Positions 1 through 64,000 of a stretch of DNA of 64,000 nt are shown here, piece after piece. The notes under the pieces were generated by a model, which worked only from the letters and a program-made list of their open reading frames with translations, was not told the origin of the DNA and made no database searches. This DNA comes from Rhizobacter koreensis. GTDB lineage: Bacteria > Pseudomonadota > Gammaproteobacteria > Burkholderiales > Burkholderiaceae_C. The position numbers were made by a program, and so were the translations under genes. The DNA lies in contig NZ_JABWMJ010000013.1 in assembly GCF_013366375.1 (NCBI RefSeq), positions 1 to 64,000 on the forward strand. Direction: 5' to 3'. Positions within the stretch are counted from its first letter, which is position 1, and the number at the start of each line of letters is the position of its first letter.

Positions 1-76
1 GCTTGCGCGTCTTCTTGGTCGACAGATTCAAACCCAGGCCCAACTGCTTCATGGCTTCAGCGCGCTTGGCGATCAT
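1..76 (-). pseudogene. IS5-family transposase, N-terminal fragment cut by the window edge
   Basis: Read on the minus strand, the first bases encode MKQLGLGLNLSTKKTRKR (ATG at 52, in-frame ATG at 76). This is the typical amino end of one group of IS5-family transposases. The rest lies outside the window, so I cannot say whether the element is intact. A C-terminal piece of the same kind of transposase occurs near 23.9 kb, so this IS group has visited the region more than once. Confidence 0.6.
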
Positions 77-231
77 GGGCCTCAATCATGCAAGCTGCGG
101 GCCGGTTTTGCAGAGCTTCCCTAGGGGGTACGCGCCCCAACGGATCACAGTTCTATGTGGTTTCATCCGGCCCTGCCCCTGTGTGTTAGTGACGATCAAG
201 CCTCCCCCGTCTAGCGAAGGCCAACGCACGC

Positions 232-262
232 ATTACAGAGTCTGTAGCGGCTCAAGAGTCAA
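232..262 (-). promoter_or_regulatory. MerR-type (PbrR/CadR-like) promoter, site A, no obvious target gene
   Basis: On the minus strand: TTGACT, a 19-bp spacer containing CTACAG, then TGTAAT. The overlong 19-bp spacer and the CTTGACTC start are shared with six other sites in the first 18 kb. It points toward the IS5 fragment at the left edge, with no intact gene just downstream, so its original target was probably displaced. Confidence 0.6.
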
Positions 263-1588
263 GGGGGTGGTGCGAGCTTGCTGCGAACTCGTACCGCAAG
301 ATGGACGCGACGTCCTCCCGCGACCTCATGAGCGCCGCGGTTAGTACGACAGCATCGGCGTGACCGTGACCGGCACGACCGGCTCGCGAGCGTAAAGACG
401 ATGATTGAGCCCCGGCGGCACCATCGAAGCGCCTCTTCGTGCCAGCCAGAGCGAACAGCGGCACCAAGACAAGCACGACGGTGATCATTGCGTAGGGCCG
501 CTCGTCAATGCGCTCGAGCATTCGGCTGCCGATAGCGCGCCCTGCTGCGCACGTGCGGGACGCACCGTGACCGACCCTGATGCAGCTCAGCTCAGTCTCA
601 AGCACAGCGCACCGGCAAGCGAATCGAGACGGCTCTGGACGCGATCGGCATGACCGCGTGCCGGAGACTGCGGCCGAGAAGCAGGAACCTGAACCGGCCC
701 AGCCGTAACCCGGCACCAGCAAGTTGATGACGGGCATCGCAGGCGCGGGGGTGCTGCCGAGGCGATCAACTATATGACGTGCAACGATCGGACCTGGACG
801 GTTAACGCGCTGACACAGGTGTCGATCGCCACGGGTGGCTGGCCCACGTCGAAGAAGGCTGGCTCACGCTGACGAGCGGGATTCCGAACATGGACTCGGC
901 CAGGCGATCGCGGTCACCGAGGGCGAGTCTGATCGGGCAGTGTCCCTAGGCTGCGATGGTCGTGATCCTGTTCGCGCTTGTCGAGGTCATCTATGCATTC
1001 TCGCTTCATCGTGCGCGCAAGGCCGTTCGCGGGCTGCTGGCGGTGGCGGCCGGGACTGCAAGTGTCGACCGAGGCACCGATCACTGGCTAGAACTCCCCG
1101 TGGCGACGTGCACCGTAGACACGATGTTCGCCGACACAATCAACGTAACGGGTCGTTCGTCTACTGCGCGACAGCGCAAGCGAACCACTCGGCGCTCGCC
1201 CGCATCATCAACCCGTAATTTACCATGTGAGCGCGTGCCCGCCGCGGCGCGGGAGTGTGCTTGTCGGGGCGGCGCCTACCTCGGGCAGCAAGGTCCATTG
1301 CTCAGGGCGCCCGCGCTGAACAAGACGGGCACTATGACGTGATTGAGCCGAAGGACTTGGCGAGCCGGTCGGGCTCGGCGATTGCTGCGTCAAGCATCGC
1401 TGTGATCGAGCGCTGTGTTTGCTTGCTTTTCTGCTGCTGCGGCGCCGATGGATTGCGGTGCCGCGTGCAGGTTCCCGAGAAGTCGCCTGCATGCGAGCGC
1501 TTGTGGAGTTCAAGCAACAGACTCCGACTGAGGAAGCGCTCCCGGTCTCTTGTACATCATTCCGTGGTTACGCAAAGGCATAAGCTCC
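263..1588. other. degraded stretch without a recognisable gene
   Basis: About 1.3 kb in which all frames are broken or have unconvincing composition. Short hydrophobic stretches occur (minus strand around 440-560, plus strand around 955-1010), so this may be decayed membrane-protein coding sequence. I recognise no family. Confidence 0.5.
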
Positions 1589-3034
1589 ATGGTCAAAGAG
1601 GAAGTGTTTGACGTGCTCGTTATCGGCGCCGGCTCCGGGGGCTACATCGCCTCAATCCGCGCGGGACAGCTCGGTCTGAAGGTTGGATGTGCCGAAGCAA
1701 ACCCCTACGCCGATCCGACCGGCGAGCCGAGGCCAGGAGGGACGTGTTTGAACGTGGGATGCATTCCCTCAAAGGCGCTGCTCTCCTCGAGCGAAGAGTT
1801 CGAGAAGATCCAGAGGCACGCGGGGGTTCATGGCATCCGGGCTGCCGGGGCAACGATCGACGTGCCTACGATGATCTCCCGCAAGGATGCGATCGTCACG
1901 AAGATGGCGAAGGGGATCGAGTATCTCTTCCGCAAGAATGCCGTTGCTTTCCTGAAGGGGTACGCCACCATCCTGAGCGGAAGCGCGGGCGAGTTTCGCG
2001 TATCAATCTCCAGGGACCAACAGACGCAACAGGTCACGGCGCGCCACTTGGTGATCGCGACGGGCTCGCTGCCTCGGCAGCTGCCCGGCATCACGATCGA
2101 CAACGTTGACGTCTGCGACAACGCCGGCGCACTGAGTTTCCAGTCGGTGCCGCCGCGCTTGACCATCATCGGAGGCGGCGTCGTCGGACTCGAATTGGGT
2201 TCCGTCTGGCGGCGTCTGGGTTCTACCGTCACGGTGATCGAAGCATTGCCGGAGTTGCTGCCCATGTGCGATGTCGAAGTTGCGCAGGAGATGCACAAGC
2301 TGCTCGCGGCGCAGGGCCTCGACTTTCGACTGGGAGCGCGCGTGACCGGTGTCGAGCGAAACCAAGACGGCGCACTGCAGCTGAGGTATGTCGATCCGAG
2401 CGGAGCCCCGCATGTGCTTGGCTGCGACAAACTCGTCGTCGCAGTCGGTCGTGTTCCGATATCCGGCGCGATCGGACTCGAACGTATAGGCGTGAAGACC
2501 ACCGAGCGCGGCTTCGTGGACGTCGATCAGCACTGCAGGACCTCGGTCGAGGGGGTTTACGCGATCGGGGACGTCGTGCGTGGCCCGATGCTCGCGCACA
2601 AGGCCGAGGACGAAGGCGTGATGGTGATGGAGCGCATCGCCGGCCAGGCAGGCCACGTCAACTACGATGCGATCCCCTCGATCATCTATACGAGCCCCGA
2701 GGTGGCTTGGGTCGGCCGCACCGAGCAGGAGCTCAAGGCAGCCGGTACCGCCTACCGGGCGGGCAAGTTTCCCTTCAGCGCCAACGGCCGCGCGCTCGGA
2801 AACGGCGACACGTCCGGATTCGTGAAAGTCCTGGCGGACGCGAAGTCGGACATCGTGCTGGGCGTGCACATCGTAAGCACGTATGCGTCCGAGATGATCG
2901 GCGAGGCGACGATGGCTATCGAGTTCAAGGCCGCGGCAGAGGACATCGGCCGAATCAGCCATGCGCATCCCACCTTGTACGAGGCCCTGCGGGAAGCTGC
3001 GCTCGCCGCGGGTACGGGGGCGCTCAATCTTTGA
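1589..3034 (+). CDS. lpd: dihydrolipoamide dehydrogenase (class I flavin disulfide reductase)
   Basis: Predicted FAD/NAD+-dependent oxidation of dihydrolipoyl groups in the cytosol. Visible features: N-terminal FAD motif GAGSGG (about residues 11-16), redox-active CLNVGCIPSK (about 54-63), NAD-binding GGGVVGLELGS in the middle, the second FAD segment YAIGDVVRGPMLAHKAEDEG, and the C-terminal active-site HAHPTLYE. The length of 481 residues is normal. The ATG at 1589 is chosen over an upstream ATG at 1550 because family members start a few residues before the first beta strand. No E1/E2 dehydrogenase genes are adjacent, so this is a stand-alone copy. MerA is excluded because the C-terminal vicinal cysteines are absent. 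A role in the metal island is inferred from position only. Confidence 0.9.
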   Translation: MVKEEVFDVLVIGAGSGGYIASIRAGQLGLKVGCAEANPYADPTGEPRPGGTCLNVGCIPSKALLSSSEEFEKIQRHAGVHGIRAAGATIDVPTMISRKDAIVTKMAKGIEYLFRKNAVAFLKGYATILSGSAGEFRVSISRDQQTQQVTARHLVIATGSLPRQLPGITIDNVDVCDNAGALSFQSVPPRLTIIGGGVVGLELGSVWRRLGSTVTVIEALPELLPMCDVEVAQEMHKLLAAQGLDFRLGARVTGVERNQDGALQLRYVDPSGAPHVLGCDKLVVAVGRVPISGAIGLERIGVKTTERGFVDVDQHCRTSVEGVYAIGDVVRGPMLAHKAEDEGVMVMERIAGQAGHVNYDAIPSIIYTSPEVAWVGRTEQELKAAGTAYRAGKFPFSANGRALGNGDTSGFVKVLADAKSDIVLGVHIVSTYASEMIGEATMAIEFKAAAEDIGRISHAHPTLYEALREAALAAGTGALNL

Positions 3035-3078
3035 GTCCGGTGAGCCGTGGCATCGGCATCCGCAAACGGGAGCGTCGC

Positions 3079-4143
3079 ATGAGCACTTCGGATCCGTCCC
3101 AAAGCGACTGCCGGTCCCAGCGCAGATGGTTGGCGGTCTTCGCATTTCTGCTCGCGGTTCTGGCTGCTGCAGACTTCTCGCTCCTCGCGGCCCGACAAGC
3201 GGCCTTCGGAGACTTGGACGGCCAACGTTGGGCGAGTGCGTGGAAGTGTCCCGCGGAGGAGCTTCGCCAAGAAGGCATCACGCCACGGCAATGCCAGCTG
3301 ATGGCGGCACGCGCGGAGGCATTGATTGTTTCGTTGCCTGCGCCGCAGCGCGTCATCGTCATGTACGTGGCGCTGATCGCGGCTGTCGTCGCGGTCGCCA
3401 GTGCTCTGATCGCCATGGCGATGCTGCGCGGCCGAAGACGGAGCCAGCCCGCATTGCTGGCGGCATCGGGCATCATGCTGGCTACGGACGTCGTGTTGCT
3501 CGGGCTGCTCACGCCGTACGGATCGATGATCCTCGCCGACGAGTGGGCGCGCCTGGTGGGCTGGGCGATCGCCTATGCCGCGCTTTCGGGAGCGCTGCTG
3601 GGCATGCGAGCGCAGGCAGAGGTGTCGCCGAGCTCGGGGGCGCGGGCGCTTCCGGCCCTTCACTTGGCGATCGCGGTCTCCGTCGTATTCCTCCTGCTCG
3701 AGAGCCGGTGGTTCCTGTCGTTGCCGTGGGGCTACCTGCGCGTGTTTCCAACCCAGTTGCACAAGAACGTCGGTATCACCGTCGGGCTCGCGCTGATCCT
3801 CATGGCGCTCATCAGCTGGCGCAGCCCGCGGTCCGAAGCACTGTCGCCGCGGTGGGTAGGGACGTTGGCGAAGCTCGCGCACGCTGCAATGTACGTCGCG
3901 ATGTTCGGCGCATGCGCCAGTGGGTACCTGTCCTCCGCATTCAGCGGCTGGCCGACTCGGCTGTGGTGGATGGTGGACCTACCCGCGTGGGCCCCCCACA
4001 GCGAAGAGATGAACGAGCTTTTCTCATCGATGCACTCGGTTTGCAGCTGGATCCTATTGAGCCTGATCCTGCTGCATGTGGCCGGTGCGCTCTACCACGT
4101 TGCACGCACTGGAGGGGTGCTGAGGAGAATGCTTCACTGGTAA
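3079..4143 (+). CDS. multi-TM protein with cytochrome b561-like C-terminal half
   Basis: 354 residues with roughly seven hydrophobic segments. The C-terminal half (from about residue 190) resembles the di-haem cytochrome b561/YodB family: LHKNVG, a leucine-rich helix ending in SWR, AHAAMYVAMFGACASGYLSSA, LFSSMHSVCSW, and HVAGALYHVARTGGVLRRML. Family members transfer electrons from quinol through two b haems ligated by such histidines. The N-terminal 170 residues (three TM helices and a Cys-containing loop, KCPAEELRQEGITPRQC) are not typical, so this is longer than ordinary b561 proteins. It lies 44 nt after lpd and is probably co-transcribed. A broken second copy of its C-terminal half lies at 25.9-26.3 kb. 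Confidence 0.6.
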   Translation: MSTSDPSQSDCRSQRRWLAVFAFLLAVLAAADFSLLAARQAAFGDLDGQRWASAWKCPAEELRQEGITPRQCQLMAARAEALIVSLPAPQRVIVMYVALIAAVVAVASALIAMAMLRGRRRSQPALLAASGIMLATDVVLLGLLTPYGSMILADEWARLVGWAIAYAALSGALLGMRAQAEVSPSSGARALPALHLAIAVSVVFLLLESRWFLSLPWGYLRVFPTQLHKNVGITVGLALILMALISWRSPRSEALSPRWVGTLAKLAHAAMYVAMFGACASGYLSSAFSGWPTRLWWMVDLPAWAPHSEEMNELFSSMHSVCSWILLSLILLHVAGALYHVARTGGVLRRMLHW

Positions 4144-4505
4144 CCGGGTCCTAGCCGGCTTTGATTTTCTGGCTCAATCGGCTCGGACCACGAGTGCCGC
4201 ATTGCGACCAAGAATATCGCCACGGTTGGAGCAGCAGCGACAGCCATTCTGAACGGCCATGCCCCCGCGCCGTTCCGTTAGCCGAACAGGCGCGAAAGAT
4301 TGACGCAGGCGACGGGAAGGTTGGCGATCCTTGCTGGGGAATGCCACAGAACGCGACGAAGGGCGGGCGCCTTGCTGCTCACACGCACTCAAAAGCAGCA
4401 GCCCACGCGCGCTCACGAGAGCCGCCTTCGTCGATCCGGCCTGTGCAGCAGGGCTGATCGAACTAACGCGACCTCGCGGCTAGCTTCGCTAGCTTGGCGC
4501 GAAGA
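4144..4505. other. intergenic, no gene seen
   Basis: No frame resembles a known protein. Near 4480 it contains two close copies of GCTAGCTT/GCTAGCTTGG, just outside the left edge of the inverted duplication. Confidence 0.5.
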
Positions 4506-4521
4506 ACCAGTTGACCGCGCC

Positions 4522-6336
4522 TCACTCAAGCCCGCGCAAGCGCCCCAGCAAATCGAGATGATGCTGTAACAAGGGCCCGAGCGGTCCACGACCGAATCCC
4601 TGGCGATAGACGCGCTGCGGGAACATGACGTCAAGGCTGTTGTTGCCTTCAAGCAGCAGCGGCCCCTCCGGCGTCAATGCCACGTCCCAGCCGATTAGCG
4701 TACGGTGATCGAAGAGACGGTGCGCTGCTTCGGCGAGCTGGCGGACCGCCGGCCAGCCCGCAAGAACGCGGCCGGCAACGGCTCTGCCGGTCACCGGATG
4801 GTGCGACCAGCGTTCAGCGCAGCGATCGAGCCGATCGCTCGCCAGGTCCCCAAGCCTACCGGTCGCCAAATCGATCGGCGCGCCCAGCTCGTCGTCAAAG
4901 GGCCATGTCGGCTCGAGTCGACCGAGGATGCGCAGCACGCCGTGAGTTGTGACGGGTTCTCCAGCCTCGTCCAGACACGTGATGACGCGCACCGCGACCA
5001 GCGATGACGAGGCGAGGTCCGCGATGGCAGCATGATTGAAGAGGCGAGGCTGCAGGATCCACGCTTTGCGCCGGCCCCGTTCCTCGAGCCGCCGGATCAA
5101 CTGCTCGAGATCGATCTCGGCGCCCGCCGCATCGCGGAACCGCTGGGGCGCGATGCGCTGATAAACCGTAACGCCCCGCGCGCCGCGCCCGTGGCGAGGC
5201 TTGACACACAGGTCACGGTCGAGCATTTGGTGTGGCGCGCGCCATTCGATGCCACGCGCCCCGCCGCACAGGAGGATCGCCGGCACCGCGATACCCGCCC
5301 GCTTGCAGCAGTCCGCAAACAGCAGCTTGTCGGCCATCTCACTGGCCGCATACGGCTGCGAACGCATGCGGTTTAGCGCGTAAAGCAGCCCGTTCTTGGT
5401 TTCGTGGCGCGTGAGGTAGAAGCCGGCTTCGGCGGGGCCGGTCGCGCGGTACAGCTCCTGGTAGTAGTAGCTCAGCGGGTCAAAGCCGTCACGCAGCCCG
5501 AGAACGAGCAGGTCGCGCAGCTGCACCCAGCCGGATGCGATTTTCGCTCCGTGCAGTCGCCGTCCCACGGTGAGAGCGAGCCAGAGGCTCGTGATCACGA
5601 TCAGGACCGCGCGCACGCCTGGATAGAAGGCAGCCCGCACTGGAGGGTAACTCGCCTTTCTGAAGAGCCGGGCGGCATCGAACAGCCAGCGCGCCCGGGA
5701 GCCGACGGCGAGTCCGAACGAAGCTGCAGTCGGCGCGGGCGGCCCCACCGTCCGCAAGACCAGCGCCATCACGTAGGACTCGATCGCGAGGAGCTCGGTC
5801 CACTCGCTGATCGAAGCGACGGCCTCGCCCCCGGCAACGATGCTCTTGAAGAGCGGTCCGTTCGCAAGGTCGAAGACAATAAAGGCCGCCTGAAAGACTA
5901 GCCCCAGGTGCCACGCAGATCGCGCCCATGGCCGCTCACGCGGATGGCGGACAATGCCGTACAGCAGCCGCGTCGCCGCGAGCCACAGCAGCACGTCCAG
6001 CCAGTCGTTCCGAATCACGCTGGTGTCCACGAGCCAATCCGAGGCTTGGATCGTCGCAAGCAGCGTCATCACGAGGAGCGCGGCGCACCAGCGGCGCCGC
6101 TCGACCCGATCTGCGGCATGTACCCACAGCTGAAACGTCGCCCAAGCGAAGCCCACCGCAACAGCGAAATTCGCGTTGAACTGAACGGGCGAGTCGAATC
6201 GCCACGCCGGCACGAGTGCCTCGAGCTGAGCCAAACCCGTCGCGGCAGCATAGGCGGCCGCCACGATGACGACGCCGAAGGCACTTCGCCTCTGCGTCGC
6301 GGCCAGCGGGCGCGGCGGGTCCTTCATCGATCGCAT
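4522..6336 (-). CDS. integral membrane protein with C-terminal ATP-grasp domain (left copy)
   Basis: 604 residues. The first 200 hold five to six hydrophobic helices (about residues 19-42, 54-73, 84-104, 112-130, 142-160 and 182-197), and a further one lies near 246-265. From about 290 onward the sequence resembles the sugar-transfer-associated/alpha-L-glutamate-ligase-like ATP-grasp family, with a nucleotide-binding strand CVKPRHGRGARGV and the metal-binding carboxylate segment LLLEGNNSLDVMFPQ. ATP-grasp enzymes join a carboxylate to an amine or other nucleophile via an acyl phosphate; the substrate here is unknown. It follows the DUF6328 gene and probably belongs to one transcription unit behind the MerR-type promoter at 7158-7188. 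Its twin at 18602-20416 differs at only a few dozen positions. Confidence 0.75.
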   Translation of the reverse strand: MRSMKDPPRPLAATQRRSAFGVVIVAAAYAAATGLAQLEALVPAWRFDSPVQFNANFAVAVGFAWATFQLWVHAADRVERRRWCAALLVMTLLATIQASDWLVDTSVIRNDWLDVLLWLAATRLLYGIVRHPRERPWARSAWHLGLVFQAAFIVFDLANGPLFKSIVAGGEAVASISEWTELLAIESYVMALVLRTVGPPAPTAASFGLAVGSRARWLFDAARLFRKASYPPVRAAFYPGVRAVLIVITSLWLALTVGRRLHGAKIASGWVQLRDLLVLGLRDGFDPLSYYYQELYRATGPAEAGFYLTRHETKNGLLYALNRMRSQPYAASEMADKLLFADCCKRAGIAVPAILLCGGARGIEWRAPHQMLDRDLCVKPRHGRGARGVTVYQRIAPQRFRDAAGAEIDLEQLIRRLEERGRRKAWILQPRLFNHAAIADLASSSLVAVRVITCLDEAGEPVTTHGVLRILGRLEPTWPFDDELGAPIDLATGRLGDLASDRLDRCAERWSHHPVTGRAVAGRVLAGWPAVRQLAEAAHRLFDHRTLIGWDVALTPEGPLLLEGNNSLDVMFPQRVYRQGFGRGPLGPLLQHHLDLLGRLRGLE

Positions 6337-6558
6337 CTCTTGGGGGAGAACTTCGTAGGAACGTCCTTCGTCGCTCCAGCGCCACGGAGCCCATGCGCAC
6401 CGGCGCGCTTCCGCACATGCGGCCTTCGATCCGAGTTATCCAGCGCGAGCCGAGGCGATGTGGGCGGCCGAGGCACGGCCGGGATCGCAAGCACGCATAA
6501 CCCTTCCTCTCCGAGCATGACACCCCGTGACCAGCTCGACAGCTTCACGGGTGCCTCC

Positions 6559-7092
6559 TCAGTCGCGTCGCGGGTTCGTTGCCCTCGGCGGGACCTCGCG
6601 TCCGGGCGTCTCGGCCCCGTTGCGCGCGGCAGCCCCGCTCCATCGACGCCGAAGCAGCAGCGGAGCAAGCCACCATAGCGCCCCCAACACAGCCATGCAC
6701 GCGGCGGCAATCACCAAGCCCAGCCGCGCTCCGAGCGTTTCGGACAGCACAAGCCAGGATGAAAGGATGAGCGCGCACGCCAAGAACACCGAGCCAATGA
6801 GCATCTGGCGCGAGATAAGGTCCTTGAACCGTTCGCGCTCGGTCAAAGGCCGCATCAAGCGGTGCTGATACGCCGGCGCCGTGAACAATATCAAGCTGAT
6901 CAGACTCGACACAAAGCTGAAGACGAATATCACCTTTTCAAAATCGACAATCTTCGGAAATCCGGCACTGAAGGGAAGAGTCAGGAGAAATCCGGACAGC
7001 AGCTGCGCGCCTGGAAGGACGACCCTTAATTCGGCGAGCACGTCCCCAAGCTCGTTGTCAGGGTCTGCGCGCGAGTTTTCGGGCTGAGTCAT
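6559..7092 (-). CDS. DUF6328 family membrane protein (left copy)
   Basis: 177 residues with an acidic N-terminus (DNELGDVLAELRVVLPGAQ) followed by four hydrophobic helices: LLSGFLLTLPF, VIFVFSFVSSLISLILF, SVFLACALILSSWLVL and LVIAAACMAVLGALWWLAP. The ELRVVLPGAQ-LL-FLLT-PF start and the APAYQHRLM segment after helix two fit the DUF6328 family of four-helix membrane proteins, whose function is unknown. The gene sits just downstream of a PbrR/CadR-type promoter and upstream of the membrane ATP-grasp gene, separated by about 220 nt. The same pair occurs in the right copy. Confidence 0.75.
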   Translation of the reverse strand: MTQPENSRADPDNELGDVLAELRVVLPGAQLLSGFLLTLPFSAGFPKIVDFEKVIFVFSFVSSLISLILFTAPAYQHRLMRPLTERERFKDLISRQMLIGSVFLACALILSSWLVLSETLGARLGLVIAAACMAVLGALWWLAPLLLRRRWSGAAARNGAETPGREVPPRATNPRRD

Positions 7093-7157
7093 GAGGGTCT
7101 CAACGGATGGTATGCGGGCGGGTAGCGCGGGTCATGTCTTCAGTGCTCGCAGTGAAA

Positions 7158-7188
7158 CCCCTAAGGCCACTAGCTTCCACAGAGTCAA
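7158..7188 (-). promoter_or_regulatory. MerR-type (PbrR/CadR-like) promoter, site B, for DUF6328/ATP-grasp left copy
   Basis: Minus strand: TTGACT, 19-bp spacer containing GCTAGTGGCCT, then TAGGGG (or TTAGGG with an 18-bp spacer). It is aligned with site G in the right copy. It reads toward the DUF6328 start at 7092. Confidence 0.7.
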
Positions 7189-7364
7189 GCTCCGCGGAGG
7201 ACCCCCACCCGCCCAAACCCCTTACGTGCCTAGACGAATGGTGTCTTGGGCTGCTCGCTTCGATGAAGCGATTCGGGCCCAACACATGACTGGTTGTGGT
7301 CACCGGCGCTGCCCGCCAGTCGCGGCGTGGGGATCGCAACCTGCTCGGGCCAGCATAACTGCGG

Positions 7365-7985
7365 TCAAGCGTGCGGCCATCGCCGTTCTCGCAGCCTTCT
7401 TGCCATGACCGCCAGCGCTTCGGCGGGACGGCGAGTCACTGCTACCCAAGTTGCGCCGAGCATGAATCCGGCAACCACGTCCACGGGGAAGTGGGCACCC
7501 AAGGCGACGCGTGACCAGCCCACCGCTCCGGCGAGCACAAGCAGGACGCACTTCCAGGGCCATCGAACCAGCGGGAAGACAATCGCGACCACGACCGCTG
7601 TGTAGACAGCGTGCCCGCTCGGAAATGAATTCAGGCGACCCGGCGCGCTCGCGACCCACAGCAGTTCGTGCCCCAGCACGTCGGCGGGGCGCGGAAACGC
7701 GAAAAGGGGCTTCGCCACCGCCGCAGTGAGCATGGCCGCCGCGAATGCCACAAGGAACCGGAACGGAGCGATTGCGGCCGAAGCAGTTCCCACGCGTGCG
7801 CGCCAATAGAACAGAAGCAGCGCAACCACGGGAGCGCCCCAGTAGCTGCCGACCGCGCTCAACACGCTGGCCACTCCAATAACTTCGGCGATGCTCCACG
7901 AATTGATCATGAGCATCAGCTGGGTGTTCAAGCCTCCCCAGTCGTAAAGCAAGTGTCGTAGCACTCCCGCATTCCCGATCAGCAT
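7365..7985 (-). CDS. PAP2-family phosphatase, PbrB-like undecaprenyl-pyrophosphate phosphatase
   Basis: 206 residues with about six membrane helices and the three PAP2 acid-phosphatase motifs: KPLFAFPRP, PSGHA, and SRVALGAHFPVD. Family members remove the terminal phosphate from undecaprenyl pyrophosphate or similar lipids on the periplasmic side. In the pbr operon of Cupriavidus, a PAP2 protein (PbrB) is thought to release inorganic phosphate that precipitates Pb(II) outside the cytoplasm. The neighbouring pbr-type genes support that reading, but lipid-carrier recycling alone is equally possible. It lies about 180 nt downstream of the dsbA-like gene on the same strand and may be transcribed with it from site C. 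Confidence 0.8.
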   Translation of the reverse strand: MLIGNAGVLRHLLYDWGGLNTQLMLMINSWSIAEVIGVASVLSAVGSYWGAPVVALLLFYWRARVGTASAAIAPFRFLVAFAAAMLTAAVAKPLFAFPRPADVLGHELLWVASAPGRLNSFPSGHAVYTAVVVAIVFPLVRWPWKCVLLVLAGAVGWSRVALGAHFPVDVVAGFMLGATWVAVTRRPAEALAVMARRLRERRWPHA

Positions 7986-8167
7986 GAGGTCCCGCTTTGC
8001 ACCATCTCATCATTCATCGCGTTCAAAGACCACGACAAGCTGCCGCCCTGTCGCTCGTACGTGTCCATTCGCAACTGCGCTGAATCGCGCACAAGCAGAG
8101 CCCGTTCACACGGTCTGCAATCGGGGCGCAGCTGCAGGGAAAGTCCCTCGTCTGGCTGTCGTCAACG

Positions 8168-8803
8168 CTATGCGCCCTTCCGCGCTCGTTCAATTAGGTA
8201 CTCGGCTACCTCGAGGGACTTTGGGTTCGAGCCAGCCATTGATCCGGACGTCAGCCAGCGCCCGTTCACGCCGATCGAGGGAGTACCCGAAACTCCATAG
8301 CCGCTCACTAGTGCGGTCGCCTGCTTCACCTTGGTCAGCACTGCGAATGAGTCCAAGGCCTGCAGAAACCGTGCGCGATCGACGCCGGCGACCGCCGCGA
8401 ACGCGCCGATCTGCTCGGGGGTGTCCAATCTTATTCTCTGGGTGTGGATCGCGGCGAACACCTTTGGATGCAGCTCCTCCACCAGACCCATGCCTTCGAT
8501 GGCGAAATAAAGCTTTTGATGAATGACGCCATCATTGCGAAACGCAACCGGGATGCGACGGAAGAGCACGTCCCGGGGAAGCTTCCTCTGCCAGCCGTCG
8601 AGGGCCGGCTCAAATGCGTTGCAGTGCCCGCAGCTGTAGGCGAAGAACTCGAGCACCTCGACTTGCCGGGTATCGCGCGTTGGCTGGCGCGACTGCAGGA
8701 CAGCATAGTGCCGCCCCTCCACCGGCCGATCCTGAGCCGATGAGGGCAGGACGAACCCCGTCACGGGCGCGGAGAGTGCGATTGCAAACAGTCGTCGTTT
8801 CAT
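8168..8803 (-). CDS. dsbA: DsbA-like periplasmic thiol:disulfide oxidoreductase
   Basis: 211 residues. It has an N-terminal signal peptide (MKRRLFAIALSAPVTGFVL to SSA), then a thioredoxin fold with active site FFAYSCGHCNAF, an inserted helical domain, and a cis-proline loop GTPSIGVNGRW. The CGHC active site and cis-Pro context match DsbA, which oxidises cysteine pairs in periplasmic proteins. It starts about 30 nt after a MerR-type promoter (site C), so it is probably induced by metal. This chromosomal-type enzyme is unusual in a lead/cadmium island. CcdA and a DsbD-alpha lipoprotein nearby suggest a local thiol-redox set that protects or rebuilds disulfides attacked by thiophilic metals (inference). 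Confidence 0.9.
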   Translation of the reverse strand: MKRRLFAIALSAPVTGFVLPSSAQDRPVEGRHYAVLQSRQPTRDTRQVEVLEFFAYSCGHCNAFEPALDGWQRKLPRDVLFRRIPVAFRNDGVIHQKLYFAIEGMGLVEELHPKVFAAIHTQRIRLDTPEQIGAFAAVAGVDRARFLQALDSFAVLTKVKQATALVSGYGVSGTPSIGVNGRWLTSGSMAGSNPKSLEVAEYLIERARKGA

Positions 8804-8835
8804 GGAGTTGCCTGGCTGGAATTCGGGACCCGCCG

Positions 8836-8866
8836 ATTAGAGACCCTGACGTCGGTACAGAGTCAA
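8836..8866 (-). promoter_or_regulatory. MerR-type (PbrR/CadR-like) promoter, site C, for dsbA-like gene
   Basis: Minus strand: TTGACT, 19-bp spacer containing GTCAGGGTC, then TCTAAT. The -10 element ends about 33 nt before the dsbA-like ATG at 8803. Confidence 0.75.
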
Positions 8867-9429
8867 GGGGGTCATCGTGGCTGCGCCACGGCAGGAGATC
8901 AACGCGCGCCCCTCGCGCAACGCGAAACAGGTCCTCGATCGCCGATGCGTGCGTCTGACCCTGGCGTTAGGCAACCGCCCCGTGCTGCGGCTCGGACCAA
9001 CACCCTGCGTACGAACGGCACCGGAGGCCGAACACGCGCGATGGGTTCCTGGAGACACTTGAGCAGATCGGCAGTTCGTGCCGGTGCCGAGCTCGATCCC
9101 GTTTGCCTGCAGTACGGCGCCGAGGTTTAGCGAACTGCCGCTCGCCCAGCTTGTGCTTCCAAGCAGACGCCGCACCTCCAGGGACGTCGTCGCGTCAGGC
9201 GCCGTTCGGGTCCGAGGTCGATACCCAGACGCGACGTAGCGCCGTGCTGTCGAGGTGAGCCTGTTGCGCGGCGTCAACGTGAGCGCCAGCACCGCTCCAT
9301 CGGCAGGCTCGCCGAATCGCCGGGAGCATGTTCACCAATTCGGCTAACGCAGACTACTCGGCCGCCAGGTCGGCAAGCAGATGCGTCAAGCGCGCACGCT
9401 CCTGTCTGGTCGCATCGCCGCCCCAGTTG
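8867..9429. other. intergenic, no convincing gene
   Basis: About 560 nt between site C and ccdA. A minus-strand open frame runs through 8837-9292 but has no signal peptide, domain or clear ribosome site and shows shadow-like composition. I see no recognisable feature. Confidence 0.5.
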
Positions 9430-10167
9430 CTAGCCGATCGCACCCAATGAAGGAAAGACGCGCAGGAGCCAAATCGCGAAGACGGTCAGTTGCCCACTGA
9501 TCATAGCGATGCCCATCAATACCATCACCGTCCCGGCCACGACGTTTACGGGACGACTCAAGCGGCGAATGGCGGTTTGATGACGCAACATGTTAGCGGT
9601 GAATGCCGCCGCGAGCAGGAATGGCAAGCCCAAACCGGCTGAGTAGAGGGTGAGCAGCGCGATCCCGTCACTTCGCCCGGATACGGCTGCCAACGTCAGA
9701 ATGGCACCTAACACCGGTCCGATACAGGGTGTCCAGCCGAAGCCGAACGCAAGTCCTAGAACGTAGGCCCCGACCGGCCGCCCGCCTTGGATGCGCGGAG
9801 AAAATCGCACGTCGCGCTGGAACCAAATCAAGCGCCGAGATGCGCCGAGCATCGCGAGACCAACCAGCATGACGATGCCGCCGCCTGCTATCGACGCTTC
9901 GCGCCGATAACGGAGCAGCGTTTCACTCAGTGCAGAAGCAGAGGCGCCAAGCGCGACAAAGATCGTCGAGAAGCCCAACACGAACAGAAGCGCCAGCCAA
10001 ACTGCACCCCATGCAATGCGTTCGTCCCGAGCCTCCTTGCCGGGTAGCGATCGCCCCGCGATGTAGGAGACATAGCCTGGGACCAGCGGGAGCACGCACG
10101 GCGAGAGGAAGGATGCTGCCCCCGCCAGAAAGGCCGCCGTCGGACCTACTGTCGTTTCGAACGCCAT
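9430..10167 (-). CDS. ccdA: CcdA-type cytochrome c biogenesis/thiol-electron transporter (DsbD transmembrane domain family)
   Basis: 245 residues when started at the ATG at 10167 (MAFETTVGP); an upstream in-frame extension to 10251 lacks family character. Six to seven helices carry the paired cysteines of the CcdA/DsbD-beta family: FLSPCVLPLVPGY in helix 1 and GFGWTPCIGPVLG in helix 4. These move reducing equivalents from cytosolic thioredoxin to periplasmic acceptors. It follows pbrT by about 190 nt on the same strand. With the free-standing DsbD-alpha lipoprotein at 16.4 kb it would make up two parts of a split DsbD. Confidence 0.88.
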   Translation of the reverse strand: MAFETTVGPTAAFLAGAASFLSPCVLPLVPGYVSYIAGRSLPGKEARDERIAWGAVWLALLFVLGFSTIFVALGASASALSETLLRYRREASIAGGGIVMLVGLAMLGASRRLIWFQRDVRFSPRIQGGRPVGAYVLGLAFGFGWTPCIGPVLGAILTLAAVSGRSDGIALLTLYSAGLGLPFLLAAAFTANMLRHQTAIRRLSRPVNVVAGTVMVLMGIAMISGQLTVFAIWLLRVFPSLGAIG

Positions 10168-10360
10168 AGAAGCTGGTCGTGCAAACGGGCACTCATGGGA
10201 CGGACGGCGCGGCAATCTGACGCTGGAGAGCTGAAACCAACTCCGGGCCATCCATGCGGGCTACGCCACTCATCGATCCGATTTCGCGCCCTTCTCGATT
10301 GATCCGCAGGGCCGCAGGTACGCTCATAGCCCTAAGGACGGCTAGGTGCACGCTGAACCA

Positions 10361-12289
10361 TCAGGTTGCCTCAACGAGGCGCCTGCTGCGGGCACTCTGG
10401 CGTCGGTTGAACCAGAAACCGACGAGGGCCACAAGCGCCACAACGATCTGCGCCGCGAGCGTTTCCGCGGTGGGATAGGTGCCAAAGAACTCGAGACGCG
10501 GGAAGGCCACCGGGTGCGCGTCCAGTAGCCCTGCCTCTTGAAGCCCCTTGGCTCCCTTGCCAACCAAGATGACAGCAAGCACGGCCACCACGACCGAGCT
10601 GGCCGAAAAGAACTTTCCGACGGGGACTCTGGCGCTCGTGCGAAGCAGCACCCAACCGATCAAAGCGAGGATGACTGCAGCCGTCCCGAGTCCGAGCAAC
10701 AAAGCACCGCCATTGCCTTGCGTCCACAAAGCGGAGAGGAAAAGCACCGTCTCGAACACCTCGCGATAGACCGCGACAAAGGCCAAGCCGGCCATGGCGT
10801 ACGCCGAGCGCCGATTCATGGCGCTCGACATCTTGTCCTTGAGATAGGCCTGCCAGCGGCCTGAGGCGCTCTTCTGATGCATCCACAGGCCGACACCCAA
10901 CAGAACCACCGCAGCAAAGACGGACGAGACGCCTTCGGTGACCTCCCGGCTTGCGCCGCTGATGCTCACGAGGTACGTGGCAGCAAACCATGTGAGGCCA
11001 CCCGCAGCCAGGGCGCTGATCCACCCCACGTGTACGTGACGCAGCACCTCGGGACGCCCGGCCTTCCTGAGAAACGCGATCATGCCCACCACAACCAATA
11101 GAGCCTCGAAACCCTCACGAAGCAAGATGGTCAGTGCACCCGTGAACGCTGTCGTTGCTTCGGCTTTGGCAGGGTCGAGCTCCGAATCGACCGCAGCAAA
11201 CAAGCCTTGGATGCGCCTCGCGCCCTCTGCCACCTCGCTCGGGCGGCCGTCAGCAATGGCTGCCCGGTACTCCAGCATCGCTGACTCCACTTGCGTGAGC
11301 AACACCTTGTTCGTGCCCGACAGCGCGGGCTCCAGCGGCTCAAAGCCGTCGAGGTAGGCGGACAGAGCCAAACGCGTCGCAGCCTGCTTGTCGCCCGATT
11401 CGTAAGCCGCAAGGCTCTCGTGTAACCGAGCCTTCGCAAGGGCGAGGCCAGTCGGGGCGGATCCAAGCACCGCAGAGGGCGAGGCGCGCAGGTACGCCGT
11501 GACGTCGCGTGCAGTTTGCGCATCCACACTCTCGGCAAGCACCGCTTCACTCGAGCGCGTCAGCGCCGCCAAGCCGTCAAAGCGGCTACGAAGCGCCTGG
11601 TCGGCGGCCCAGGTCGACGCGCCGCGTTGGCGCGCTGCATCGTCGTGCGACATGGTGCCCGCAAAGAAGGCAACCGCCCAGCGATCAGCCTCGGAGAGCT
11701 GCGTGAACGCCGGCATCGATGTACCGGCAACTCCCTGGGACACTGCCTGGTAGAGCGCGAGGACGCTGCGCTGGCGGGCGCGCTCTGCGTCCGTGAACGC
11801 AATCGGCTTCGGATCGAGCTTTGCGGCCATAGGACCGTCGCCAGCGCCTTGCGAGCCATGGCACGCCGCGCACTGCTGGCTGAAGACGGCCGCGCCGCGG
11901 GCCATGTCGGGAGGCTTCAACGGCGCGAGCGGGATGGGATACAGCCGCAGCACGGCGTCTGCCAAGTTCTTGGACAGCGCGGCCACTTCCCCTCCAGGGC
12001 GCTTGCCCTCGATCGCACGCTCGAGCTCCTGCGCCTTGGCGGTCAGCGCCTCCTTGCCGGTCACGGGCGGTAGGTCGTCCAAGCGCCTGAGGGCGGTCGA
12101 CGAGAACTCCCGCATTTCCGCGAACTCGGCGGGGCTTGTAACTACGCCGTCTGCAACAGCGCCCGGATAGTCGACCGCCACGTAGTCGAGCAACTGCCAC
12201 AGCTGGCGAACAGCATCTTCGTTCACCGCAGGTACCGCCCCCGCCACCCCGAGCAGGAACGCCAGCGACCAAGCTAGTATCCGGTGCAC
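10361..12289 (-). CDS. pbrT: cytochrome c-FTR1 fusion permease, PbrT-like
   Basis: 642 residues. A signal peptide is followed by a periplasmic helical region, a cytochrome c domain with one haem site CAACH (about residue 140) and a likely Met ligand in GTSMPAF, then seven FTR1-type helices. The FTR1 motifs REGFEALLVV and YREVFETVLF are visible; in FTR1 permeases the REGxE glutamates bind Fe. In Cupriavidus the same architecture is PbrT, a Pb(II) uptake protein. The gene starts with GTG at 12289, preceded by GAGGA. Its upstream region carries a Fur-like half palindrome (12301-12320) and lies back to back with the CDF gene. Alternative role: ferrous-iron uptake. Confidence 0.85.
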   Translation of the reverse strand: MHRILAWSLAFLLGVAGAVPAVNEDAVRQLWQLLDYVAVDYPGAVADGVVTSPAEFAEMREFSSTALRRLDDLPPVTGKEALTAKAQELERAIEGKRPGGEVAALSKNLADAVLRLYPIPLAPLKPPDMARGAAVFSQQCAACHGSQGAGDGPMAAKLDPKPIAFTDAERARQRSVLALYQAVSQGVAGTSMPAFTQLSEADRWAVAFFAGTMSHDDAARQRGASTWAADQALRSRFDGLAALTRSSEAVLAESVDAQTARDVTAYLRASPSAVLGSAPTGLALAKARLHESLAAYESGDKQAATRLALSAYLDGFEPLEPALSGTNKVLLTQVESAMLEYRAAIADGRPSEVAEGARRIQGLFAAVDSELDPAKAEATTAFTGALTILLREGFEALLVVVGMIAFLRKAGRPEVLRHVHVGWISALAAGGLTWFAATYLVSISGASREVTEGVSSVFAAVVLLGVGLWMHQKSASGRWQAYLKDKMSSAMNRRSAYAMAGLAFVAVYREVFETVLFLSALWTQGNGGALLLGLGTAAVILALIGWVLLRTSARVPVGKFFSASSVVVAVLAVILVGKGAKGLQEAGLLDAHPVAFPRLEFFGTYPTAETLAAQIVVALVALVGFWFNRRQSARSRRLVEAT

Positions 12290-12300
12290 AACCTGATCCT

Positions 12301-12320
12301 CAAATAGGAATCATTATCAC
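12301..12320 (-). promoter_or_regulatory. possible Fur-box-like sequence upstream of pbrT
   Basis: On the minus strand GTGATAATGATTCCTATTTG. The first nine bases of the Fur consensus (GATAATGAT) match fully; the other half is degenerate. It lies 12 nt before the pbrT GTG start, a position suited to repression. Confidence 0.4.
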
Positions 12321-12353
12321 CTAGCCTGGTACTCGCGACTGCGAGATGGGGGC

Positions 12354-12385
12354 TTGACTCTCTAGCGTCTACAGGCTCTTAAACT
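12354..12385 (+). promoter_or_regulatory. MerR-type (PbrR/CadR-like) promoter, site D, for CDF transporter
   Basis: TTGACT, 19-bp spacer containing GTCTACAGG, then TTAAAC. It ends 27 nt before the CDF start, which is preceded by a GGAGG ribosome site. Confidence 0.75.
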
Positions 12386-12411
12386 GCCGATCCCATCCGG
12401 AGGCGGCAAGC

Positions 12412-13038
12412 ATGAGCGGTTCTGACGACGACGACGTGGAGCTGGATGCCAGCCGGTCAGAGGACCGGCACATCCTGTGGCTGGTGCTGCTGATCAACCT
12501 TGGTCAATGCCTGATCGGCGTCCTGGTCGGGCTCTGGGCTTCGTCCACGGCAGTCATCGGCGCAGCACTAGACAACCTCGCCGACGCTTCGGTGTACGGC
12601 GTCAGCCTCTACGCCATAGGCCGGGCACCCGCGATCAAGGTGCGCGCAGCGCGCCTTTCGGGTTGGCTGCTGATATTGCTAGCGGTGATGCTGCTGGTCG
12701 AGGTGCTGCGCCGCTTCTTCGGCGGCGAGGCGCCCGTGGGTCCCGCCATGATGGCCATGGCGGCCGTGAACGCAGCGCTGAACATCGTCTGCCTGCGTCT
12801 GCTCAAGCGTCACCGCGGCGAGGACGTCAATTTCAAGGCCTCGGCCATCTTCACCAACAACGATTCGATCGTGAACCTTGCGATCGTGCTCTCGGGCGCG
12901 CTGGTGATCTGGCTCGGTTCCAACCTGCCCGATCTGATCCTGGGCTTGGTCGTCTCCGCGATCGCCGTGAACGGCGGCCGCGAGATCCTCACGGAAGCCA
13001 GAGAGGCAGGTGAAAAGGCCGAGAGCGGGGCTGCCTGA
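12412..13038 (+). CDS. cation diffusion facilitator-like transporter, short form without C-terminal domain
   Basis: 208 residues with an acidic N-terminus and five to six helices. The transport-site residues that are usually HxxxD or DxxxD appear as ALDNLADA in the second helix and IFTNNDSIVNLA in the fifth. The loss of the usual histidine suggests altered metal preference. The cytosolic metal-binding C-terminal domain of CzcD-type proteins is missing. CDF proteins exchange a divalent metal for protons across the inner membrane. It lies directly behind promoter site D and ahead of the P-type ATPase, so it is probably part of the Pb/Cd/Zn export response. Confidence 0.8.
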   Translation: MSGSDDDDVELDASRSEDRHILWLVLLINLGQCLIGVLVGLWASSTAVIGAALDNLADASVYGVSLYAIGRAPAIKVRAARLSGWLLILLAVMLLVEVLRRFFGGEAPVGPAMMAMAAVNAALNIVCLRLLKRHRGEDVNFKASAIFTNNDSIVNLAIVLSGALVIWLGSNLPDLILGLVVSAIAVNGGREILTEAREAGEKAESGAA

Positions 13039-13070
13039 CCACTCTACGCAACGGGACATGAACGGGCGCC

Positions 13071-13101
13071 TTGACTCTGCAGTTGGTACAGGGTGTGCAA
13101 T
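13071..13101 (+). promoter_or_regulatory. MerR-type (PbrR/CadR-like) promoter, site E, for cadA/pbrA
   Basis: TTGACT, 19-bp spacer containing GGTACAGGGTG, then TGCAAT. It ends 26 nt before the ATPase start codon at 13127. Confidence 0.8.
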
Positions 13102-13126
13102 TGGCTAAACGACCAAGAGGTTTACG

Positions 13127-15853
13127 ATGAAGATCGATCAAGGAAGCACTTCACCCGCCTACAGCCCCGGATCGCCTGCGCAGCGAGTCACGAAGACGCT
13201 CCTGCACATTTCGAACATGGACTGCCGCTCGGAGGAAGCGGCGATCCGCGCCCGGCTCGGCCAGCTCGACGGTATCCAAACGCTCGACTTCGATCTGCCG
13301 AAGCGGCAGCTGTCGGTTGCTCACACACTGCCGTCGGTCGACTCCATCGTTGGCGAGCTGAAGGCGATCGGCATGCAAGCGAGCCTAGGCACTGCTGAGC
13401 CGCAGCAGCCGAGCCGCCAGACGCTGCCTGACTCCAGCTGCGCCTCATGCGAAGCGCCCTCCTTCGCTTCAGCTCCGGCTGCGGCCACGGGCAACACCAC
13501 CCAGTTCGTGATCACCAACATGGACTGCCCGACCGAAGAGGCGCTGATCCGCAAGCGCCTGGGCAAGGTCGAGGGCGTCGATCGACTCGACTTCGATCTG
13601 ATGAACCGCCGCTTGGCCGTGCAGCACCGCCTAGCCGACCCGGCGCCGGTGCTTGCCGCGCTCGGTGAGATCGGCATGCACGCAAACGTCGAGCGCGAGG
13701 CAGGACCGAGCCCGAAAGGACAGGCCGTCTACCTGATCGAGAAGATGGACTGCCCCACCGAAGAGGCGCTGCTGCGCAAGGCGCTGCAAGGCGTCTCGGG
13801 CGTGAGCGCCCTGCAGTTCAACCTGATGAGCCGCACGCTGACGGTCAGCCATACGTTGCCGGACGAGGCGCCGATTACCGCCGCGATCGAGCGCACCGGC
13901 ATGGCGCCGGTACTGCGCGACCGCAACCAGCCAGCACCGGCCGTCACGCGCGAGTTCGGTACGGGCATTTCGCGAGACCAGTGGGTTCGCATGGGCGCTG
14001 CTGGCGTCTTGGCGCTGGGCGCTGAGGCCATGGCTTTTTCGGGGATGAGCGAAACCGGCTTGCCCGTGATTGCCGCGTCCTTGACGGCTATTGCGCTCGG
14101 CGGCACCGAGACCCTCAAGAAGGGCTGGATTGCCCTACGCACGCTTTCGCTGAACATGAACCTGCTGATGACGATTGCCGTCATCGGTGCGGCCTTGATC
14201 GGGCAATGGCCAGAGGCAGCCGTCGTCATCTGGCTGTTCGGGCTTGCCGAGATGATCGAGGCGCTCAGCCTCGACCGCGCTCGCAACGCCATCCGCAAGC
14301 TGATGGATCTGGCGCCTGAGACCGCGCTCGTCAAGCAGGCTGATGGACGCTGGGAGGAGGTCAAGGCGGAGAGCGTCGCCTTGGGTGCATTCGTGCGCGT
14401 GCGCCCGGGCGAACGCATCGCGCTCGACGGCGTGGTGGTGTCGGGCGCGTCCGCGGTCAATCAGGCGCCGATTACCGGCGAAAGCATGCCCGTGGAGAAG
14501 AAGCCGGGTGACACGGTGTTTGCCGGCACGATCAATGAGCGTGGCACGTTGGAGTTCGAGGTTCGTTCGCGCAAGGGCGAGACCACGCTCGACCGCATCG
14601 CCCGCTCGGTGCAGGAAGCGCAGGGTCAACGCGCACCGACCCAGCGGTTTGTCGATCGCTTCGCCGGCGTCTACACGCCCGTTGTCTTCGGGCTGGCAGT
14701 CGCGATCGCAACGATCCCGCCGCTCTTCTTTGGCGGCGTGTGGATGGACTGGATCTACAAGGCCCTGGTGATGCTGGTGATCGCCTGTCCGTGCGCCTTG
14801 GTGATCTCGACCCCGGTGACGGTGGTCAGCGGCTTGGCTGCGGCGGCACGCCGCGGGATCCTCGTCAAGGGCGGCTTGTACCTTGAGCAAGGACGTCTGC
14901 TGCGCGCGGTGGCACTCGACAAGACGGGCACCTTGACCCACGGCCGCCCGGCGCTCACCGACACCGTACCGCTTGGCACGGTTGACGAGGCCGGCGTGCT
15001 GCGGATAGCGGCCAGCTTGGATGCCTTGTCGGAACACCCCGTCGCGACGGCGATCGTCCGCGCGTACGGCGATCGGCCGCACGCGACAGTCGAGAGCTTC
15101 GAGGCATTGGCCGGGCGCGGCGTCAAGGGCGACATCGACGGCCAGACCTACTACATCGGAAACCAGCGGCTCGCGACCGAGCTCGGCGTCGTCAGCGACA
15201 AAGTCCGTGAGGTGCTCGAGCAGCTAGAGGCGCAAGCCAAGACCGCCGTCGTGCTGGCGACCGAGAAGCATGCGTTGGCTGTGCTAGCTGTGGCTGACAC
15301 GATTCGCGACAGCAGCAAGCAGGCCGTGGCAACGCTCAAGCAGATGGGGGTTGAGCCCGTAATGCTCACGGGCGACAACCGCAAGACCGCCGAGGCGGTC
15401 GCGGCACAGGTCGGCATCACCGATGCGCGTGGTGAAATGCTGCCGCACGACAAGCTCGCAGCGATCGAGGAGCTCGCCAGCCGCGGGCCTGTGGGAATGG
15501 TGGGCGACGGCGTGAACGACGCGCCTGCGCTTGCCAAATCGAACATCGGCTTCGCGATGGGAGCCGCCGGCACCGATACCGCGATCGAGACGGCCGACGT
15601 GGCGCTGATGCAGGACGATCTGCGCAAGCTGCCCGAGTTCATCGCGCTCTCGCGGCGGGTCGGCGGGGTCCTCAAGGCCAACATCGCTTTTGCGATCGGC
15701 ACCAAGGCGATCTTCATGGTGCTCGCGTTCACCGGTCACGCAAGCCTGTGGCTTGCGATCCTCGCGGATATGGGCGCGAGCCTGCTGGTGGTCTTCAATG
15801 GCCTTCGTCTTTTGGGAAGGTCGCCCGCGGCCGAGCGAGCGCATGCGGACTGA
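13127..15853 (+). CDS. cadA: Pb/Cd/Zn-exporting P1B-type ATPase (CadA/ZntA/PbrA family)
   Basis: 908 residues. Three consecutive N-terminal HMA-like domains (about 25-85, 122-182 and 203-262) each carry MDCxxEE instead of the usual CxxC. Then come the membrane core and catalytic domains: TGES actuator loop, CPC metal site (Cys554-Pro-Cys556) in the [11 protein letters not shown] helix, phosphorylated Asp598 in DKTGTLTHG, SEHPVATAI, MLTGDNRKTAE and [11 protein letters not shown]. The CPC motif with DCxxEE-type domains marks P1B-2 pumps, which drive Pb2+, Cd2+ or Zn2+ out of the cytosol with ATP. Its stop codon overlaps the lspA start, so the two are co-translated. This is the PbrA position in a pbrABC-like order. 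Confidence 0.93.
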   Translation: MKIDQGSTSPAYSPGSPAQRVTKTLLHISNMDCRSEEAAIRARLGQLDGIQTLDFDLPKRQLSVAHTLPSVDSIVGELKAIGMQASLGTAEPQQPSRQTLPDSSCASCEAPSFASAPAAATGNTTQFVITNMDCPTEEALIRKRLGKVEGVDRLDFDLMNRRLAVQHRLADPAPVLAALGEIGMHANVEREAGPSPKGQAVYLIEKMDCPTEEALLRKALQGVSGVSALQFNLMSRTLTVSHTLPDEAPITAAIERTGMAPVLRDRNQPAPAVTREFGTGISRDQWVRMGAAGVLALGAEAMAFSGMSETGLPVIAASLTAIALGGTETLKKGWIALRTLSLNMNLLMTIAVIGAALIGQWPEAAVVIWLFGLAEMIEALSLDRARNAIRKLMDLAPETALVKQADGRWEEVKAESVALGAFVRVRPGERIALDGVVVSGASAVNQAPITGESMPVEKKPGDTVFAGTINERGTLEFEVRSRKGETTLDRIARSVQEAQGQRAPTQRFVDRFAGVYTPVVFGLAVAIATIPPLFFGGVWMDWIYKALVMLVIACPCALVISTPVTVVSGLAAAARRGILVKGGLYLEQGRLLRAVALDKTGTLTHGRPALTDTVPLGTVDEAGVLRIAASLDALSEHPVATAIVRAYGDRPHATVESFEALAGRGVKGDIDGQTYYIGNQRLATELGVVSDKVREVLEQLEAQAKTAVVLATEKHALAVLAVADTIRDSSKQAVATLKQMGVEPVMLTGDNRKTAEAVAAQVGITDARGEMLPHDKLAAIEELASRGPVGMVGDGVNDAPALAKSNIGFAMGAAGTDTAIETADVALMQDDLRKLPEFIALSRRVGGVLKANIAFAIGTKAIFMVLAFTGHASLWLAILADMGASLLVVFNGLRLLGRSPAAERAHAD

Positions 15854-16349
15854 TTGCAGCGTTCGCCTGGCGTTTGCGCTCGCCGCGCTGGTGGTGGCAG
15901 CCGATGCCGCCACCAAGGGGATCATTGCTGCCGTGGTGCCGTACGGCTCAAGTCACGAGTGGCTGCCGGTCCTCAACATCGTGCACCTGCTCAACCGAGG
16001 CGCCGCCTTCAGCTTCCTGCACGATGCAGGCGGCTGGCAGCGGCTCTTCTTCATCGGCGTGGCATTGGTGGCGTCGGTGCTGCTCGTCTTCATGATCAGG
16101 CGCGCGGACAGCTCACGCGCCGAACGGATCAGCTTCGGCCTCATCCTTGGAGGCGCCGTAGCGAACATGATCGACCGCATCGCACGCGGCGCCGTCGTGG
16201 ACTGGATCGACGTCCATTGGGCCGCGCATCACTGGCCTGCGTTCAACGTCGCCGACATCGGCATCACGATGGGCGCGGCCTTGCTGATCGCTTATGAGCT
16301 TTTCGGGCGCAAGAGGGCTCAGCAGCGGGCCGAGCAGGAACGCGCATGA
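15843..16349 (+). CDS. lspA: lipoprotein signal peptidase II, PbrC-type
   Basis: 168 residues with four helices. The aspartyl-protease residues of LspA lie in GGAVANMIDRIARGAVVDWID and FNVADIGI; LNRGAAFSFL is also typical. LspA removes the signal peptide from diacylglyceryl-modified prolipoproteins. The ATG at 15843 lies inside the end of the upstream ATPase gene (11-nt overlap), indicating translational coupling. In pbr operons the LspA (PbrC) is co-transcribed with the Pb ATPase and is thought to help process envelope proteins. The DsbD-alpha protein encoded next door is itself a predicted lipoprotein. Confidence 0.93.
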   Translation: MRTDCSVRLAFALAALVVAADAATKGIIAAVVPYGSSHEWLPVLNIVHLLNRGAAFSFLHDAGGWQRLFFIGVALVASVLLVFMIRRADSSRAERISFGLILGGAVANMIDRIARGAVVDWIDVHWAAHHWPAFNVADIGITMGAALLIAYELFGRKRAQQRAEQERA

Positions 16350-16374
16350 GCTGCAGTCAACCCAGCCGCGCCCG

Positions 16375-16890
16375 CTATGGCAGGTTGAAGTCGCTGAAAG
16401 CCTCCGTGGGCGGATAGCACAAGCCGATCTGTTCGTTGCAGCCTTGGTACGTGGTGACCAAGGTGAACTTCGCCGGCTTGCCCGCCTCTCGCGCGAGCGG
16501 CACGGAGATCTGCACCACGTCGCGGTAGACCTCTTGTTCACCGAGGAACGGGTCCTTCTTGGGCAGGCCGCGCGGAAGTGCAACCGCTCCAACACGGGCT
16601 CCGACCGCGTCTTTAAGCGCGAAACTGATCTGGCTTCTGTAGAGGTAGTGGTGAGGGACCGGTGCGAACTGCGCCACGAGCGTGGTTGCGTCGACCGCCT
16701 CGACCTTCAGCGGGAACGCTTGCTCGGGTGGCAGGGGTTCGGCCGATGCACCGGTTGCGTTCGGACGGGAGGTGGGCGCCTCTTGCGTTGTGGATGGGGG
16801 CGACGGCTTTTGCTCCGAGCAGGACGCCAGCGCGAGCAACGAAAGCGTGCAAGCGGCAGCACGTGGCCAAGCCTTGACGGGAATGTTCAT
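16375..16890 (-). CDS. free-standing DsbD-alpha domain lipoprotein
   Basis: 171 residues. A short signal peptide ends in the lipobox LALASC, so it should be lipid-anchored. A Pro/Thr/Ser-rich linker (to about residue 50) leads to an immunoglobulin-like domain ending in TYQGCNEQIGLCYPP. That Cys-x5-Cys pair is the active site of the N-terminal (alpha) domain of DsbD, which passes electrons to periplasmic thioredoxin-fold proteins. The membrane beta domain and gamma domain are absent here; CcdA at 9.4 kb could serve as the beta part. The gene is divergent from pbrR and starts 43 nt after promoter site F. Confidence 0.82.
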   Translation of the reverse strand: MNIPVKAWPRAAACTLSLLALASCSEQKPSPPSTTQEAPTSRPNATGASAEPLPPEQAFPLKVEAVDATTLVAQFAPVPHHYLYRSQISFALKDAVGARVGAVALPRGLPKKDPFLGEQEVYRDVVQISVPLAREAGKPAKFTLVTTYQGCNEQIGLCYPPTEAFSDFNLP

Positions 16891-16932
16891 GCAGGTTACC
16901 CCTAGTGCTATCCGGGTATGAAGAGGGTACAG

Positions 16933-16963
16933 ATTACAAACCCTCCAGTATATGTAGAGTCAA
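16933..16963 (-). promoter_or_regulatory. MerR-type (PbrR/CadR-like) promoter, site F, between DsbD-alpha gene and pbrR
   Basis: Minus strand: TTGACT, 19-bp spacer containing ATACTGGAGGGTT, then TGTAAT. It drives the DsbD-alpha gene and, since it lies just before the divergent regulator gene, is the likely autoregulatory operator. Confidence 0.8.
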
Positions 16964-16985
16964 GAGTTTAGCCTCAGGAGAACAG

Positions 16986-17432
16986 GTGAAGATCGGCGAA
17001 CTATCCAAGGCGAGCGGCACGGCCATCGAGACGATCCGCTTCTATGAACGCGAGGGGCTGCTCGCAGCCCCTGCCCGCACGGAAGGCAACTACCGGATCT
17101 ACGGAGACGCCCACGCGGAGCGGCTGGCGTTCGTTCGGCACTGCCGTTCGCTCGACATGACGCTGGATAAGATTCGGGCACTGCTGCGGTTCAAGGATTC
17201 CCCCGCCGAGAACTGCGGAGAAGTGAACGCGCTTCTGGATGCTCAAATCGGGCACGTGGCCGATCGAATCCGGGATCTTCGAGCGCTCGAGAAGCAGCTG
17301 AATTCGCTGCGCCAGCAGTGCCTTGATCTCCAGGGCAAGGACTGTGGAGTCCTGCAGGCGCTCGTGAAGGATGCGCGATCGTCGAACCGTTCGAACCCGA
17401 AGCGACAGCACGTGCAGGGTGCCCATGGCTAA
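16986..17432 (+). CDS. pbrR: MerR-family Pb/Cd-responsive regulator (PbrR/CadR type)
   Basis: 148 residues from a GTG start at 16986 with AGGAGA five bases upstream; an ATG-initiated frame from 16905 would run through the promoter and is rejected. The N-terminal winged helix (KIGELSKASGTAIETIRFYEREGLL) is followed by a long dimerisation helix. Cys77 (ENCGEV), Cys112 (QQCLDL) and Cys120 (KDCGVL) correspond to the three metal-binding cysteines of PbrR/CadR proteins. Such regulators bind a dyad inside a 19-20 bp spacer and untwist the promoter on binding Pb2+ or Cd2+. Seven promoters of exactly that build lie within 17 kb. Pb and Cd preference cannot be told apart from sequence alone. Confidence 0.9.
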   Translation: MKIGELSKASGTAIETIRFYEREGLLAAPARTEGNYRIYGDAHAERLAFVRHCRSLDMTLDKIRALLRFKDSPAENCGEVNALLDAQIGHVADRIRDLRALEKQLNSLRQQCLDLQGKDCGVLQALVKDARSSNRSNPKRQHVQGAHG

Positions 17433-17545
17433 CCTGCGCCCAGGCCAACCTAGCGCGCCGGCTCGAGTCGGGTCACCGCAGCCCAAGACGCAATTCGTCT
17501 AGGCACATAAAGGCTTTGGGCGGGTAGGGATCTTCGAGGGGGAGC

Positions 17546-17576
17546 TTGACTCTACGGCAGCTAGAGGCCTTAGGGT
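17546..17576 (+). promoter_or_regulatory. MerR-type (PbrR/CadR-like) promoter, site G, for DUF6328/ATP-grasp right copy
   Basis: TTGACT, 19-bp spacer containing GCTAGAGGCCT, then TAGGGT. It is the counterpart of site B; the -10 is weak in both. Confidence 0.7.
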
Positions 17577-17582
17577 TCCACC

Positions 17583-17840
17583 ATGAGCACTAAAAACATC
17601 ACCCGCGGCGCTGCGGGGAAGCGCTTGTCAACGGCATTGACCGCGCTGTGCGAGGCGAAGTTGTCAAGTATGTCGATTTTCACGTACGTCGTTGGCACTG
17701 GCGTGCGTTCGAATTCGTCGACCTCCCCATCACCTTTGGGGGCGGCGTCGATCGTCCTGGCGACGGTTCTTGACCGGCCGCGCGCATTGCCGCATGACCC
17801 GCCGTACTCGCCCGCAAACCATCCGCTGAGGCCCACATGA
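17583..17840 (+). other. 85-codon open frame between promoter G and DUF6328; coding status doubtful
   Basis: It starts with ATG a few bases after the -10 of site G and ends in an ATGA overlap with the DUF6328 start, a layout typical of translational coupling. No domain, signal peptide or convincing composition is visible, and the left copy lacks most of this segment. It may be a leader, an inserted remnant on either strand, or chance. Confidence 0.2.
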
Positions 17841-18373
17841 GTCAGCCCGATAACTCGGGCGCACAACCCGACAACGAACTTGGGGACGTGCTAGCCGAGT
17901 TAAGAGTCGTTCTTCCCGGCGCGCAGCTACTCTCCGGATTTTTGCTGACTCTTCCCTTCAGTACCGGGTTTGCGAAGATTGTTGATTTCGAGAAAGTCAT
18001 TTTTGTCTTCAGCTTTGTGTCGAGTCTGATCAGCTTGATCTTGTTCACGGCGCCGGCGTATCAGCACCGCTTGATGCGGCCTTTGACGGATCGCGGGCGT
18101 TTCAAGGACCTTATCTCGCGTCAGATGCTTGTTGGGTCGGTGTTCCTCGCGTCCGCGCTCATCCTCTCATGCTGGCTCGTGCTGTCCGAAATCGTTGGCG
18201 CGCGCTCCGGCTTGGTGGTTGCCGCCGCTTGTATGGCTGTGTTGGGGGCGCTGTGGTGGCTTGCTCCGCTGCTGCTTCGGCGGCGATGGAGCGCGGCTTC
18301 GGCGCGCAACGGCGTTGAGGCGACGCCCCGAGGCGAAGTCTCATCGAGGGCAACGAACCCGCGATTTGATTGA
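17837..18373 (+). CDS. DUF6328 family membrane protein (right copy)
   Basis: 178 residues, four membrane helices, nearly the same protein as the left copy at 6559-7092. Differences cluster in the N-terminal dozen residues and the C-terminal tail, while the ELRVVLPGAQ and APAYQHRLMRPL segments are unchanged. Both copies remaining open with conserved cores suggests selection on function. It lies behind promoter site G and about 230 nt ahead of the ATP-grasp gene. Function unknown; a membrane partner of the ATP-grasp protein is an inference from the conserved pairing. Confidence 0.75.
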   Translation: MSQPDNSGAQPDNELGDVLAELRVVLPGAQLLSGFLLTLPFSTGFAKIVDFEKVIFVFSFVSSLISLILFTAPAYQHRLMRPLTDRGRFKDLISRQMLVGSVFLASALILSCWLVLSEIVGARSGLVVAAACMAVLGALWWLAPLLLRRRWSAASARNGVEATPRGEVSSRATNPRFD

Positions 18374-18601
18374 CCGGCACCCGCCGCTGTCGAGCTGCTC
18401 ACATGGCGAGATGTCAGCTTTGATGGTTAAAGAAGAGTTAGACGTGCTTGCGATCTCCGCCGCCCATCCGCTGCCCACATCGCCTCGGCTCGCGCTGGAT
18501 AACTCGGATCGAAGGCCGCATGTGCGGAAGCGCGCCGGTGCGCATGGGCTCCGTGGCGCTGGAGCGACGAAGGACGTTCCTACGAAGTTCTCCCCCAAGA
18601 G

Positions 18602-20416
18602 ATGCGATCGATGAAGGACCCGCCGCGCCCGCTGGCCGCGACGCAGAGGCGAAGTGCCTTCGGCGTCGTCATCGTGGCGGCCGCCTATGCTGCCGCGACG
18701 GGTTTGGCTCAGCTCGAGGCACTCGTGCCGGCGTGGCGATTCGACTCGCCCGTTCAGTTCAACGCGAATTTCGCTGTTGCGGTGGGCTTCGCTTGGGCGA
18801 CGTTTCAGCTGTGGGTACATGCCGCAGATCGGGTCGAGCGGCGCCGCTGGTGCGCCGCGCTCCTCGTGATGACGCTGCTTGCGACGATCCAAGCCTCGGA
18901 TTGGCTCGTGGACACCAGCGTGATTCGGAACGACTGGCTGGACGTGCCGCTGTGGCTCGCGGCGACGCGGCTGCTGTACGGCATTGTCCGCCATCCGCGT
19001 GAGCGGCCATGGGCGCGATCTGCCTGGCGCTTGGGGCTAGTCTTCCAGACGGCCTTTATCGTCTTCGACCTTGGGAACGGGCCGCTATTCAAGAGCATCG
19101 TTGCCGGCCCCGACGCCGTGGCCTCGATCAGCGAGTGGACCGAGCTCCTCGCCATCGAATCCTACGTGATGGCGCTGGTCTTGCGGACGGTGGGGCCGCC
19201 GGCGCCGACTGCAGCTTCGTTCGGCCTCGCCGTCGGCTCCCGGGCACGCTGGCTGTTCGATGCTGCCCGGCTCTTCAGAAAGGCGAGTTACCCTCCAGTG
19301 CGGGCTGCCTTCTATCCGGGCGTGCGCGCGGTCCTGATCGTGATCACGAGCCTCTGGCTCGCTCTCACCGTGGGACGGCGACTGCACGGAGCGAAAATCG
19401 CATCCGGCTGGGTGCAGCTGCGCGACCTGCTCGTTCTCGGGCTGCGTGACGGCTTCGACCCGCTGAGCTACTACTACCAGGATCTGTACCGGGCGACCGG
19501 CCGCGCGGAAGCCGGCTTCTACCTCACGCGCCACGAGACCAAGAACGGGCTGCTCTACGCGCTGAACCGCATGCGGGCGCAGCCGTATGCGGCCAGTGAG
19601 ATGGGCGACAAGCTGCTGTTTGCGGACTGCTGCATACGGGCGGGTATCGCGGTGCCGGCGATCCTCCTGTGCGGCGGGGCGCATGGTATCGAATGGCGCG
19701 CGCCACGCCCGACGCTCGACCGAGACCTCTGCGTTAAGCCTCGCCACGGCCGCGGTGCGCGCGGCGTCACGATTTACCAGCGCATCGCGCCCCAGCGATT
19801 CCGCGATGCAGCGGGCGCCGAAATCGATCTCGAGCAGTTGATCCGGCGGCTCGAGGAACGGGGTCGGCGCATGCCGTGGATCCTGCAGCCGCGCCTCTTC
19901 AATCATGCGGCGATCGCCGACCTCGCCTCGTCGTCGCTGATCGCGGTCCGCGTCATCACATGCCTGAACGAGGCCGGAGAACCCGTCACAACCCACGGCG
20001 TGTTGCGCATCCTCGGTAGGCTGGAGCCGACGTGGCCCTTTGACGACGAGCTGGGCGCCCCGATCGATTTGGTGACCGGGGCGCTTGGGGAGCTGGCGAG
20101 CGATCGGCTCGATCGCTGCGCTGAACGCTGGCCGCACCATCCGATGACCGGCAGAGCCGTTGCGGGCAGCGTTCTTGCGGACTGGCCGGCGGTCCGCCAG
20201 CTCGCCGAAGCGGCGCACCGTCTGTTTGATCACCGCACCCTAATTGGCTGGGACGTGGCATTGACGCCCGAGGGGCCGCTGCTACTCGAAGGCAACAACA
20301 GCCTTGACGTCATGTTCCCGCAACGCGTCTATCGCCAGGGATTCGGTCGTGGACCGCTGGGGCCATTGTTACAGCATCATCTGGAATTGCTGGGGCGCTC
20401 GCGCGGGCTTGAGTGA
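18602..20416 (+). CDS. integral membrane protein with C-terminal ATP-grasp domain (right copy)
   Basis: 604 residues, same length as the left copy, with no frameshift or stop. The amino half is membrane-embedded (five to six helices within the first 200 residues, another at about 246-265). The carboxyl half has the ATP-grasp nucleotide-binding KPRHGRGARGV, a conserved GWDVALTPEGPLLLEGN segment and catalytic-type Asp/Glu/Asn residues. The nearest known relatives are the sugar-transfer-associated ATP-grasp proteins found in capsule and polysaccharide loci. Substitutions relative to the left copy are scattered (for example VLLWL to VPLWL and GEAVA to PDAVA). Its operon position after a Pb/Cd-type promoter suggests a metal-induced ligase acting at the membrane. 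Confidence 0.75.
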   Translation: MRSMKDPPRPLAATQRRSAFGVVIVAAAYAAATGLAQLEALVPAWRFDSPVQFNANFAVAVGFAWATFQLWVHAADRVERRRWCAALLVMTLLATIQASDWLVDTSVIRNDWLDVPLWLAATRLLYGIVRHPRERPWARSAWRLGLVFQTAFIVFDLGNGPLFKSIVAGPDAVASISEWTELLAIESYVMALVLRTVGPPAPTAASFGLAVGSRARWLFDAARLFRKASYPPVRAAFYPGVRAVLIVITSLWLALTVGRRLHGAKIASGWVQLRDLLVLGLRDGFDPLSYYYQDLYRATGRAEAGFYLTRHETKNGLLYALNRMRAQPYAASEMGDKLLFADCCIRAGIAVPAILLCGGAHGIEWRAPRPTLDRDLCVKPRHGRGARGVTIYQRIAPQRFRDAAGAEIDLEQLIRRLEERGRRMPWILQPRLFNHAAIADLASSSLIAVRVITCLNEAGEPVTTHGVLRILGRLEPTWPFDDELGAPIDLVTGALGELASDRLDRCAERWPHHPMTGRAVAGSVLADWPAVRQLAEAAHRLFDHRTLIGWDVALTPEGPLLLEGNNSLDVMFPQRVYRQGFGRGPLGPLLQHHLELLGRSRGLE

Positions 20417-20430
20417 CGCGCCGTCAGCTG

Positions 20431-20458
20431 GCGGCCCTCGGGAGCGATGGAGGGCCGC
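20431..20458 (+). terminator. hairpin after ATP-grasp gene
   Basis: GCGGCCCTC and GAGGGCCGC form a 9-bp stem with a 10-base loop, 14 nt after the stop codon, followed by a pyrimidine-rich TGCTTTCCTCC. A plausible terminator without a strong T tract. Confidence 0.5.
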
Positions 20459-20575
20459 TGCTTTCCTCCGACCGTTCTGCAGCCGCCAAGCTCCCCTCGG
20501 CGCCCCGTCCGCGGGTGAGAGGTACTTGATGCACGCCCCACCCAAGTCGACCGAGAAGGGCCTCCGCCATAAACG

Positions 20576-20750
20576 TTACGAGAGTTGGCCTCCACCTGCC
20601 AAAAAGCGTCTTCCATTCGCCGTGGTGACGTTCGCACCGAGGAAGGCCAGCCAGTCGTAGCGAGATATCGAGGAGTGCGTCGCGAGTAGGAAGGCGCCCA
20701 AAATTCCGAGGCTGGCGCCGATCCACTCAAGCGCGACGGGGTACGTCGGT
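20576..20750 (-). pseudogene. remnant of a small membrane protein
   Basis: On the minus strand an open stretch reads VALEWIGASLGILGAFLL, ATHSSISRYDWLAFLGAN, then loses sense and stops at 20576. The Glu-Trp-Ile-Gly start and SRYxWLAFLxxN segment resemble a family of short two- to three-helix membrane proteins. There is no start codon and the distal part is lost. The rest of 20459-20900 shows no gene. Confidence 0.45.
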
Positions 20751-20900
20751 CAGAGCTTCGTTGTGGCCCAGAGCACCAGCAGGTGCAGCCGCTAAAAGCT
20801 AAAAGACGTAGAACACGTGCCGCACTCGCGACTCGCGGCGTCGTGTCGGACAGTCGCGTCGCCACGAAGACGAGCGGCAGCCGGGCCACTCCTACTAGGC

Positions 20901-21758
20901 TCAGAACAGCCCGAAGCTCCTCTGCATCGCAAATAGTGCCCGGAATGCAGGCGACTGTTGCCCCAACCCCACACCGACACCTCCGGAGAGCGTAAAGCCA
21001 TTGCTGATCTCATGCCGCAATCCGAGTTCCAGGATCGTCTGAGTAGCATTTACTTCTGGCTTGGCGCCTCGCACGACATCGGCCACGAGCGCCGTGCGAT
21101 CGCTGATCAGCGCGGAAAGCGCAAGACTTGCCTCGAGCTGGTCATCGCGCTGCGTGGCGCTCGGTTGCAGCCGGTGCGTCCAGGTCAGATTCACGTGCAG
21201 GCGTGGACTCCGCTCCGAGGCGCCGAGGGATTTGGTGGCGATGCCTCGCAGGGTGTACTGGGCCGTCTTGTGCCCGGCGCCGTACGGGTGCTGATAGGAG
21301 GCTTTCAGCGCGAGCGCAGGCAGGTACGCGGTCTGCTCGGTGAAGCGGTAGAGTGCTCCGGCGCCGACGTTGCCTTGCTTCGCGCCGCTCTGGGTGCCCA
21401 TGGCGTACGGCACGCTCAGGTCTAGTTGCAGCCCCGACATGGCGCCTACCTTCAGCGTCGGCTCGATGGTCCACAAATCGGACCCGCGGCGGTTGTTGTT
21501 GTCGCGGGTGAAGCGGAACACGCCCTGCAACTCGAGCGCGCCCAGGCGGGTCTCGTAGGCGTCCTCGGTCTGCACGGGCACGAACGTGCTCAAGCTTTGC
21601 GGGTCGGCCAGTGCTTTGTCTACCGACGGGAACAACAGGACGGCCGCAATCGAGGCTACGCGGGCCCAGCAGGGAACGAGGCGATGGAGCGGCCGAACGG
21701 AACCACGTTCTCGCGCGCCCGATAAAGACTTCACGTCAGATTGCACAGAACACCCCAT
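20901..21758 (-). CDS. predicted outer-membrane beta-barrel protein
   Basis: About 285 residues from the ATG at 21758; an upstream ATG at 21812 is possible. A cleavable signal (ARVASIAAVLLFPSVDKALA) is followed by alternating amphipathic strands such as LDLSVPYAMGT, LALKASYQHPYGAG and LHVNLTWTHRL. It ends in the aromatic C-terminal residue (MQRSFGLF) expected of Bam substrates. No close family name can be given. It resembles the outer-membrane proteins often found near copper or heavy-metal genes that are annotated as transporter-like. It is isolated, with degraded sequence on both sides, so function in the island is unproven. Confidence 0.65.
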   Translation of the reverse strand: MGCSVQSDVKSLSGARERGSVRPLHRLVPCWARVASIAAVLLFPSVDKALADPQSLSTFVPVQTEDAYETRLGALELQGVFRFTRDNNNRRGSDLWTIEPTLKVGAMSGLQLDLSVPYAMGTQSGAKQGNVGAGALYRFTEQTAYLPALALKASYQHPYGAGHKTAQYTLRGIATKSLGASERSPRLHVNLTWTHRLQPSATQRDDQLEASLALSALISDRTALVADVVRGAKPEVNATQTILELGLRHEISNGFTLSGGVGVGLGQQSPAFRALFAMQRSFGLF

Positions 21759-22357
21759 AAAAAAACGCGTCGCAAGCTTGGGCACCCAACGCCAGGCCAG
21801 TTGCCTCGCCACCCAGCAATCAGCAGGCCATCTCTACCTCTCGCTCATGAGCGCTGACGCGAATACCCGCTGACGCCGCAACCAATCGTGAAGCGCTGCG
21901 TTCCCGCGAGCGGGCGTCGAGCCTTTCGGGTGCCAGACCGAGCATCTCGGGCATGGGATTTGCCGTCCAGCGTCACTGTAGGTGCCTGCGCTGCTGTAGG
22001 CGCTCGATCCGTTGCACCATGCCGGCTGCTTGGCTAGTCGACATGCGAGTGGCGTCGACTGCGCTGCGCGAAGGCATCGGGCTGTTCGTGCTGGTGGTGC
22101 CGTTGATGCACGCGTCTAATGGGGACATGCTGCTGGCGTACTGCCCGTGCTTTTCCGGGTTTCTTAGATCCGAACAGACGGCTCCGCATTTTCCCATCAA
22201 CCTGGTCGCATTTTTGGTTGTCGTCTCCCCGCATCGGCCAACCTCGTCTTGTACTCTAATACTGCCGACCTGACCAAGTCTGATCGGACCCAGCGCCAGT
22301 TCGACGCTTTCGTGGCGCTCACAACTCCAATGACAGCAGTCGCAAGGAGACTCGTCG
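21759..22357. other. intergenic, mostly degraded
   Basis: About 600 nt. A short hydrophobic frame on the plus strand (around 22017-22130, with GIGLFVLVVPLMHAS) may be a remnant of a membrane protein but cannot be assigned. No promoter motif of the MerR type seen here. Confidence 0.45.
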
Positions 22358-23644
22358 ATGAGGCGGTTCCTGATGTTCCTCGCTATCGCGGTGGCGGCCA
22401 TCATTCCTGCAGTCGTGCTGCGCCTGAGTGGCTGGCGACCGGGGCCGGTCATCGACACCGCGATATTCGGTACGGCGGTGCTGGCGGCGGGATTCATGCT
22501 GTCGTGGGGCGCCGAGGCAGCCGAGAAGCGGATTGCGCAGGGCCTGATCCTGGCACTCGTCGCATTGGTGACGGTGCTGCCGGAATACGCCGTCGACCTG
22601 TACTACGCCTATCAGGCCGGCAAGGCCCCGGATTCCAACTACGTCCACTACGCTGCCGCCAACATGACCGGCGCCAACCGGCTGCTGGTGGGCCTGGCCT
22701 GGCCGCTGATGGCGATCCTGCACTGGCTGCGCACGCGCCAGCGCGGCATTGCGATGGCGACCGTGAACGTGGTCGAGATCGGCTTCCTGCTGGGGGCCAG
22801 CCTTTATGCGTTCGTTATCGTGCTGAAGAACCGCATTGACGTGTTCGACAGCGTGGTTCTGGTGCTGCTATTCGGGGCCTATCTGTGGACGACCGGCCGC
22901 ATGCCCAAGGTGGACGAGGCGCTCGCGCAAGACGACGAGCCGGGCTTGGCGGCTGCACTGTCGACGTTGTCGCCGGCGCGCCAGTGGGTCTGGATGGGCG
23001 GGCTCACCGTCGTCGCAGCGATCGTCATTCTTGCCTCTGCGGAGCCCTTCGCCGAGTCGATCGTTGCTTCAGGCCGCGTGCTCGGCATTGACGAGTTCTT
23101 GCTCATCCAATGGCTGGCACCCTTGGCCAGCGAGTCGCCAGCGGTCGTCATCGCCGTGCTGTTTGTCTTGTCCAACCGCGCCGAAGGCGCGCTGACGACG
23201 ATGATCAGCGACAAGATCAATCAGTGGACACTGCTGGTCGGCATGCTGCCGCTGGCAATGAGCGTCGGCTTCGGCGGCATCACGTCACTGCCGCTCGACG
23301 CCCGCCAGCACGAGGAGTTCTTCCTCACCGCAGCGCAGTCGCTGTTCGGCGTGGCGCTCCTGCTTCGGCTGCGCTTCAGCCTGCTCTCGGCGCTCGCGCT
23401 GGCGCTGCTGTTCTCGGTGCAACTGGTCATCGCCTTCCTCTTTCGCAACGAGCCCGCACGGGCCATCGAGTCGCTGACCATGCTTGCCTGGGTGTATCTG
23501 GTGCTCGCGGCGCTGGTCTTTGTTCCCGGAGCGCCCAGCGCCTGGCGGGCTGCGGTCGGACTGCGGACGGCGGTCATCAAGAGCAGGCTTGACGCCGCCG
23601 CGAAGCCAGGCTCCGGTGCGGCGGAAGCGGCCACGAAGAGATGA
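22358..23644 (+). CDS. CaCA-superfamily cation/Ca2+ exchanger
   Basis: 428 residues with about eleven helices in two homologous halves. The alpha repeats that form the ion site are ALVTVLPEYAVDLYYA with NMTGANRLLVG in the first half, and APLASESPAVVIAVLFV with MISDKINQWTLLVG in the second. These carry the acidic (P-E-x and S-E-S-P) and N/D residues of CaCA exchangers, which expel Ca2+ or other cations against H+ or Na+. A hydrophilic linker joins the halves at about 190-205. A truncated second copy of its first 60 codons occurs at 27650-27825, cut by IS3. Confidence 0.85.
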   Translation: MRRFLMFLAIAVAAIIPAVVLRLSGWRPGPVIDTAIFGTAVLAAGFMLSWGAEAAEKRIAQGLILALVALVTVLPEYAVDLYYAYQAGKAPDSNYVHYAAANMTGANRLLVGLAWPLMAILHWLRTRQRGIAMATVNVVEIGFLLGASLYAFVIVLKNRIDVFDSVVLVLLFGAYLWTTGRMPKVDEALAQDDEPGLAAALSTLSPARQWVWMGGLTVVAAIVILASAEPFAESIVASGRVLGIDEFLLIQWLAPLASESPAVVIAVLFVLSNRAEGALTTMISDKINQWTLLVGMLPLAMSVGFGGITSLPLDARQHEEFFLTAAQSLFGVALLLRLRFSLLSALALALLFSVQLVIAFLFRNEPARAIESLTMLAWVYLVLAALVFVPGAPSAWRAAVGLRTAVIKSRLDAAAKPGSGAAEAATKR

Positions 23645-24181
23645 CCACCACAGCGAAGGAGAGCCTGCACGAGCCAATCGGCGAACACGCTGCTGTTGCG
23701 GATGGCAGCTCCTGCCCCGAGCGGCAACCTGCGGCGCCTTCGAGGTGAGCCATACGGGTTTGCTCCTTAGCGCGCTAACTGCAAGCTCCGGCGCTGAGTT
23801 GCGCGACGGAGCAAGGACGCGCAACTCCCCCGCGGCGGCTCGTGGATCTGCATGATCCGCAGTGCGCCAGCAGACGCAGGAGCTCTCGCTACATTGCGCG
23901 ACAGCTTAGAGCATGTCTTTGCTGTGGTCAGGAGGATGTGGGGCTTCGGCAAGGCGCGCTATCGGGGACTGGCGAAGAACGCCACGCGGGCGTTCGTAGC
24001 CCGTCTTCCTTGCGCGCCGGCGCCTGCTGGCATGAGTACGTCCGCATGTCGGCGCACGAGGCACCCGGTCCGCGCAAATCGCGGGAAGTCGCGTCAACAG
24101 GCGGCCCAGAACACTGCAACGCCAGATAGGCGATCGGCTCCTGGTGCCACCCTCAATCCACTGGCCTTGATCAGCGTTGCC
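23645..24181. other. intergenic with IS5 transposase C-terminal remnant
   Basis: Between about 23894 and 24010 the plus strand encodes LEHVFAVVRRMWGFGKAR and YRGLAKNATRAFVA, the signature C-terminal segment of IS5-family transposases. Start, DDE residues and ends are missing. The rest of this 540-nt gap shows nothing recognisable. Confidence 0.6.
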
Positions 24182-25912
24182 TTAGCCGCCGAAGTGAGCC
24201 GCCCTGCAATCGACGTTCCCTCCTCTCGAATCTTGATCTGAGTAGCGTTTCGCTCGATCCCGAAACCCTCCGGAGGAGCTCCGTGGCGGCCATAGCGTCA
24301 AGCAAAGGATAGCCAGCACCGACATCCACAATGGCCAGACGCCAAATCGCGAGCTCCACCAGGCGAAAGGCGTGCTGCCGGTCGCGCCCTGCACCTCCGC
24401 AACGAGCACGCCGCGGGTATGCCGCGGCAGCATCCCGGTGACTCGGCCGTAGGCGTCGATCGCCGCTGTTGCCCCGGTGTTTGTTGCGCGTATGACGGGA
24501 CGACGGAATTCCATGGCGCGCATTCGGCTGATCTGCAGGTGCTGGTCGATCACGGCAGTATTGCCGAACCACGCAATATTGCTCAAGTTCACCAGGATCG
24601 TTGGAGCGCTCGGCGCATCGCGGAAGCGGACGGCCAACTCTTCGCCGAGCAGGTCTTCGTAGCAGATGTTTGGCGCGAGGCGCTGCCCTCGCCACGCAAA
24701 CGAATGCTGCGCCACAGGTCCCCGTCTGAAGTCTCCCAGGGGAATGTTCATCACATGCGTGAGCCAGCCGAACATGGGTGGACTGAACTCCCCGAACGGC
24801 ACCAAATGATGCTTGTCGTAGCGGTACTCGGCGGCCTTCGGGGCTAGGCCTACGACCGAGTTCGTGTAGCCCTTCTCCACACTTCCCAATGGCAATCCCA
24901 CTAGCGCAGCTCGTCCCGACGCTGAGATCGAGGCTTTCAGCGCGGTCATGTAGCCTGTCGGGAGGTCCTGTGGCAACAGCGGAATGGCGGTCTCCGGCGT
25001 GATCAGCAGGTCGGCCGGCGTCTCGCTCAAAGCCCGCCCATACCAGCCGAGCGCAGTTGGAATACCGGTCTCGGAGTCGAACTTCTGCTGCTGGGCGATG
25101 TTGCCTTGGAGCAGGGCTACCCGCAGTGGCGTTCCTTCAAGTCGAACATCGACCTTCCACCGGTCTGCAGTGCCGCTGACCGCGCCCATCAGAACTACAT
25201 ACGCCACGACGCGACGGCAGCTCGACCCAGAGCGCGCGGCGGGTTGCGCTACCACCGACAAGAGGTATGCACTCAGGGCCGCGAACGCCGAGATGCCATA
25301 GACGCCGAGCCACGGCGCCAGCCCGCTCAGCGGTCCGTCAACGTGTGCATAGCCTGCGGCAGCCCACGGAAAACCAGTGAGGAAGGTGCCGCGTGCGAGC
25401 TCTGCCCCTAGCCACACCGCCGCGAACAGCAAGCCGTTTCGAAGCGGATGTCCTCGCACACCGGCGCGGAACACAGCTCCCGCCGCCGCGTAATACACGG
25501 CCACGCCGCCAGCGAGCGCCAGCACGCCGAGGGCAGCGAGCGGCGCAGGCACGCCGCCATGCTCATGCATCGCAATGAACAGCCACCAGAATGAGCCTGC
25601 CAGCCATGCGGTGGCGAACAGCCAGGCCATCGCCGCGGCACTGCGCCACGAAGTCGCCCGCCGGATGATTATGCAAAGGACGGCGAGCGACACAAGCTGC
25701 AACCACCACACTGGCGTTCCGCTGTCAGGCCACGCCATCGATAGGGCTTGAATCAGGCCGGCAAGGACGCTGGACGCCAGCAGGCTCAGCGGGTGCCCGA
25801 GCACGGCAGCCGCACGCGGCAAATTGGCCAACGCGCGCCTCGCTTCAGAGCGTGCCGTAGCTGTGGCGTTCCGACGGAACATGTTCACTTCGAGGAGAGC
25901 GAACGCAGTCAC
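24182..25912 (-). CDS. lnt: apolipoprotein N-acyltransferase
   Basis: 576 residues, slightly longer than usual (about 500-550); an alternative ATG lies at 25882. N-terminal membrane helices are followed by a nitrilase-like domain with the catalytic triad in recognisable contexts: Glu in TPETAIP, Lys in YDKHHLVPFGE, and Cys in NICYEDLLGEE. A last helix near the C-terminus anchors the domain. Lnt transfers a third acyl chain to the N-terminal cysteine of lipoproteins in the inner membrane. It is normally a single core gene, so a copy within a scarred metal island, on the same window as an LspA, is unusual and may be an accessory paralogue. Confidence 0.9.
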   Translation of the reverse strand: MTAFALLEVNMFRRNATATARSEARRALANLPRAAAVLGHPLSLLASSVLAGLIQALSMAWPDSGTPVWWLQLVSLAVLCIIIRRATSWRSAAAMAWLFATAWLAGSFWWLFIAMHEHGGVPAPLAALGVLALAGGVAVYYAAAGAVFRAGVRGHPLRNGLLFAAVWLGAELARGTFLTGFPWAAAGYAHVDGPLSGLAPWLGVYGISAFAALSAYLLSVVAQPAARSGSSCRRVVAYVVLMGAVSGTADRWKVDVRLEGTPLRVALLQGNIAQQQKFDSETGIPTALGWYGRALSETPADLLITPETAIPLLPQDLPTGYMTALKASISASGRAALVGLPLGSVEKGYTNSVVGLAPKAAEYRYDKHHLVPFGEFSPPMFGWLTHVMNIPLGDFRRGPVAQHSFAWRGQRLAPNICYEDLLGEELAVRFRDAPSAPTILVNLSNIAWFGNTAVIDQHLQISRMRAMEFRRPVIRATNTGATAAIDAYGRVTGMLPRHTRGVLVAEVQGATGSTPFAWWSSRFGVWPLWMSVLAILCLTLWPPRSSSGGFRDRAKRYSDQDSRGGNVDCRAAHFGG

Positions 25913-25924
25913 TGTTAGGCCCCG

Positions 25925-26302
25925 CGAGCGCCCACCAGGCCACCTTCGGGTTCGCCCTAGTCCTGATGGCCGTCACCAGCTGGCGGAACCCCGCTCCGAA
26001 GTACTGTCGCCCGGGTAGGTTCGCAATACGGCGAGGCTCGCGCACTTTTGCAATGTACGTGGCGATGCTCGGCGCATGGCCCAGCGGGTACCTGTCATCC
26101 GCATTCAGCGGCTGGCGGCTCGTTTGTGGTGGATGGTGGACCTGCCCGCCTCGGCCCCGCGCAGTGAAAAATTGAATGAGCTCCTCTCATCCATGCACTC
26201 GATTTTCAGCTGAATCCTCCTGAGCCCAATATTGCTTCATGTCGCTGGCACGCTGTACCACGTTGCCCGGACGGCCGGCGTGCTGAGGAGAACGCTCTAA
26301 TG
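25925..26302 (+). pseudogene. cytochrome b561-like C-terminal remnant (second copy)
   Basis: Homologous to the last part of the gene at 3079-4143. Segments corresponding to ALVLMAVTSWRNP, MYVAMLGAWPSGYLSSAFSG, SSMHSIFS and HVAGTLYHVART are present. The reading frame is broken by small indels and by a stop after the IFS segment, and the N-terminal two thirds are gone. Confidence 0.75.
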
Positions 26303-26483
26303 GTAAGAACACCACCTAGCATGACGACAACGGCATCAAGCTGCTACAGGACGGCTTGCCGATGATCGCCGCCGACAGCAGCAAACACAAACGCGATCTC
26401 GATCCGCTCATAGCCTACTACATCACTCTGGTTGCCGCGCGATCGGGCTTACCTATAGGGCTATTACACTTGTGCCAGCAGAC
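26303..26483. other. unassigned fragment between pseudogenes
   Basis: A short open stretch (GIKLLQDGLPMIAAD and DLDPLIAYYITLVAARSG) is visible at about 26338-26450 but matches nothing I know. Probably another remnant. Confidence 0.3.
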
Positions 26484-26680
26484 GATGGACCGCACTTGCA
26501 GCGCAAACGCTTCTTCCGGCAAGCGACGACCTCGCAAGGCGTCGAACAGCTAGTGCAGGCGGAGTCACGGTGGCCGCGCCTTGCGGCACAATCACAGAGC
26601 GCCGGCCGCTTTCAGCTATACCGAGCGATGCAGCACTGGCTGGCGGGCAGCGACTGCGGCGAGGCAGGCGTGCTAGTCGA
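26484..26680 (+). pseudogene. cytochrome P450 internal fragment (second copy)
   Basis: Encodes LQRKRFFRQATTSQGVEQL and AGRFQLYRAMQHWLAGS. These correspond to the middle of the intact P450 at 30819-32084 (LQRKRFFLQATSPQRVQQL and AGRFSLYEATQHWLTRS). Only about 65 codons remain, without the haem-binding region. Confidence 0.75.
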
Positions 26681-26689
26681 GACCAGGCA

Positions 26690-27016
26690 CAGGAACAGTG
26701 CAGAACAAATCGTACAAGGCCCGCGAAATCGCCGGTAACGACGACGAGGTTTCATCGGGCTCGGCCGCGTATCCCTAGGATCTCTCCGCTGACGCCAGGA
26801 CGCAGACCCGGAGCCGACGATTACAGGACTGGTCGAGTCGCTACCTGGACAGCACGCTTCCCGGAGTTGACGGACTCAATGCCGCTGGCGCGACGCTCGA
26901 GAATGCCTACATCTACGACAGCGCGACCCGGGAGCTCCGGGAACTGGCTGAGAAGGTCTGGTGTAGAGCGAAGGACGTCACGTGGTGGACAACGAAACCG
27001 ACGCAGCGGGTTGCAT
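26690..27016. other. intergenic, no gene recognised
   Basis: About 330 nt between the P450 remnant and the OmpH-like gene. Frames are open but their composition is unconvincing; nothing assigned. Confidence 0.4.
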
Positions 27017-27535
27017 ATGACCAAGACTCTCTTCTTCGAAGTGCTTGTCGCTATGGTCGTGGGCGCGATCGGCTGTTTGGATGCAGCCGCAGCAGGGTTG
27101 AAGATCGGACAAGTAAGCAGCGGTCGTCTGCTGCGCGACTCGGCGCCAGCGAAGGCGGCGGAGGCGAGACTGGCCGAAGAATTCGCCCAGCGTGAAAAAG
27201 ACCTCGAAGCGCTGGCAGATCGCCTGAAAGCTGCGACTGATAGCTTCCACGCCGACAGTCCTAGGCTCTCGTCTTCCGAACGAGCCGTTCGCCAGCGAGA
27301 GTTACTGGACCAAGAACGCGATCTGCAGCGCAAGCGCCGCACGTATCAAGATGACCTGACACAGCGTAGGAATGAGGAGGTCGCCACGGTCATCGAGCAA
27401 ACGAACAACGCAATTAGGAAGATCTTCGAGGCCGAGAACTACGATCTCATCCTTCAGGATTCTCCCTTTTTCGGACCCATGGTCGACATGACCGACAAGG
27501 TGATCAATGCTCTCGGCGAGAAACCCGGCAACTAA
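27017..27535 (+). CDS. OmpH/Skp-family periplasmic chaperone-like protein
   Basis: 172 residues from the ATG at 27017; the frame is open upstream but has no family character. A signal peptide (to about residue 25, DAAAA) is followed by LKIGQVSSGRLLRDSAPAK, the typical first strand of Skp/OmpH. A long charged coiled-coil arm (about 45-125, with EFAQREKDLEALADRLK and QERDLQRKRRTYQDDLTQR) leads to a final strand segment (AENYDLILQDSPFF). Skp trimers hold unfolded outer-membrane proteins in the periplasm. It stands alone, whereas core skp follows bamA, so it is probably an accessory copy. Confidence 0.85.
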   Translation: MTKTLFFEVLVAMVVGAIGCLDAAAAGLKIGQVSSGRLLRDSAPAKAAEARLAEEFAQREKDLEALADRLKAATDSFHADSPRLSSSERAVRQRELLDQERDLQRKRRTYQDDLTQRRNEEVATVIEQTNNAIRKIFEAENYDLILQDSPFFGPMVDMTDKVINALGEKPGN

Positions 27536-27649
27536 CGGCATATCTGCAATGTCTTTAAGCGTCCGCTTTTCCAGTGCAATGGCCGCACTGCGTTCGCAAA
27601 GTAGCCCCTATCACAAGCGCTTCGGCGCGCTCAAGGATCCGATCACAGC

Positions 27650-27825
27650 AGTCGAAATAAGGTTCTCGATGAGGCGGTTCCTCGTTCCTCGTTATCGCGG
27701 TGGCAGCCATCATGCCCGCGGTCGTACTGCGCCTGAGCGGCTGGCGACCCGGGCCCCTTGATCGACACCGCGGTCTTCGGTACCGCGGTGCTGGCCGCGG
27801 GATTCATGCTGTCTGGGGCACCGTG
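27650..27825 (+). pseudogene. CaCA exchanger 5' fragment truncated by IS3
   Basis: Nucleotide match to about 22330-22506, including the start codon region and the VLRLSGWRPG segment, but with a frameshifting deletion near the beginning and another before the IDTAVFGTAVLAAGFML segment. It ends abruptly at the IS3 left end near 27826. Confidence 0.8.
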
Positions 27826-28722
27826 ACCTGCCCCCCTCCAGCCGTACCAGCGTGAACGAAGTGAAGTCCGCTCACCAGGAGAATGGCGGACATGAGGAAG
27901 AGCAAGTTCAGCGAGGAACAGATCATCGGGTTCCTCAAACAGGCCGAGGCCGGCATGCCGGTGGCGGAGATCTGCCGCAAGGGCGGCTTTAGCGACGCAA
28001 CGTTCTACAAGTGGCGCTCGAAGTTCGGGGGCATGGAGGCGTCCGACGCGCAGCGACTGCGAGAGCTTGAGGCCGAGAACGCCAAGCTCAAGAAGTTGCT
28101 GGCCGAGGCGCACCTGGACATGCACGCGCTCAAGAGCGTTCTCGGGGTAAAGCGCTAGCCCCACAGGTCAAGCGCGAGGCGATCACCAGGATGGTCAGCG
28201 AGCACCGCCTGTCTGAGCGCCGCGCGTGTCGTCTTGTGGGGCTCTCCCGCGACAGCTTTCGACATCCGCCCGAGCCGGACGCAGCCACGCGTGAGCTGGC
28301 TGGCCGAATCGTCGAGATTGCCCACGTTCGTCGGCGCTTCGGCTACCGGCGCATCCATGATCTGCTGCGCCCCGAGTTCCCCGGCGTCAATCACAAACGG
28401 GTCTGGCGCCTCTACAGCGCTGCGAATCTCGCCGTGCGCAAGCGCAAGAAGGCGCGCCGCCCGCCGGCCGAGCGCATGCCGCTGCAGGTGGCGCGCAACG
28501 TCAACGAGGTCTGGAGCATGGATTTTGTCAGCGACAGCCTGGCCAGCGGCCGGCGCCTGAAGTGCCTGACGGTGGCCGACGACTTCAGCCACGAGTGCGT
28601 GGACATCACGGTGGACTACGGCATCTCGGGCGAGTACGTCACGCGGCTGCTCGACCGAGCGGCAGTGTTTCGCGGCTATCCCGCGGCGGTGCGCACTGAC
28701 AACGGGCCGGAGTTCACCAGCC
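27826..28722 (+). mobile_element. IS3-family insertion sequence, left part only
   Basis: The left end (TGACCTGCCCCCCTCC) directly abuts the broken CaCA fragment. orfA and the first two thirds of orfB follow, then the element is interrupted by an IS481-type element at 28723. The expected right part of orfB and the right inverted repeat do not appear on the other side of the IS481 element. Confidence 0.75.
27892..28158 (+). CDS. IS3-family transposase OrfA
   Basis: 88 residues from the ATG at 27892 (an ATG at 27883 is also in frame). The helix-turn-helix region KFSEEQIIGFLKQAEAGMPV, then CRKGGFSDATFYKWRSKFGG, is followed by a leucine-zipper segment LRELEAENAKLKKLLAEAHL. This is the DNA-binding subunit of IS3-type transposases, normally joined to OrfB by a -1 frameshift near its end. 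The element is broken, so this protein is probably without function today. Confidence 0.85.
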   Translation: MRKSKFSEEQIIGFLKQAEAGMPVAEICRKGGFSDATFYKWRSKFGGMEASDAQRLRELEAENAKLKKLLAEAHLDMHALKSVLGVKR

Positions 28723-28727
28723 TGTGA
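28191..28727 (+). pseudogene. IS3-family transposase OrfB, truncated
   Basis: 178 codons with the HTH-like start (RACRLVGLSRDSFR), RRFGYRRIHDLL, then the rve integrase domain with the first catalytic Asp in EVWSMDFVSDSL and the second in VRTDNGPEFTS. The frame ends inside the IS481 end, so the final catalytic Glu and about a third of the protein are missing. The protein would be inactive. Confidence 0.85.
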
Positions 28728-29765
28728 ACGTACAAGACGTTGTATTGGGTGTTCATCCGAGCTGGGTTTGAGAGACTGGAAGTCGCCAAACACCCAAGCC
28801 CCGCAAGGGGTCCAGCCGGATGAACACGCATAAGCATGCCCGACTCACGTACGCACGTCGCATCGAGATGGTCCTCGAGATGATCGAAGGAGGCTTGAGC
28901 GCTGCTCAGGCCGCCGAGCGGCACCTGGTAACACCGCCAACCGCTCGCAAGTGGCTCAGCCGCTACCTGGCTGCTGGAGAGGCGGCGCTGGCGGACGCCT
29001 CTTCGAGGCCCGCGCGCTCGCCACGCAGCCTTGAGCCGGGCAAGGCGCTGCTGATCGTCGAGCTTCGCCGCCGCTCGATGCTGCAGCGCCAGATCGCCAA
29101 GGCTGTCGGCGTCTCGAGCGCCACCGTCAGCCGCGTATTGGCCCGGGCCGGCTTGTCCAAGCTCACTGACTTGCGGCCGAGCGAGCCCGTGCAGCGCTAC
29201 GAGCATGCCGCCCCCGGCGACTTGCTGCACATCGACACGAAGAAGCTCGGCCGGATCGAGCGTCCCAGCCACCGCGTGACTGGCAATCGGCGCGACTCGG
29301 TCGACGGAGCCGGCTGGGAGATGCTCTTCGTCGCGATCGACGATCACGCCCGCATCGCCTTCACGGCCATGCATCCGGATGAGACGAAGGCCCAAGCCGT
29401 CCAGTTCCTGCACGACGCGGTGGCCTACTACGCTCGGCTCGGCGTGCAGGTCCGGCGCCTCCTGACCGACAACGGCTCGGCCTTCCGCTCGCGCGACTTC
29501 GCTCTGGCTTGCCAGGCGCTTGGCATCCAGCACAAGTTCACCCGTGCCTACCGCCCGCAGACCAACGGCAAGGCCGAGCGGTTCATCCAATCGGCTCTCA
29601 GAGAGTGGGCCTACGGCTGGACATACCAGAACTCCATCGAGCGGACGGCCGCGCTGTCGAGCTGGCAGCATCACTACAACTGGCATCGCCCGCACAGCGG
29701 CATCGGAGGGCTCGCACCCATGTCCAGGCTCCCTCCATCCAGAAAGAACCTCTTGCAGGTTCACA
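28723..29765 (+). mobile_element. IS481-family insertion sequence, 1043 bp
   Basis: Imperfect terminal inverted repeats: left TGTGAACGTACAAGACGTT and right (reverse complement) TGTGAACCTGCAAGAGGTT. It carries one DDE transposase gene. The flanks differ: IS3 orfB on the left, a DUF411 gene fragment on the right, without matching target duplication. A deletion or recombination next to the element after insertion is likely. Confidence 0.8.
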
Positions 29766-29872
29766 GGCGATCGATCAGCAGAACGTTGTATGGGTCCTTG
29801 CGGTCGCCGTACTCCATGCCCGGAGAGCCAACGGGCATGCTGGGAACGGCCAGGCCGATCGCCTGCTGTTGA
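28820..29872 (+). CDS. IS481-family transposase, reading through the right end of the element
   Basis: 350 codons. Two N-terminal HTH segments (RIEMVLEMIEGGLSAAQAAE and AKAVGVSSATVSRVLARAG) precede the rve domain. Its DDE residues lie in LHIDTKKLGR, RLLTDNGSAFRS and NGKAERFIQS. The genuine IS481 C-terminus ends about LLQVH at the right inverted repeat. The last 35 or so residues are encoded by adjacent DNA (antisense to a DUF411 fragment), because the stop codon that should follow the element end is missing. The catalytic part is intact, so activity cannot be excluded. Confidence 0.85.
   Translation: MNTHKHARLTYARRIEMVLEMIEGGLSAAQAAERHLVTPPTARKWLSRYLAAGEAALADASSRPARSPRSLEPGKALLIVELRRRSMLQRQIAKAVGVSSATVSRVLARAGLSKLTDLRPSEPVQRYEHAAPGDLLHIDTKKLGRIERPSHRVTGNRRDSVDGAGWEMLFVAIDDHARIAFTAMHPDETKAQAVQFLHDAVAYYARLGVQVRRLLTDNGSAFRSRDFALACQALGIQHKFTRAYRPQTNGKAERFIQSALREWAYGWTYQNSIERTAALSSWQHHYNWHRPHSGIGGLAPMSRLPPSRKNLLQVHRRSISRTLYGSLRSPYSMPGEPTGMLGTARPIACC
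29766..29872 (-). pseudogene. DUF411-family metal-binding protein, C-terminal fragment
   Basis: On the minus strand: QAIGLAVPSMPVGSPGMEYG, then DRKDPYNVLLID. This is the hallmark C-terminal segment of DUF411 proteins found in copper and other metal loci. The 5' part is replaced by unrelated sequence near 29872 and the 3' end is cut by the IS481 right end. Confidence 0.75.
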
Positions 29873-30080
29873 GGTTCACTATTAGCGCTAGCGGCATGAT
29901 CACCGCCCAGGCGCTCACGGCGCTCACGCACGCAGGTTTTACCGGGCAGGACCGTCACCGCTCCCGAGCTTAGTTGTTGTGTGGCAGCAACGGCGCCCAC
30001 CTCCGTCGTGCTCACAAACCTTGCTAGCGTCCGACGCGAATTCTTTAGTCGCGCTAGCGACCGCTTACCCGCCTCCGCTG
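29873..30080. other. junction DNA with repeated GCTAGCG motifs
   Basis: GCTAGCG occurs three times (near 29889, 30022 and 30052). The same heptamer recurs in the transposon-end-like element at 34750-35168. No gene seen. This may be the end of the element that carried the truncated HTH protein next to it. Confidence 0.35.
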
Positions 30081-30212
30081 ATGCCTTCATCCGACCGCGA
30101 ACAGCGCATCGCCCGCGTGCTGCGGCCGCTCGGCACCGCGCCGCTTTCACGCGAACAGGCCGAGCGTGCAGGCCAGCTTCTCGGGCTGCACTGGACCAGC
30201 GTTTACCGGCTT
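30081..30212 (+). pseudogene. N-terminal HTH fragment of a TniA/TnsB/Mu-like transposase
   Basis: MPSSDREQRIARVLRPLG, then PLSREQAERAGQLLGLHWTS and VYRL. This resembles the amino-terminal helix-turn-helix of the Mu/TnsB/TniA transposase group. After about 44 codons it runs into a DUF411 fragment, so the catalytic core is missing. Confidence 0.5.
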
Positions 30213-30234
30213 GCGCCCACTCCCACCACCGGCG

Positions 30235-30324
30235 ATGGAGTACGGCGATCGCAAGGATCCCCATGACGTGCTCATCATCGACCGCGATGGCCGGTCATCC
30301 GTCTACGCCCGCTATCTGAAGTAG
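30235..30324 (+). pseudogene. DUF411-family metal-binding protein, second C-terminal fragment
   Basis: MEYGDRKDPHDVLIIDRDG then SSVYARYLK and a stop codon: the natural carboxyl end of a DUF411 protein, 29 codons. It is inverted relative to the fragment at 29766-29872 and from a slightly different gene copy (PHDVLI versus PYNVLL). Confidence 0.7.
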
Positions 30325-30818
30325 ATGACGGCCCTCGATTCCGTGCTACCCGATATCGGAAGGAGCCGGCCCGCGTTTGGGTGCGAGATATCGCGCCCCG
30401 GCAGCATTGCCTGGGTCCCAGCACTCGAGCTTCGGGGCTGCTAGCACCGCGAGTACGACCGACAGTCATGTCCGCTATAAGTCAGCTGTCAAGCTAAGGC
30501 GAAACCGCCGCGGCTCGACACGATGGAAGTGAACGTCCTCGACGCGACCGGGCGGCACGCCGGCAAGACGCGATGCGTGAGGTCGTCGATGTCGCTTGCG
30601 ATCAAAGAGGTTGAACACGTCGGGCGCCAGGCGGATTTGCTGGTTTTATCTGTAGCCGACCCTCACGTAGGCCCGCGTGGTCGCGCGCGGTCGCTGATCC
30701 GCTTTGTCTCCACACCATGACTTTCGGGTTTTCGGCTGGTATCCAATCGCGTTCGGCCTGCTTGTACTTCGACCTCAGCCCTCGGCTGGCTGTCATGGCA
30801 CCGTTGAAGCCTCCAGGA
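30325..30818. other. intergenic, nothing recognised
   Basis: About 490 nt between the DUF411 remnant and the convergent P450 gene. No open frame with family character and no clear terminator seen. Confidence 0.5.
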
Positions 30819-32084
30819 TCACGCCGTGAAACGCTCAATGACGAAGCCCGACGCGGGGATCGCGGGCATGCGGTCCATGCGGATCTCCAGGTCCTGTGCC
30901 GGCACGTGGTAGTTCGCGCGCAGCAGCAACCTCAGCGCCAGTTCCATCAACGCCAGCACGACGCCCTCGCCGGGGCACCGGTGGTCGCTCTCCGCCGTGC
31001 TGCCGCCTTGCGGGATGAAGTCGAACCGCCCCGGCGCATGGCCGACAAAGCGCTGCGGCTGGAACTCGTCAGGATGCTCCCAGCGGCGGGGGTCCCGGTT
31101 AGTCCCGTAGATGTCCAGCATCACCCGCGTGCCTCGAGGGAACCGAAAGCCGTTCCACACGAAGTCCTCCCGCACGCGAGCCGCCAAGGCAGGAAAGAAA
31201 GGATAGAAGCGCCGCACTTCCTGCGCGAAGGAGTGCATCGCCGCCTCGCCGCCTCCACGCAACGCGTCGCGAAGCCACGGATGCCCCTGGAGCGCGTGAG
31301 CGCTGTGCACGATGTAGAGCGACGTGGCCACCGTCGGCCGCAGCACGTTCAAAAGCTCCACGGCCGCGATGCGCGGCTCGAGCGGCGCATCGTGGCCGTT
31401 CACGAGCATCGCGGCTTCATGCGCGACGCTGCCCTCGCGAAATACCCCGCGTCCAGCGCGGGCCTGCTCCACCAGCGCCGCAAGCCATGCTTCCGCGTGG
31501 TAGCGCGCCCGGCGCGCCTGCCAGTGCGCGGCGAGGCCGGAGGCGGCTTTATCGAACAGGGCCACCAAATGGCGGGTACGAACAGGTTCCTCTGCGTCGT
31601 CGAGCGGCACGCCTGCCCAGCCGCACACGCTGCGCGTGAGCCAGTGCTGGGTCGCCTCGTACAGCGAGAAGCGGCCCGCGCGCTGCCACTGTGGTGCCAG
31701 CCGCATCCACTGCGCCTCGGCCTCCAGTGCAAGCTGCTGCACCCGTTGCGGCGACGTGGCCTGAAGGAAGAAGCGCTTTCGCTGCAGGTGCGCTTCGCCG
31801 TCCAGTCCCTGCACGCCTCCCTTGCCGAACAGCGTAGCCCGCGCCGGTTCGGGTGCGGCGCCGGCCCGTTGAAAGAGGGACTTGTCGTAGAAGATCTCGG
31901 CTGTCGCCGCGCCGGTCATGCACAAGGTCCGGCGGCCGAGAAAGCGGGCCTGCACGACATCGCTGCCGGCGGTGCGACACGCCGAGCCGATGAAGCGATA
32001 GGGATCGAACCACAGGCCCAGGGTGTGATCGATGCCGGGTAACGAAGGTACGCGGCGCTCAGCCGTGGCAGTTGCTTCGCTCAT
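30819..32084 (-). CDS. CYP152-type cytochrome P450 (fatty-acid peroxygenase family)
   Basis: 421 residues from the ATG at 32084 (MSEATATAERRVP); the frame extends upstream but only into sequence without P450 character. Features of the CYP152 group: LRPTVATS in the I-helix, with Arg-Pro instead of the acid-alcohol pair; the K-helix EVRRFYPFFPALAARVREDF; LDIYGTNRDPRRW; and the haem loop FDFIPQGGSTAESDHRCPGEG with the Cys thiolate ligand. CYP152 enzymes use H2O2 directly to hydroxylate or decarboxylate fatty acids, with the substrate carboxylate bound by that Arg. A peroxide-using enzyme near metal genes may link to oxidative stress (inference). A 65-codon copy lies at 26.5 kb. Confidence 0.88.
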   Translation of the reverse strand: MSEATATAERRVPSLPGIDHTLGLWFDPYRFIGSACRTAGSDVVQARFLGRRTLCMTGAATAEIFYDKSLFQRAGAAPEPARATLFGKGGVQGLDGEAHLQRKRFFLQATSPQRVQQLALEAEAQWMRLAPQWQRAGRFSLYEATQHWLTRSVCGWAGVPLDDAEEPVRTRHLVALFDKAASGLAAHWQARRARYHAEAWLAALVEQARAGRGVFREGSVAHEAAMLVNGHDAPLEPRIAAVELLNVLRPTVATSLYIVHSAHALQGHPWLRDALRGGGEAAMHSFAQEVRRFYPFFPALAARVREDFVWNGFRFPRGTRVMLDIYGTNRDPRRWEHPDEFQPQRFVGHAPGRFDFIPQGGSTAESDHRCPGEGVVLALMELALRLLLRANYHVPAQDLEIRMDRMPAIPASGFVIERFTA

Positions 32085-32214
32085 CGTTAGTTGCCTAGCG
32101 GCAATTGGCGTGCCAGCGGCGCCACTCATCCAGTCGACGTACTGATGCTTCGAACGGCAAGCCACAGCACAAAGACCCGCCCCCACGGGGCGCCGCGCCA
32201 TGTTCGGGCGGCGT

Positions 32215-32595
32215 GCCGTCTTGGGTTGCTGGCCGCTGCCGGCGCTGGCTTGGCACTGCGGCAGCTCCTGCACGGACAGCGCCGCGCCTGACGGTCACTG
32301 GCCAGCTCCCTTTGCACGCCAGCCCGCGCGTGCTGCCAAACGTCGGGTTTCTCGACGAGCGGGGAGCGCCGACCTTGCTCGAAACGATGCGCGGACGAGT
32401 CATCGTGCTCAACCTCTGGAGAATTTTGTGCCCACCTGGCCACCTGGCCGCAAGGAGATGCCCGCCCTCGATCGGCTGCAAGCGCAACTTGGTGGAGCCG
32501 ACCTCGAGGTGGTTACGCGGCCTATTGACACCGGCCCAGGCGAGGCGGTGCGCTCGTTCTACTCAGAGACCCGTTTCCGCAACCTCGGATTTAAC
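32215..32595 (+). pseudogene. TlpA-like periplasmic thioredoxin, frameshifted
   Basis: The first part in one frame reads VLPNVGFLDERGAPTLLETM and RGRVIVLNLW. The continuation lies in another frame as WPPGRKEMPALDRLQAQLGG. The indel falls exactly at the WATWCPPC active site, so the CxxC pair is destroyed. A signal-like GLLAAAGAGLAL stretch precedes it in yet another frame. Sequence after about 32595 no longer resembles TlpA. Confidence 0.75.
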
Positions 32596-32746
32596 ACGGG
32601 TCGCCGCCCACCTTGCAGTCGCTCGCGCAGACCGCTGTTCGGCTCCGCCACAGGAGGGCTCTCTGCCAGCAGTCGGCTGCGGCGGTCCCAAATGGTCATC
32701 GTTGCCGCGGGAACTTCCGACACCGGGTTTCGCTCGGTGGCCAAGC

Positions 32747-33445
32747 TCAAAGACAACCTTCCTTGATGAATCGGCTGATCTCCCCGGGAGCTGCAAACAC
32801 CACCGATGCGCGATCGCCCTGCATACCTGCGCCGACGATGACCGGCTTGCCGGGAGTCGGCCCGAGACGGCTCGAATCGGTCTTGAATCGCAGGTTGAAC
32901 TCCCACACCTTGTTGTTCTTGCCGTCGGCAGTGCTCACGGTGTACGTATCGGCGCAGTGTTTGATCGCCGTCACCTGTCCCTCCGCGGGGGCGGCTTTAA
33001 GGTCCGCGTGAGCGGTTTGCATGTTCATCATCATCCCGCCCCCGCGCTGTGCGAGCGTCGGCGCCTTACCCTCGGAAATCGCTTTTATATAAGCAATGAC
33101 GTCTTGGCGAGCGTTGCTGTCGCGCAGGCCGGGAAACGTCATGCTGGTGCCCGGGATGAACGCCTCGGGGTCGGTGAGCCACTTGTCGAGCGTCTTCGCG
33201 TTCCACACGAAAGTGGCGCGCTTCAGTGCGTCGGAGTACCGGTGGAAATCGGCAACGGTTCCCGCCTTCCTCTCCCAGACGTTGGCGAGGCTCGGACCGG
33301 TCAGATGCTCGCCGGCTGTTGTCGAGTGGCAGGCGGCGCATTGCTGGAAGAACGCGGCGCCGCGTGCGGCGTCTCCTGCAGCCCAGACCGCGGAATGCGA
33401 AATCGAAAGTCCAAAGGTGGAAACGAGCACGAAGAGATGTTTCAT
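32747..33445 (-). CDS. class I cytochrome c with C-terminal extension
   Basis: 232 residues. A signal peptide (to WAAG) is followed by a cytochrome c domain: haem attachment CAACH (about residue 37), LTGPSLANVW, and the axial Met in GTSMTFPGL. The first 130 residues suffice for the domain. The C-terminal 100 residues (from LAQRGGGMMMNMQ, then HCADTYTVSTADGKNNKVWE and FNLRFKTDSS) are not typical and may bind a metal or partner. Periplasmic electron carrier by family. It stands alone between the TlpA remnant and small Met-rich peptides. Confidence 0.85.
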   Translation of the reverse strand: MKHLFVLVSTFGLSISHSAVWAAGDAARGAAFFQQCAACHSTTAGEHLTGPSLANVWERKAGTVADFHRYSDALKRATFVWNAKTLDKWLTDPEAFIPGTSMTFPGLRDSNARQDVIAYIKAISEGKAPTLAQRGGGMMMNMQTAHADLKAAPAEGQVTAIKHCADTYTVSTADGKNNKVWEFNLRFKTDSSRLGPTPGKPVIVGAGMQGDRASVVFAAPGEISRFIKEGCL

Positions 33446-33797
33446 GACAGGTTGCCTTCCTCATTCGGTGCAGGGCCGACTTGCAAACGCGGTAGCTGCG
33501 TCGAACACGTCCGCAATTCGCGATCGTCTCCGCGGGGGCGCGGGACCCAGGACATCTTGATGAAGCGACTGCTCGCCGAACCCTCTGGCCTTGACGAGGC
33601 TGTTGCCGCGCACGCCGATCTCGTCCAACGCTTTCTCTGTGGCCCTGAGTTTGTCGATGCGATGATTGCGGCGATCGATGCTGGTTCCATTCGAACCTCC
33701 TGTTGAAGGTCGAGGGCGACGTCGCGTATCGCGAAGCCGCGCGAGGGAGGTTCAAGATGTCTGCGATGGTCGAGATCACGGCTGACACGAATGGCGA
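33446..33797. other. intergenic, nothing assigned
   Basis: About 350 nt. A 48-codon plus-strand stretch beginning ATGAAGCGACTG at about 33559 has mildly protein-like composition but no family. Confidence 0.4.
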
Positions 33798-33935
33798 CTA
33801 GTCCTTGTTGTGCTTGTCGAAGAGCAGGTTTGTCTGGTGGCTGCAGCAATCACGAGCACGAGCACCACGACCATGAGCAACCAGGACGAAGCCCATCCCG
33901 CCCATCATGACGGCCATGCCACCGGCTGACATCAT
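33798..33935 (-). pseudogene. small Met-rich membrane peptide, probably frameshifted
   Basis: Minus strand: MMSAGGMAVMMGGMGFVLVA opens, and the next frame contains WLLMVVVLVLVIAAA followed by the terminal LLFDKHNKD back in the first frame. The intended product looks like a short single-helix, Met-rich peptide of the kind common in copper loci; a pair of small indels has broken it. Confidence 0.35.
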
Positions 33936-33978
33936 GGAGTCCATGTTGGATGAATTTAGGCGAACAGCGGATACCTGG

Positions 33979-34197
33979 TCAGTGCGTCTTGTGGGGGCGT
34001 CGGGGGCGTCGGGGGCGTCGGCGGGCCCCGGAGTGCGTCGGTCGCGGGGGTTCCTTGGGCTTGCCGCGACGGTGCAGATAGAACATCAGCCCGCCGAAGA
34101 CGACCACCCCAATGAACCAGAGGACCCAAAGCTCATTCATCAGCTCGATCGGGATCCAGCGCCCGGCAAAAAGCATATTGGTCTCCGGCTTCAACAA
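33979..34197 (-). CDS. small single-pass membrane protein
   Basis: 72 codons, or 53 from the internal Met of MNELWVLWFIGVVV. One membrane helix (LWVLWFIGVVVFGGLMFYL) is followed by a strongly basic Pro/Arg-rich tail (RRGKPKEPPRPTHSGARRR). Small helix-plus-basic-tail proteins of this type occur in copper clusters but have no named function. It lies just downstream of the CusF-like gene on the same strand, so it is probably in that unit. Confidence 0.5.
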   Translation of the reverse strand: MLKPETNMLFAGRWIPIELMNELWVLWFIGVVVFGGLMFYLHRRGKPKEPPRPTHSGARRRPRRPRRPHKTH

Positions 34198-34223
34198 GGC
34201 GGGTGAGGCCCCGACCCGATGGC

Positions 34224-34589
34224 TTACTTCACTTCAGTCACGACGTAGTCGGCGCCTTGCTTCTTGATTGCGACATGGACCTTGTTGCCGACAGCCAACT
34301 TCTTGAAGAGTGCCTTGTCCTTGACCGCGAACGACATGGTCATCGCCGGCCAGTTCAGGCTTTTGATCGGCTCGTGGGCCAGTGTCACGTTGCCCTTCGA
34401 AGGATCAGCAGCCTTGACGACCGCGTCGGTTCGGTGAGTCGCGGCCTGGCTGTCGTTGCTGGGCTTGTCGGCGGCCTTCATGCTCATGCCGTCGCCTGTC
34501 ATCGACATACCTGCGCTCTGCGCGTAGGAACCGCCTGTGACCGAAAAGGCGATGGTGGCGAGCAAAACCAGGGAGTGGGTCGCTTTCAT
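34224..34589 (-). CDS. CusF-like periplasmic copper chaperone (1 of 3)
   Basis: 121 residues: signal peptide to SYA, a Met-rich linker (GMSMTGDGMSMKAADK), then a CusF fold from about residue 55. The Cu(I)-binding set is visible: His in LAHEPIKSLNWP, Trp in the same segment, and the two Met of AMTMSF. In CusF, His36, Met47 and Met49 bind Cu(I), with Trp44 stacking on it, and the protein hands copper to efflux pumps. No CusCBA pump is present here, so the partner is unknown. The other copies are at 36899 and 57891; this one alone has the tryptophan. Confidence 0.85.
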   Translation of the reverse strand: MKATHSLVLLATIAFSVTGGSYAQSAGMSMTGDGMSMKAADKPSNDSQAATHRTDAVVKAADPSKGNVTLAHEPIKSLNWPAMTMSFAVKDKALFKKLAVGNKVHVAIKKQGADYVVTEVK

Positions 34590-34749
34590 GATCGTGTTCC
34601 TCGAGTTAGCGGTTTGCGGGTTGAGAATGGTTCAGTCGTAAGACTGTAGGCGCGTGACCCGCTCGCGCAGAGCTAGCGATTGCATCGCAGGGCTCTCGGT
34701 GCAGCCAAACGGCGGGTTCAGGCGTCTTCACGAGCAATCCTCCACCGGA

Positions 34750-35168
34750 CCCACTGTCGGCGCGCCAAATATTCTGCTAGCGGCGCGCTATCGCTGCTAG
34801 CGACAGTTTCGCCTGCAAGTTCCAGTCGTTGTTTGTCTTTCTCGCTCTGAGGGCAGCGATGCGGCTGACGTTTCGACGCAACGCGTGCCAGCGCTGCGCG
34901 CCAATATTCTGCTAGCGGCCAGCATTTGCGCCAATATCGCGCTACTGGACTGATGCGAGCCGCTCATGCCGCAAAGCAGGAAGGCCGGCCAGGTTGAGCC
35001 GCGGCGAACCGCCGCCGCCAAAGGTTCCGAGGGTGGCCGACAACAACTCACGGAATCCGTGCTGAAGCGCGCACTCATTCCGGCAACGCATCGCACTGCC
35101 GCACGCTGTCCCCATTAGCACCATCCTGCTGGCCAATAGCAGGATATTGGCGCGCCGACAGTGGCCGA
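34750..35168. repeat. small transposon-end element (MITE-like) with subterminal repeats
   Basis: Bounded by inverted repeats CCACTGTCGGCGCGCCAA (left, from about 34753) and its complement TTGGCGCGCCGACAGTGG (right, to about 35165). Inside, GCGCCAATATTCTGCTAGCG-type blocks recur near 34894 and 34930, and CTGCTAGCGACAG near 34793. TGT-starting ends with repeated binding-site-like blocks are typical of Tn402/Tn7/Mu-type elements. No transposase is encoded here. The rest of 34590-35203 holds no gene. Confidence 0.6.
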
Positions 35169-35203
35169 CCCGTTCGACGTGCGGGGGTTACGCAACGCAC
35201 TAG

Positions 35204-36856
35204 CTAGAGCATCCCTTCAGGCGCCAGTGGCGCTAGCAGCTCCAATAGATACCTCATCCAAAGCTTGGCCTCCGGCTCCTTCGTGTGTACTTCGTCGTCA
35301 GCGCCGCCAGGGGTAATCCACTCCAAAGCCCCGCCTGCAGTCAGCTGCAGCCGGTGGGAGGCTTGGCGCTGGGCGAGACGGGCCAGTCTAGCGACCTGGA
35401 GGGTTAGACGGGGGCTGTGAATGAAAAGGCCAATTTCGGTGTTGTAGTGGTCGGAGCGCGGATCGAAGTTCATTGATCCGATGAATACCTCCAAGTTATC
35501 AAACACGATTGCCTTGCTATGTAGGCCACCCACTGATTTGCCAAACAGCAGCCCGCGTCCCTCGCGGCCGGCTTTGATGGGGCTCAGCTCGTAAACATCT
35601 ACCCCAAGTTCGAGCAGGGAGCGCCGGTAACGTCGATATCCGCTGTGCACGAGAGGCTGGTCGGTAGACGCAAGCGAATTCGTTAGCACGCCAACTTTGA
35701 CCTCTCGCGATCGCAGGTCCTTGATGAGATCCATGCCCGAACGTCCCGGTACGAAGTAGGGAGACACCAGCATGACCTCCGACTTCGCTTCGCGCATGTG
35801 TTCCACGACGGATACGCGAACGCGGTTCGAGGCAATGGACGCCTCTTCCAGACCCGGAGGTGGCGCTTCGCCCTTCGATGGCATGTCGGCCGATGCCTCG
35901 GCGTAGTCCCAGATCAGATCCAGCGTGCCGGCATCGAGCTCTTCCTCTATTGGTCTGTAGCCCAGCACGTCGCGAGTGTCCGGTTCGTGCGTCACGGGCG
36001 GTGCGCTTGGACGCGAGACCTCCTCGAAGCCCGCCCGCAGCTCGGGCCGCGTCAACCGCGGGGGCACAACCGATCCCAACGGGTATGCAAGTGCGCTGTT
36101 CCAGTATAGATCGAAGAGCCTGCCCAGCTCTGGGACCACGGCGCCGCTGACGAACAGGTCAAGGTCGATGAAGTTCGCGAGTGGATGCCGCGAGAAATAC
36201 TCGTCCGCGACATTGCGGCCGCCGGTCACGGCCATGGCACCGTCCGCAATAAACAGCTTGTTGTGCATGCGGTGGTTGAGTCGCTCAACGTTAGGAAGCG
36301 AGAGCGCGAAGCGCGACAGCAAACCACCACGCGTAGGGAACGGATTGAACAGGCGCACCTCGACGTTTTCGTGCGCAGCAAGGCCGCTTAGCAGCTCGTC
36401 CTGCCCGGAGGTGTACAGGTCGTCCAGCAGCAGCCGCACGCGCACGCCACGGAGCGCCGCATCCCTCAGCGCGCGCAGCATTGCTTTTCCCGTCGCATCG
36501 TGACGGATCAGGAAATACTGAACGTCGAGCGATTTCTCCGCGCGGCGGGCCAACTCCATTCTTGCGCTTAAAGCGAATGCGCCCGAAGGCATGAGTCGGA
36601 ATCCGCTCAAGTCCCGCTCTGGTGCGGAAGCCAAGGCGATTCGACCCAGCGACGTACCGGAGGAGCCTTCGATGGCTACGGAAACCGGCCGCTCGCCTTG
36701 AGAGGGCAAGCTTGCGCACGCCGTCGCCAGAGCGGCGGCGCAAAAGACGAACAGGAGGCGGCACGTGCGGCTCCAATCGAATGCACGTGCCTCCTGCCAC
36801 CGCGACCTGGAAGTCAAACGCTGCCCGAGCCGCGACACCCCGACAACCGCCTGCAT
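35204..36856 (-). CDS. phospholipase D-family protein, ClsC-like cardiolipin synthase
   Basis: 550 residues. An N-terminal lipobox-type sequence (ALATACASL) suggests a lipoprotein. Two HKD motifs are present: HNKLFIADGAMAVTGGRN (about residue 197) and HSKAIVFDNLEVFIGSMNFD (about 440). The second is followed by the DPRSDHYNTE segment typical of ClsC. ClsC joins phosphatidylglycerol and phosphatidylethanolamine to make cardiolipin; other family members act as nucleases or phospholipases. The gene follows the copper block on the same strand about 40 nt after the CusF-like gene, so it may be co-expressed and adjust membrane lipids under metal stress (inference). Confidence 0.85.
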   Translation of the reverse strand: MQAVVGVSRLGQRLTSRSRWQEARAFDWSRTCRLLFVFCAAALATACASLPSQGERPVSVAIEGSSGTSLGRIALASAPERDLSGFRLMPSGAFALSARMELARRAEKSLDVQYFLIRHDATGKAMLRALRDAALRGVRVRLLLDDLYTSGQDELLSGLAAHENVEVRLFNPFPTRGGLLSRFALSLPNVERLNHRMHNKLFIADGAMAVTGGRNVADEYFSRHPLANFIDLDLFVSGAVVPELGRLFDLYWNSALAYPLGSVVPPRLTRPELRAGFEEVSRPSAPPVTHEPDTRDVLGYRPIEEELDAGTLDLIWDYAEASADMPSKGEAPPPGLEEASIASNRVRVSVVEHMREAKSEVMLVSPYFVPGRSGMDLIKDLRSREVKVGVLTNSLASTDQPLVHSGYRRYRRSLLELGVDVYELSPIKAGREGRGLLFGKSVGGLHSKAIVFDNLEVFIGSMNFDPRSDHYNTEIGLFIHSPRLTLQVARLARLAQRQASHRLQLTAGGALEWITPGGADDEVHTKEPEAKLWMRYLLELLAPLAPEGML

Positions 36857-36898
36857 TCCCGAGCAGGACCGACAACGCGTCGCACCGCCCCTACTCGA

Positions 36899-37246
36899 TC
36901 ACTTCGCGACTTCAATGCTGGTGAGAGTGATCGCACCGTTCACCTTCTCCGCGCTGAATCGAACCTTGTCACCCACCTTAACCTTGTCAAGCATCGATGG
37001 ATCCTGGACCTGGAACACCATGGTCATGCCAGGCATCTCGAGGTTCTTGATCTCGGAATGGCGGATCGTGATCTTCTTGGCCTCCATGTCGACCCGGCGA
37101 ACCTCACCGTCGGTGGTGGCAGCCGAGACCGCCCCCGCCGATGCTCCAGCAGACGCCGAACCTGTTGAATGATTTGCGGCAAATGCCGGGCCGGCGACAA
37201 AGAGCCAGCTGGCGAGGGCGATCGTACTAACCTTGCTCATGTTCAT
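36899..37246 (-). CDS. CusF-like periplasmic copper chaperone (2 of 3)
   Basis: 115 residues from the ATG at 37246; an upstream ATG at 37282 would add a non-signal extension. The signal peptide ends at AFA; an Ala/Ser/Gly linker precedes the beta-barrel with ITIRHSEIKNLEMPGMTMVF and KVRFSAEKVNGAITLTSIEV. The Cu-binding His and the two Met (PGMTM) are kept, but the tryptophan of CusF is replaced (NLEMPG). It lies 32 nt after the cupredoxin gene in one block with the multicopper oxidase and TolC-like gene. Confidence 0.85.
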   Translation of the reverse strand: MNMSKVSTIALASWLFVAGPAFAANHSTGSASAGASAGAVSAATTDGEVRRVDMEAKKITIRHSEIKNLEMPGMTMVFQVQDPSMLDKVKVGDKVRFSAEKVNGAITLTSIEVAK

Positions 37247-37278
37247 GGATGTGCTCCGAGTTGATCGATGTCTGACAC

Positions 37279-37821
37279 TCAATGCTTGTTCCCGTGGCCG
37301 TCGCTCTTGGCGTTCCCCTGAGCCCCAGCGACATTCACGGCTCCTTTCATGCCCGCGTCGTAGTGGCCGGGCTGAAGACAGCCGAAGTGCACTTTGCCGG
37401 CTTTCGTGAACTGCCAGACCACCTCGCCAGACTTCCCGCCCGCCAACGTGATCATGTTCGGCTCTTCGTGCTCCATCTCGGGGTTCTTCAGCATCACCTG
37501 GTAGTGCTCCCTTAGCTCCGCTTCGGTGCCGAGGACGAATTCGTGCTTGGCCTTGCCGGAGTTCTTGACCTGGAAGCGGATGGTCTCGCCCTGTTTCACG
37601 TCGATGCTGGCCGGGATGAACCGCATCGCATCGGTCATGTCGACCTTAACGGTGCGGGTCACCTTCCCCGTGGCGCCCGGCGCGCCGACGGCACTTTCGC
37701 CGGAGCCGCCATGTCCGTGCCCACCGGCGTCCCCGTGGCCGCCGGCATGGTTGCCCGAGGCAAGGCTGAGCGTTGATGCCATCGCGAGGACGGCGGCGAT
37801 CCCGATATATTTGGTCTTCAT
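37279..37821 (-). CDS. periplasmic cupredoxin with His-rich N-terminus (1 of 2)
   Basis: 180 residues: signal peptide, then a Gly/His-rich segment (NHAGGHGDAGGHGHGG) and a cupredoxin domain. Type-1 copper ligands are His in KHEFVLG, Cys in VHFGCLQPGHYDAGM, plus that His and Met. The C-terminus again carries His (DGHGNKH). Small blue-copper proteins of this kind bind or shuttle copper in the periplasm and are often adjacent to multicopper oxidases. It lies about 50 nt after the oxidase gene. A close paralogue is at 58349, with a shortened His-rich stretch. Confidence 0.88.
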   Translation of the reverse strand: MKTKYIGIAAVLAMASTLSLASGNHAGGHGDAGGHGHGGSGESAVGAPGATGKVTRTVKVDMTDAMRFIPASIDVKQGETIRFQVKNSGKAKHEFVLGTEAELREHYQVMLKNPEMEHEEPNMITLAGGKSGEVVWQFTKAGKVHFGCLQPGHYDAGMKGAVNVAGAQGNAKSDGHGNKH

Positions 37822-37873
37822 AGGTTTCCTTCGTTGATGAATCAGAAAATTGGCGCCATCGGCACTGAGTAGA

Positions 37874-39286
37874 TCAGTGTCCGCTGTGCCCTCCCCGTGG
37901 TTTGCGCACGCGCATCTCTACGCCCGGCTCGACCCGTCTTGCGACCGGCATCGACCCGCCGCCGGCAGCGAACGAGCGGGCCGGTTCCGGAAGCGTGCCG
38001 GTGAACTCATAGGCGACCTCGCCTGCAGGGTGCCGGTACCAGCCCGGATCCTTGAAGTCACCTCTTGGCTGGTCTGCGCGGACTTTGACGACCGTGAACA
38101 TGCCGCCCATCTCGACAGGTCCGAACGGACCCTTGCCGGTCATCATCGGTAGGGTGTTCTCGGGGATCGGCATCTCCATCTCGGCCATGTCGGCCATGCC
38201 CCGCTCACCCATCACCATGTAGTCCGGGACGAGCTTGTTGATCTGTTTGACGACTCCGGAATGGTCGACTCCGATCATGGTCGGGGTGTCGTGCCCCATG
38301 GCATTCATCGTGTGGTGGCTCTTGTGGCAGTGGAATGCCCAGTCGCCCGGCTCGTCGGCAAGAAACTCGACAGCGCGCATCTGACCGACGCCGATGTCGG
38401 TCGTGACCTCGTTCCAGCGCGCGCTCTCGCGCGTCCAACCGCCGTCCGTTCCCGTCACCATGAACTCGTAGCCGTGTAGGTGGATCGGGTGGTTCGTCAT
38501 CGACAGGTTGCCCATGCGGATGCGGACGCGTTCACCCAGCCGAGCCACCATGGAGTCGATTCCGGGGAACACACGTGAATTGAAGGTCCACAGGTTGAAG
38601 TCCAGCATCTCGCTAACGCGTGGCGTGAAGCTGCCGGGCTCTATGTCGAACGCCGTCAGGATGAACCCGTAGTCGCGGTCGACCGCCATGAACTTGGGAT
38701 CTCGAGGATGCGCGATGAACATGCCGTACATGCCCATCGCCATCTGGACCATCTCGTCCGCATGCGGGTGGTACTTGAAGGTACCACTGCGGCGAACGAC
38801 AAATTCATAGACGAAAGTCTTGCCAGGTGGGATGTGCGGTTGGGTTAGTCCGCCAACGCCATCCATCCCGTTGGGAAGGCGCTGTCCGTGCCAGTGAATG
38901 GTCGTGTGCTCGGGCAAGCGGTTCGTCACGAAGATGCGTACGCGGTCGCCCTCGACCGCCTCGATCGTCGGTCCGGGCGAGCTCCCGTTGTAGCCCCAGA
39001 GATGAGCCTTCATTCCGGGCGCGATCTCACGCACGACAGGTTCTGCAACGACGTGGAATTCCTTGACCCCGTTGTTCATGCGCCAGGGCAGGCTCCATCC
39101 GTTGAGAGTGACCATCGGGTTGTAGGGATGCCCGGTATTCGGTACCAGGGGCGGTGCGGTCAGCGGGTTCGTCTGGATGACGGGCTCCGGCAGGGCTGCC
39201 ATCGCCACCTTGCTGACGGCCGAAGCGGCCACGGCAGCGCCGGTGGCGGCTGCACCAGTCAGAAAGCGACGTCGATTCGTCGTCAT
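37874..39286 (-). CDS. multicopper oxidase, Tat-exported
   Basis: 470 residues from the ATG at 39286 (MTTNRRRFLTG), which places a twin-arginine signal at the N-terminus; the longer frame from 39334 lacks that logic. Copper sites: TIHWHGQRLPNGMDG, TFKYHPHADEM, NHPIHLHGYEF and AFHCHKSHHTMNAM, together giving the trinuclear and type-1 ligands. A Met-rich loop (MADMAEMEMPIPENTLPMM) follows. It probably oxidises Cu(I) in the periplasm. Genes in order of transcription: hypothetical, TolC-like, this oxidase, cupredoxin, CusF. It is distinct from the CueO-like (52450) and CopA-type (61132) oxidases. Confidence 0.9.
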   Translation of the reverse strand: MTTNRRRFLTGAAATGAAVAASAVSKVAMAALPEPVIQTNPLTAPPLVPNTGHPYNPMVTLNGWSLPWRMNNGVKEFHVVAEPVVREIAPGMKAHLWGYNGSSPGPTIEAVEGDRVRIFVTNRLPEHTTIHWHGQRLPNGMDGVGGLTQPHIPPGKTFVYEFVVRRSGTFKYHPHADEMVQMAMGMYGMFIAHPRDPKFMAVDRDYGFILTAFDIEPGSFTPRVSEMLDFNLWTFNSRVFPGIDSMVARLGERVRIRMGNLSMTNHPIHLHGYEFMVTGTDGGWTRESARWNEVTTDIGVGQMRAVEFLADEPGDWAFHCHKSHHTMNAMGHDTPTMIGVDHSGVVKQINKLVPDYMVMGERGMADMAEMEMPIPENTLPMMTGKGPFGPVEMGGMFTVVKVRADQPRGDFKDPGWYRHPAGEVAYEFTGTLPEPARSFAAGGGSMPVARRVEPGVEMRVRKPRGGHSGH

Positions 39287-39308
39287 GAAGGGTTCTCCGA
39301 TCAAATGT

Positions 39309-40757
39309 TCAATGGCCGGCGCCGGCGCCGGCACCGCCAGCCGCGGCCGGTTCAGCGCTCAGCGTCAGGCTGGCAGTGGGTCTGCCGATCAAGGCAGCCT
39401 GCAAGGCAGCGTCGGCGAGCCAGAAGTCGCGCTGGGCGTCGATTGCTTGGCTCACGCTGCCGATCTGTTCGCGCGCGTCCGCCAGAAGCTCGAAGACTCC
39501 GATGAGCATGCCGCTGTACCGCAGCTGGTTCTCATCGTGGATGGTCCTGCGCAGCGGCACGACTTCCTCGAGGTAATGACGGGCAAGGTCATGGGCCGTG
39601 CGATAAGCACCGTATCTCTCCCTCACCTGAGAGCTCGCGTCCACCGCGAGTTGGGCGGTGCGGTTGAGCGACGCCATGTAGGTCGCTTGGGAGCGGGCTC
39701 GGATCGCGTCCCCGAAGTCAAAAATCGGCAGCGGCACCTCCAGCTCGAAGCCCTTCTGGGGAGGCTCGCCCGTTTCGCTGTTGCGCACGGCGGCGATGTG
39801 CAGGCCGTTGACGAAACTCGTCACGCGCGACAGACCCAGGTCCCGGGCAGTGAACTCGAGATTGGCTCGCGCAAGGCGCACATCCAGCCGCTGATCCATC
39901 GCGCGCTGGGCGACCTCGGCTTCGCCCCTCGCGGTCTTGGGCAGCTCTGGCAAGCGATCGGGTAGCTTCAACTGGCGAGCCTGTACGTCCGAAAGCCCCA
40001 GTGAGCGCACCAGTGCCTCGCGCGTGCTCTGCGCCGTCTGCCGCGCACGAGCCAGCTGCGCCACAGCATCGGCTGCAAAGGCCTGCTCGCGGGCGCGCTG
40101 CAGCCGGCTGAAGTTGCCAGCGGCTTGCATGCGCCGCGCGAGTTCGGCGCTTGCATCAGCCACAGCCTTCACCTGCTCGAAATACTGCACCGACTGCTGA
40201 GCAGCCACTGCACGAACCCAGTTCTGGCGTGCCTCGGTTGCTGCCTGGACGACATCGCTCGCCAGCGCAAGCTGGATCTGCTGCTGTCGGAAGTCCGCCA
40301 GCCGCAGCCTGGACGGCAGCAGAAACAGATCGAAAACCGAGATTCCGAGCATGCGACCGATGTCCAGATCAGTGCCCCCGCCTTCACGCCGCACCAGTCG
40401 TTCGAACGTAAAGATAGGGTTGGGGAGCCGCGCCGATTGCGTCGCCGTGGCCGAGCTCGCCGCGCTCTCAAAAAGCGCAGCCTGCAAGGCAGGGCTGTAG
40501 GCGAGTGACAGGCGCACCGCGTCGTCCGCGTTCACCGGATTGGCGAGCACCGCCTCGACGTCGCGTTGCGCCTGCTGGCGCGCCTCCACGGTGTTTAGCC
40601 ACTTGATCTCGGCTCCAGTCGAGCCGCTGGTAAGCCTCTGCACGCCCGCGAAGTTCTCGTTGATGGCAGAGGTGGCACATCCGCCCAAGAGGAGCGCGGT
40701 GGCCAGCGCCCCAGCGGCCAAGCCGCGTGGTCGACGGAGATTCTTTGACGTCATCAC
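39309..40757 (-). CDS. TolC-family outer-membrane factor, lipoprotein
   Basis: 482 residues with lipobox LLLGGC, then two homologous halves of long amphipathic helices with short strands, as in CusC/TolC-type trimeric outer-membrane channels. Such proteins dock with an RND pump and a membrane-fusion protein, but neither is encoded in this window. The gene overlaps closely with its neighbours (10 nt after the hypothetical, 22 nt before the oxidase), so it is in the copper operon. It may pair with a pump elsewhere or with the oxidase block. Confidence 0.88.
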   Translation of the reverse strand: MMTSKNLRRPRGLAAGALATALLLGGCATSAINENFAGVQRLTSGSTGAEIKWLNTVEARQQAQRDVEAVLANPVNADDAVRLSLAYSPALQAALFESAASSATATQSARLPNPIFTFERLVRREGGGTDLDIGRMLGISVFDLFLLPSRLRLADFRQQQIQLALASDVVQAATEARQNWVRAVAAQQSVQYFEQVKAVADASAELARRMQAAGNFSRLQRAREQAFAADAVAQLARARQTAQSTREALVRSLGLSDVQARQLKLPDRLPELPKTARGEAEVAQRAMDQRLDVRLARANLEFTARDLGLSRVTSFVNGLHIAAVRNSETGEPPQKGFELEVPLPIFDFGDAIRARSQATYMASLNRTAQLAVDASSQVRERYGAYRTAHDLARHYLEEVVPLRRTIHDENQLRYSGMLIGVFELLADAREQIGSVSQAIDAQRDFWLADAALQAALIGRPTASLTLSAEPAAAGGAGAGAGH

Positions 40758-40766
40758 CTTGGGTCC

Positions 40767-41177
40767 TCAGTGGAGCTTGTGCGGATCGGACTTGCTGCCC
40801 GGTGCGGAGGGGGACGGCCCCGCTGAACCAGCCGAGGGCGACGTGCCCTGGGTACCGGCAGCAGCAGCCGGTGCGCCGGCTGGGCTACCTTGCGGCGTTG
40901 GTGCGGCGGTGACCTCCTTTGCGTACTCCCGCCAGCCGCCGATCCGCCCAACGTTGTCGTTTGCGGCCCTCCACGACCCCACGGGTTCGTCGGTGAAGCG
41001 CGCGTAGCCCTCGAAGGCAGAGCGGTACTGAATCGCAGAGCCTTTGGGGGGCGTCTGGCCTGCCGCATTCGCGGCGGAACTCGCCGAGGAGCCCGCCTGA
41101 GGGCCTTGGGCGATAGTCGGCATCGAGCCGACGGCGCACAGCGCAGCGAGCGCGGCGCGCGTGAGCAGCTTGTTCAT
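40767..41177 (-). CDS. conserved periplasmic protein of copper loci, function unknown
   Basis: 136 residues: signal peptide to TIAQG, then a short conserved core (YRSAFEGYARFTDEPVGSW, RAANDNVGRIGGWREYAKE) and a low-complexity Ala/Pro/Gly/Ser tail ending DPHKLH. The core looks like that of small proteins encoded directly before cusC/TolC-like genes in beta- and gammaproteobacteria. First gene of the TolC-oxidase-cupredoxin-CusF unit. No catalytic motif is visible. Confidence 0.7.
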   Translation of the reverse strand: MNKLLTRAALAALCAVGSMPTIAQGPQAGSSASSAANAAGQTPPKGSAIQYRSAFEGYARFTDEPVGSWRAANDNVGRIGGWREYAKEVTAAPTPQGSPAGAPAAAAGTQGTSPSAGSAGPSPSAPGSKSDPHKLH

Positions 41178-41274
41178 TTTTCGAAGTCATCTGAGTCGCC
41201 GACGCGAACGGTCGGCCTTCCCCGTGCGGTAAACGCACGAGCCCAATCAGGCCTCGCGGGGAGGCCTCAGCGGG

Positions 41275-41688
41275 TCAGATGCTTCGCGGGGGCCGCTCCT
41301 GGCCGTCCGAGAGGAAGCTCGGGGCGGGAGCGAAGAAGTCAGCGAATGCGACCGTCGCGAGGTCGCCCGGCGTGAGAGTGGCCGGAGGGCTGCTCACCAG
41401 GGAGGGGACCGAACAAAAAGCGGAGCAGAGATTGCACTTGTCTTCGCCCCCCGACGAAAGCTCGCCGCCGGCGTCACTGCTCGACTCATGTACGTGCTGT
41501 GCATGGTCGTGGGCAGGCTTGGCTTGGGCGTCGATGCGGTGATGCGCGGCAACACCGCCGTCGATCGTGCGCAACTCGCTTTGGCTACCCACGCCCGACG
41601 GCGGGCAGAGCATCGCCGCAGCCATTGCACCCCTCGCGGGGATCAATACCGCCAGCAACACCAACAGCCAAATGCTAAGTGTCTTCAC
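41275..41688 (-). CDS. small His/Cys-containing exported protein, DUF2946-like (1 of 3)
   Basis: 137 residues: an N-terminal membrane or signal helix (WLLVLLAVLIPARGAMAA), a His-rich middle (AHHRIDAQAKPAHDHAQHVH), a CNLCSAFC cysteine cluster and a C-terminal ERPPRS. This plan (helix, His/Cys middle, E/D-R-P-P-R end) fits DUF2946-like proteins found in copper clusters. It starts 51 nt after a CueR-type promoter, so it is probably induced by cytosolic copper. Confidence 0.65.
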   Translation of the reverse strand: MKTLSIWLLVLLAVLIPARGAMAAAMLCPPSGVGSQSELRTIDGGVAAHHRIDAQAKPAHDHAQHVHESSSDAGGELSSGGEDKCNLCSAFCSVPSLVSSPPATLTPGDLATVAFADFFAPAPSFLSDGQERPPRSI

Positions 41689-41738
41689 AGCAACTAAGAT
41701 GCTAGCACAGCAGCCAATCTGCCGGCCAACCTCCGAGA

Positions 41739-41769
41739 ATCCTAAACCTTGTCACAGTAGCAAAGTCAA
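41739..41769 (-). promoter_or_regulatory. CueR-type promoter for the DUF2946-like gene
   Basis: Minus strand: TTGACT, 19-bp spacer containing GCTACTGTGACAAGG, then TAGGAT. The 19-bp spacer and dyad match copper-responsive MerR-family promoters. It lies just downstream of cueR and ahead of the gene at 41275. Confidence 0.65.
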
Positions 41770-41796
41770 GCCCCAGGAGGCATACCTGCGCAGCGC

Positions 41797-42246
41797 TCAG
41801 TGCTTGCCTGGCCTCAGGCCACTCCCTGCGGTACGGAGGCCGCCTGGGAGAAAAGGCTCCGCGTCCGCCAGGTTCTCGATGATCGGGCAGTCAGGACGAT
41901 CGTCGCCGTGGCAGCAGTGCACCAAGTGCTCAAGCGTCGCCCTCATCGCGTGCAGCTCCTGCAGCTTGGCGTCGAGTTCCTGGATGTGGGCTTGCGCGAG
42001 CGCCTTCACCTGGCGGCTCGGCCGGCGGCGGTCCTGCCACAGCCCCAGCAGCTCGCGAATCTGCACGATCGAGAACCCGAGGTCGCGCGACTGGCGGATG
42101 AAACGCAGCGTGCTCACCTCCTTGTCGGTGTATTGGCGGTACCCCGAGTCGGTGCGCTGCGCCTCAGGGAACAACCCGACGCTCTCGTAGTGACGGATCA
42201 TCTTGGCCGAGACGCCCGAGGCTTTCGCGGCTTCGCCGATGTTCAT
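41797..42246 (-). CDS. cueR: CueR-type Cu(I)-responsive MerR regulator
   Basis: 149 residues from the ATG at 42246 (MNIGEAAKASGVSAKMIRHY); an ATG three codons upstream is possible. The DNA-binding domain is typical of CueR. The metal loop has Cys112 and Cys120 at the CueR spacing in HCCHGDDRPDC, with an extra Cys111. CueR proteins activate copA and oxidase promoters when they bind Cu(I). It lies 21 nt after copA on the same strand. Three promoters of the right geometry (41739, 44757, 44839) form its likely local regulon. Confidence 0.92.
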   Translation of the reverse strand: MNIGEAAKASGVSAKMIRHYESVGLFPEAQRTDSGYRQYTDKEVSTLRFIRQSRDLGFSIVQIRELLGLWQDRRRPSRQVKALAQAHIQELDAKLQELHAMRATLEHLVHCCHGDDRPDCPIIENLADAEPFLPGGLRTAGSGLRPGKH

Positions 42247-42267
42247 GAAGTCCATGGCCCTGCTCCT

Positions 42268-44721
42268 TCAAACCGTCATTGGTCGGCCGGCGTGCTCCGC
42301 CGTGGCCGTCGAGGTGTCCTGCTGCTGCAGCGAACGCCAGCGCCGTAGCATCAGCGCGTTAGTGACGACGCTCACGCTGCTGAAGGCCATCGCCGCGCCC
42401 GCGATCATCGGGCTGAGCAGGCCCAGGGCGGCGAGCGGGATGCCGAGCACGTTGTAGCCGAACGCCCACCACAGGTTCTGCTTGATCTTCGCGTAGGTGC
42501 GGCGCGACACGTCGATCGCATCGGCCACCAGACGCGGGTCGCCGCGCATCAGCGTGATGCCGGCCGTCTCCATTGCCACGTCGGTGCCGGTCGACATCGC
42601 GATGCCCACGTCGGCCGCTGCGAGGGCCGGTGCATCGTTGATGCCGTCGCCAACCATTGCCACCACCCGGCCGGCACTGCGCAGCTCCTGCACGATGGCG
42701 GCCTTGTCGCCCGGGAGCACCTCGGCACGCACCTCGTCGATGCCGAGCTCTGCCGCGACCACGCGAGCGCTGCCCCGGTTGTCGCCGGTGAGCATCACCG
42801 TCTGGATGCCGAGCTGGTGGAGCCGGCCGACCGCCTGCCGCGCCGAGGCCTTGATGGTGTCGCCGAAAGCCAGCAGACCGAGCAGTTCAGTCCGCTCACC
42901 GTCCTTGCGCACGAGCCACGAGATCGTCCGGCCTTGGCCCTCGAGGCGGTCCTCTTCAGCCGCCAAGGCTCCGGCCGCAATACCCAGCTCGCGAAGCAGC
43001 CGGCTGCTTCCCAGGGCGTAGACGCGTCCCTCCACAGCCGCTTCGAGACCTCGCCCGGGCAAGGCTTGAGCATTCCGGGTTTCGGGCAGTTGCAGGCCTT
43101 CCTTTCGCACCTTGTCCATCACGGCATGCGCCAGAGGGTGTTCGCTCGTGCTCTGCAGGGCACCCGCCAGTCGCAGCACGTCCTGGCGCGCGACGCCGGC
43201 GGCGGGAACCACCGCGACCAGCGAAGGTCGGCCTTCGGTCAGCGTTCCCGTCTTGTCGAACGCGACGGTGGTGACGGCGTGCGCCAACTCGAGCGCCTGT
43301 GCGTCCTTGATCAGGATGCCTTGTCGGGCAGCCACCCCCGTGCCGGCCATGATGGCCGTCGGCGTGGCCAAGCCGAGCGCACACGGGCATGCGATCACGA
43401 GAACGGCAACAGCGTTGATCAACGCCTGTTCCCAGTTGCCGCTGGCCAACGCCCAGCCGAGAAACGTCAGCAACGCAATCATCAGCACGACAGGCACGAA
43501 AACCGCACTCACGCGGTCCACGACGCGCTGGATCGGCGCCTTCGCGGCCTGAGCCGACTCGACCATGCGGATGATGCGCGCCAGCGTCGTCTCGGCGCCG
43601 ACGGCGAGCGTCTTGACGGTCAGCACGCCCTCCGCGTTGATCGCGCCGCCCGTCACCTTGTCGCCGACCCCTTTGGCGATCGGCAGGCTCTCTCCGGTGA
43701 TCAGCGACTCGTCGACATGGCTGCGGCCCTCGGTCACCTCGCCGTCCACCGCCACGCGTTCGCCCGCGCGAACCACCACCAGATCGCCGACGCCGACCTC
43801 CTCGACCGGGACTTCGATCTCGACACTCTCACGTCGGACCCGTGCGATTGCCGGGCGCAGCGCGTTCAACGCGCGGATCGCGTCTGCCGTTTGCCGCTTT
43901 GCGCGCGCCTCGAGCCACTTGCCCAGCAGCACCAACGTGATCACGGCGGCCGACGCCTCGAAGTAGAGGTGCGGCATGCCCTGGCTGGCGTGGCGCCAGA
44001 GCAGGTAGACGGAAAGCCCGTAGGCGGCGGACGTGCCGAGCGCAACAAGGAGGTCCATGTTGCCGGCGCGCGCGCGCACCGCCTTGTAGCCGGCGCGGTA
44101 GAAGCGCCACCCAAGCCAAAACTGCACGGGGGTGGCGAGTGCCAGCTGCAGCCAGCCGCCGAGCATCCAGTCGACACCCAAGAGCTGCAGAAGCATCGGT
44201 GCAACAAGCGGAATGGTCAGCATGGCGCTCACCGCTACCGGCCACCACTCAGGCAGGCGTCGGGGCGCGGGCGTCGACTCGCTTTCGCTTGGCTGTTTGA
44301 CTGCATAGCCCGCTTTTTCGATCGCGGCCCTGAGCGCCATGACCGGAACCGTGCTGAGGGCTTCGACGGAGGCGTTCTCGGTCGCCAGGTTGACAGAAGC
44401 CGAGAGCACCCCTGGAACCTTGAGCAGCGCCATTTCCACGCGGGCCACACACGAGGCGCAGGTCATGCCCTCCACTCCAAGGTCCAGCCGCTGGGTGGCT
44501 ACGTCGTAGCCGGCCTTGCGGACGGCGGCAGCGAGCGCGTCGGGGCTTACCGCCGCGTCGGCCTGGACGGAAGCCTGTTCCGTGGCCACGTTGACGCTCG
44601 CGTCCCGCACTCCAGGAACCGCCTTCAGCGTCTTCTCCACGCGCAAGACGCACGACGCGCAGGTCATCCCCATGACCTGCAAGGTGATCCCGTTCGGGTC
44701 GGTGACGGCTGCAGTGTTCAT
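42268..44721 (-). CDS. copA: Cu(I)-exporting P1B-1 ATPase with two HMA domains
   Basis: 817 residues from the ATG at 44721 ([11 protein letters not shown]); the longer start at 44739 is possible. Two N-terminal metal domains carry GMTCASC (about residues 18 and 86). Then come TGES, the CPC copper site in [14 protein letters not shown], phosphorylation [24 protein letters not shown] and [10 protein letters not shown]. This is the typical CopA that exports Cu(I) to the periplasm. A CueR promoter precedes it and cueR follows it. Confidence 0.95.
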
Positions 44722-44756
44722 CCGGTGCTCCTGGTGCAAATGTGCTGCACTAAGTA

Positions 44757-44787
44757 ATCTTCAGGCTTCCCACACTGGTAAGGTCAA
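44757..44787 (-). promoter_or_regulatory. CueR-type promoter for copA
   Basis: Minus strand: TTGACC, 19-bp spacer with the dyad CTTACC...GGGAAG, then GAAGAT, 36 nt before the copA ATG. Closely matches classical CueR/copA promoters. Confidence 0.8.
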
Positions 44788-44838
44788 GGCCAGCGGCGGA
44801 GAAGTCATCTAGGCGACACGGTTATTGGTGGCACCTAC

Positions 44839-44869
44839 TTGACCCTAACACTGTGGAAGGGTCGACAGT
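44839..44869 (+). promoter_or_regulatory. CueR-type promoter for copZ
   Basis: TTGACC, 19-bp spacer with CTAACACTGTGGAAGG, then GACAGT; 36 nt before the copZ ATG. Divergent from the copA promoter, with about 50 nt between them. Confidence 0.75.
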
Positions 44870-44904
44870 TCGCTCATCAAAACTAGCGCCTAGCGGAGCA
44901 CACC

Positions 44905-45159
44905 ATGATTTCCTTTCAAGTGAGTGACATGACCTGCGGCCACTGCGTGAGCACCATCACCAAGGCAATAGAGGCTGCCGACAAGAACGCGACAGTCAAC
45001 ATCGACTTGGCGAGCCAGCGGGTCGCGATCGAGCCGACCGAGGCTGACGCGCAGCAGCTGCGTGAAGCGATCGAGGACGCCGGTTACACGCCGGTGGCGG
45101 TTCCCACCGACGCGGTCGCGCCAGCGAGCAAGCCGCGTCGCGGTTGCTGCGGCGGCTGA
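44905..45159 (+). CDS. copZ: CopZ-type copper chaperone
   Basis: 84 residues: a ferredoxin-like HMA fold with the Cu(I) site DMTCGHCV (about 8-15) and a C-terminal extension ending RRGCCGG, which adds a second pair of cysteines. It hands cytosolic Cu(I) to CopA-type ATPases and may deliver copper to CueR. The promoter of CueR type lies directly upstream; the second copper ATPase follows after about 55 nt in the same direction. Confidence 0.92.
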
Positions 45160-45215
45160 GCACATCTCCGGCCGACGGCACCCCGTCTGCCGGCCCTTTC
45201 AAAAGGAGCATCGTC

Positions 45216-47492
45216 ATGCAGCGCAACGCGCCCGCCCCGGCCGAGCCCCACGTGGAGCACTCCCACCACCATCACAGCCACCACCAGGGGGGTGCCGAGT
45301 CGGCCACTGCCGACCGGCCGGGCGCCCCAAATGGTCACACGCCGACCAAGCCGATGGCGGCACCGGTAGGTGCGTCTGCCAACAACGCCGAATACACCTG
45401 CCCGATGCACCCGCAGGTCCGTCAGATCGGCCCGGGAAACTGCCCGATCTGCGGTATGGCGCTCGAGCCGGTGCTGGCGACAGCTCAGACAGGCGACAGC
45501 CCCGAGCTGCGTGACATGACCAGGCGCTTCTGGGTCGGTTTGGTTCTAAGCGTTCCAGTAGTGGTTCTCGAGATGGGCGCGCACCTGGTCGACCTGCATG
45601 CAGTCGTCGCACCGCAGGTCTCCAACTGGCTTCAGCTCGCGTTTGCGACGCCGGTCGTGCTGTGGGCGGGCTGGCCATTTTTCGTGCGAGCGCTCGCATC
45701 GCTGCGCAACCGCAGCCTCAATATGTTCACGTTGATCGCCTTGGGCACGGGCGCCGCCTGGCTATACAGCGTCGTAGGCACCGTGGCGCCCGGGCTCTTC
45801 CCGGCCGAGTTCCGGGGCATGGGTGGCGCGGTGGCCATCTACTTCGAGGCAGCAGCCGTCATAACCGTGCTGGTCCTGCTCGGCCAAGTGCTTGAGCTGC
45901 GGGCGCGCGAGAAAACTTCGGGGGCGATCCGCGCCCTCCTCGACTTGGCGCCAAAGACCGCCGTTCGGGTGTCGGCCGGTGGCTCCGACGAGTCGGTGCC
46001 GATCGACACGATCCAGGTCGGCGAGAGCCTGCGGGTTCGACCCGGCGAGAAGATCCCCGTCGACGGCGAGCTGATCGAGGGCAAGGGAACCGTCGACGAG
46101 TCGATGGTCACGGGCGAGCCGATGCCAGTGGTCAAGACACCGGGCTCCAAAGTCACCGCCGGCACGCTGAATCAGACCGGAGGCTTCGTGATGCGCGCCG
46201 AAAAGGTCGGCGCGGACACCCTGCTCTCGCAGATCGTCCACATGGTCGCGGCCGCCCAGCGCAGCCGGGCTCCGATCCAGCGCATGGCCGACCAGGTTGC
46301 CGGCTGGTTCGTACCAGCGGTGATCGCGGTTGCACTCGCGACCTTCGGCGCATGGCTGCTGTGGGGTCCGAGCCCGGCGTTTTCCTATGCGCTGGTCACC
46401 TCGGTGGCCGTGCTGATCATCGCGTGCCCTTGTGCGCTTGGTCTTGCCACTCCGATGTCGATCATGGTCGGCGTCGGCAAGGGCGCTCAGATCGGCGTGC
46501 TGATCCGCGACGCGGAAGCACTCGAGCGGATGGAGAAGGTCAACACACTGGTGGTCGACAAGACCGGAACCCTGACGGAAGGCCGTCCGCGCGTCGTCCA
46601 TCTGGAACCGGCACCGGGCTTCGATGCAGGCGCGGTGCTCCAGAAGCTCGCGAGCGTCGAACGCGCGAGCGAGCATCCTTTGGCCGCAGCGATCGTGGCG
46701 GATGCGCAGGAGCGCAAGCTCGCGCTATCGCCGGTGATCGATTTCGACTCGCCGCTTGGCAAAGGCGTCGTGGGCACCGTGGACGGTGCGCGTGTGGTGT
46801 GCGGCAGCGCAAAGTTCCTTGCCGAACAAGCACTCGATGTTTTCGCGCTGCAGGCGGCGGCCGAGGACGTGCGATCGAAAGCGGCGACCGTCATCTTCGT
46901 TGGCATCGACGGGCGCGTGGCCGGGTTCGTCGGGATTGCAGACCCGATCAAGACCACGACCCCGCAGGCGATCGCGGCGCTTCGTCAAGCGGGCGTCCGC
47001 GTCGTGATGCTGACCGGTGATGGCAAGACCACGGCCGAGGCCGTTGGGCGCCAGCTCGGGATCGACGAGGTGATCGCGGACGTCTTGCCGGAGGAGAAGG
47101 CGTCCGTCGTGCAGCGCCTGAAGGCGAGCCGGGTGGTCGCGATGGCAGGAGACGGCGTGAACGACGCTCCTGCGCTTGCTGCCGCCGACGTCGGCATCGC
47201 GATGGGCACCGGCACTGACGTCGCGATGGAGAGCTCAGGCGTGACGCTGCTCAAGGGCGATCTGATGGGCATCGCCCGGGCGCGTGCGCTGTCGCAAGCG
47301 ACGATGCGCAACATCCGGCAGAACCTCTTCCTGTCATTCGCCTACAACGTCGCTGGCATTCCGCTTGCGGCTGGGTTGCTGTACCCGTTCTTCGGCCTGC
47401 TGCTCTCGCCCGTCGTAGCAGCTGCCGCCATGGCACTTTCAAGCGTCAGCGTTATCGGCAACGCGTTGCGATTGAGGGCGGTTAACGTGTGA
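45216..47492 (+). CDS. copper-translocating P1B ATPase with His-rich/HMBD N-terminus
   Basis: 758 residues from the ATG at 45216. The N-terminus has a His-rich run ([13 protein letters not shown]) and one heavy-metal-binding domain [21 protein letters not shown] instead of HMA domains. Then P-type motifs: [46 protein letters not shown] and [10 protein letters not shown]. The CPC site and HMBD match the silver/copper ATPases of copper islands (CopF/SilP-like). It shares the copZ promoter. The TGDG in place of TGDN in the nucleotide region is a small oddity seen in this subgroup. Confidence 0.93.
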
Positions 47493-47641
47493 GCGCCCGA
47501 ACGGCGACTCCCCGGCGAGCCTAAGGACCCCGCCGAACCGAGTGGGAAGGTCGTGCCCCTGACGAAGAAGCTGTAGCGGAGACCATAGCGAACGGGCATG
47601 TGGCTTGCCAGCCATACGAACCCCACAATTCCGACGCTTGC

Positions 47642-48058
47642 ATGAAAACCGTTGCCGGCTTGCTGCTTTCCATCATCACGACGACGCTGATGTCGAGTGC
47701 CGTCGTTGCTCAACCAGCCAACGCTTCAAGCCCGGGTATGAGCGGAGCTCAGGGAGCCGGGGGAATGGGCGGAGGTCACGCACCCTCGGGCAAGGGCGGC
47801 GGCGGACACGGCTCCGAGCAGATGCATCAGTCGATGATGAGCGGAATGCAAAAGATGCAGTCGATGACGCCCACAGGCGACGCGGACGAGGACTTCGCAT
47901 CGATGATGAGGATGCATCATCAGCAAGCTGTCGAGATGGCGAGGTTGGAAGTGCAGCATGGCAAGTCTTCCGAACTGAAGGCCATGGCCCGCAAGATCAT
48001 CAAGGATCAGCAGAAAGAGATCAGCCAGCTAGATCGATGGTTGGCGAAAAACAAGTAA
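47642..48058 (+). CDS. DUF305 family copper-binding periplasmic protein
   Basis: 138 residues from the ATG at 47642: signal peptide to VVAQP, a Gly/Met/His-rich linker (GMSGAQGAGGMGGGH), then a four-helix DUF305 core: EQMHQSMMSGMQKMQSM, DFASMMRMHHQQAVEMARL and IKDQQKEISQLDRWL. The Met- and His-rich helices suit Cu(I)/Ag(I) binding; cyanobacterial CopM is a copper-binding member of the family. It follows the second copper ATPase by 149 nt. Confidence 0.85.
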   Translation: MKTVAGLLLSIITTTLMSSAVVAQPANASSPGMSGAQGAGGMGGGHAPSGKGGGGHGSEQMHQSMMSGMQKMQSMTPTGDADEDFASMMRMHHQQAVEMARLEVQHGKSSELKAMARKIIKDQQKEISQLDRWLAKNK

Positions 48059-48078
48059 ACACGGGCGGACGCCGAACC

Positions 48079-48450
48079 ATGCTGCATCAGCTTCGACGGC
48101 GTTCCCTTCAGTGTTGGGTGCTTGCTCTTGTGCTCGGCACATTCCTGCCGGTTATCTGCGCCACGGTCGCGTGCCAGATTGACTGCGCCACCCAGTCCAA
48201 CTCCGGTCACCTGGCCGAGATCGGGCACGAAATGACTATTGGGGCGACTGATACGCACGACGGCCCGGCCCATCACTTGGCGACGCACTTGACACACGCC
48301 GGCGCTTGCCACCTCGCCGCGGTACCGACCTTGGCAGCCGATCTCGGCCAAGCCGCACCCTCGTACCGGGAAGGACGATGGAACTCGGGCGGACCGCTTG
48401 CGTACGCCTCCCTCGCGTGGCCACCTCCTGAACACAGGCCCAGGGCCTGA
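48079..48450 (+). CDS. small His/Cys exported protein, DUF2946-like (2 of 3)
   Basis: 123 residues: a hydrophobic N-terminus (QCWVLALVLGTFLPVICAT), scattered Cys and a His-rich middle (HDGPAHHLATHLTHAGACH), and a C-terminus LAWPPPEHRPRA resembling the RPPR end of its relatives. It begins 20 nt after the DUF305 gene. Probable periplasmic metal-binding protein; the assignment rests on shared design rather than on a strong motif. Confidence 0.5.
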   Translation: MLHQLRRRSLQCWVLALVLGTFLPVICATVACQIDCATQSNSGHLAEIGHEMTIGATDTHDGPAHHLATHLTHAGACHLAAVPTLAADLGQAAPSYREGRWNSGGPLAYASLAWPPPEHRPRA

Positions 48451-48537
48451 ATCTCCCTCTCGCACAACGTGCCGCCTTCGGGCGGCGACCCATTCGTGGG
48501 CGATCGTCCCGGAGACGTTCGCCAAGAGGAGATTCTG

Positions 48538-48867
48538 ATGGCTCATGAAATCAACCAAGCCTGCATCGAGGCCTGCAACGCCTGTGCAGACGCCTGCGAC
48601 CACTGCGCAGCATCCTGCCTGCAAGAGCAGGACGTGCAAATGATGGCTCGCTGCATCGCACTGGACATCGACTGTGCGGCAATCTGCCGGCTTGCCGCCG
48701 GCTACATGTCGCGGGGCAGCGAGTTCGCCGCGCGTCTATGCGCAGTCTGTGCGGACGTTTGTCAGAGCTGCGGGGACGAGTGCGCCAAGCACGATATGGA
48801 GCACTGCCAAGCGTGCGCAAGAGCGTGCCAACGATGTGCTGACGAGTGCAGGCGGATGGCGGCCTAG
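48538..48867 (+). CDS. four-helix-bundle copper-storage protein (Csp-like, DUF326)
   Basis: 109 residues with 19 cysteines arranged as CxxxC/CxxC along four helices (ACIEACNACADACDHCAASC, then LCAVCADVCQSCGDEC and HCQACARACQRCADEC). Csp proteins hold many Cu(I) ions inside the bundle through these cysteines. No signal peptide is present, which points to a cytosolic (Csp3-like) store. The ATG at 48538 directly precedes the first helix. It would buffer copper alongside CopZ. Confidence 0.9.
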   Translation: MAHEINQACIEACNACADACDHCAASCLQEQDVQMMARCIALDIDCAAICRLAAGYMSRGSEFAARLCAVCADVCQSCGDECAKHDMEHCQACARACQRCADECRRMAA

Positions 48868-48970
48868 TCCTCGCAACCGGCGGCCCTTAGGGCCGTCTCC
48901 CTTGCAGCGGTTCGTCCTCGGCACTCACGTGCCGGGGATTCCCATTCCTTTTCTTTTTGAAGATTTCACC

Positions 48971-49672
48971 ATGACGAACAAAACCTTGCTTGCACTTGCC
49001 GCGGCCGCCGCGATCGTCCCTTTCTCCGCCGCGGCAAACCGGCCCGGAGAAGGGCTCACCGCCCGTTTCGAAGTCGAGTTCATGCAGATGACGATAGACC
49101 ACCACTTTGCTGCTCTGCGCATGACCGAACTCGCCGCGGGCACCGATACACAGCGCAATCCTCAGATCAGCGAGGCAGAGGGAACATCGCCGACGCCCGG
49201 CTTTGGAGCTTCGCCAGCGAAGGCAACCCTCGCGGACTTGAAGTCTCTGGCGCGGAGGAACAATCGCATGCAGCGTGAGGAGATCATGACGATGCAGACC
49301 TTCCTACGGGACTGGTATGGCATCCAGTATCAGCCGCGCTTGCGGGAGGACAGCAGAGCCATGATTTTTCTGCTCGAGCGGGCGCAACCAGGCGCGGACT
49401 TCAACCACGTCTTCTACGAGACGTTCAGCCGGCACCACTACACCCTCATGGAACCGGTGAACGGCTGCATGACCGGCACTGACCTGGACCACCACGAGCT
49501 AAGACAGGAGTGCCGCAACATGTGGCACAGCCAGATCTCCGACATCAACATGATGCGCCACGAGCTGAAAAAGCACTTCGGAATCGCTGACTATCAGCCC
49601 TTTAGGGGGCTCGAGCCGCTGAGAGGTGCTGCCGGCGGCCCGCGTGGGGATCACAGCGGTGGGCACGACTGA
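48971..49672 (+). CDS. DUF305-like periplasmic protein with His-rich helices
   Basis: 233 residues: signal peptide to SAAA, then two DUF305-type halves. In the first, EFMQMTIDHHFAALRMTEL and MQREEIMTMQTFLRDWYG; in the second, FETFSRHHYTLMEPVNGCM and CRNMWHSQISDINMMRHEL. Paired His-His and Met residues suggest copper binding. It ends with a His-containing tail (GDHSGGHD). The C-terminal quarter is duplicated as a fragment at 60890-61078. Confidence 0.75.
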   Translation: MTNKTLLALAAAAAIVPFSAAANRPGEGLTARFEVEFMQMTIDHHFAALRMTELAAGTDTQRNPQISEAEGTSPTPGFGASPAKATLADLKSLARRNNRMQREEIMTMQTFLRDWYGIQYQPRLREDSRAMIFLLERAQPGADFNHVFYETFSRHHYTLMEPVNGCMTGTDLDHHELRQECRNMWHSQISDINMMRHELKKHFGIADYQPFRGLEPLRGAAGGPRGDHSGGHD

Positions 49673-49739
49673 TCACCGCCACATGCCGTCTTCCGACGGC
49701 TTCACAGTTTTCGATTCACATCCAACAGGACCGACCATC

Positions 49740-50135
49740 ATGAAGACCACTTACATCCTTAGCGCTGTCGCAGCGGCGACTCTTTCACTGCTGAGCGGGG
49801 CTGCAACGTCGCAGACCACCCCCGGCACGCCGACGAGGAGCGGGGCGCTAGCCCCGGCAGGGCAAGGTCCCGGCAGCATGACTCCGCCGCCGACCGGTGC
49901 CTCGAGCAAGAGCCGGGCGGAGCGCAAGGCGGAAACGAGGCGTGAGCGCGCGACCGGTGGGCTGGAGCCTGCCGGCGAAGCCAATGAAGTGAGAGCGGAC
50001 ATCGCGGACAAGAGAAGGAGCAGCAGCACCGACCGTCAGACGCGCAAGGCGGCCACCAGAGCCGCAGCAAGGAGCGGGGCCATTCCGCGCGCGGGTGAAG
50101 CGCCGCTGCCCGCGGGTGCCGCAACCACGAAATGA
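49740..50135 (+). CDS. small secreted protein with two degenerate DUF4148-like repeats (1 of 2)
   Basis: 131 residues: signal peptide to AATSQ, then two related units, [19 protein letters not shown] with EPAGEA and [20 protein letters not shown]. It is basic, Ala/Arg-rich and lacks cysteine. A paralogue with the same two-unit plan lies at 60002-60424. Function unknown; the position after a DUF305 protein suggests a copper-related envelope role. Confidence 0.6.
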
Positions 50136-50293
50136 GTTCAGTTAGCAGGGCCGTTCGGCGCCTAATCAATGAGCAGCCTACGGGTCGCTGACACAGCGCC
50201 ACGGTGACTGGCCCGCCGTGGACGGGCGTGTCTGGTGGCCTCGTTGGCTCTGGTATGCCGCAGAGCCACCGACACACTTGGTGACTGGCGACA

Positions 50294-50324
50294 TTGAGGA
50301 GGGCCGCTGAGCGGCCCTCCTCAA
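50294..50324. terminator. strong hairpin, possible bidirectional terminator
   Basis: TTGAGGAGGGCCGC, loop TGA, GCGGCCCTCCTCAA: a perfect 14-bp stem between the end of the 49740 gene and the convergent ferredoxin remnant. No T run, but AA/TT flank both sides. Confidence 0.6.
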
Positions 50325-50339
50325 GTGCTCGAAGGGTTC

Positions 50340-50496
50340 CCAGCGGCGATGCGCTGCTCGGACCGCGGCAGTCGATGCAGTCGTCGGGGTCGATGACGAG
50401 CATGTTCCTCCCTTCACGAAAGGCATCCACAGGACAGACGGCGGCGCAGTCGGTGTACTTGCACTTGATGCAGGCTTCGGTAATGACGTGGGTCAT
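50340..50496 (-). pseudogene. 7Fe-type ferredoxin (FdxA-like), truncated
   Basis: Minus strand: [43 protein letters not shown]. This is the first half of a bacterial 3Fe-4S/4Fe-4S ferredoxin. The expected GVCEPECP continuation is replaced by unrelated residues after the DCIDC motif, so the second cluster is incomplete. The frame continues open without ferredoxin character. Confidence 0.75.
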
Positions 50497-50614
50497 TTTA
50501 AAAGTAGACGGCTCGTAAATTGCTCTCCCGCCTGAGGCTGCGACGGATCGACCAGGGGGCAAACTCAGAAACTCGTCATTGAACTTTCCGCCGACCCCCT
50601 GCTCCAACCCCTTC

Positions 50615-50974
50615 ATGTTCCATCTGTTCCGGATCGCCGTGATCTTCCTGCTGCTAACTGGGCTCTCTGTCCAGGGCGCCTGGGCCGCCGCGTTTCAGTG
50701 TGCGCAAGGCCAGGAACTGCAACAGGTCGTGCAGAAGGAACCTCCCGCTGACCACGCCGCGATGCTCCTCGAGCACGACGGTGGAGCCCAGTTCGACGCT
50801 CAGGACTGCGAAAAGTTCTGGACGTCAGCCTGCACGGCCATGGCGTTGCTGCCCGCGCAGCCCAGCGTTGCTGCAGTGCATGGAGCTTTTGGGCTGGTGC
50901 CGCCCTCGGCGTCGGTGCCCGTGCTCTTCTTCACCGACGGCCCGGACCGGCCGCCGCGACTTCACTCCAGCTAG
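50615..50974 (+). CDS. small exported protein, DUF2946-like (3 of 3)
   Basis: 119 residues from the ATG at 50615; an upstream ATG at 50579 is less likely. Signal or anchor helix ([19 protein letters not shown]), a moderately His/Cys-containing middle ([21 protein letters not shown]) and the C-terminal [14 protein letters not shown]. The last part matches the FLSDGQERPPRS end of the protein at 41275, so these are two divergent members of one family. It begins the block of beta-propeller and oxidase genes. Confidence 0.6.
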
Positions 50975-51102
50975 GGCTCTGCCTGCTGTCGCCCTTTTTC
51001 GGCGCAGCGGCGGTGACCCATTCGTTTCCGTTCTTTCGCCGCCACGGCGCAGCAAGCGTGCTCGTCGTGTCTGGCCCATCGAAAAACAGTCTGGAGTTGA
51101 AG

Positions 51103-51366
51103 ATGAAATGCAACTTGAAAGTCATGCTGTCCGTGGCTGCCGCGATGGCGGCCTCCGCCGGCCTCGCCTATCTCACCTTCGAGGAAGCACGAGCCGCGAT
51201 CCTCGCAAGCCTGCCCCTCCTGGCGGTGCTTCTTTGCCCCATCTCGATGCTCGTGATGATGAAACTGATGCACTCCAGCGGCGACGGTGCCCAGCGCTCC
51301 ACGGGTCCGACCAAGGCCCACCGGCCTGCTGCCGACCCGGTCAACACGGCCAAGGAGGTCTCATGA
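51103..51366 (+). CDS. DUF2933-like small membrane protein
   Basis: 87 residues with two membrane helices (VMLSVAAAMAASAGLAYL, LASLPLLAVLLCPISMLVMM) and a Met/Ser/Pro-containing tail. The spacing of helices and the PLLAVLLCPISMLVMM segment match the DUF2933 family common in copper and silver operons. Its stop codon overlaps the start of the next gene (ATGA), so the two are translationally coupled. Confidence 0.75.
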   Translation: MKCNLKVMLSVAAAMAASAGLAYLTFEEARAAILASLPLLAVLLCPISMLVMMKLMHSSGDGAQRSTGPTKAHRPAADPVNTAKEVS

Positions 51367-52301
51367 AGCGAACCTGGACCTCTCATGCGACGGCACTGGC
51401 GCTGGCACTGGGTCCTTTGGCGTGGCCGGGTGCCGGCGCAAGCGAGCCGGTCACGCTGACCCATGTGCACGGCCTGAGCTACAGCGCCGACGGCTCCAGG
51501 CTCATGGTGCCGAGTCACCACGGGCTGGCGGTTTACGCGGCGGGACAGTGGAGCAAGGCGCCGGGCCCCGCCCACGATTTCATGGGTTTCTCCGGCACCC
51601 GGACGGCCCTGTACAGCAGCGGCCATCCCGCAGCAGGCTCCGGCCTGAAGAACCCGTTCGGACTGATCAAGAGCAAGGACGGCGGCAAGAGCTGGCTTCA
51701 GCTCGGCCTCGAGGGCGAATCCGACTTCCACACGATGGCGACCAGCTACGGAACGAACGCCGTCTACGTGGTGAACCCCCATCCCAACTCGCGGATGAGT
51801 GCGCAAGGCATCTACTTCACGTTAGACGATGGCCGCACCTGGCAGCGCGCCCAGGGGCGGGGCCTGGCCGGGCAGCTCCATGGCCTGGCCGTCCATCCTT
51901 CGGATCCCGCCACGGTGGCTGCCGCGACCGATCAGGGGCTCTTTGTGTCGAAGGATTCGGGAACCACCTACCGGGCAGTCGTCAGCGGCAAGCGGGTGCT
52001 GTCCGCAGCCTTCGCTTTGGACGGCAAGGATCTGTGGTGGAGCGGCTTCGACGGACGACCGACGCTGTCGGTGCTGGCCCTCCAGCAGCCGGACGCAAGT
52101 TCGCGCCTGGCGAACCTGCCTGCCTTGGGCGAGGATGCCGTCAGCTACTTCGCGCAGAACCCGGCGCGGCCGAACGACATGGCGATCGCCACCTTCCGCA
52201 AGAGCGTCTTCATCAGCCAGGACGGAGGCCGCAACTGGGTGCTCATCGCCGACGAGGGTACAACGGCAGGCAACCCGGCGGTTGCCCAAGAGAGACGTTG
52301 A
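51363..52301 (+). CDS. periplasmic beta-propeller protein (sortilin/BNR-type, F510_1955-like)
   Basis: 312 residues: signal peptide to GASEP, then repeated BNR-type units (SKDGGKSWLQLGLEGE, LDDGRTWQRAQGRG, SKDSGTTYRAV, SQDGGRNWVLIAD), each with the Asp-box S-x-D-x-G-x-T/S-W. Such propellers sit in copper operons next to small membrane proteins and multicopper oxidases; their role is unknown, possibly scaffold or ligand-binding. It overlaps the DUF2933-like gene by 4 nt. Confidence 0.75.
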   Translation: MKRTWTSHATALALALGPLAWPGAGASEPVTLTHVHGLSYSADGSRLMVPSHHGLAVYAAGQWSKAPGPAHDFMGFSGTRTALYSSGHPAAGSGLKNPFGLIKSKDGGKSWLQLGLEGESDFHTMATSYGTNAVYVVNPHPNSRMSAQGIYFTLDDGRTWQRAQGRGLAGQLHGLAVHPSDPATVAAATDQGLFVSKDSGTTYRAVVSGKRVLSAAFALDGKDLWWSGFDGRPTLSVLALQQPDASSRLANLPALGEDAVSYFAQNPARPNDMAIATFRKSVFISQDGGRNWVLIADEGTTAGNPAVAQERR

Positions 52302-52304
52302 CCG

Positions 52305-52424
52305 ATGGGCATACCCGCGAGGATCGCAATCGGGGTGCTGGCCGCCATCGGCGCGCTGGCAGTCATGGGTGTCGCCGCAATGGCCCTGATGCACTTTTCC
52401 ATGATGGGTGGCTGGGGCTGCTGA
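52305..52424 (+). CDS. 39-residue membrane peptide with Met-rich end
   Basis: Starts 3 nt after the propeller stop codon. One helix (IAIGVLAAIGALAVMGVAAMAL) is followed by MHFSMMGGWGC. The tight spacing to both neighbours and the Met/His/Cys tail indicate a real small protein that could bind Cu(I) at the membrane face. No family known to me. Confidence 0.6.
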   Translation: MGIPARIAIGVLAAIGALAVMGVAAMALMHFSMMGGWGC

Positions 52425-52449
52425 AGCGTCGAAGCACGGACGAATCCCG

Positions 52450-54039
52450 ATGATCAACGACAAACGCCGCCTCCTGCTGAAAGGAGGATCGGTCGCGGCC
52501 GCCCTGGCGCTGCCGGCCACCCGCGTGGTGGCAGCCGGCCGTCCCGAAGTTGCTGGGGGCGCGGATGTCCACATCGAACTGCGGGCAGGCCACGGCGAAG
52601 CGGCTTTGCGACCGGGCAAGCCGACTTCGGTGTGGCGCTACACGGGCCGCCTGCTCGCGGGCGACCCGGCCTCGCTGCAGGTGCATGCGGGCAGCTCGCT
52701 CGGTCCAACGCTACGGCTGCGTCGCGGTCAGCGCGTCCGCATCGAGCTGCTCAACGAGCTGCCCGAAGCGACCACCATCCACTGGCACGGGCTCCACGTG
52801 CCCGACGACATGGACGGCCACCCTCGCCATGCGGTCGCGCCGGGGCAGCGCTACATCTACGACTTCACGGTCCTCAATCGCGCCGGCACTTACTGGTACC
52901 ACGCGCATCCGCACGGCCGGACCGGGCCGCAGGTGTACCGCGGCCTGGCGGGCCTGCTGCTGATTGACGATGACGAGGAGTCCGCGCTGGACCTGCCGCG
53001 GGGCGCGTACGACCTGTCCCTGGTGCTTCAGGACCGCAGCTTCGACAGCGACAACCAGCTGGTCTATCCCGTATCCGAGAGCGCGGAAAGCAGCATGCAT
53101 GGCCGCATGCAAGGCGGCGGGATGATGGGCCGCGGCGGCATGGCGGGAATGATGGCCCGGATGATGGGCGTCCTGGGCGACGAACTCCTGCTCAACGGCC
53201 GCATGCCGCAGCGTCTGGAGGTGCGGGCTCGACCTTACCGGCTGCGCCTGGTGAACGCTTCCAACACCCGGACCTACAAGCTGGCGTGGAGCAACGGCAC
53301 ACCGTTGGCGGTGATCGGCACCGATGGCGGACTCCTGGACAGCCCGCAGGCGCGCGAGTATCTGATGTTGGCACCGGCCGAGCGCGCCGAGGTCTGGGTC
53401 GACTTTGCACGGTGGGCTCCCGGTGCCGCGCCGGCGCTGGAAAGTCTGGAGTTCGACGGCGCCATGACGATGGGCAGCGGCAGGTTGCCCGACGGCTCCC
53501 GCTTCGAGGTGCTCAGGTTCGCCGTGGTCGGCAGTGAACGTGCTGCGCCGCGCCAGCCGCCTCAACGGCTGACGGAGTTGCCCGCGGCCCGGCCGGCCAT
53601 CGCCGTCAACGCCCGCCGCCCGAAGGTGTTCGACCTCACGATGGGCATGATGGTCTGGGGCGTCGACGGCCGGTCCTTCGAGATGCTGCAGGCCAGCCCC
53701 GAGGAAACCGTGAAGCTGGGCACCCATGAAATCTGGGAGTTCCGCAACGAGGGCCGCGGCGCCATGATGGGCATGGTCATGGCGCATTCCATGCACATCC
53801 ACGGGGTGCAGTTTCGGGTGATCGGCCGCCAGGTCATGGACCGGTTCGCGGCGGCCTACCGCACGGTGAGCGGCGGGCTGGTCGATGGCGGCTGGAAGGA
53901 CACGGTGCTGGTCATGCCCGGCGAGCGGGTGCAGGTGCTGGTGGGATTTTCCGACTATTCCGGCCTGTTCCTGTATCACTGCCACATGCTGGAGCACGAG
54001 GATTCGGGGCTCATGCGCAACTACCTCGTCAAAGCCTGA
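52450..54039 (+). CDS. CueO-like multicopper oxidase
   Basis: 529 residues from the ATG at 52450 (MINDKRRLLLKGG), with a Tat-like signal in which the twin arginine is Arg-Arg followed by LLLKGG. Copper ligands: TIHWHGLHVPDDMDG, YWYHAHPHGRTG, HSMHIHGVQFRV and YHCHMLEHEDSGLM. A Met-rich insertion (MHGRMQGGGMMGRGGMAGMM) lies near residue 220, as in CueO, where it recruits Cu(I). It oxidises Cu(I) to Cu(II) in the periplasm. Part of the propeller and small-peptide unit. Confidence 0.92.
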   Translation: MINDKRRLLLKGGSVAAALALPATRVVAAGRPEVAGGADVHIELRAGHGEAALRPGKPTSVWRYTGRLLAGDPASLQVHAGSSLGPTLRLRRGQRVRIELLNELPEATTIHWHGLHVPDDMDGHPRHAVAPGQRYIYDFTVLNRAGTYWYHAHPHGRTGPQVYRGLAGLLLIDDDEESALDLPRGAYDLSLVLQDRSFDSDNQLVYPVSESAESSMHGRMQGGGMMGRGGMAGMMARMMGVLGDELLLNGRMPQRLEVRARPYRLRLVNASNTRTYKLAWSNGTPLAVIGTDGGLLDSPQAREYLMLAPAERAEVWVDFARWAPGAAPALESLEFDGAMTMGSGRLPDGSRFEVLRFAVVGSERAAPRQPPQRLTELPAARPAIAVNARRPKVFDLTMGMMVWGVDGRSFEMLQASPEETVKLGTHEIWEFRNEGRGAMMGMVMAHSMHIHGVQFRVIGRQVMDRFAAAYRTVSGGLVDGGWKDTVLVMPGERVQVLVGFSDYSGLFLYHCHMLEHEDSGLMRNYLVKA

Positions 54040-54124
54040 CGTCTAGCGACGCGCGTGCTCTTGCCGCAAGCTTTTCGACTCCCTTTCTCTGCGAGACGCG
54101 AACACTTTCTCAAGCGACTCCCGT

Positions 54125-54721
54125 ATGAGCAACACCCCAGTTGATGCCAACAAGCGGATGTGGCTGATCGCCTCCACTTGCGCCGGAGCAGTAGGGGCTG
54201 GATTCGCAGCCGTTCCCTTCGTGAGCAGCTTCCAAACATCCGAGCGCGCCAAGGCCGCGGGCGCACCTGTGGAAGTGGACATCGGTGCGGTCAATCTAGG
54301 CGAGAAGATCACGGTCGAGTGGCGGGGCAAGCCGGTTTGGGTCATGAAGCGCACGCCCGAGCAGCTCGCCTCTTTGGCCTACACGCAAGAACAGGTGGCG
54401 GATCCGATGTCTCAGCGCACCGCGTACCCCACTCCCAAGTATGCGCAGAACCAGCACCGCTCGATAAAGCGCGGGGTATTCGTCGCGGTGGGCATCTGCA
54501 CGCACCTGGGCTGCTCGCCGACCGACAAACTGCAGCCCGGCCCGCAGCCCTCGCTTCCTGATGACTGGCAGGGCGGCTTTCTATGCCCCTGCCATGGCTC
54601 GACCTTTGACCTTGCGGGCCGCGTGTTCCGCAACAAGCCCGCACCGGACAACCTCGAAGTGCCGCCGCACATGTACCTGTCCGAATCGCGCGTGCTGATC
54701 GGTGTGGATCAGGCCACCTGA
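54125..54721 (+). CDS. petA: Rieske iron-sulfur protein of cytochrome bc1 type, stand-alone
   Basis: 198 residues: one N-terminal membrane helix with Tat-like character (RMWLIASTCAGAVGAG), then the bc1-type Rieske domain with the 2Fe-2S ligands CTHLGC and CPCHGS and the typical final ESRVLIGVD. In a complete bc1 complex this is co-transcribed with cytochrome b and c1 genes; neither is here. It begins 85 nt after the CueO-like oxidase, so it could be a translocated extra copy or serve electron transfer related to the copper oxidases. Confidence 0.9.
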   Translation: MSNTPVDANKRMWLIASTCAGAVGAGFAAVPFVSSFQTSERAKAAGAPVEVDIGAVNLGEKITVEWRGKPVWVMKRTPEQLASLAYTQEQVADPMSQRTAYPTPKYAQNQHRSIKRGVFVAVGICTHLGCSPTDKLQPGPQPSLPDDWQGGFLCPCHGSTFDLAGRVFRNKPAPDNLEVPPHMYLSESRVLIGVDQAT

Positions 54722-55178
54722 ACCTCGGAAACTGGTGGCAAGCGGCAGCAGCGCTCCTGCCGGCTGAGCAATCGAGCCGACAATCTGCTGAGGACCAGAT
54801 GCGCGAATCTCATCAAGGCTGCGGGCACACGAAGGCTGTCCTCCAAAGCAAGCCGGATTCATGCGTGCCGTCCGCTTCCCATCATCAAGTGGAGCTTGCA
54901 AAGGCGTCGGATCCATACATGCACAAAAAGTACGACTACCCCGCATGCAAATCAGACGTCGTTCCGTTGGGAGCACGATCGCCGGCTCAGAAACGCCAGA
55001 CAGCCGACGGGATCGACGGCAGCACTCGCTGCAGGTACTCAACCAGTGACGTCAACATTCAGGGACCGACGGCGGCAAAGACGCAGCCAGCGCGGATCAT
55101 CTCGGCACGAACGACAAAGTGGCTTTGATCTGCGTCGCGGCTTGAAGAACGTTGACGACCAATCCCGCAGCCAGGAAT
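54722..55178. other. intergenic between petA and the sensor kinase, no gene recognised
   Basis: About 460 nt. One plus-strand frame (54799-55128) is open but Lys/Ser/Gln-rich and matches no family. Convergent gene ends on both sides. Confidence 0.5.
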
Positions 55179-56582
55179 CTACGGCAGGGGGAAGGCCAGC
55201 GTGACCACCGTGAGGCCGTCCGGACTGCTGCTTACCTGGGCGCTACCCCCGTGCGCCTGCATGATCGACCTCACGATGGCAAGCCCGAGGCCAGATCCGC
55301 CGTCCGCTCGTGCCCGTGCAACATCGAGTCTCACAAACCTCTCGAACATGGCGTCGAGCCGGTCCGGAGCGATCGGGCGGCCTCGATTGCTCACCGCCAA
55401 GCTGGCAACGGCCTCGGTGCGCTCGACGGTGACCTGAACCGTGCTCGCTGGGTCCGCATGGCGGATCGCGTTTGTCAGAAGGTTGGTGATCGCTCGTTGC
55501 ATAAGCAGGCGGTCTGCCTGGATCAAAGCGTTGCCGCTCACCTCGACCTGGATCCTCCGCTCCTCGGCCAAGAGGGACAAGAACTCGGTGACTCGGCGTG
55601 CCTCTTCGCCCAGACCGACCGGCGTTCTATCCAAGACCGCGGCTCCTTGCTCGGCCTGCGCCAGAAACAGCATGTCATGGATCAGACGCGTCAGGCGATC
55701 CAGCTCGTCGATGTTGCCAGCAAGCACGTCACGAAGCTCGACCGAAGAGCGCTCACGTGAAAGCGCAACCTGGGTGCGGCCGAGCAGCGTGGCGACAGGG
55801 GTACGCATCTCGTGCGCCAGGTCACCCGAGAACTGCGAGAGCCTGGTCACGCCCTCGTCAATCCGCTCGAGCATGGCGTTGAATGCATCGGCCAACCCCT
55901 TGAGCTCCGCCGGCACGCCGGTCCTGGGCAAGCGTTTTCCGAGCGTCTTAGGGGTGATCGACGAAGCCCGCTGGGCAAAGCTTCGCAGTGGCACCAGGCC
56001 GGCCCGTGCGATCAACCAGGCGCCGATGGCGACGAGCAACAGCAGCAGCGGCAGCCCGATCATCCCGGCGCGCGCGTAGCCGGCCAGGACGCGACGGTCG
56101 TCCCGGATATCGAGTGAGAGCACGAAGCGCACCAACTGGCCCTCGCCGGTGCTGCTTCGCCCCGACAGGGATACGTAATAGTCCTTGTCCGACGCTTGCC
56201 AGCGAATGAGCGCTCCCAGCGGGCCCTCTGGCAGGCGAACGGATTCCACTGCGATCGAGGAAAAGCTGGCGAGCAGTCGTCCGTCGCCCTGATCGACGAG
56301 TGCAAGGTGAAGGTCGTCATGCGCGATCAGGAGATCGGCGAAGTGGTAAGCGTTGGCAGGGATGTCGCTGGCCAGCCCTATCTCGAGCAGCAGGTGCTGC
56401 ACGAGGTCGCGCTTGCCTTCCAACTCGACGAGTTCCCTCTGCTCGAGCTCGCGGGACAAAACCCAGTAGCCTCCGGCAGCAACCAGCCCCACGGTGAAGA
56501 GTCCGAATAGCGCGCTGGCAGCGGCGACGCGAAGCGCGAGAGAGACCTCGGTCAACCATGCGCGCGGTCTACGGACCCTCAT
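55179..56582 (-). CDS. copS: heavy-metal sensor histidine kinase (CopS/CusS type)
   Basis: 467 residues: a first helix (VAAASALFGLFTVGLVAAGG), a periplasmic sensor domain of about 150 residues, a second helix (GLPLLLLLVAIGAWLIARA), a HAMP segment, the phospho-acceptor His in SGDLAHEMRTPVATLLG and the ATP-binding motifs NLLTNAIRHAD and DGGSGLGLAIVRSI. The architecture matches CusS/CopS, which sense periplasmic Cu(I)/Cu(II) and phosphorylate the paired regulator. It overlaps the regulator gene by 4 nt. Confidence 0.9.
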   Translation of the reverse strand: MRVRRPRAWLTEVSLALRVAAASALFGLFTVGLVAAGGYWVLSRELEQRELVELEGKRDLVQHLLLEIGLASDIPANAYHFADLLIAHDDLHLALVDQGDGRLLASFSSIAVESVRLPEGPLGALIRWQASDKDYYVSLSGRSSTGEGQLVRFVLSLDIRDDRRVLAGYARAGMIGLPLLLLLVAIGAWLIARAGLVPLRSFAQRASSITPKTLGKRLPRTGVPAELKGLADAFNAMLERIDEGVTRLSQFSGDLAHEMRTPVATLLGRTQVALSRERSSVELRDVLAGNIDELDRLTRLIHDMLFLAQAEQGAAVLDRTPVGLGEEARRVTEFLSLLAEERRIQVEVSGNALIQADRLLMQRAITNLLTNAIRHADPASTVQVTVERTEAVASLAVSNRGRPIAPDRLDAMFERFVRLDVARARADGGSGLGLAIVRSIMQAHGGSAQVSSSPDGLTVVTLAFPLP

Positions 56583-57259
56583 GTGCTCGGCCGCGCCTCT
56601 AGCACGTAGCCGACTCCCCGCACCGTGTGAATCAGCTTGACGGCGAACGGGTCATCGACCTTGGCGCGCAAGCGCCGGATCGCCACGTCGACGACGTTGG
56701 TGCCCGAGTCGAAGTGGATATCCCATACGAGCGAGGCGATCTCGGTACGCGAGAGCACGTCACCGGAGCGTTCGGCGAGCAGTGCCAGCAGGGCGAACTC
56801 CTTCGCGCTCAGGTCGAGCCGGGTGTCTCCTCGCATCGCGCTATGCCGAACAGGATCCACCTCGAGGTCGGCGACGCGCAGCACCGGGTCGTGCGCGGCA
56901 GGTCTGCCTCGCCTGAGGAGGGCCCGGACGCGGCCGAGCAATTCCGGGAACTGGAAGGGCTTGGTCAGGTAGTCATCGGCGCCGAGGTCGAACCCCCGCA
57001 CTTTGTCGCTCATCTGGTCGCGCGACGTGAGCATCAAGACCGGGACTTGGCTCGCGCTGCGCAACGCCGAGAGAACGGCAAACCCATCCACGCCCGGCAG
57101 CATGACATCCAGCACCACGAGGTCATGGTCGCCGGTCACGGCAGCATGGAGTCCGTCGGTGCCCGTGAGCGCCGTCTCGACGGCATAGCCACTCTCGGAC
57201 AGGCCCTGGCGCAGGTACTCGAGCGCTTGCGGTTCATCTTCGACGACCAGGATTTTCAC
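56579..57259 (-). CDS. copR: OmpR/PhoB-family response regulator (CopR/CusR type)
   Basis: 226 residues: receiver domain with the phospho-acceptor Asp51 in LVVLDVMLPGVDG, the conserved Lys in DYLTKPF, and a winged-helix DNA-binding domain (KEFALLALLAERSGDVLSR, TNVVDVAIRRLRAKVD, TVRGVGYVLE). It forms a pair with copS directly downstream. Divergent from a promoter at 57309 that shares a motif with the promoter of the CusF gene, so a local CopR regulon is likely. Confidence 0.92.
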   Translation of the reverse strand: MKILVVEDEPQALEYLRQGLSESGYAVETALTGTDGLHAAVTGDHDLVVLDVMLPGVDGFAVLSALRSASQVPVLMLTSRDQMSDKVRGFDLGADDYLTKPFQFPELLGRVRALLRRGRPAAHDPVLRVADLEVDPVRHSAMRGDTRLDLSAKEFALLALLAERSGDVLSRTEIASLVWDIHFDSGTNVVDVAIRRLRAKVDDPFAVKLIHTVRGVGYVLEARPST

Positions 57260-57308
57260 AGAACCATTTTGCCGTCGCGAGCGTCAGAGCTTCGGCTCGA
57301 TCGATGAC

Positions 57309-57362
57309 AACATTTGTAATCCTCGGGCAACCGTAGGGACCTGCGCCGCATCTACAGTGGCC
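57309..57362 (+). promoter_or_regulatory. candidate CopR box and promoter ahead of 57423 gene
   Basis: Contains TTTGTAATC then GGGCAACCGT and TCTACAGTGG. The same three blocks with the same spacing recur at 57778-57831. The GTAATC block resembles half of the Pseudomonas cop box (TTACAGAAATGTAATC). Confidence 0.55.
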
Positions 57363-57422
57363 GCAAGTTGAAGCCACACGCAACAACTGATCACCCCCGC
57401 AGCCCAAGTCAAAGGAATCACT

Positions 57423-57695
57423 ATGTACAAGCACGTATTGGCCCTCGCTTCGGTGCTCGCCTTCGGAGCTGCGGGCCCGGTCCTCGCTGCTGATGCGCAG
57501 ACAGCCGAAAAGAATTCCCCACCACCGCGTTCGACGGATGACACCCAGCCGTCACCGGCGGCGCGTTGCCCCGCACAACAGCTGGTTCTGCCGCTCGATC
57601 ACGGCCCGCGCGCGCAGAGCACGCCCTATCTGAACCGCCTACGGGCGGAACGCCACGCCGCTCAAGTAAAGGCCTGTGTGGCGGTTGGTAAATAG
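57423..57695 (+). CDS. small exported protein, function unknown
   Basis: 90 residues: signal peptide MYKHVLALASVLAFGAAGPV to LAA, then a hydrophilic region with one cysteine (RCPAQQL) and another near the end (KACVAVGK). No family recognised. It begins about 60 nt after a promoter that shares blocks with the CusF promoter, so it is probably copper-regulated. A hairpin follows at 57723-57758. Confidence 0.6.
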   Translation: MYKHVLALASVLAFGAAGPVLAADAQTAEKNSPPPRSTDDTQPSPAARCPAQQLVLPLDHGPRAQSTPYLNRLRAERHAAQVKACVAVGK

Positions 57696-57722
57696 ATCAG
57701 CTTCGTCGACAACTGACTCTGC

Positions 57723-57758
57723 CTCAGCGCTAGGCACCGCAAGCGGCAGCGCTGAGGG
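57723..57758 (+). terminator. hairpin terminator
   Basis: CCTCAGCGCT and AGCGCTGAGG form a 10-bp stem with a 16-base loop, 28 nt after the stop of the 57423 gene and ahead of the next promoter. No T run. Confidence 0.5.
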
Positions 57759-57777
57759 CTGGGTGGATGACGACATC

Positions 57778-57831
57778 CGTAATCGAAGGGCAACCGTCCG
57801 GACGTTCGCCATCTTCTACAGTGGCCCGAGT
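57778..57831 (+). promoter_or_regulatory. candidate CopR box and promoter for the CusF/cupredoxin genes
   Basis: ATCCGTAATC, then GGGCAACCGT and TCTACAGTGG, arranged as at 57309-57362. It lies about 60 nt before the CusF-like gene. Confidence 0.55.
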
Positions 57832-57890
57832 GGGTTGCCTACGGGCGACCAATGCGAACCAACACGCTGCTCATCACCCAGGAGCTCAAC

Positions 57891-58274
57891 ATGACACTGC
57901 TCAAGCACTCCATCGCTCTCATCACTTTCGCCGTCGCCGGCGCGGCTTCGGCGGCCGACCCCGCCACCCAACCCCGCATGGACATGTCGATGCCCGGCAT
58001 GGCCATGCCGGGCATGAAGATGGACGCCGCCAAGCCGACTGAAGCGGATTCCGCGACGCTGACCCGTGGCATCGTCAAGAAGGTCGACACCGACCAGGGC
58101 AAGATCACCATACAGCACGAGGCGCTCGAGAACCTGGGCATGCCGGCCATGACGATGGTCTTTCGCGCGGCTGACGCCACGGTTCTGCAGGGTGCGAAGG
58201 CCGGCGAGGCTGTTGCGTTTCGGGCTGAGAAGGTCAACGGCGCCCTGGTCGTGACGCGCCTGGTGGCTCAGTAA
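57891..58274 (+). CDS. CusF-like periplasmic copper chaperone (3 of 3)
   Basis: 127 residues from the ATG at 57891; signal peptide to ASAAD, a Met-rich linker (MDMSMPGMAMPGMKMD), then the CusF barrel with ITIQHEALENLGMPAMTMVF and VAFRAEKVNGALVVTRLV. Copper ligands His, Met and Met are kept; the tryptophan is absent (NLGMPA). First gene after the CopR-box-like promoter, followed by a cupredoxin gene 75 nt downstream, as in the 37 kb block. Confidence 0.88.
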   Translation: MTLLKHSIALITFAVAGAASAADPATQPRMDMSMPGMAMPGMKMDAAKPTEADSATLTRGIVKKVDTDQGKITIQHEALENLGMPAMTMVFRAADATVLQGAKAGEAVAFRAEKVNGALVVTRLVAQ

Positions 58275-58348
58275 TAATGCAAGCGCGCTGCGGCAGCTGA
58301 CGAAGGTTGCTGCGGCAAGCCCTGTTTTCTCTTATGAAAGGCTTTTTT

Positions 58349-58861
58349 ATGAAAAGGTCATTCGTCACACTCGCAGCCCTGTTCGCCTTGGCCGGCAGCG
58401 GCTCCGTGGCTTTTGCGACCGGTTCGCACGAGGGGGGCGACGCTGCGGTAGGCGCACCGGGGCAAGCTGCCATGGTGACCCGGACGATCACCGTCGACAT
58501 GACCGACAACATGAGGTTCAACCCAGCGAGCGTCCGGGCCAGTCAAGGCGAGACCATCCGCTTCGTCGTCAAGAACTCCGGCCAGGTCAAGCACGAGTTC
58601 GTCATCGGCTCCGAAAAGGAGCTCAAAGAGCACTACGCCATGATGATGAAGATGCCCGAGATGGAGCATGCGGACGCCAATCAGGTCACCGTCGCGCCGG
58701 GCAAGACCGGAGAGGTGATCTGGCAGTTCACGAAGGCCGGCACGGTCAATTTCGGTTGTCTGCAGCCGGGACACTATGACGCCGGCATGAAAGGCGCAGT
58801 CGTTGTGGCAGCCGCCAAGGGCGCGGCCACGAGCGACGGGCACTCGGACCACAAGCACTGA
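58349..58861 (+). CDS. periplasmic cupredoxin (2 of 2)
   Basis: 170 residues from the ATG at 58349. Signal peptide to AFATG, then a cupredoxin domain nearly superposable on the one at 37279: KHEFVIGSEKELKEHYAMM, Cys/His/Met ligands in VNFGCLQPGHYDAGM. The N-terminal His-rich run is shortened to one His (SHEGG), and the C-terminus ends DGHSDHKH. It probably carries or buffers copper in the periplasm. Confidence 0.88.
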   Translation: MKRSFVTLAALFALAGSGSVAFATGSHEGGDAAVGAPGQAAMVTRTITVDMTDNMRFNPASVRASQGETIRFVVKNSGQVKHEFVIGSEKELKEHYAMMMKMPEMEHADANQVTVAPGKTGEVIWQFTKAGTVNFGCLQPGHYDAGMKGAVVVAAAKGAATSDGHSDHKH

Positions 58862-58974
58862 TTCCAGTCCGGTCACCCATTGACAACTGTCGGGCAGCGG
58901 GGGGTCTCATCCTGGAAGCGAACAATCCTGGCCGTCTTTGCAAGAGCCCGCCCGATCGCCTCTGGGACACGATC

Positions 58975-59874
58975 GTGGTGGGCGGTGGGCCCGCGGGCCT
59001 CAGCGCTGCGCTCGTCCTCGGACGGTGCCGCAGAACCGTCCTGCTCTTCGACCACGGCAAGCCGCGCAACGCCGTGTCACGTGCCTTGCACGGCTTTCTG
59101 GGCAGTGACGGAATCGACCCGGCGCGGCTGCGGGAAGTGGCGCTCGCCCAGCTTGCGCCGTATCCGTTGGTCGTGGTCCGCAAAGCGCGCGTCGTCGGTG
59201 CTCGGCGAACCGAGTCCGGATTCGCCGTGGAGACGGGAGACGGGCAGCGATTTCGGTCCCGCAAGCTGCTGCTGGCCGCCGGCGTCGTCGATGATCTGCC
59301 CGACATTCCCGGGTTTCGCCAGCTCTACGGCGCAGGCGTCTTCCATTGTCCGTATTGCGATGGCTGGGAGATACAGGACCAGCCGCTCGCGGTTTACGGT
59401 CGTCACGACGACAAAGGTGGCGGACTCTCGCTGGAGATGATGCAGTGGAGCCGTGACGTCGTACTTTGCAGCGACGGTCCCGCCGAACTGAGTGCGGACT
59501 GTCGGGCCCGCCTGGATCGACATGGCATCACGGTGCGCGAGGAAAAGATCCTCCGCCTCGACGTGACGAGCGACGTGCCGCATCGAGCCGCCTTCGCGGT
59601 CGTGTTCGAGTCCGGCCCAGCCCTGCCTCGCGGGGCGCTGTTCTTCAACACCGGGCGTCACCAGTCGACGGATCTGGCCAAGAGCCTCGGCTGCGACACG
59701 TACGACCCGAAGGGCTGCGCCGTGGACCGGCGCACGCAGATGACCCATGTGCCCGGCCTCTACGTTGCCGGCGACGCCTCACGTGACGTCCTGCAAGTCG
59801 TCGTCGCCGCTGCAGAAGGTGCTGAGGCCGCCATGGCCATCAACACGGCGCTGCTTCATGAAGATCTGACTTGA
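58975..59874 (+). CDS. thioredoxin-reductase-like NAD(P)/FAD oxidoreductase
   Basis: About 300 residues. FAD-binding DTIVVGGGPAGLSAALVLG at the start, redox centre HCPYCDGWE, and the final FAD segment THVPGLYVAGDASRDVLQ. The usual CxxC of TrxB is present as CPYC. The canonical GxGxxA NADPH loop is weak (VYGRHDDKGGG), so it may be a TrxR-like or ferredoxin-type reductase. The start is unclear: no ATG precedes the first beta strand; GTG at 58975 would cut it, whereas the frame stays open upstream. It could reduce a copper-linked thiol or the DsbA set (inference). Confidence 0.75.
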   Translation: MVGGGPAGLSAALVLGRCRRTVLLFDHGKPRNAVSRALHGFLGSDGIDPARLREVALAQLAPYPLVVVRKARVVGARRTESGFAVETGDGQRFRSRKLLLAAGVVDDLPDIPGFRQLYGAGVFHCPYCDGWEIQDQPLAVYGRHDDKGGGLSLEMMQWSRDVVLCSDGPAELSADCRARLDRHGITVREEKILRLDVTSDVPHRAAFAVVFESGPALPRGALFFNTGRHQSTDLAKSLGCDTYDPKGCAVDRRTQMTHVPGLYVAGDASRDVLQVVVAAAEGAEAAMAINTALLHEDLT

Positions 59875-59889
59875 TAGCAGCCTGAGCGT

Positions 59890-59960
59890 CTGGCGGACAT
59901 TTCAAGACTTGTAACCTCGCTGTCACCCCGGCGTCCATGCCTGCTCTTTAGAGTACTTGA
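59890..59960 (+). promoter_or_regulatory. weak candidate CopR-type promoter before 60002 gene
   Basis: ACTTGTAACCTCGCTGTCACC followed 20-25 nt later by CTCTTTAGAGT. The TTGTAA-C block resembles the sites at 57309 and 57778 but the match is partial. Confidence 0.3.
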
Positions 59961-60001
59961 ACCGCACTGAGACATGTGCCTTCAACGACTCGGAGATCTT
60001 T

Positions 60002-60424
60002 GTGAACACGAAACTTTCCTTCGGCATTGCCGCCGCCGCCCTTGCTCTGATGGCCCAGGGTGCCCTGGCCCAATCCTCCGACGCTTCCGGCGTTGGCGCC
60101 CAAGCGACGACCCAGCGCGGCCAAGCGACGCGCTCCTTGGCTCCCGCCGGCGAGGGCCCCGGTTTGGTCGGATCGCAAAACACCGGCCGGTCCACCAAGA
60201 CGCGGGCTCAAAGGAAAAGCGAGACCCTCATGGAGCGAAACATGGGCGGCCTGACGCCTGCCGGCCAAGGCGGCGTCAAGCCTGACCACATGAATCCTGT
60301 GGTGCCTCAGGCGAAAAGCCGGGCTGCCGTGAAGGCGGAAACGCAGGCCGCTGCCCGGAGCGGGACTCTGCAGCCGGCCGGTGAAGCTGCCCAGCCGTCG
60401 AGCCTGCCGGCCAAGAGAGGATAG
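60002..60424 (+). CDS. small secreted protein with two degenerate DUF4148-like repeats (2 of 2)
   Basis: 140 residues from a GTG at 60002. Signal peptide to ALAQ, then KTRAQRKSETLMERNMGGL with TPAGQG and AKSRAAVKAETQAAARSGTL with QPAGEA. Same two-unit plan as the protein at 49740. No cysteine; basic. It lies between the TrxR-like gene and the CopA/CopB pair. Confidence 0.6.
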   Translation: MNTKLSFGIAAAALALMAQGALAQSSDASGVGAQATTQRGQATRSLAPAGEGPGLVGSQNTGRSTKTRAQRKSETLMERNMGGLTPAGQGGVKPDHMNPVVPQAKSRAAVKAETQAAARSGTLQPAGEAAQPSSLPAKRG

Positions 60425-60755
60425 GTCCGCTCGCCGGCAAAGCACGTCTTGGATGCGATCGCGCTGCAGCGTGGCGCGTTCGGTCGATCAGCGCGACCTC
60501 ATCTGCGTCGCCGGCTCTGCACCCTCGCGCCCTCCCACCTGAGCTGAAGCAGCTTGGCGCAGCAGATGACGGCGTTCGCTTCGGGCCGCCCAGACCCTGG
60601 TAAGCCGCGGCGCTCCATTCGCTTGCCGGCATGCACCCTACACCGGAGAACCGGACGGCGTGGCGGAACCGGTCGAGACGCTGAGATGCAGAGGCGATTC
60701 GGCTCCTCGCGCTCGGTGGGTATCTGCAGTACAGGAACGGATCAGGTAAAGAGGA
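60425..60755. other. intergenic, nothing recognised
   Basis: About 330 nt without a convincing frame or motif. Confidence 0.5.
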
Positions 60756-61078
60756 ATGATGACGCGCTGGAGTCGGGTCGCTTTGCTATGCGTGCTTGCC
60801 ATCGCCTTGCCCATGCAGGGCGTGGTCGCCGCGACTATGATCACATGCGGACTGAGTGAGCATGACCACGCGGTTGCAAGGGGACCGACCTACAGCACTT
60901 CGACTTGCGCCGCGAGTGCAGGAACATGTGGCACAGTCAGATCTCCGACAGCGACATGATGCGGCACGAGCTCAAGAAGCACTTCAACATCGCCGACTAC
61001 CAGCCTTTCACGAATCTGGAGCCCTTGCGCGGCAACAACGGCAGCTCGCGCGCGGCCAGCACAGCGGCAACGACTGAC
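60756..61078 (+). pseudogene. fusion remnant: DUF2946-like N-terminus joined to DUF305 C-terminus
   Basis: The first 47 codons (MMTRWSRVALLCVLAIALPM, QGVVAATMITCGLSEHDHAV) look like the start of a DUF2946-type exported protein. From about 60890, in another frame, the sequence matches the end of the DUF305-like protein at 48971: CRNMWHSQISDSDMMRHELK, KHFNIADYQPF, NLEPLRG. A deletion has joined two former neighbours, in the same order as at 48.0-49.7 kb. Confidence 0.7.
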
Positions 61079-61131
61079 GTCCCAATCGGCCCGCCCCGGG
61101 CAAGCCTTCGTAATCCTCGCAACGGACATCC

Positions 61132-63126
61132 ATGGATGAGATCAAGCATGACCGTGGCCGCCGACGCTTCGTGCAATCGGCTGCCGCGCTGGGCGTTCTC
61201 GATGCGTTCGGAGCACTGGCTCCGGCATACGCGCAAACGGCTCGCGGCGGCAACACCGAAATCCGGGTGGGCGGCGACCGGGTCGCTGATCTCGTGATCG
61301 CCCCGACGCCGATCGAGTTCGGCGGCCGATCCGGATCGGCAGTGACGATCAACGGCACGGTCCCTGGGCCGATCCTTCGCTTTCGCGAGGGCGAGACCGC
61401 GACGCTGCGCGTCACCAACCGCTTGACCCATGACACGTCGGTCCACTGGCACGGCCTCCTCGTGCCGTCGGACATGGATGGCGTCCCCGGCGTGAGCTTT
61501 CCAGGCATCCGGCCCGGCGAGACATTCACGTACCGCTACCGCGTTCGGCAGAACGGCACCTATTGGTATCACAGCCACTCGGCCTTGCAGGAGCAGCTCG
61601 GCCACTACGCCCCGATCGTCATCGAGCCCGCGGGCCGCGATCCGGTCGCGTTCGACCGAGAGCACGTGGTCATGCTGTCCGACTGGACGTTCCGCGACCC
61701 AGAGCGCGCGATCGCCAAGCTGAAGAAGGAGGGCGGGTATTTCAATTACCAGCAACGGACGCTCGGCGACTTCGTCAAGGACGTGCGCGAGATGGGTTGG
61801 AGCGGGGCGGTCAAGGACAGGGCGATGTGGGCCAAGATGCGGATGGATCCGACCGACATCCTCGACGTCACCGGGTCGACCTACACGTACCTGATGAACG
61901 GCCTGCCGGCCGCTGGCAACTGGACCGGCCTCGTCAGGTCCGGCGAGCGCGTTCGCCTTCGCTTCATCAACGGCTCTTCACAAACCTACTTCAATGTCCG
62001 CATTCCCGGACTACCGATGACGATCGTCCAGGCGGATGGTCAGAACGTGCAGCCGGTGACCGTCGACGAGTTTCAGATCGCGACGGCCGAAACCTACGAC
62101 GTCATCGTGCAGCCGCAGGCGGAGCAGGCGTACACCGTGTTCGCCGAGTCGATGGACCGCAGCGGCTACGTCCGTGGCACGTTGGCGACTCGCCCGGGAC
62201 TGGCCGCTCCGGTGCCAGCGTTGCGCAAGCGGCCGCTGCGAAACATGGTGGACATGGGCATGGACATGGAGTCGATGGACATGCCTGGCATGAGCCACGG
62301 CGCCAAGCCGATGGCAATGGACGCTGGCTCGATGCAGGGCATGGCTGCAATGGACCATGGCTCGATGCAAGGGATGCCGGGAATGGACCACGGTGCGCAG
62401 CCACCGGGCTCGATGCCGGGGATGGACATGGGCGCAGGCGCGGCCAAGCCGATGCCAGGCATGGACATGGGCAAGGGCAAGGAAGCCGACGCCATGCAGC
62501 AGATGGCAGGGATGGGCAAAGGCGCAGACAAGTCGATGCCAGGCATGAAGATGGAGGGTATGGAATCGATGGCCGGGATGGACAGCCCGATCAACGGCAA
62601 GCATGGTCCCGACAACCACGGACGTGGCAATACGATGACCGCCATGGTGCAGCGCAACCGCCTCGGCGAGCCTGGCACCGGCCTGGCCGACGTCGGCCAT
62701 CGCGTCTTGGTCTACAACGATCTGAAGGCGCTGGAACCGTCGCGCGACCCGCGCCCTCCACAGCGTGAGATCGAGATGCACCTCACCGGAAACATGGAGG
62801 CCTTCATCTGGGGCATCGACGGCAAGAAGTTCTCGGAGTCCGGGCCGCCGCCGATGGTCCGTGTCGGCGAGCGGGTGCGTCTGACGATGGTCAATGACAC
62901 GATGATGGAACACCCGATGCATCTGCACGGAGTCTTCATGGAGCTCAACAACACGGCCGATCCGGCGCATCGGCCGCGCAAGCACACCATCAACGTCAAG
63001 CCGGCCGAGCGGGTATCGCTGGATTTCACGTACGACGAGCCTGGGAACTTCGCGTTCCACTGCCACCAGCTCTTCCACATGGAAGCGGGCATGTTCGGGT
63101 TCTTCAACGTCAGCGACCCGGCCTGA
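61132..63126 (+). CDS. copA: CopA/PcoA-type multicopper oxidase with Met-rich repeats
   Basis: 664 residues. A Tat signal (RGRRRFVQSAAALG) precedes the cupredoxin domains. Copper ligands: SVHWHGLLVPSDMDG, YWYHSHSALQEQLG, HPMHLHGVFMEL and AFHCHQLFHMEAGM. A long insert (about residues 375-490) is a Met/Asp/Gly-rich tract with MDMESMDMPGMSHGAKPM and many MPGMDM units, able to bind multiple Cu ions. It oxidises and sequesters copper in the periplasm. copB follows 10 nt downstream; copS/copR lie 4 kb upstream. The name copA here is the plasmid-type oxidase, not the ATPase. Confidence 0.95.
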   Translation: MDEIKHDRGRRRFVQSAAALGVLDAFGALAPAYAQTARGGNTEIRVGGDRVADLVIAPTPIEFGGRSGSAVTINGTVPGPILRFREGETATLRVTNRLTHDTSVHWHGLLVPSDMDGVPGVSFPGIRPGETFTYRYRVRQNGTYWYHSHSALQEQLGHYAPIVIEPAGRDPVAFDREHVVMLSDWTFRDPERAIAKLKKEGGYFNYQQRTLGDFVKDVREMGWSGAVKDRAMWAKMRMDPTDILDVTGSTYTYLMNGLPAAGNWTGLVRSGERVRLRFINGSSQTYFNVRIPGLPMTIVQADGQNVQPVTVDEFQIATAETYDVIVQPQAEQAYTVFAESMDRSGYVRGTLATRPGLAAPVPALRKRPLRNMVDMGMDMESMDMPGMSHGAKPMAMDAGSMQGMAAMDHGSMQGMPGMDHGAQPPGSMPGMDMGAGAAKPMPGMDMGKGKEADAMQQMAGMGKGADKSMPGMKMEGMESMAGMDSPINGKHGPDNHGRGNTMTAMVQRNRLGEPGTGLADVGHRVLVYNDLKALEPSRDPRPPQREIEMHLTGNMEAFIWGIDGKKFSESGPPPMVRVGERVRLTMVNDTMMEHPMHLHGVFMELNNTADPAHRPRKHTINVKPAERVSLDFTYDEPGNFAFHCHQLFHMEAGMFGFFNVSDPA

Positions 63127-63136
63127 GGAGAAGTCA

Positions 63137-63895
63137 ATGAATCCCAGACCTTGGTGGTTCCCTCTCGTGCTCGCGCTTGCGTCGTCGCAGGCCGGAGCGC
63201 AGTCGGCCGATGCCGACAAGCGATTTCCCCTGCCGCCGAAAGATTGGCCGATGCCGGTCATGGACCAGCAGATCGTTCCGTTTCTCCTGCTCGATCGGCT
63301 CGAGTACCGATTGCAAAAGGGCCAGAACGCGCTGGGTTGGGACGCTCAGGCGTCCATCGGCACGGACTACAACAAGGCTTGGCTGAAGTCAGAAGGCGAG
63401 AAGGCCGTCGGTGGTTCGACGGAACAAGCCGAAACGCAGCTACTCTACGCGCGCCTGATCAGTCCCTTCTGGTATTTGCAGGTCGGGGCGCGCAACGATG
63501 CCCGGCCCGGCCCATCACGCAACTACGGCGTCCTGGCGATCCAGGGACTGGCGCCGTATTGGTTCAATGTCGAAGGTTCCCTGTTCGTTCGCGGCGGCGA
63601 GGTTGCGGGTCGCTTCGAGGCGGAGTACGACCAGAAGATCACCCAACGTTGGGTTCTTCAGCCGAGGGCGGAAACCAATCTTTCGTCTTCCTCTGATCGG
63701 GCGCGCGGGCTCGGAGGCGGCTTCCGGGATGTCGAACTCGGTCTGCGTCTTCGCTACGAGATCGTGCGCGAGGTCGCGCCATACATCGGCGTCAACTGGT
63801 CGCGTAAGCTGGGGAGCACCGCAAGCTTGGCGCGGCAGCAGGGTGACAGCGTGACGAGCCGGGGCGTCGTCGCCGGAATTCGGGTCTGGTACTAG
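63137..63895 (+). CDS. copB: copper resistance outer-membrane protein CopB
   Basis: 252 residues: signal peptide to QAGAQ, a short acidic N-terminus, then the conserved barrel of CopB/PcoB with LLLDRLEYRLQKGQNALGWD, YGVLAIQGLAPYWFNVEG and a terminal aromatic (IRVWY). PcoB-family proteins sit in the outer membrane and act with CopA/PcoA. The Met-rich N-terminal region of some CopB proteins is missing here. Last gene in the window; the remaining 105 nt contain no gene. Confidence 0.93.
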   Translation: MNPRPWWFPLVLALASSQAGAQSADADKRFPLPPKDWPMPVMDQQIVPFLLLDRLEYRLQKGQNALGWDAQASIGTDYNKAWLKSEGEKAVGGSTEQAETQLLYARLISPFWYLQVGARNDARPGPSRNYGVLAIQGLAPYWFNVEGSLFVRGGEVAGRFEAEYDQKITQRWVLQPRAETNLSSSSDRARGLGGGFRDVELGLRLRYEIVREVAPYIGVNWSRKLGSTASLARQQGDSVTSRGVVAGIRVWY

Positions 63896-64000
63896 GCGGC
63901 CCCCGGACGGCTTGCGGCAGGCAATTGACGACGGACGGTGGTCGCGTCGTCACATTCCTCTAACACCAGCATTCCAGCATTGGTCCGTTGGCCGGGCTGA

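Follow-up and report, generated by a model that had tools for sequence, protein, structure and literature searches.

In 2005 Ouchane reportedly described a second, solo Rieske gene (petA2) in Rubrivivax gelatinosus. A second Rieske protein encoded outside the bc1 cluster is given as functionally redundant in Rhodospirillum rubrum and R. gelatinosus in the accessible part of PMC6256036, which cites Ouchane 2005 and Schneider and Schmidt 2005 for this. Like the gene analysed here, petA2 encodes a bc1-type Rieske protein outside petABC in a betaproteobacterium that has a core petABC, although that part of PMC6256036 states no copper link for it. Among copper islands, the merR-copA-cupredoxin-DUF2933-ICMT island of Alteromonas (PMC8478169) has DUF2933 and ICMT genes of the kinds that also flank several of the solo petA genes below; Rieske, ubiquinol and cytochrome are unmentioned in the accessible part of that paper. 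Searches of an open-access library gave no report of a solo Rieske gene in copper islands.

The window, the whole 64,000-nucleotide stretch of Rhizobacter koreensis DNA that was analysed, carries a solo petA as the final gene of a plus-strand run that consists of a BNR protein gene, a possible 39-aa ORF, a CueO-like oxidase gene and petA itself. The features referred to are the following.

42268..44739, minus strand: copper-type P1B ATPase (TIGR01511 over cut-off)
45144..47492, plus strand: copper-type P1B ATPase (TIGR01511 over cut-off)
51360..52301, plus strand: F510_1955-family beta-propeller (BNR) protein, upstream of petA on the same strand (Pfam, NCBIfam)
52305..52424, plus strand: possible hydrophobic 39-aa ORF in the interval between BNR and oxidase genes, seen by eye and not evidence of a gene
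52450..54039, plus strand: CueO-like multicopper oxidase, 529 aa, ATG start, with a Met-rich stretch (Pfam, NCBIfam)
54040..54124, plus strand: gap between the multicopper oxidase gene and petA, 85 nt
54125..54721, plus strand: solo petA, bc1-type Rieske [2Fe-2S] subunit, 198 aa, ATG start (ORF, Pfam, NCBIfam)
55179..56582, minus strand: heavy-metal sensor histidine kinase, CopS/SilS/CzcS subfamily TIGR01386 (NCBIfam)
56579..57259, minus strand: heavy-metal response regulator, CopR/SilR/CzcR subfamily TIGR01387 (NCBIfam)
57852..58274, plus strand: CusF-like periplasmic copper-binding protein (Pfam)
58352..58861, plus strand: cupredoxin-like protein (Pfam)
61132..63126, plus strand: PcoA/CopA-type copper-resistance multicopper oxidase (TIGR01480, 799 bits, cut-off 479)

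The heavy-metal two-component pair (55179-57259) adjoins petA on the opposite strand, and two copper-type ATPases, two multicopper oxidases, CusF and the cupredoxin are encoded no more than about 12 kb from petA. By its gene surroundings, the solo petA appears to be cargo of a copper-resistance island. The upstream oxidase has PRK10965/CueO as its best NCBIfam model and fails the equivalog cut-off (275 against 525 bits), so that it is CueO-like only, which is the label the earlier note had given it; the spacing of 85 nt claimed there agrees with the measured gap. An IS481-type integrase gene lies on the same contig. The window also contains nested inverted repeats, at 4507-6506 and 18432-20431 (2.0 kb, 94%) and at 6607-7136 and 17793-18322 (530 nt, 87%); each 2.0-kb arm has a 604-aa ORF, that of the first arm being a sugar-transfer-associated ATP-grasp protein, and between the arms lie genes for a Zn/Cd-type ATPase and for a fusion of an FTR1 permease with cytochrome c.

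The product of the solo petA has an N-terminal anchor with a K-R motif, a hinge region and two cluster loops, the C-x-H-x-G-C and C-x-C-H-G-S loops being kept as CTHLGC and CPCHGS. It passes the equivalog model for proteobacterial bc1 Rieske proteins (NCBIfam TIGR01416; 201 bits, cut-off 97.4), and Pfam Rieske and UCR_Fe-S_N are each above cut-off, which shows a complete protein and bears out the coordinates and the bc1-type identity proposed from the letters alone. The best solved structure is 8smr_C (E 1.3e-57, residues 4-196 covered), a Rieske protein that sits in a full bc1 complex, unlike the solo petA of the window. At 68 of 70 invariant columns, defined as at least 97% identical among 65 operonic Rieske proteins of the host's family, the orphan has the core state, P38T and K169R being the two departures; at the variable columns it has the commonest residue at just 71 of 114. 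In the other copper-linked copies that were compared, between 55 and 62 of these columns are retained. Judged from its sequence, the orphan is strongly constrained as a bc1 Rieske protein, and the 68 retained positions suggest that it is built into a cytochrome b-c1 complex.

The assembly (5.58 Mb, 41 contigs) contains one other full petA, 69% identical to the orphan, on contig C23, where it is followed after 29 nt by the cytochrome b gene and then by cytochrome c1; this is the core petABC. The sole cytochrome b match in the whole assembly is on this contig, in keeping with the claim that no cytochrome b or c1 gene lies beside the orphan; a search for the core operon had been set beforehand as a check, and its presence clears the refuting condition set there, the lack of a second petA in the genome. 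The orphan is a solo second Rieske gene, with no adjacent cytochrome b and a core petABC elsewhere, in an assembly with 7.18% contamination as a caveat. A recent duplicate of the host's petA is ruled out, the orphan being 69% identical to the core copy against up to 80% to the core petA of Ramlibacter and other Comamonadaceae. No close solo relatives of the orphan were found among the best 80 loci listed, 78 of which have cytochrome b at 150 bits or more and two of which (L158 and L202) have a partial cytochrome b (112 and 104 bits). The GC content is 64.5% for the window, 63.8% for the orphan and 69.5% for the core locus. The three same-genus genomes in the family sample each have a single petA, and the window's oxidase is absent from five same-genus genomes (E 1e-60); these absences and the GC difference fit an acquired island.

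The link between solo petA genes and copper was counted in two sets of genomes. The family set comprises 397 genomes of the host's family, of which 66 (host included) carry at least two petA; 140 of the 142 petA places besides that of the window were analysed, and were called operonic or solo according to whether cytochrome b lay within 3 kb, giving 67 operonic, 72 solo and one at a contig end. With copper reference proteins fixed before counting and a reach of 9.6 kb, copper genes were found near 9 of the 72 solo petA and none of the 67 operonic ones (Fisher p 0.003), or near 7 of 72 solo petA (p 0.014) once two weak cases, each with a single ATPase (L112, at 8.7 kb; L142, at 33% identity), which the preset rule counted, had been dropped by hand afterwards. 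The second set consists of 17 more genomes with at least two petA from order and phylum samples, G101 and G119 being left out as they have fragments only, and was scored by position for cytochrome b, TIGR01511 over cut-off and PF07731, with a copper ATPase or oxidase required within 10 kb. Here 7 of 14 solo petA were copper-linked (chance expectation 0.34 of 14) against 0 of 20 operonic ones, and two solo fragments below cut-off were not copper-linked. Pooled, the counts are 16 of 86 solo against 0 of 87 operonic (p 6e-06), or 14 of 86 without the weak cases (p 3e-05); all these Fisher p values are too small, as the counted loci are related to each other, the seven clear family-set cases forming one clade that spans six genera and two of the second set's seven sharing a genus. 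An operonic petA is also present in all 62 other family-set genomes with a solo petA (one cut by a contig end), and cytochrome b is present in all 17 second-set genomes. The copper link of solo petA is more than an accident of this window. A simple rule that a solo Rieske gene means copper is opposed by the 63 of 72 solo petA of the host's family that have no copper gene within reach.

The same association is found on plasmids. A tblastn search of plasmids matched 118 records, and 26, picked for lineage spread among 60 listed, were inspected, of which 4 had cytochrome b and 22 a solo petA. Copper-type genes lie beside 15 of these 22, cases that span alpha-, beta- and gammaproteobacteria: in 12 the stretch contains named copper genes (L004, L005, L008, L009, L010, L235, L236, L237, L241, L242, L245 and L246) and three have heavy-metal ATPase or CusA/CzcA genes only (L232, L233 and L238). 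Six have no copper genes (L011, L234, L239, L240, L247 and L249), and L243 is ambiguous. Solo petA genes are located in plasmid copper islands, as in the window, in Cupriavidus gilardii (L004), C. oxalaticus (L010), Burkholderia contaminans (L009), Paraburkholderia fungorum (L005), Halomonas (L008), Ruegeria (L237) and Nitratireductor (L245), with CueR, copper ATPase, Cus efflux, oxidase or DUF2933/ICMT genes as neighbours; an ICMT-type methyltransferase gene and a DUF2933 gene lie by petA in several plasmid copper cases. These plasmid copies belong to other Rieske lineages than that of the window, and among the plasmid islands inspected only that of B. contaminans has a window-type oxidase within a few kb of petA. 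The C. gilardii island (plasmid NZ_CP098737.1, mobilizable) lies about 4 kb from mcr-5 and a Tn3 transposase gene. An entire rplM-rpsI-petABC block is present on the Alteromonas macleodii plasmid pBGP9 (L007), with genes for a heavy-metal two-component pair, FTR1 and a cupredoxin close by.

In a tree of 54 Rieske rows, the window's copy is placed among operonic copies from the host's family. One clade (91/83) unites the seven family-set copper cases and another (100/99) the two Cupriavidus copies, whilst the P. fungorum and B. contaminans copies group with Burkholderia copies without copper genes, the Halomonas copy groups with Legionella and Alteromonas, and most alphaproteobacterial copies fall in one group that includes two solo copies without copper genes. 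With groups chosen once a first tree had been seen, a single clade was rejected for the 22 copper-linked rows (p-AU 1.15e-06), for 11 rows of one sequence type (p-AU 0.0022) and for a group of the window and nine further betaproteobacterial rows (p-AU 1.6e-04). By these trees, solo bc1 Rieske genes have entered copper islands more than once, a number of origins given just as more than one because the rows were sampled unevenly, and the window's copy is separate from the other copper-linked copies. The alignment showed no residue change that these copies share with that of the window. A candidate signature of 23 columns that split 13 copper-linked rows from core rows was rejected, and no copper signature is claimed, because at nearly all of them the window's copy agrees with the core rows, and core copies of Legionella or Alteromonas share several of the 23 states.

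Copper control of the window's petA is unproven, because no CueR-type or CusR-like operator was found near petA and no promoter-like site in 50900-55300; a CopRS-type pair adjoins the gene. The 85-nt gap is without a sigma-70-like promoter or terminator-like site. In the 300 nt 5' of petA the best match to the CueR box has 8 of its 14 specified bases, which 52 of 60 random stretches equal, and nothing convincing was found upstream of 27 other starts. Two matches to a CusR-like box are at chance level and far from petA.

The most likely role of the island-borne Rieske protein, at a probability of about 0.5, is that of a spare subunit for the bc1 complex of the host. When copper is in excess, the island would provide extra or replacement Rieske protein. 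After receiving its cluster and being exported, this protein would be built into the host's cytochrome b-c1 complexes, where it would stand in for a subunit that is damaged or lacking. Quinol oxidation via bc1 could then continue, and the island's ATPases, oxidases and efflux genes would meanwhile clear copper. Of the bc1 subunits, only the Rieske protein is known to be exchangeable while the haem subunits stay as they are, which would explain why the island carries petA alone. The lone petA copies in copper clusters of several bacteria suggest spare parts that sustain respiration under copper stress. We infer rather than observe the exchange into bc1, the copper induction and the damage to the core subunit as its reason. 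Accounts of copper resistance usually name export, oxidation and sequestration; a solo, exchangeable bc1 subunit with more than one entry into copper islands, if true, would add target replacement and would point to the bc1 Rieske subunit as a real copper target in bc1-dependent bacteria. It would also predict that petA occurs in such islands only where the host has bc1, and that its loss costs copper tolerance only under growth that requires bc1.

A spare copy had already been proposed in the earlier note. The core petABC elsewhere, the retained invariant positions and the pooled copper counts, from copies that are not one clade, speak for this proposal, which is partly supported; against it stand the copper-unlinked majority of the family's solo petA (63 of 72) and its premise that copper or silver damages bc1 Rieske proteins, which the accessible parts of the literature leave unconfirmed. 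In its accessible part PMC6247083, which reports that silver damages succinate dehydrogenase and cytochrome c oxidase, never names Rieske and mentions bc1 once, in the introduction, bc1 not being among the complexes assayed; the accessible part of PMC5763138 concerns copper damage to Fe-S dehydratases.

Other readings account for parts of the same evidence. It is unlikely that the orphan is, rather than a repair part, an isoform regulated for another condition, such as low oxygen or another redox load, which travels with copper genes by chance: other solo Rieske genes do lie near cytochrome bd genes (15 loci) or hydrogenase or, in 6 of 22 plasmid cases, near no copper gene, and in the accessible part of PMC6256036 a second Rieske of M. 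loti, though within its own bc1 cluster, is expressed at low oxygen, but the copper link recurs across lineages that do not form one clade. Capture of petA by chance in a mobile region would suit the island-like contig, with its IS481-type integrase gene, large inverted repeats and GC content of 64.5% against 69.5% at the core locus; the retention of 68 of 70 invariant positions and the association of 16 of 86 against 0 of 87 make such a passenger distinctly unlikely. Least probable is a mixed assembly in which the contig of the window (C5) comes from another organism and the two petA genes belong to different cells, as might be read from the 7.18% contamination, the lower GC content and the 80% identity to Ramlibacter/Comamonadaceae core petA among the matches listed, against 69% to the host's. 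The assembly has a single cytochrome b, a mobile island accounts for the same facts, and the general copper pattern is independent of this genome.

The oxidase next door offers a further reading, in which the Rieske protein passes electrons to or from the island's oxidase, as HiPIP might elsewhere, and serves as a copper-proof periplasmic electron outlet. The nearest plasmid relatives of the oxidase are 10 records at 54.5-55.5% identity, nine of which (four P. fungorum, five B. contaminans) are also among the plasmid solo petA records listed; the tenth (Caballeronia) has no petA within the 22.8 kb inspected. In all three loci inspected (L009, L250 and L251) a HiPIP gene (Pfam HIPIP) lies directly 3' of the oxidase gene, the slot that the Rieske gene has in the window, and both proteins are high-potential periplasmic Fe-S carriers. 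Partnership is still very unlikely, since the window's Rieske protein keeps the anchor, hinge and cytochrome b-facing loops, none of which a soluble partner would need, and in other islands the nearest neighbours of petA are ICMT, DUF2933 or ATPase genes, not the oxidase gene. Equally doubtful is a broader proposal that mobile copper islands carry a respiratory repair kit which combines exposed periplasmic electron carriers (Rieske, HiPIP and cytochrome c) and thiol-repair proteins with copper export; in the window, Rieske or HiPIP would partner the oxidase, and the island would supply a copper-proof route for respiratory electrons. Of 60 genomes searched, three have the oxidase: the host and two more, of which G151 also carries a copper-linked solo petA, on the same contig about 50 kb away. 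The L009, L250 and L251 islands also hold DsbD, CcdA or TlpA-type genes.

Several observations concern the solo loci at large. A large separate group of solo Rieske genes (L051, L078, L126 and others) includes some that adjoin cytochrome bd genes, and cydA-type genes occur close to 15 solo loci and to no operonic petA; this group may point to a spare Rieske retained for a different stress. A candidate persulfide dioxygenase at L055:8711-9349 was given no family by Pfam, so that no sulfide link is drawn for the largest solo group. In the group of L123, L127, L130 and L133 the gene order, as read in L123 and L130, is DUF2933, ICMT, petA, PPK2, copper ATPase and oxidase. Four divergent solo Rieske genes (L148-L151; 140-147 bits) have a NiFe-hydrogenase small-subunit gene nearby.
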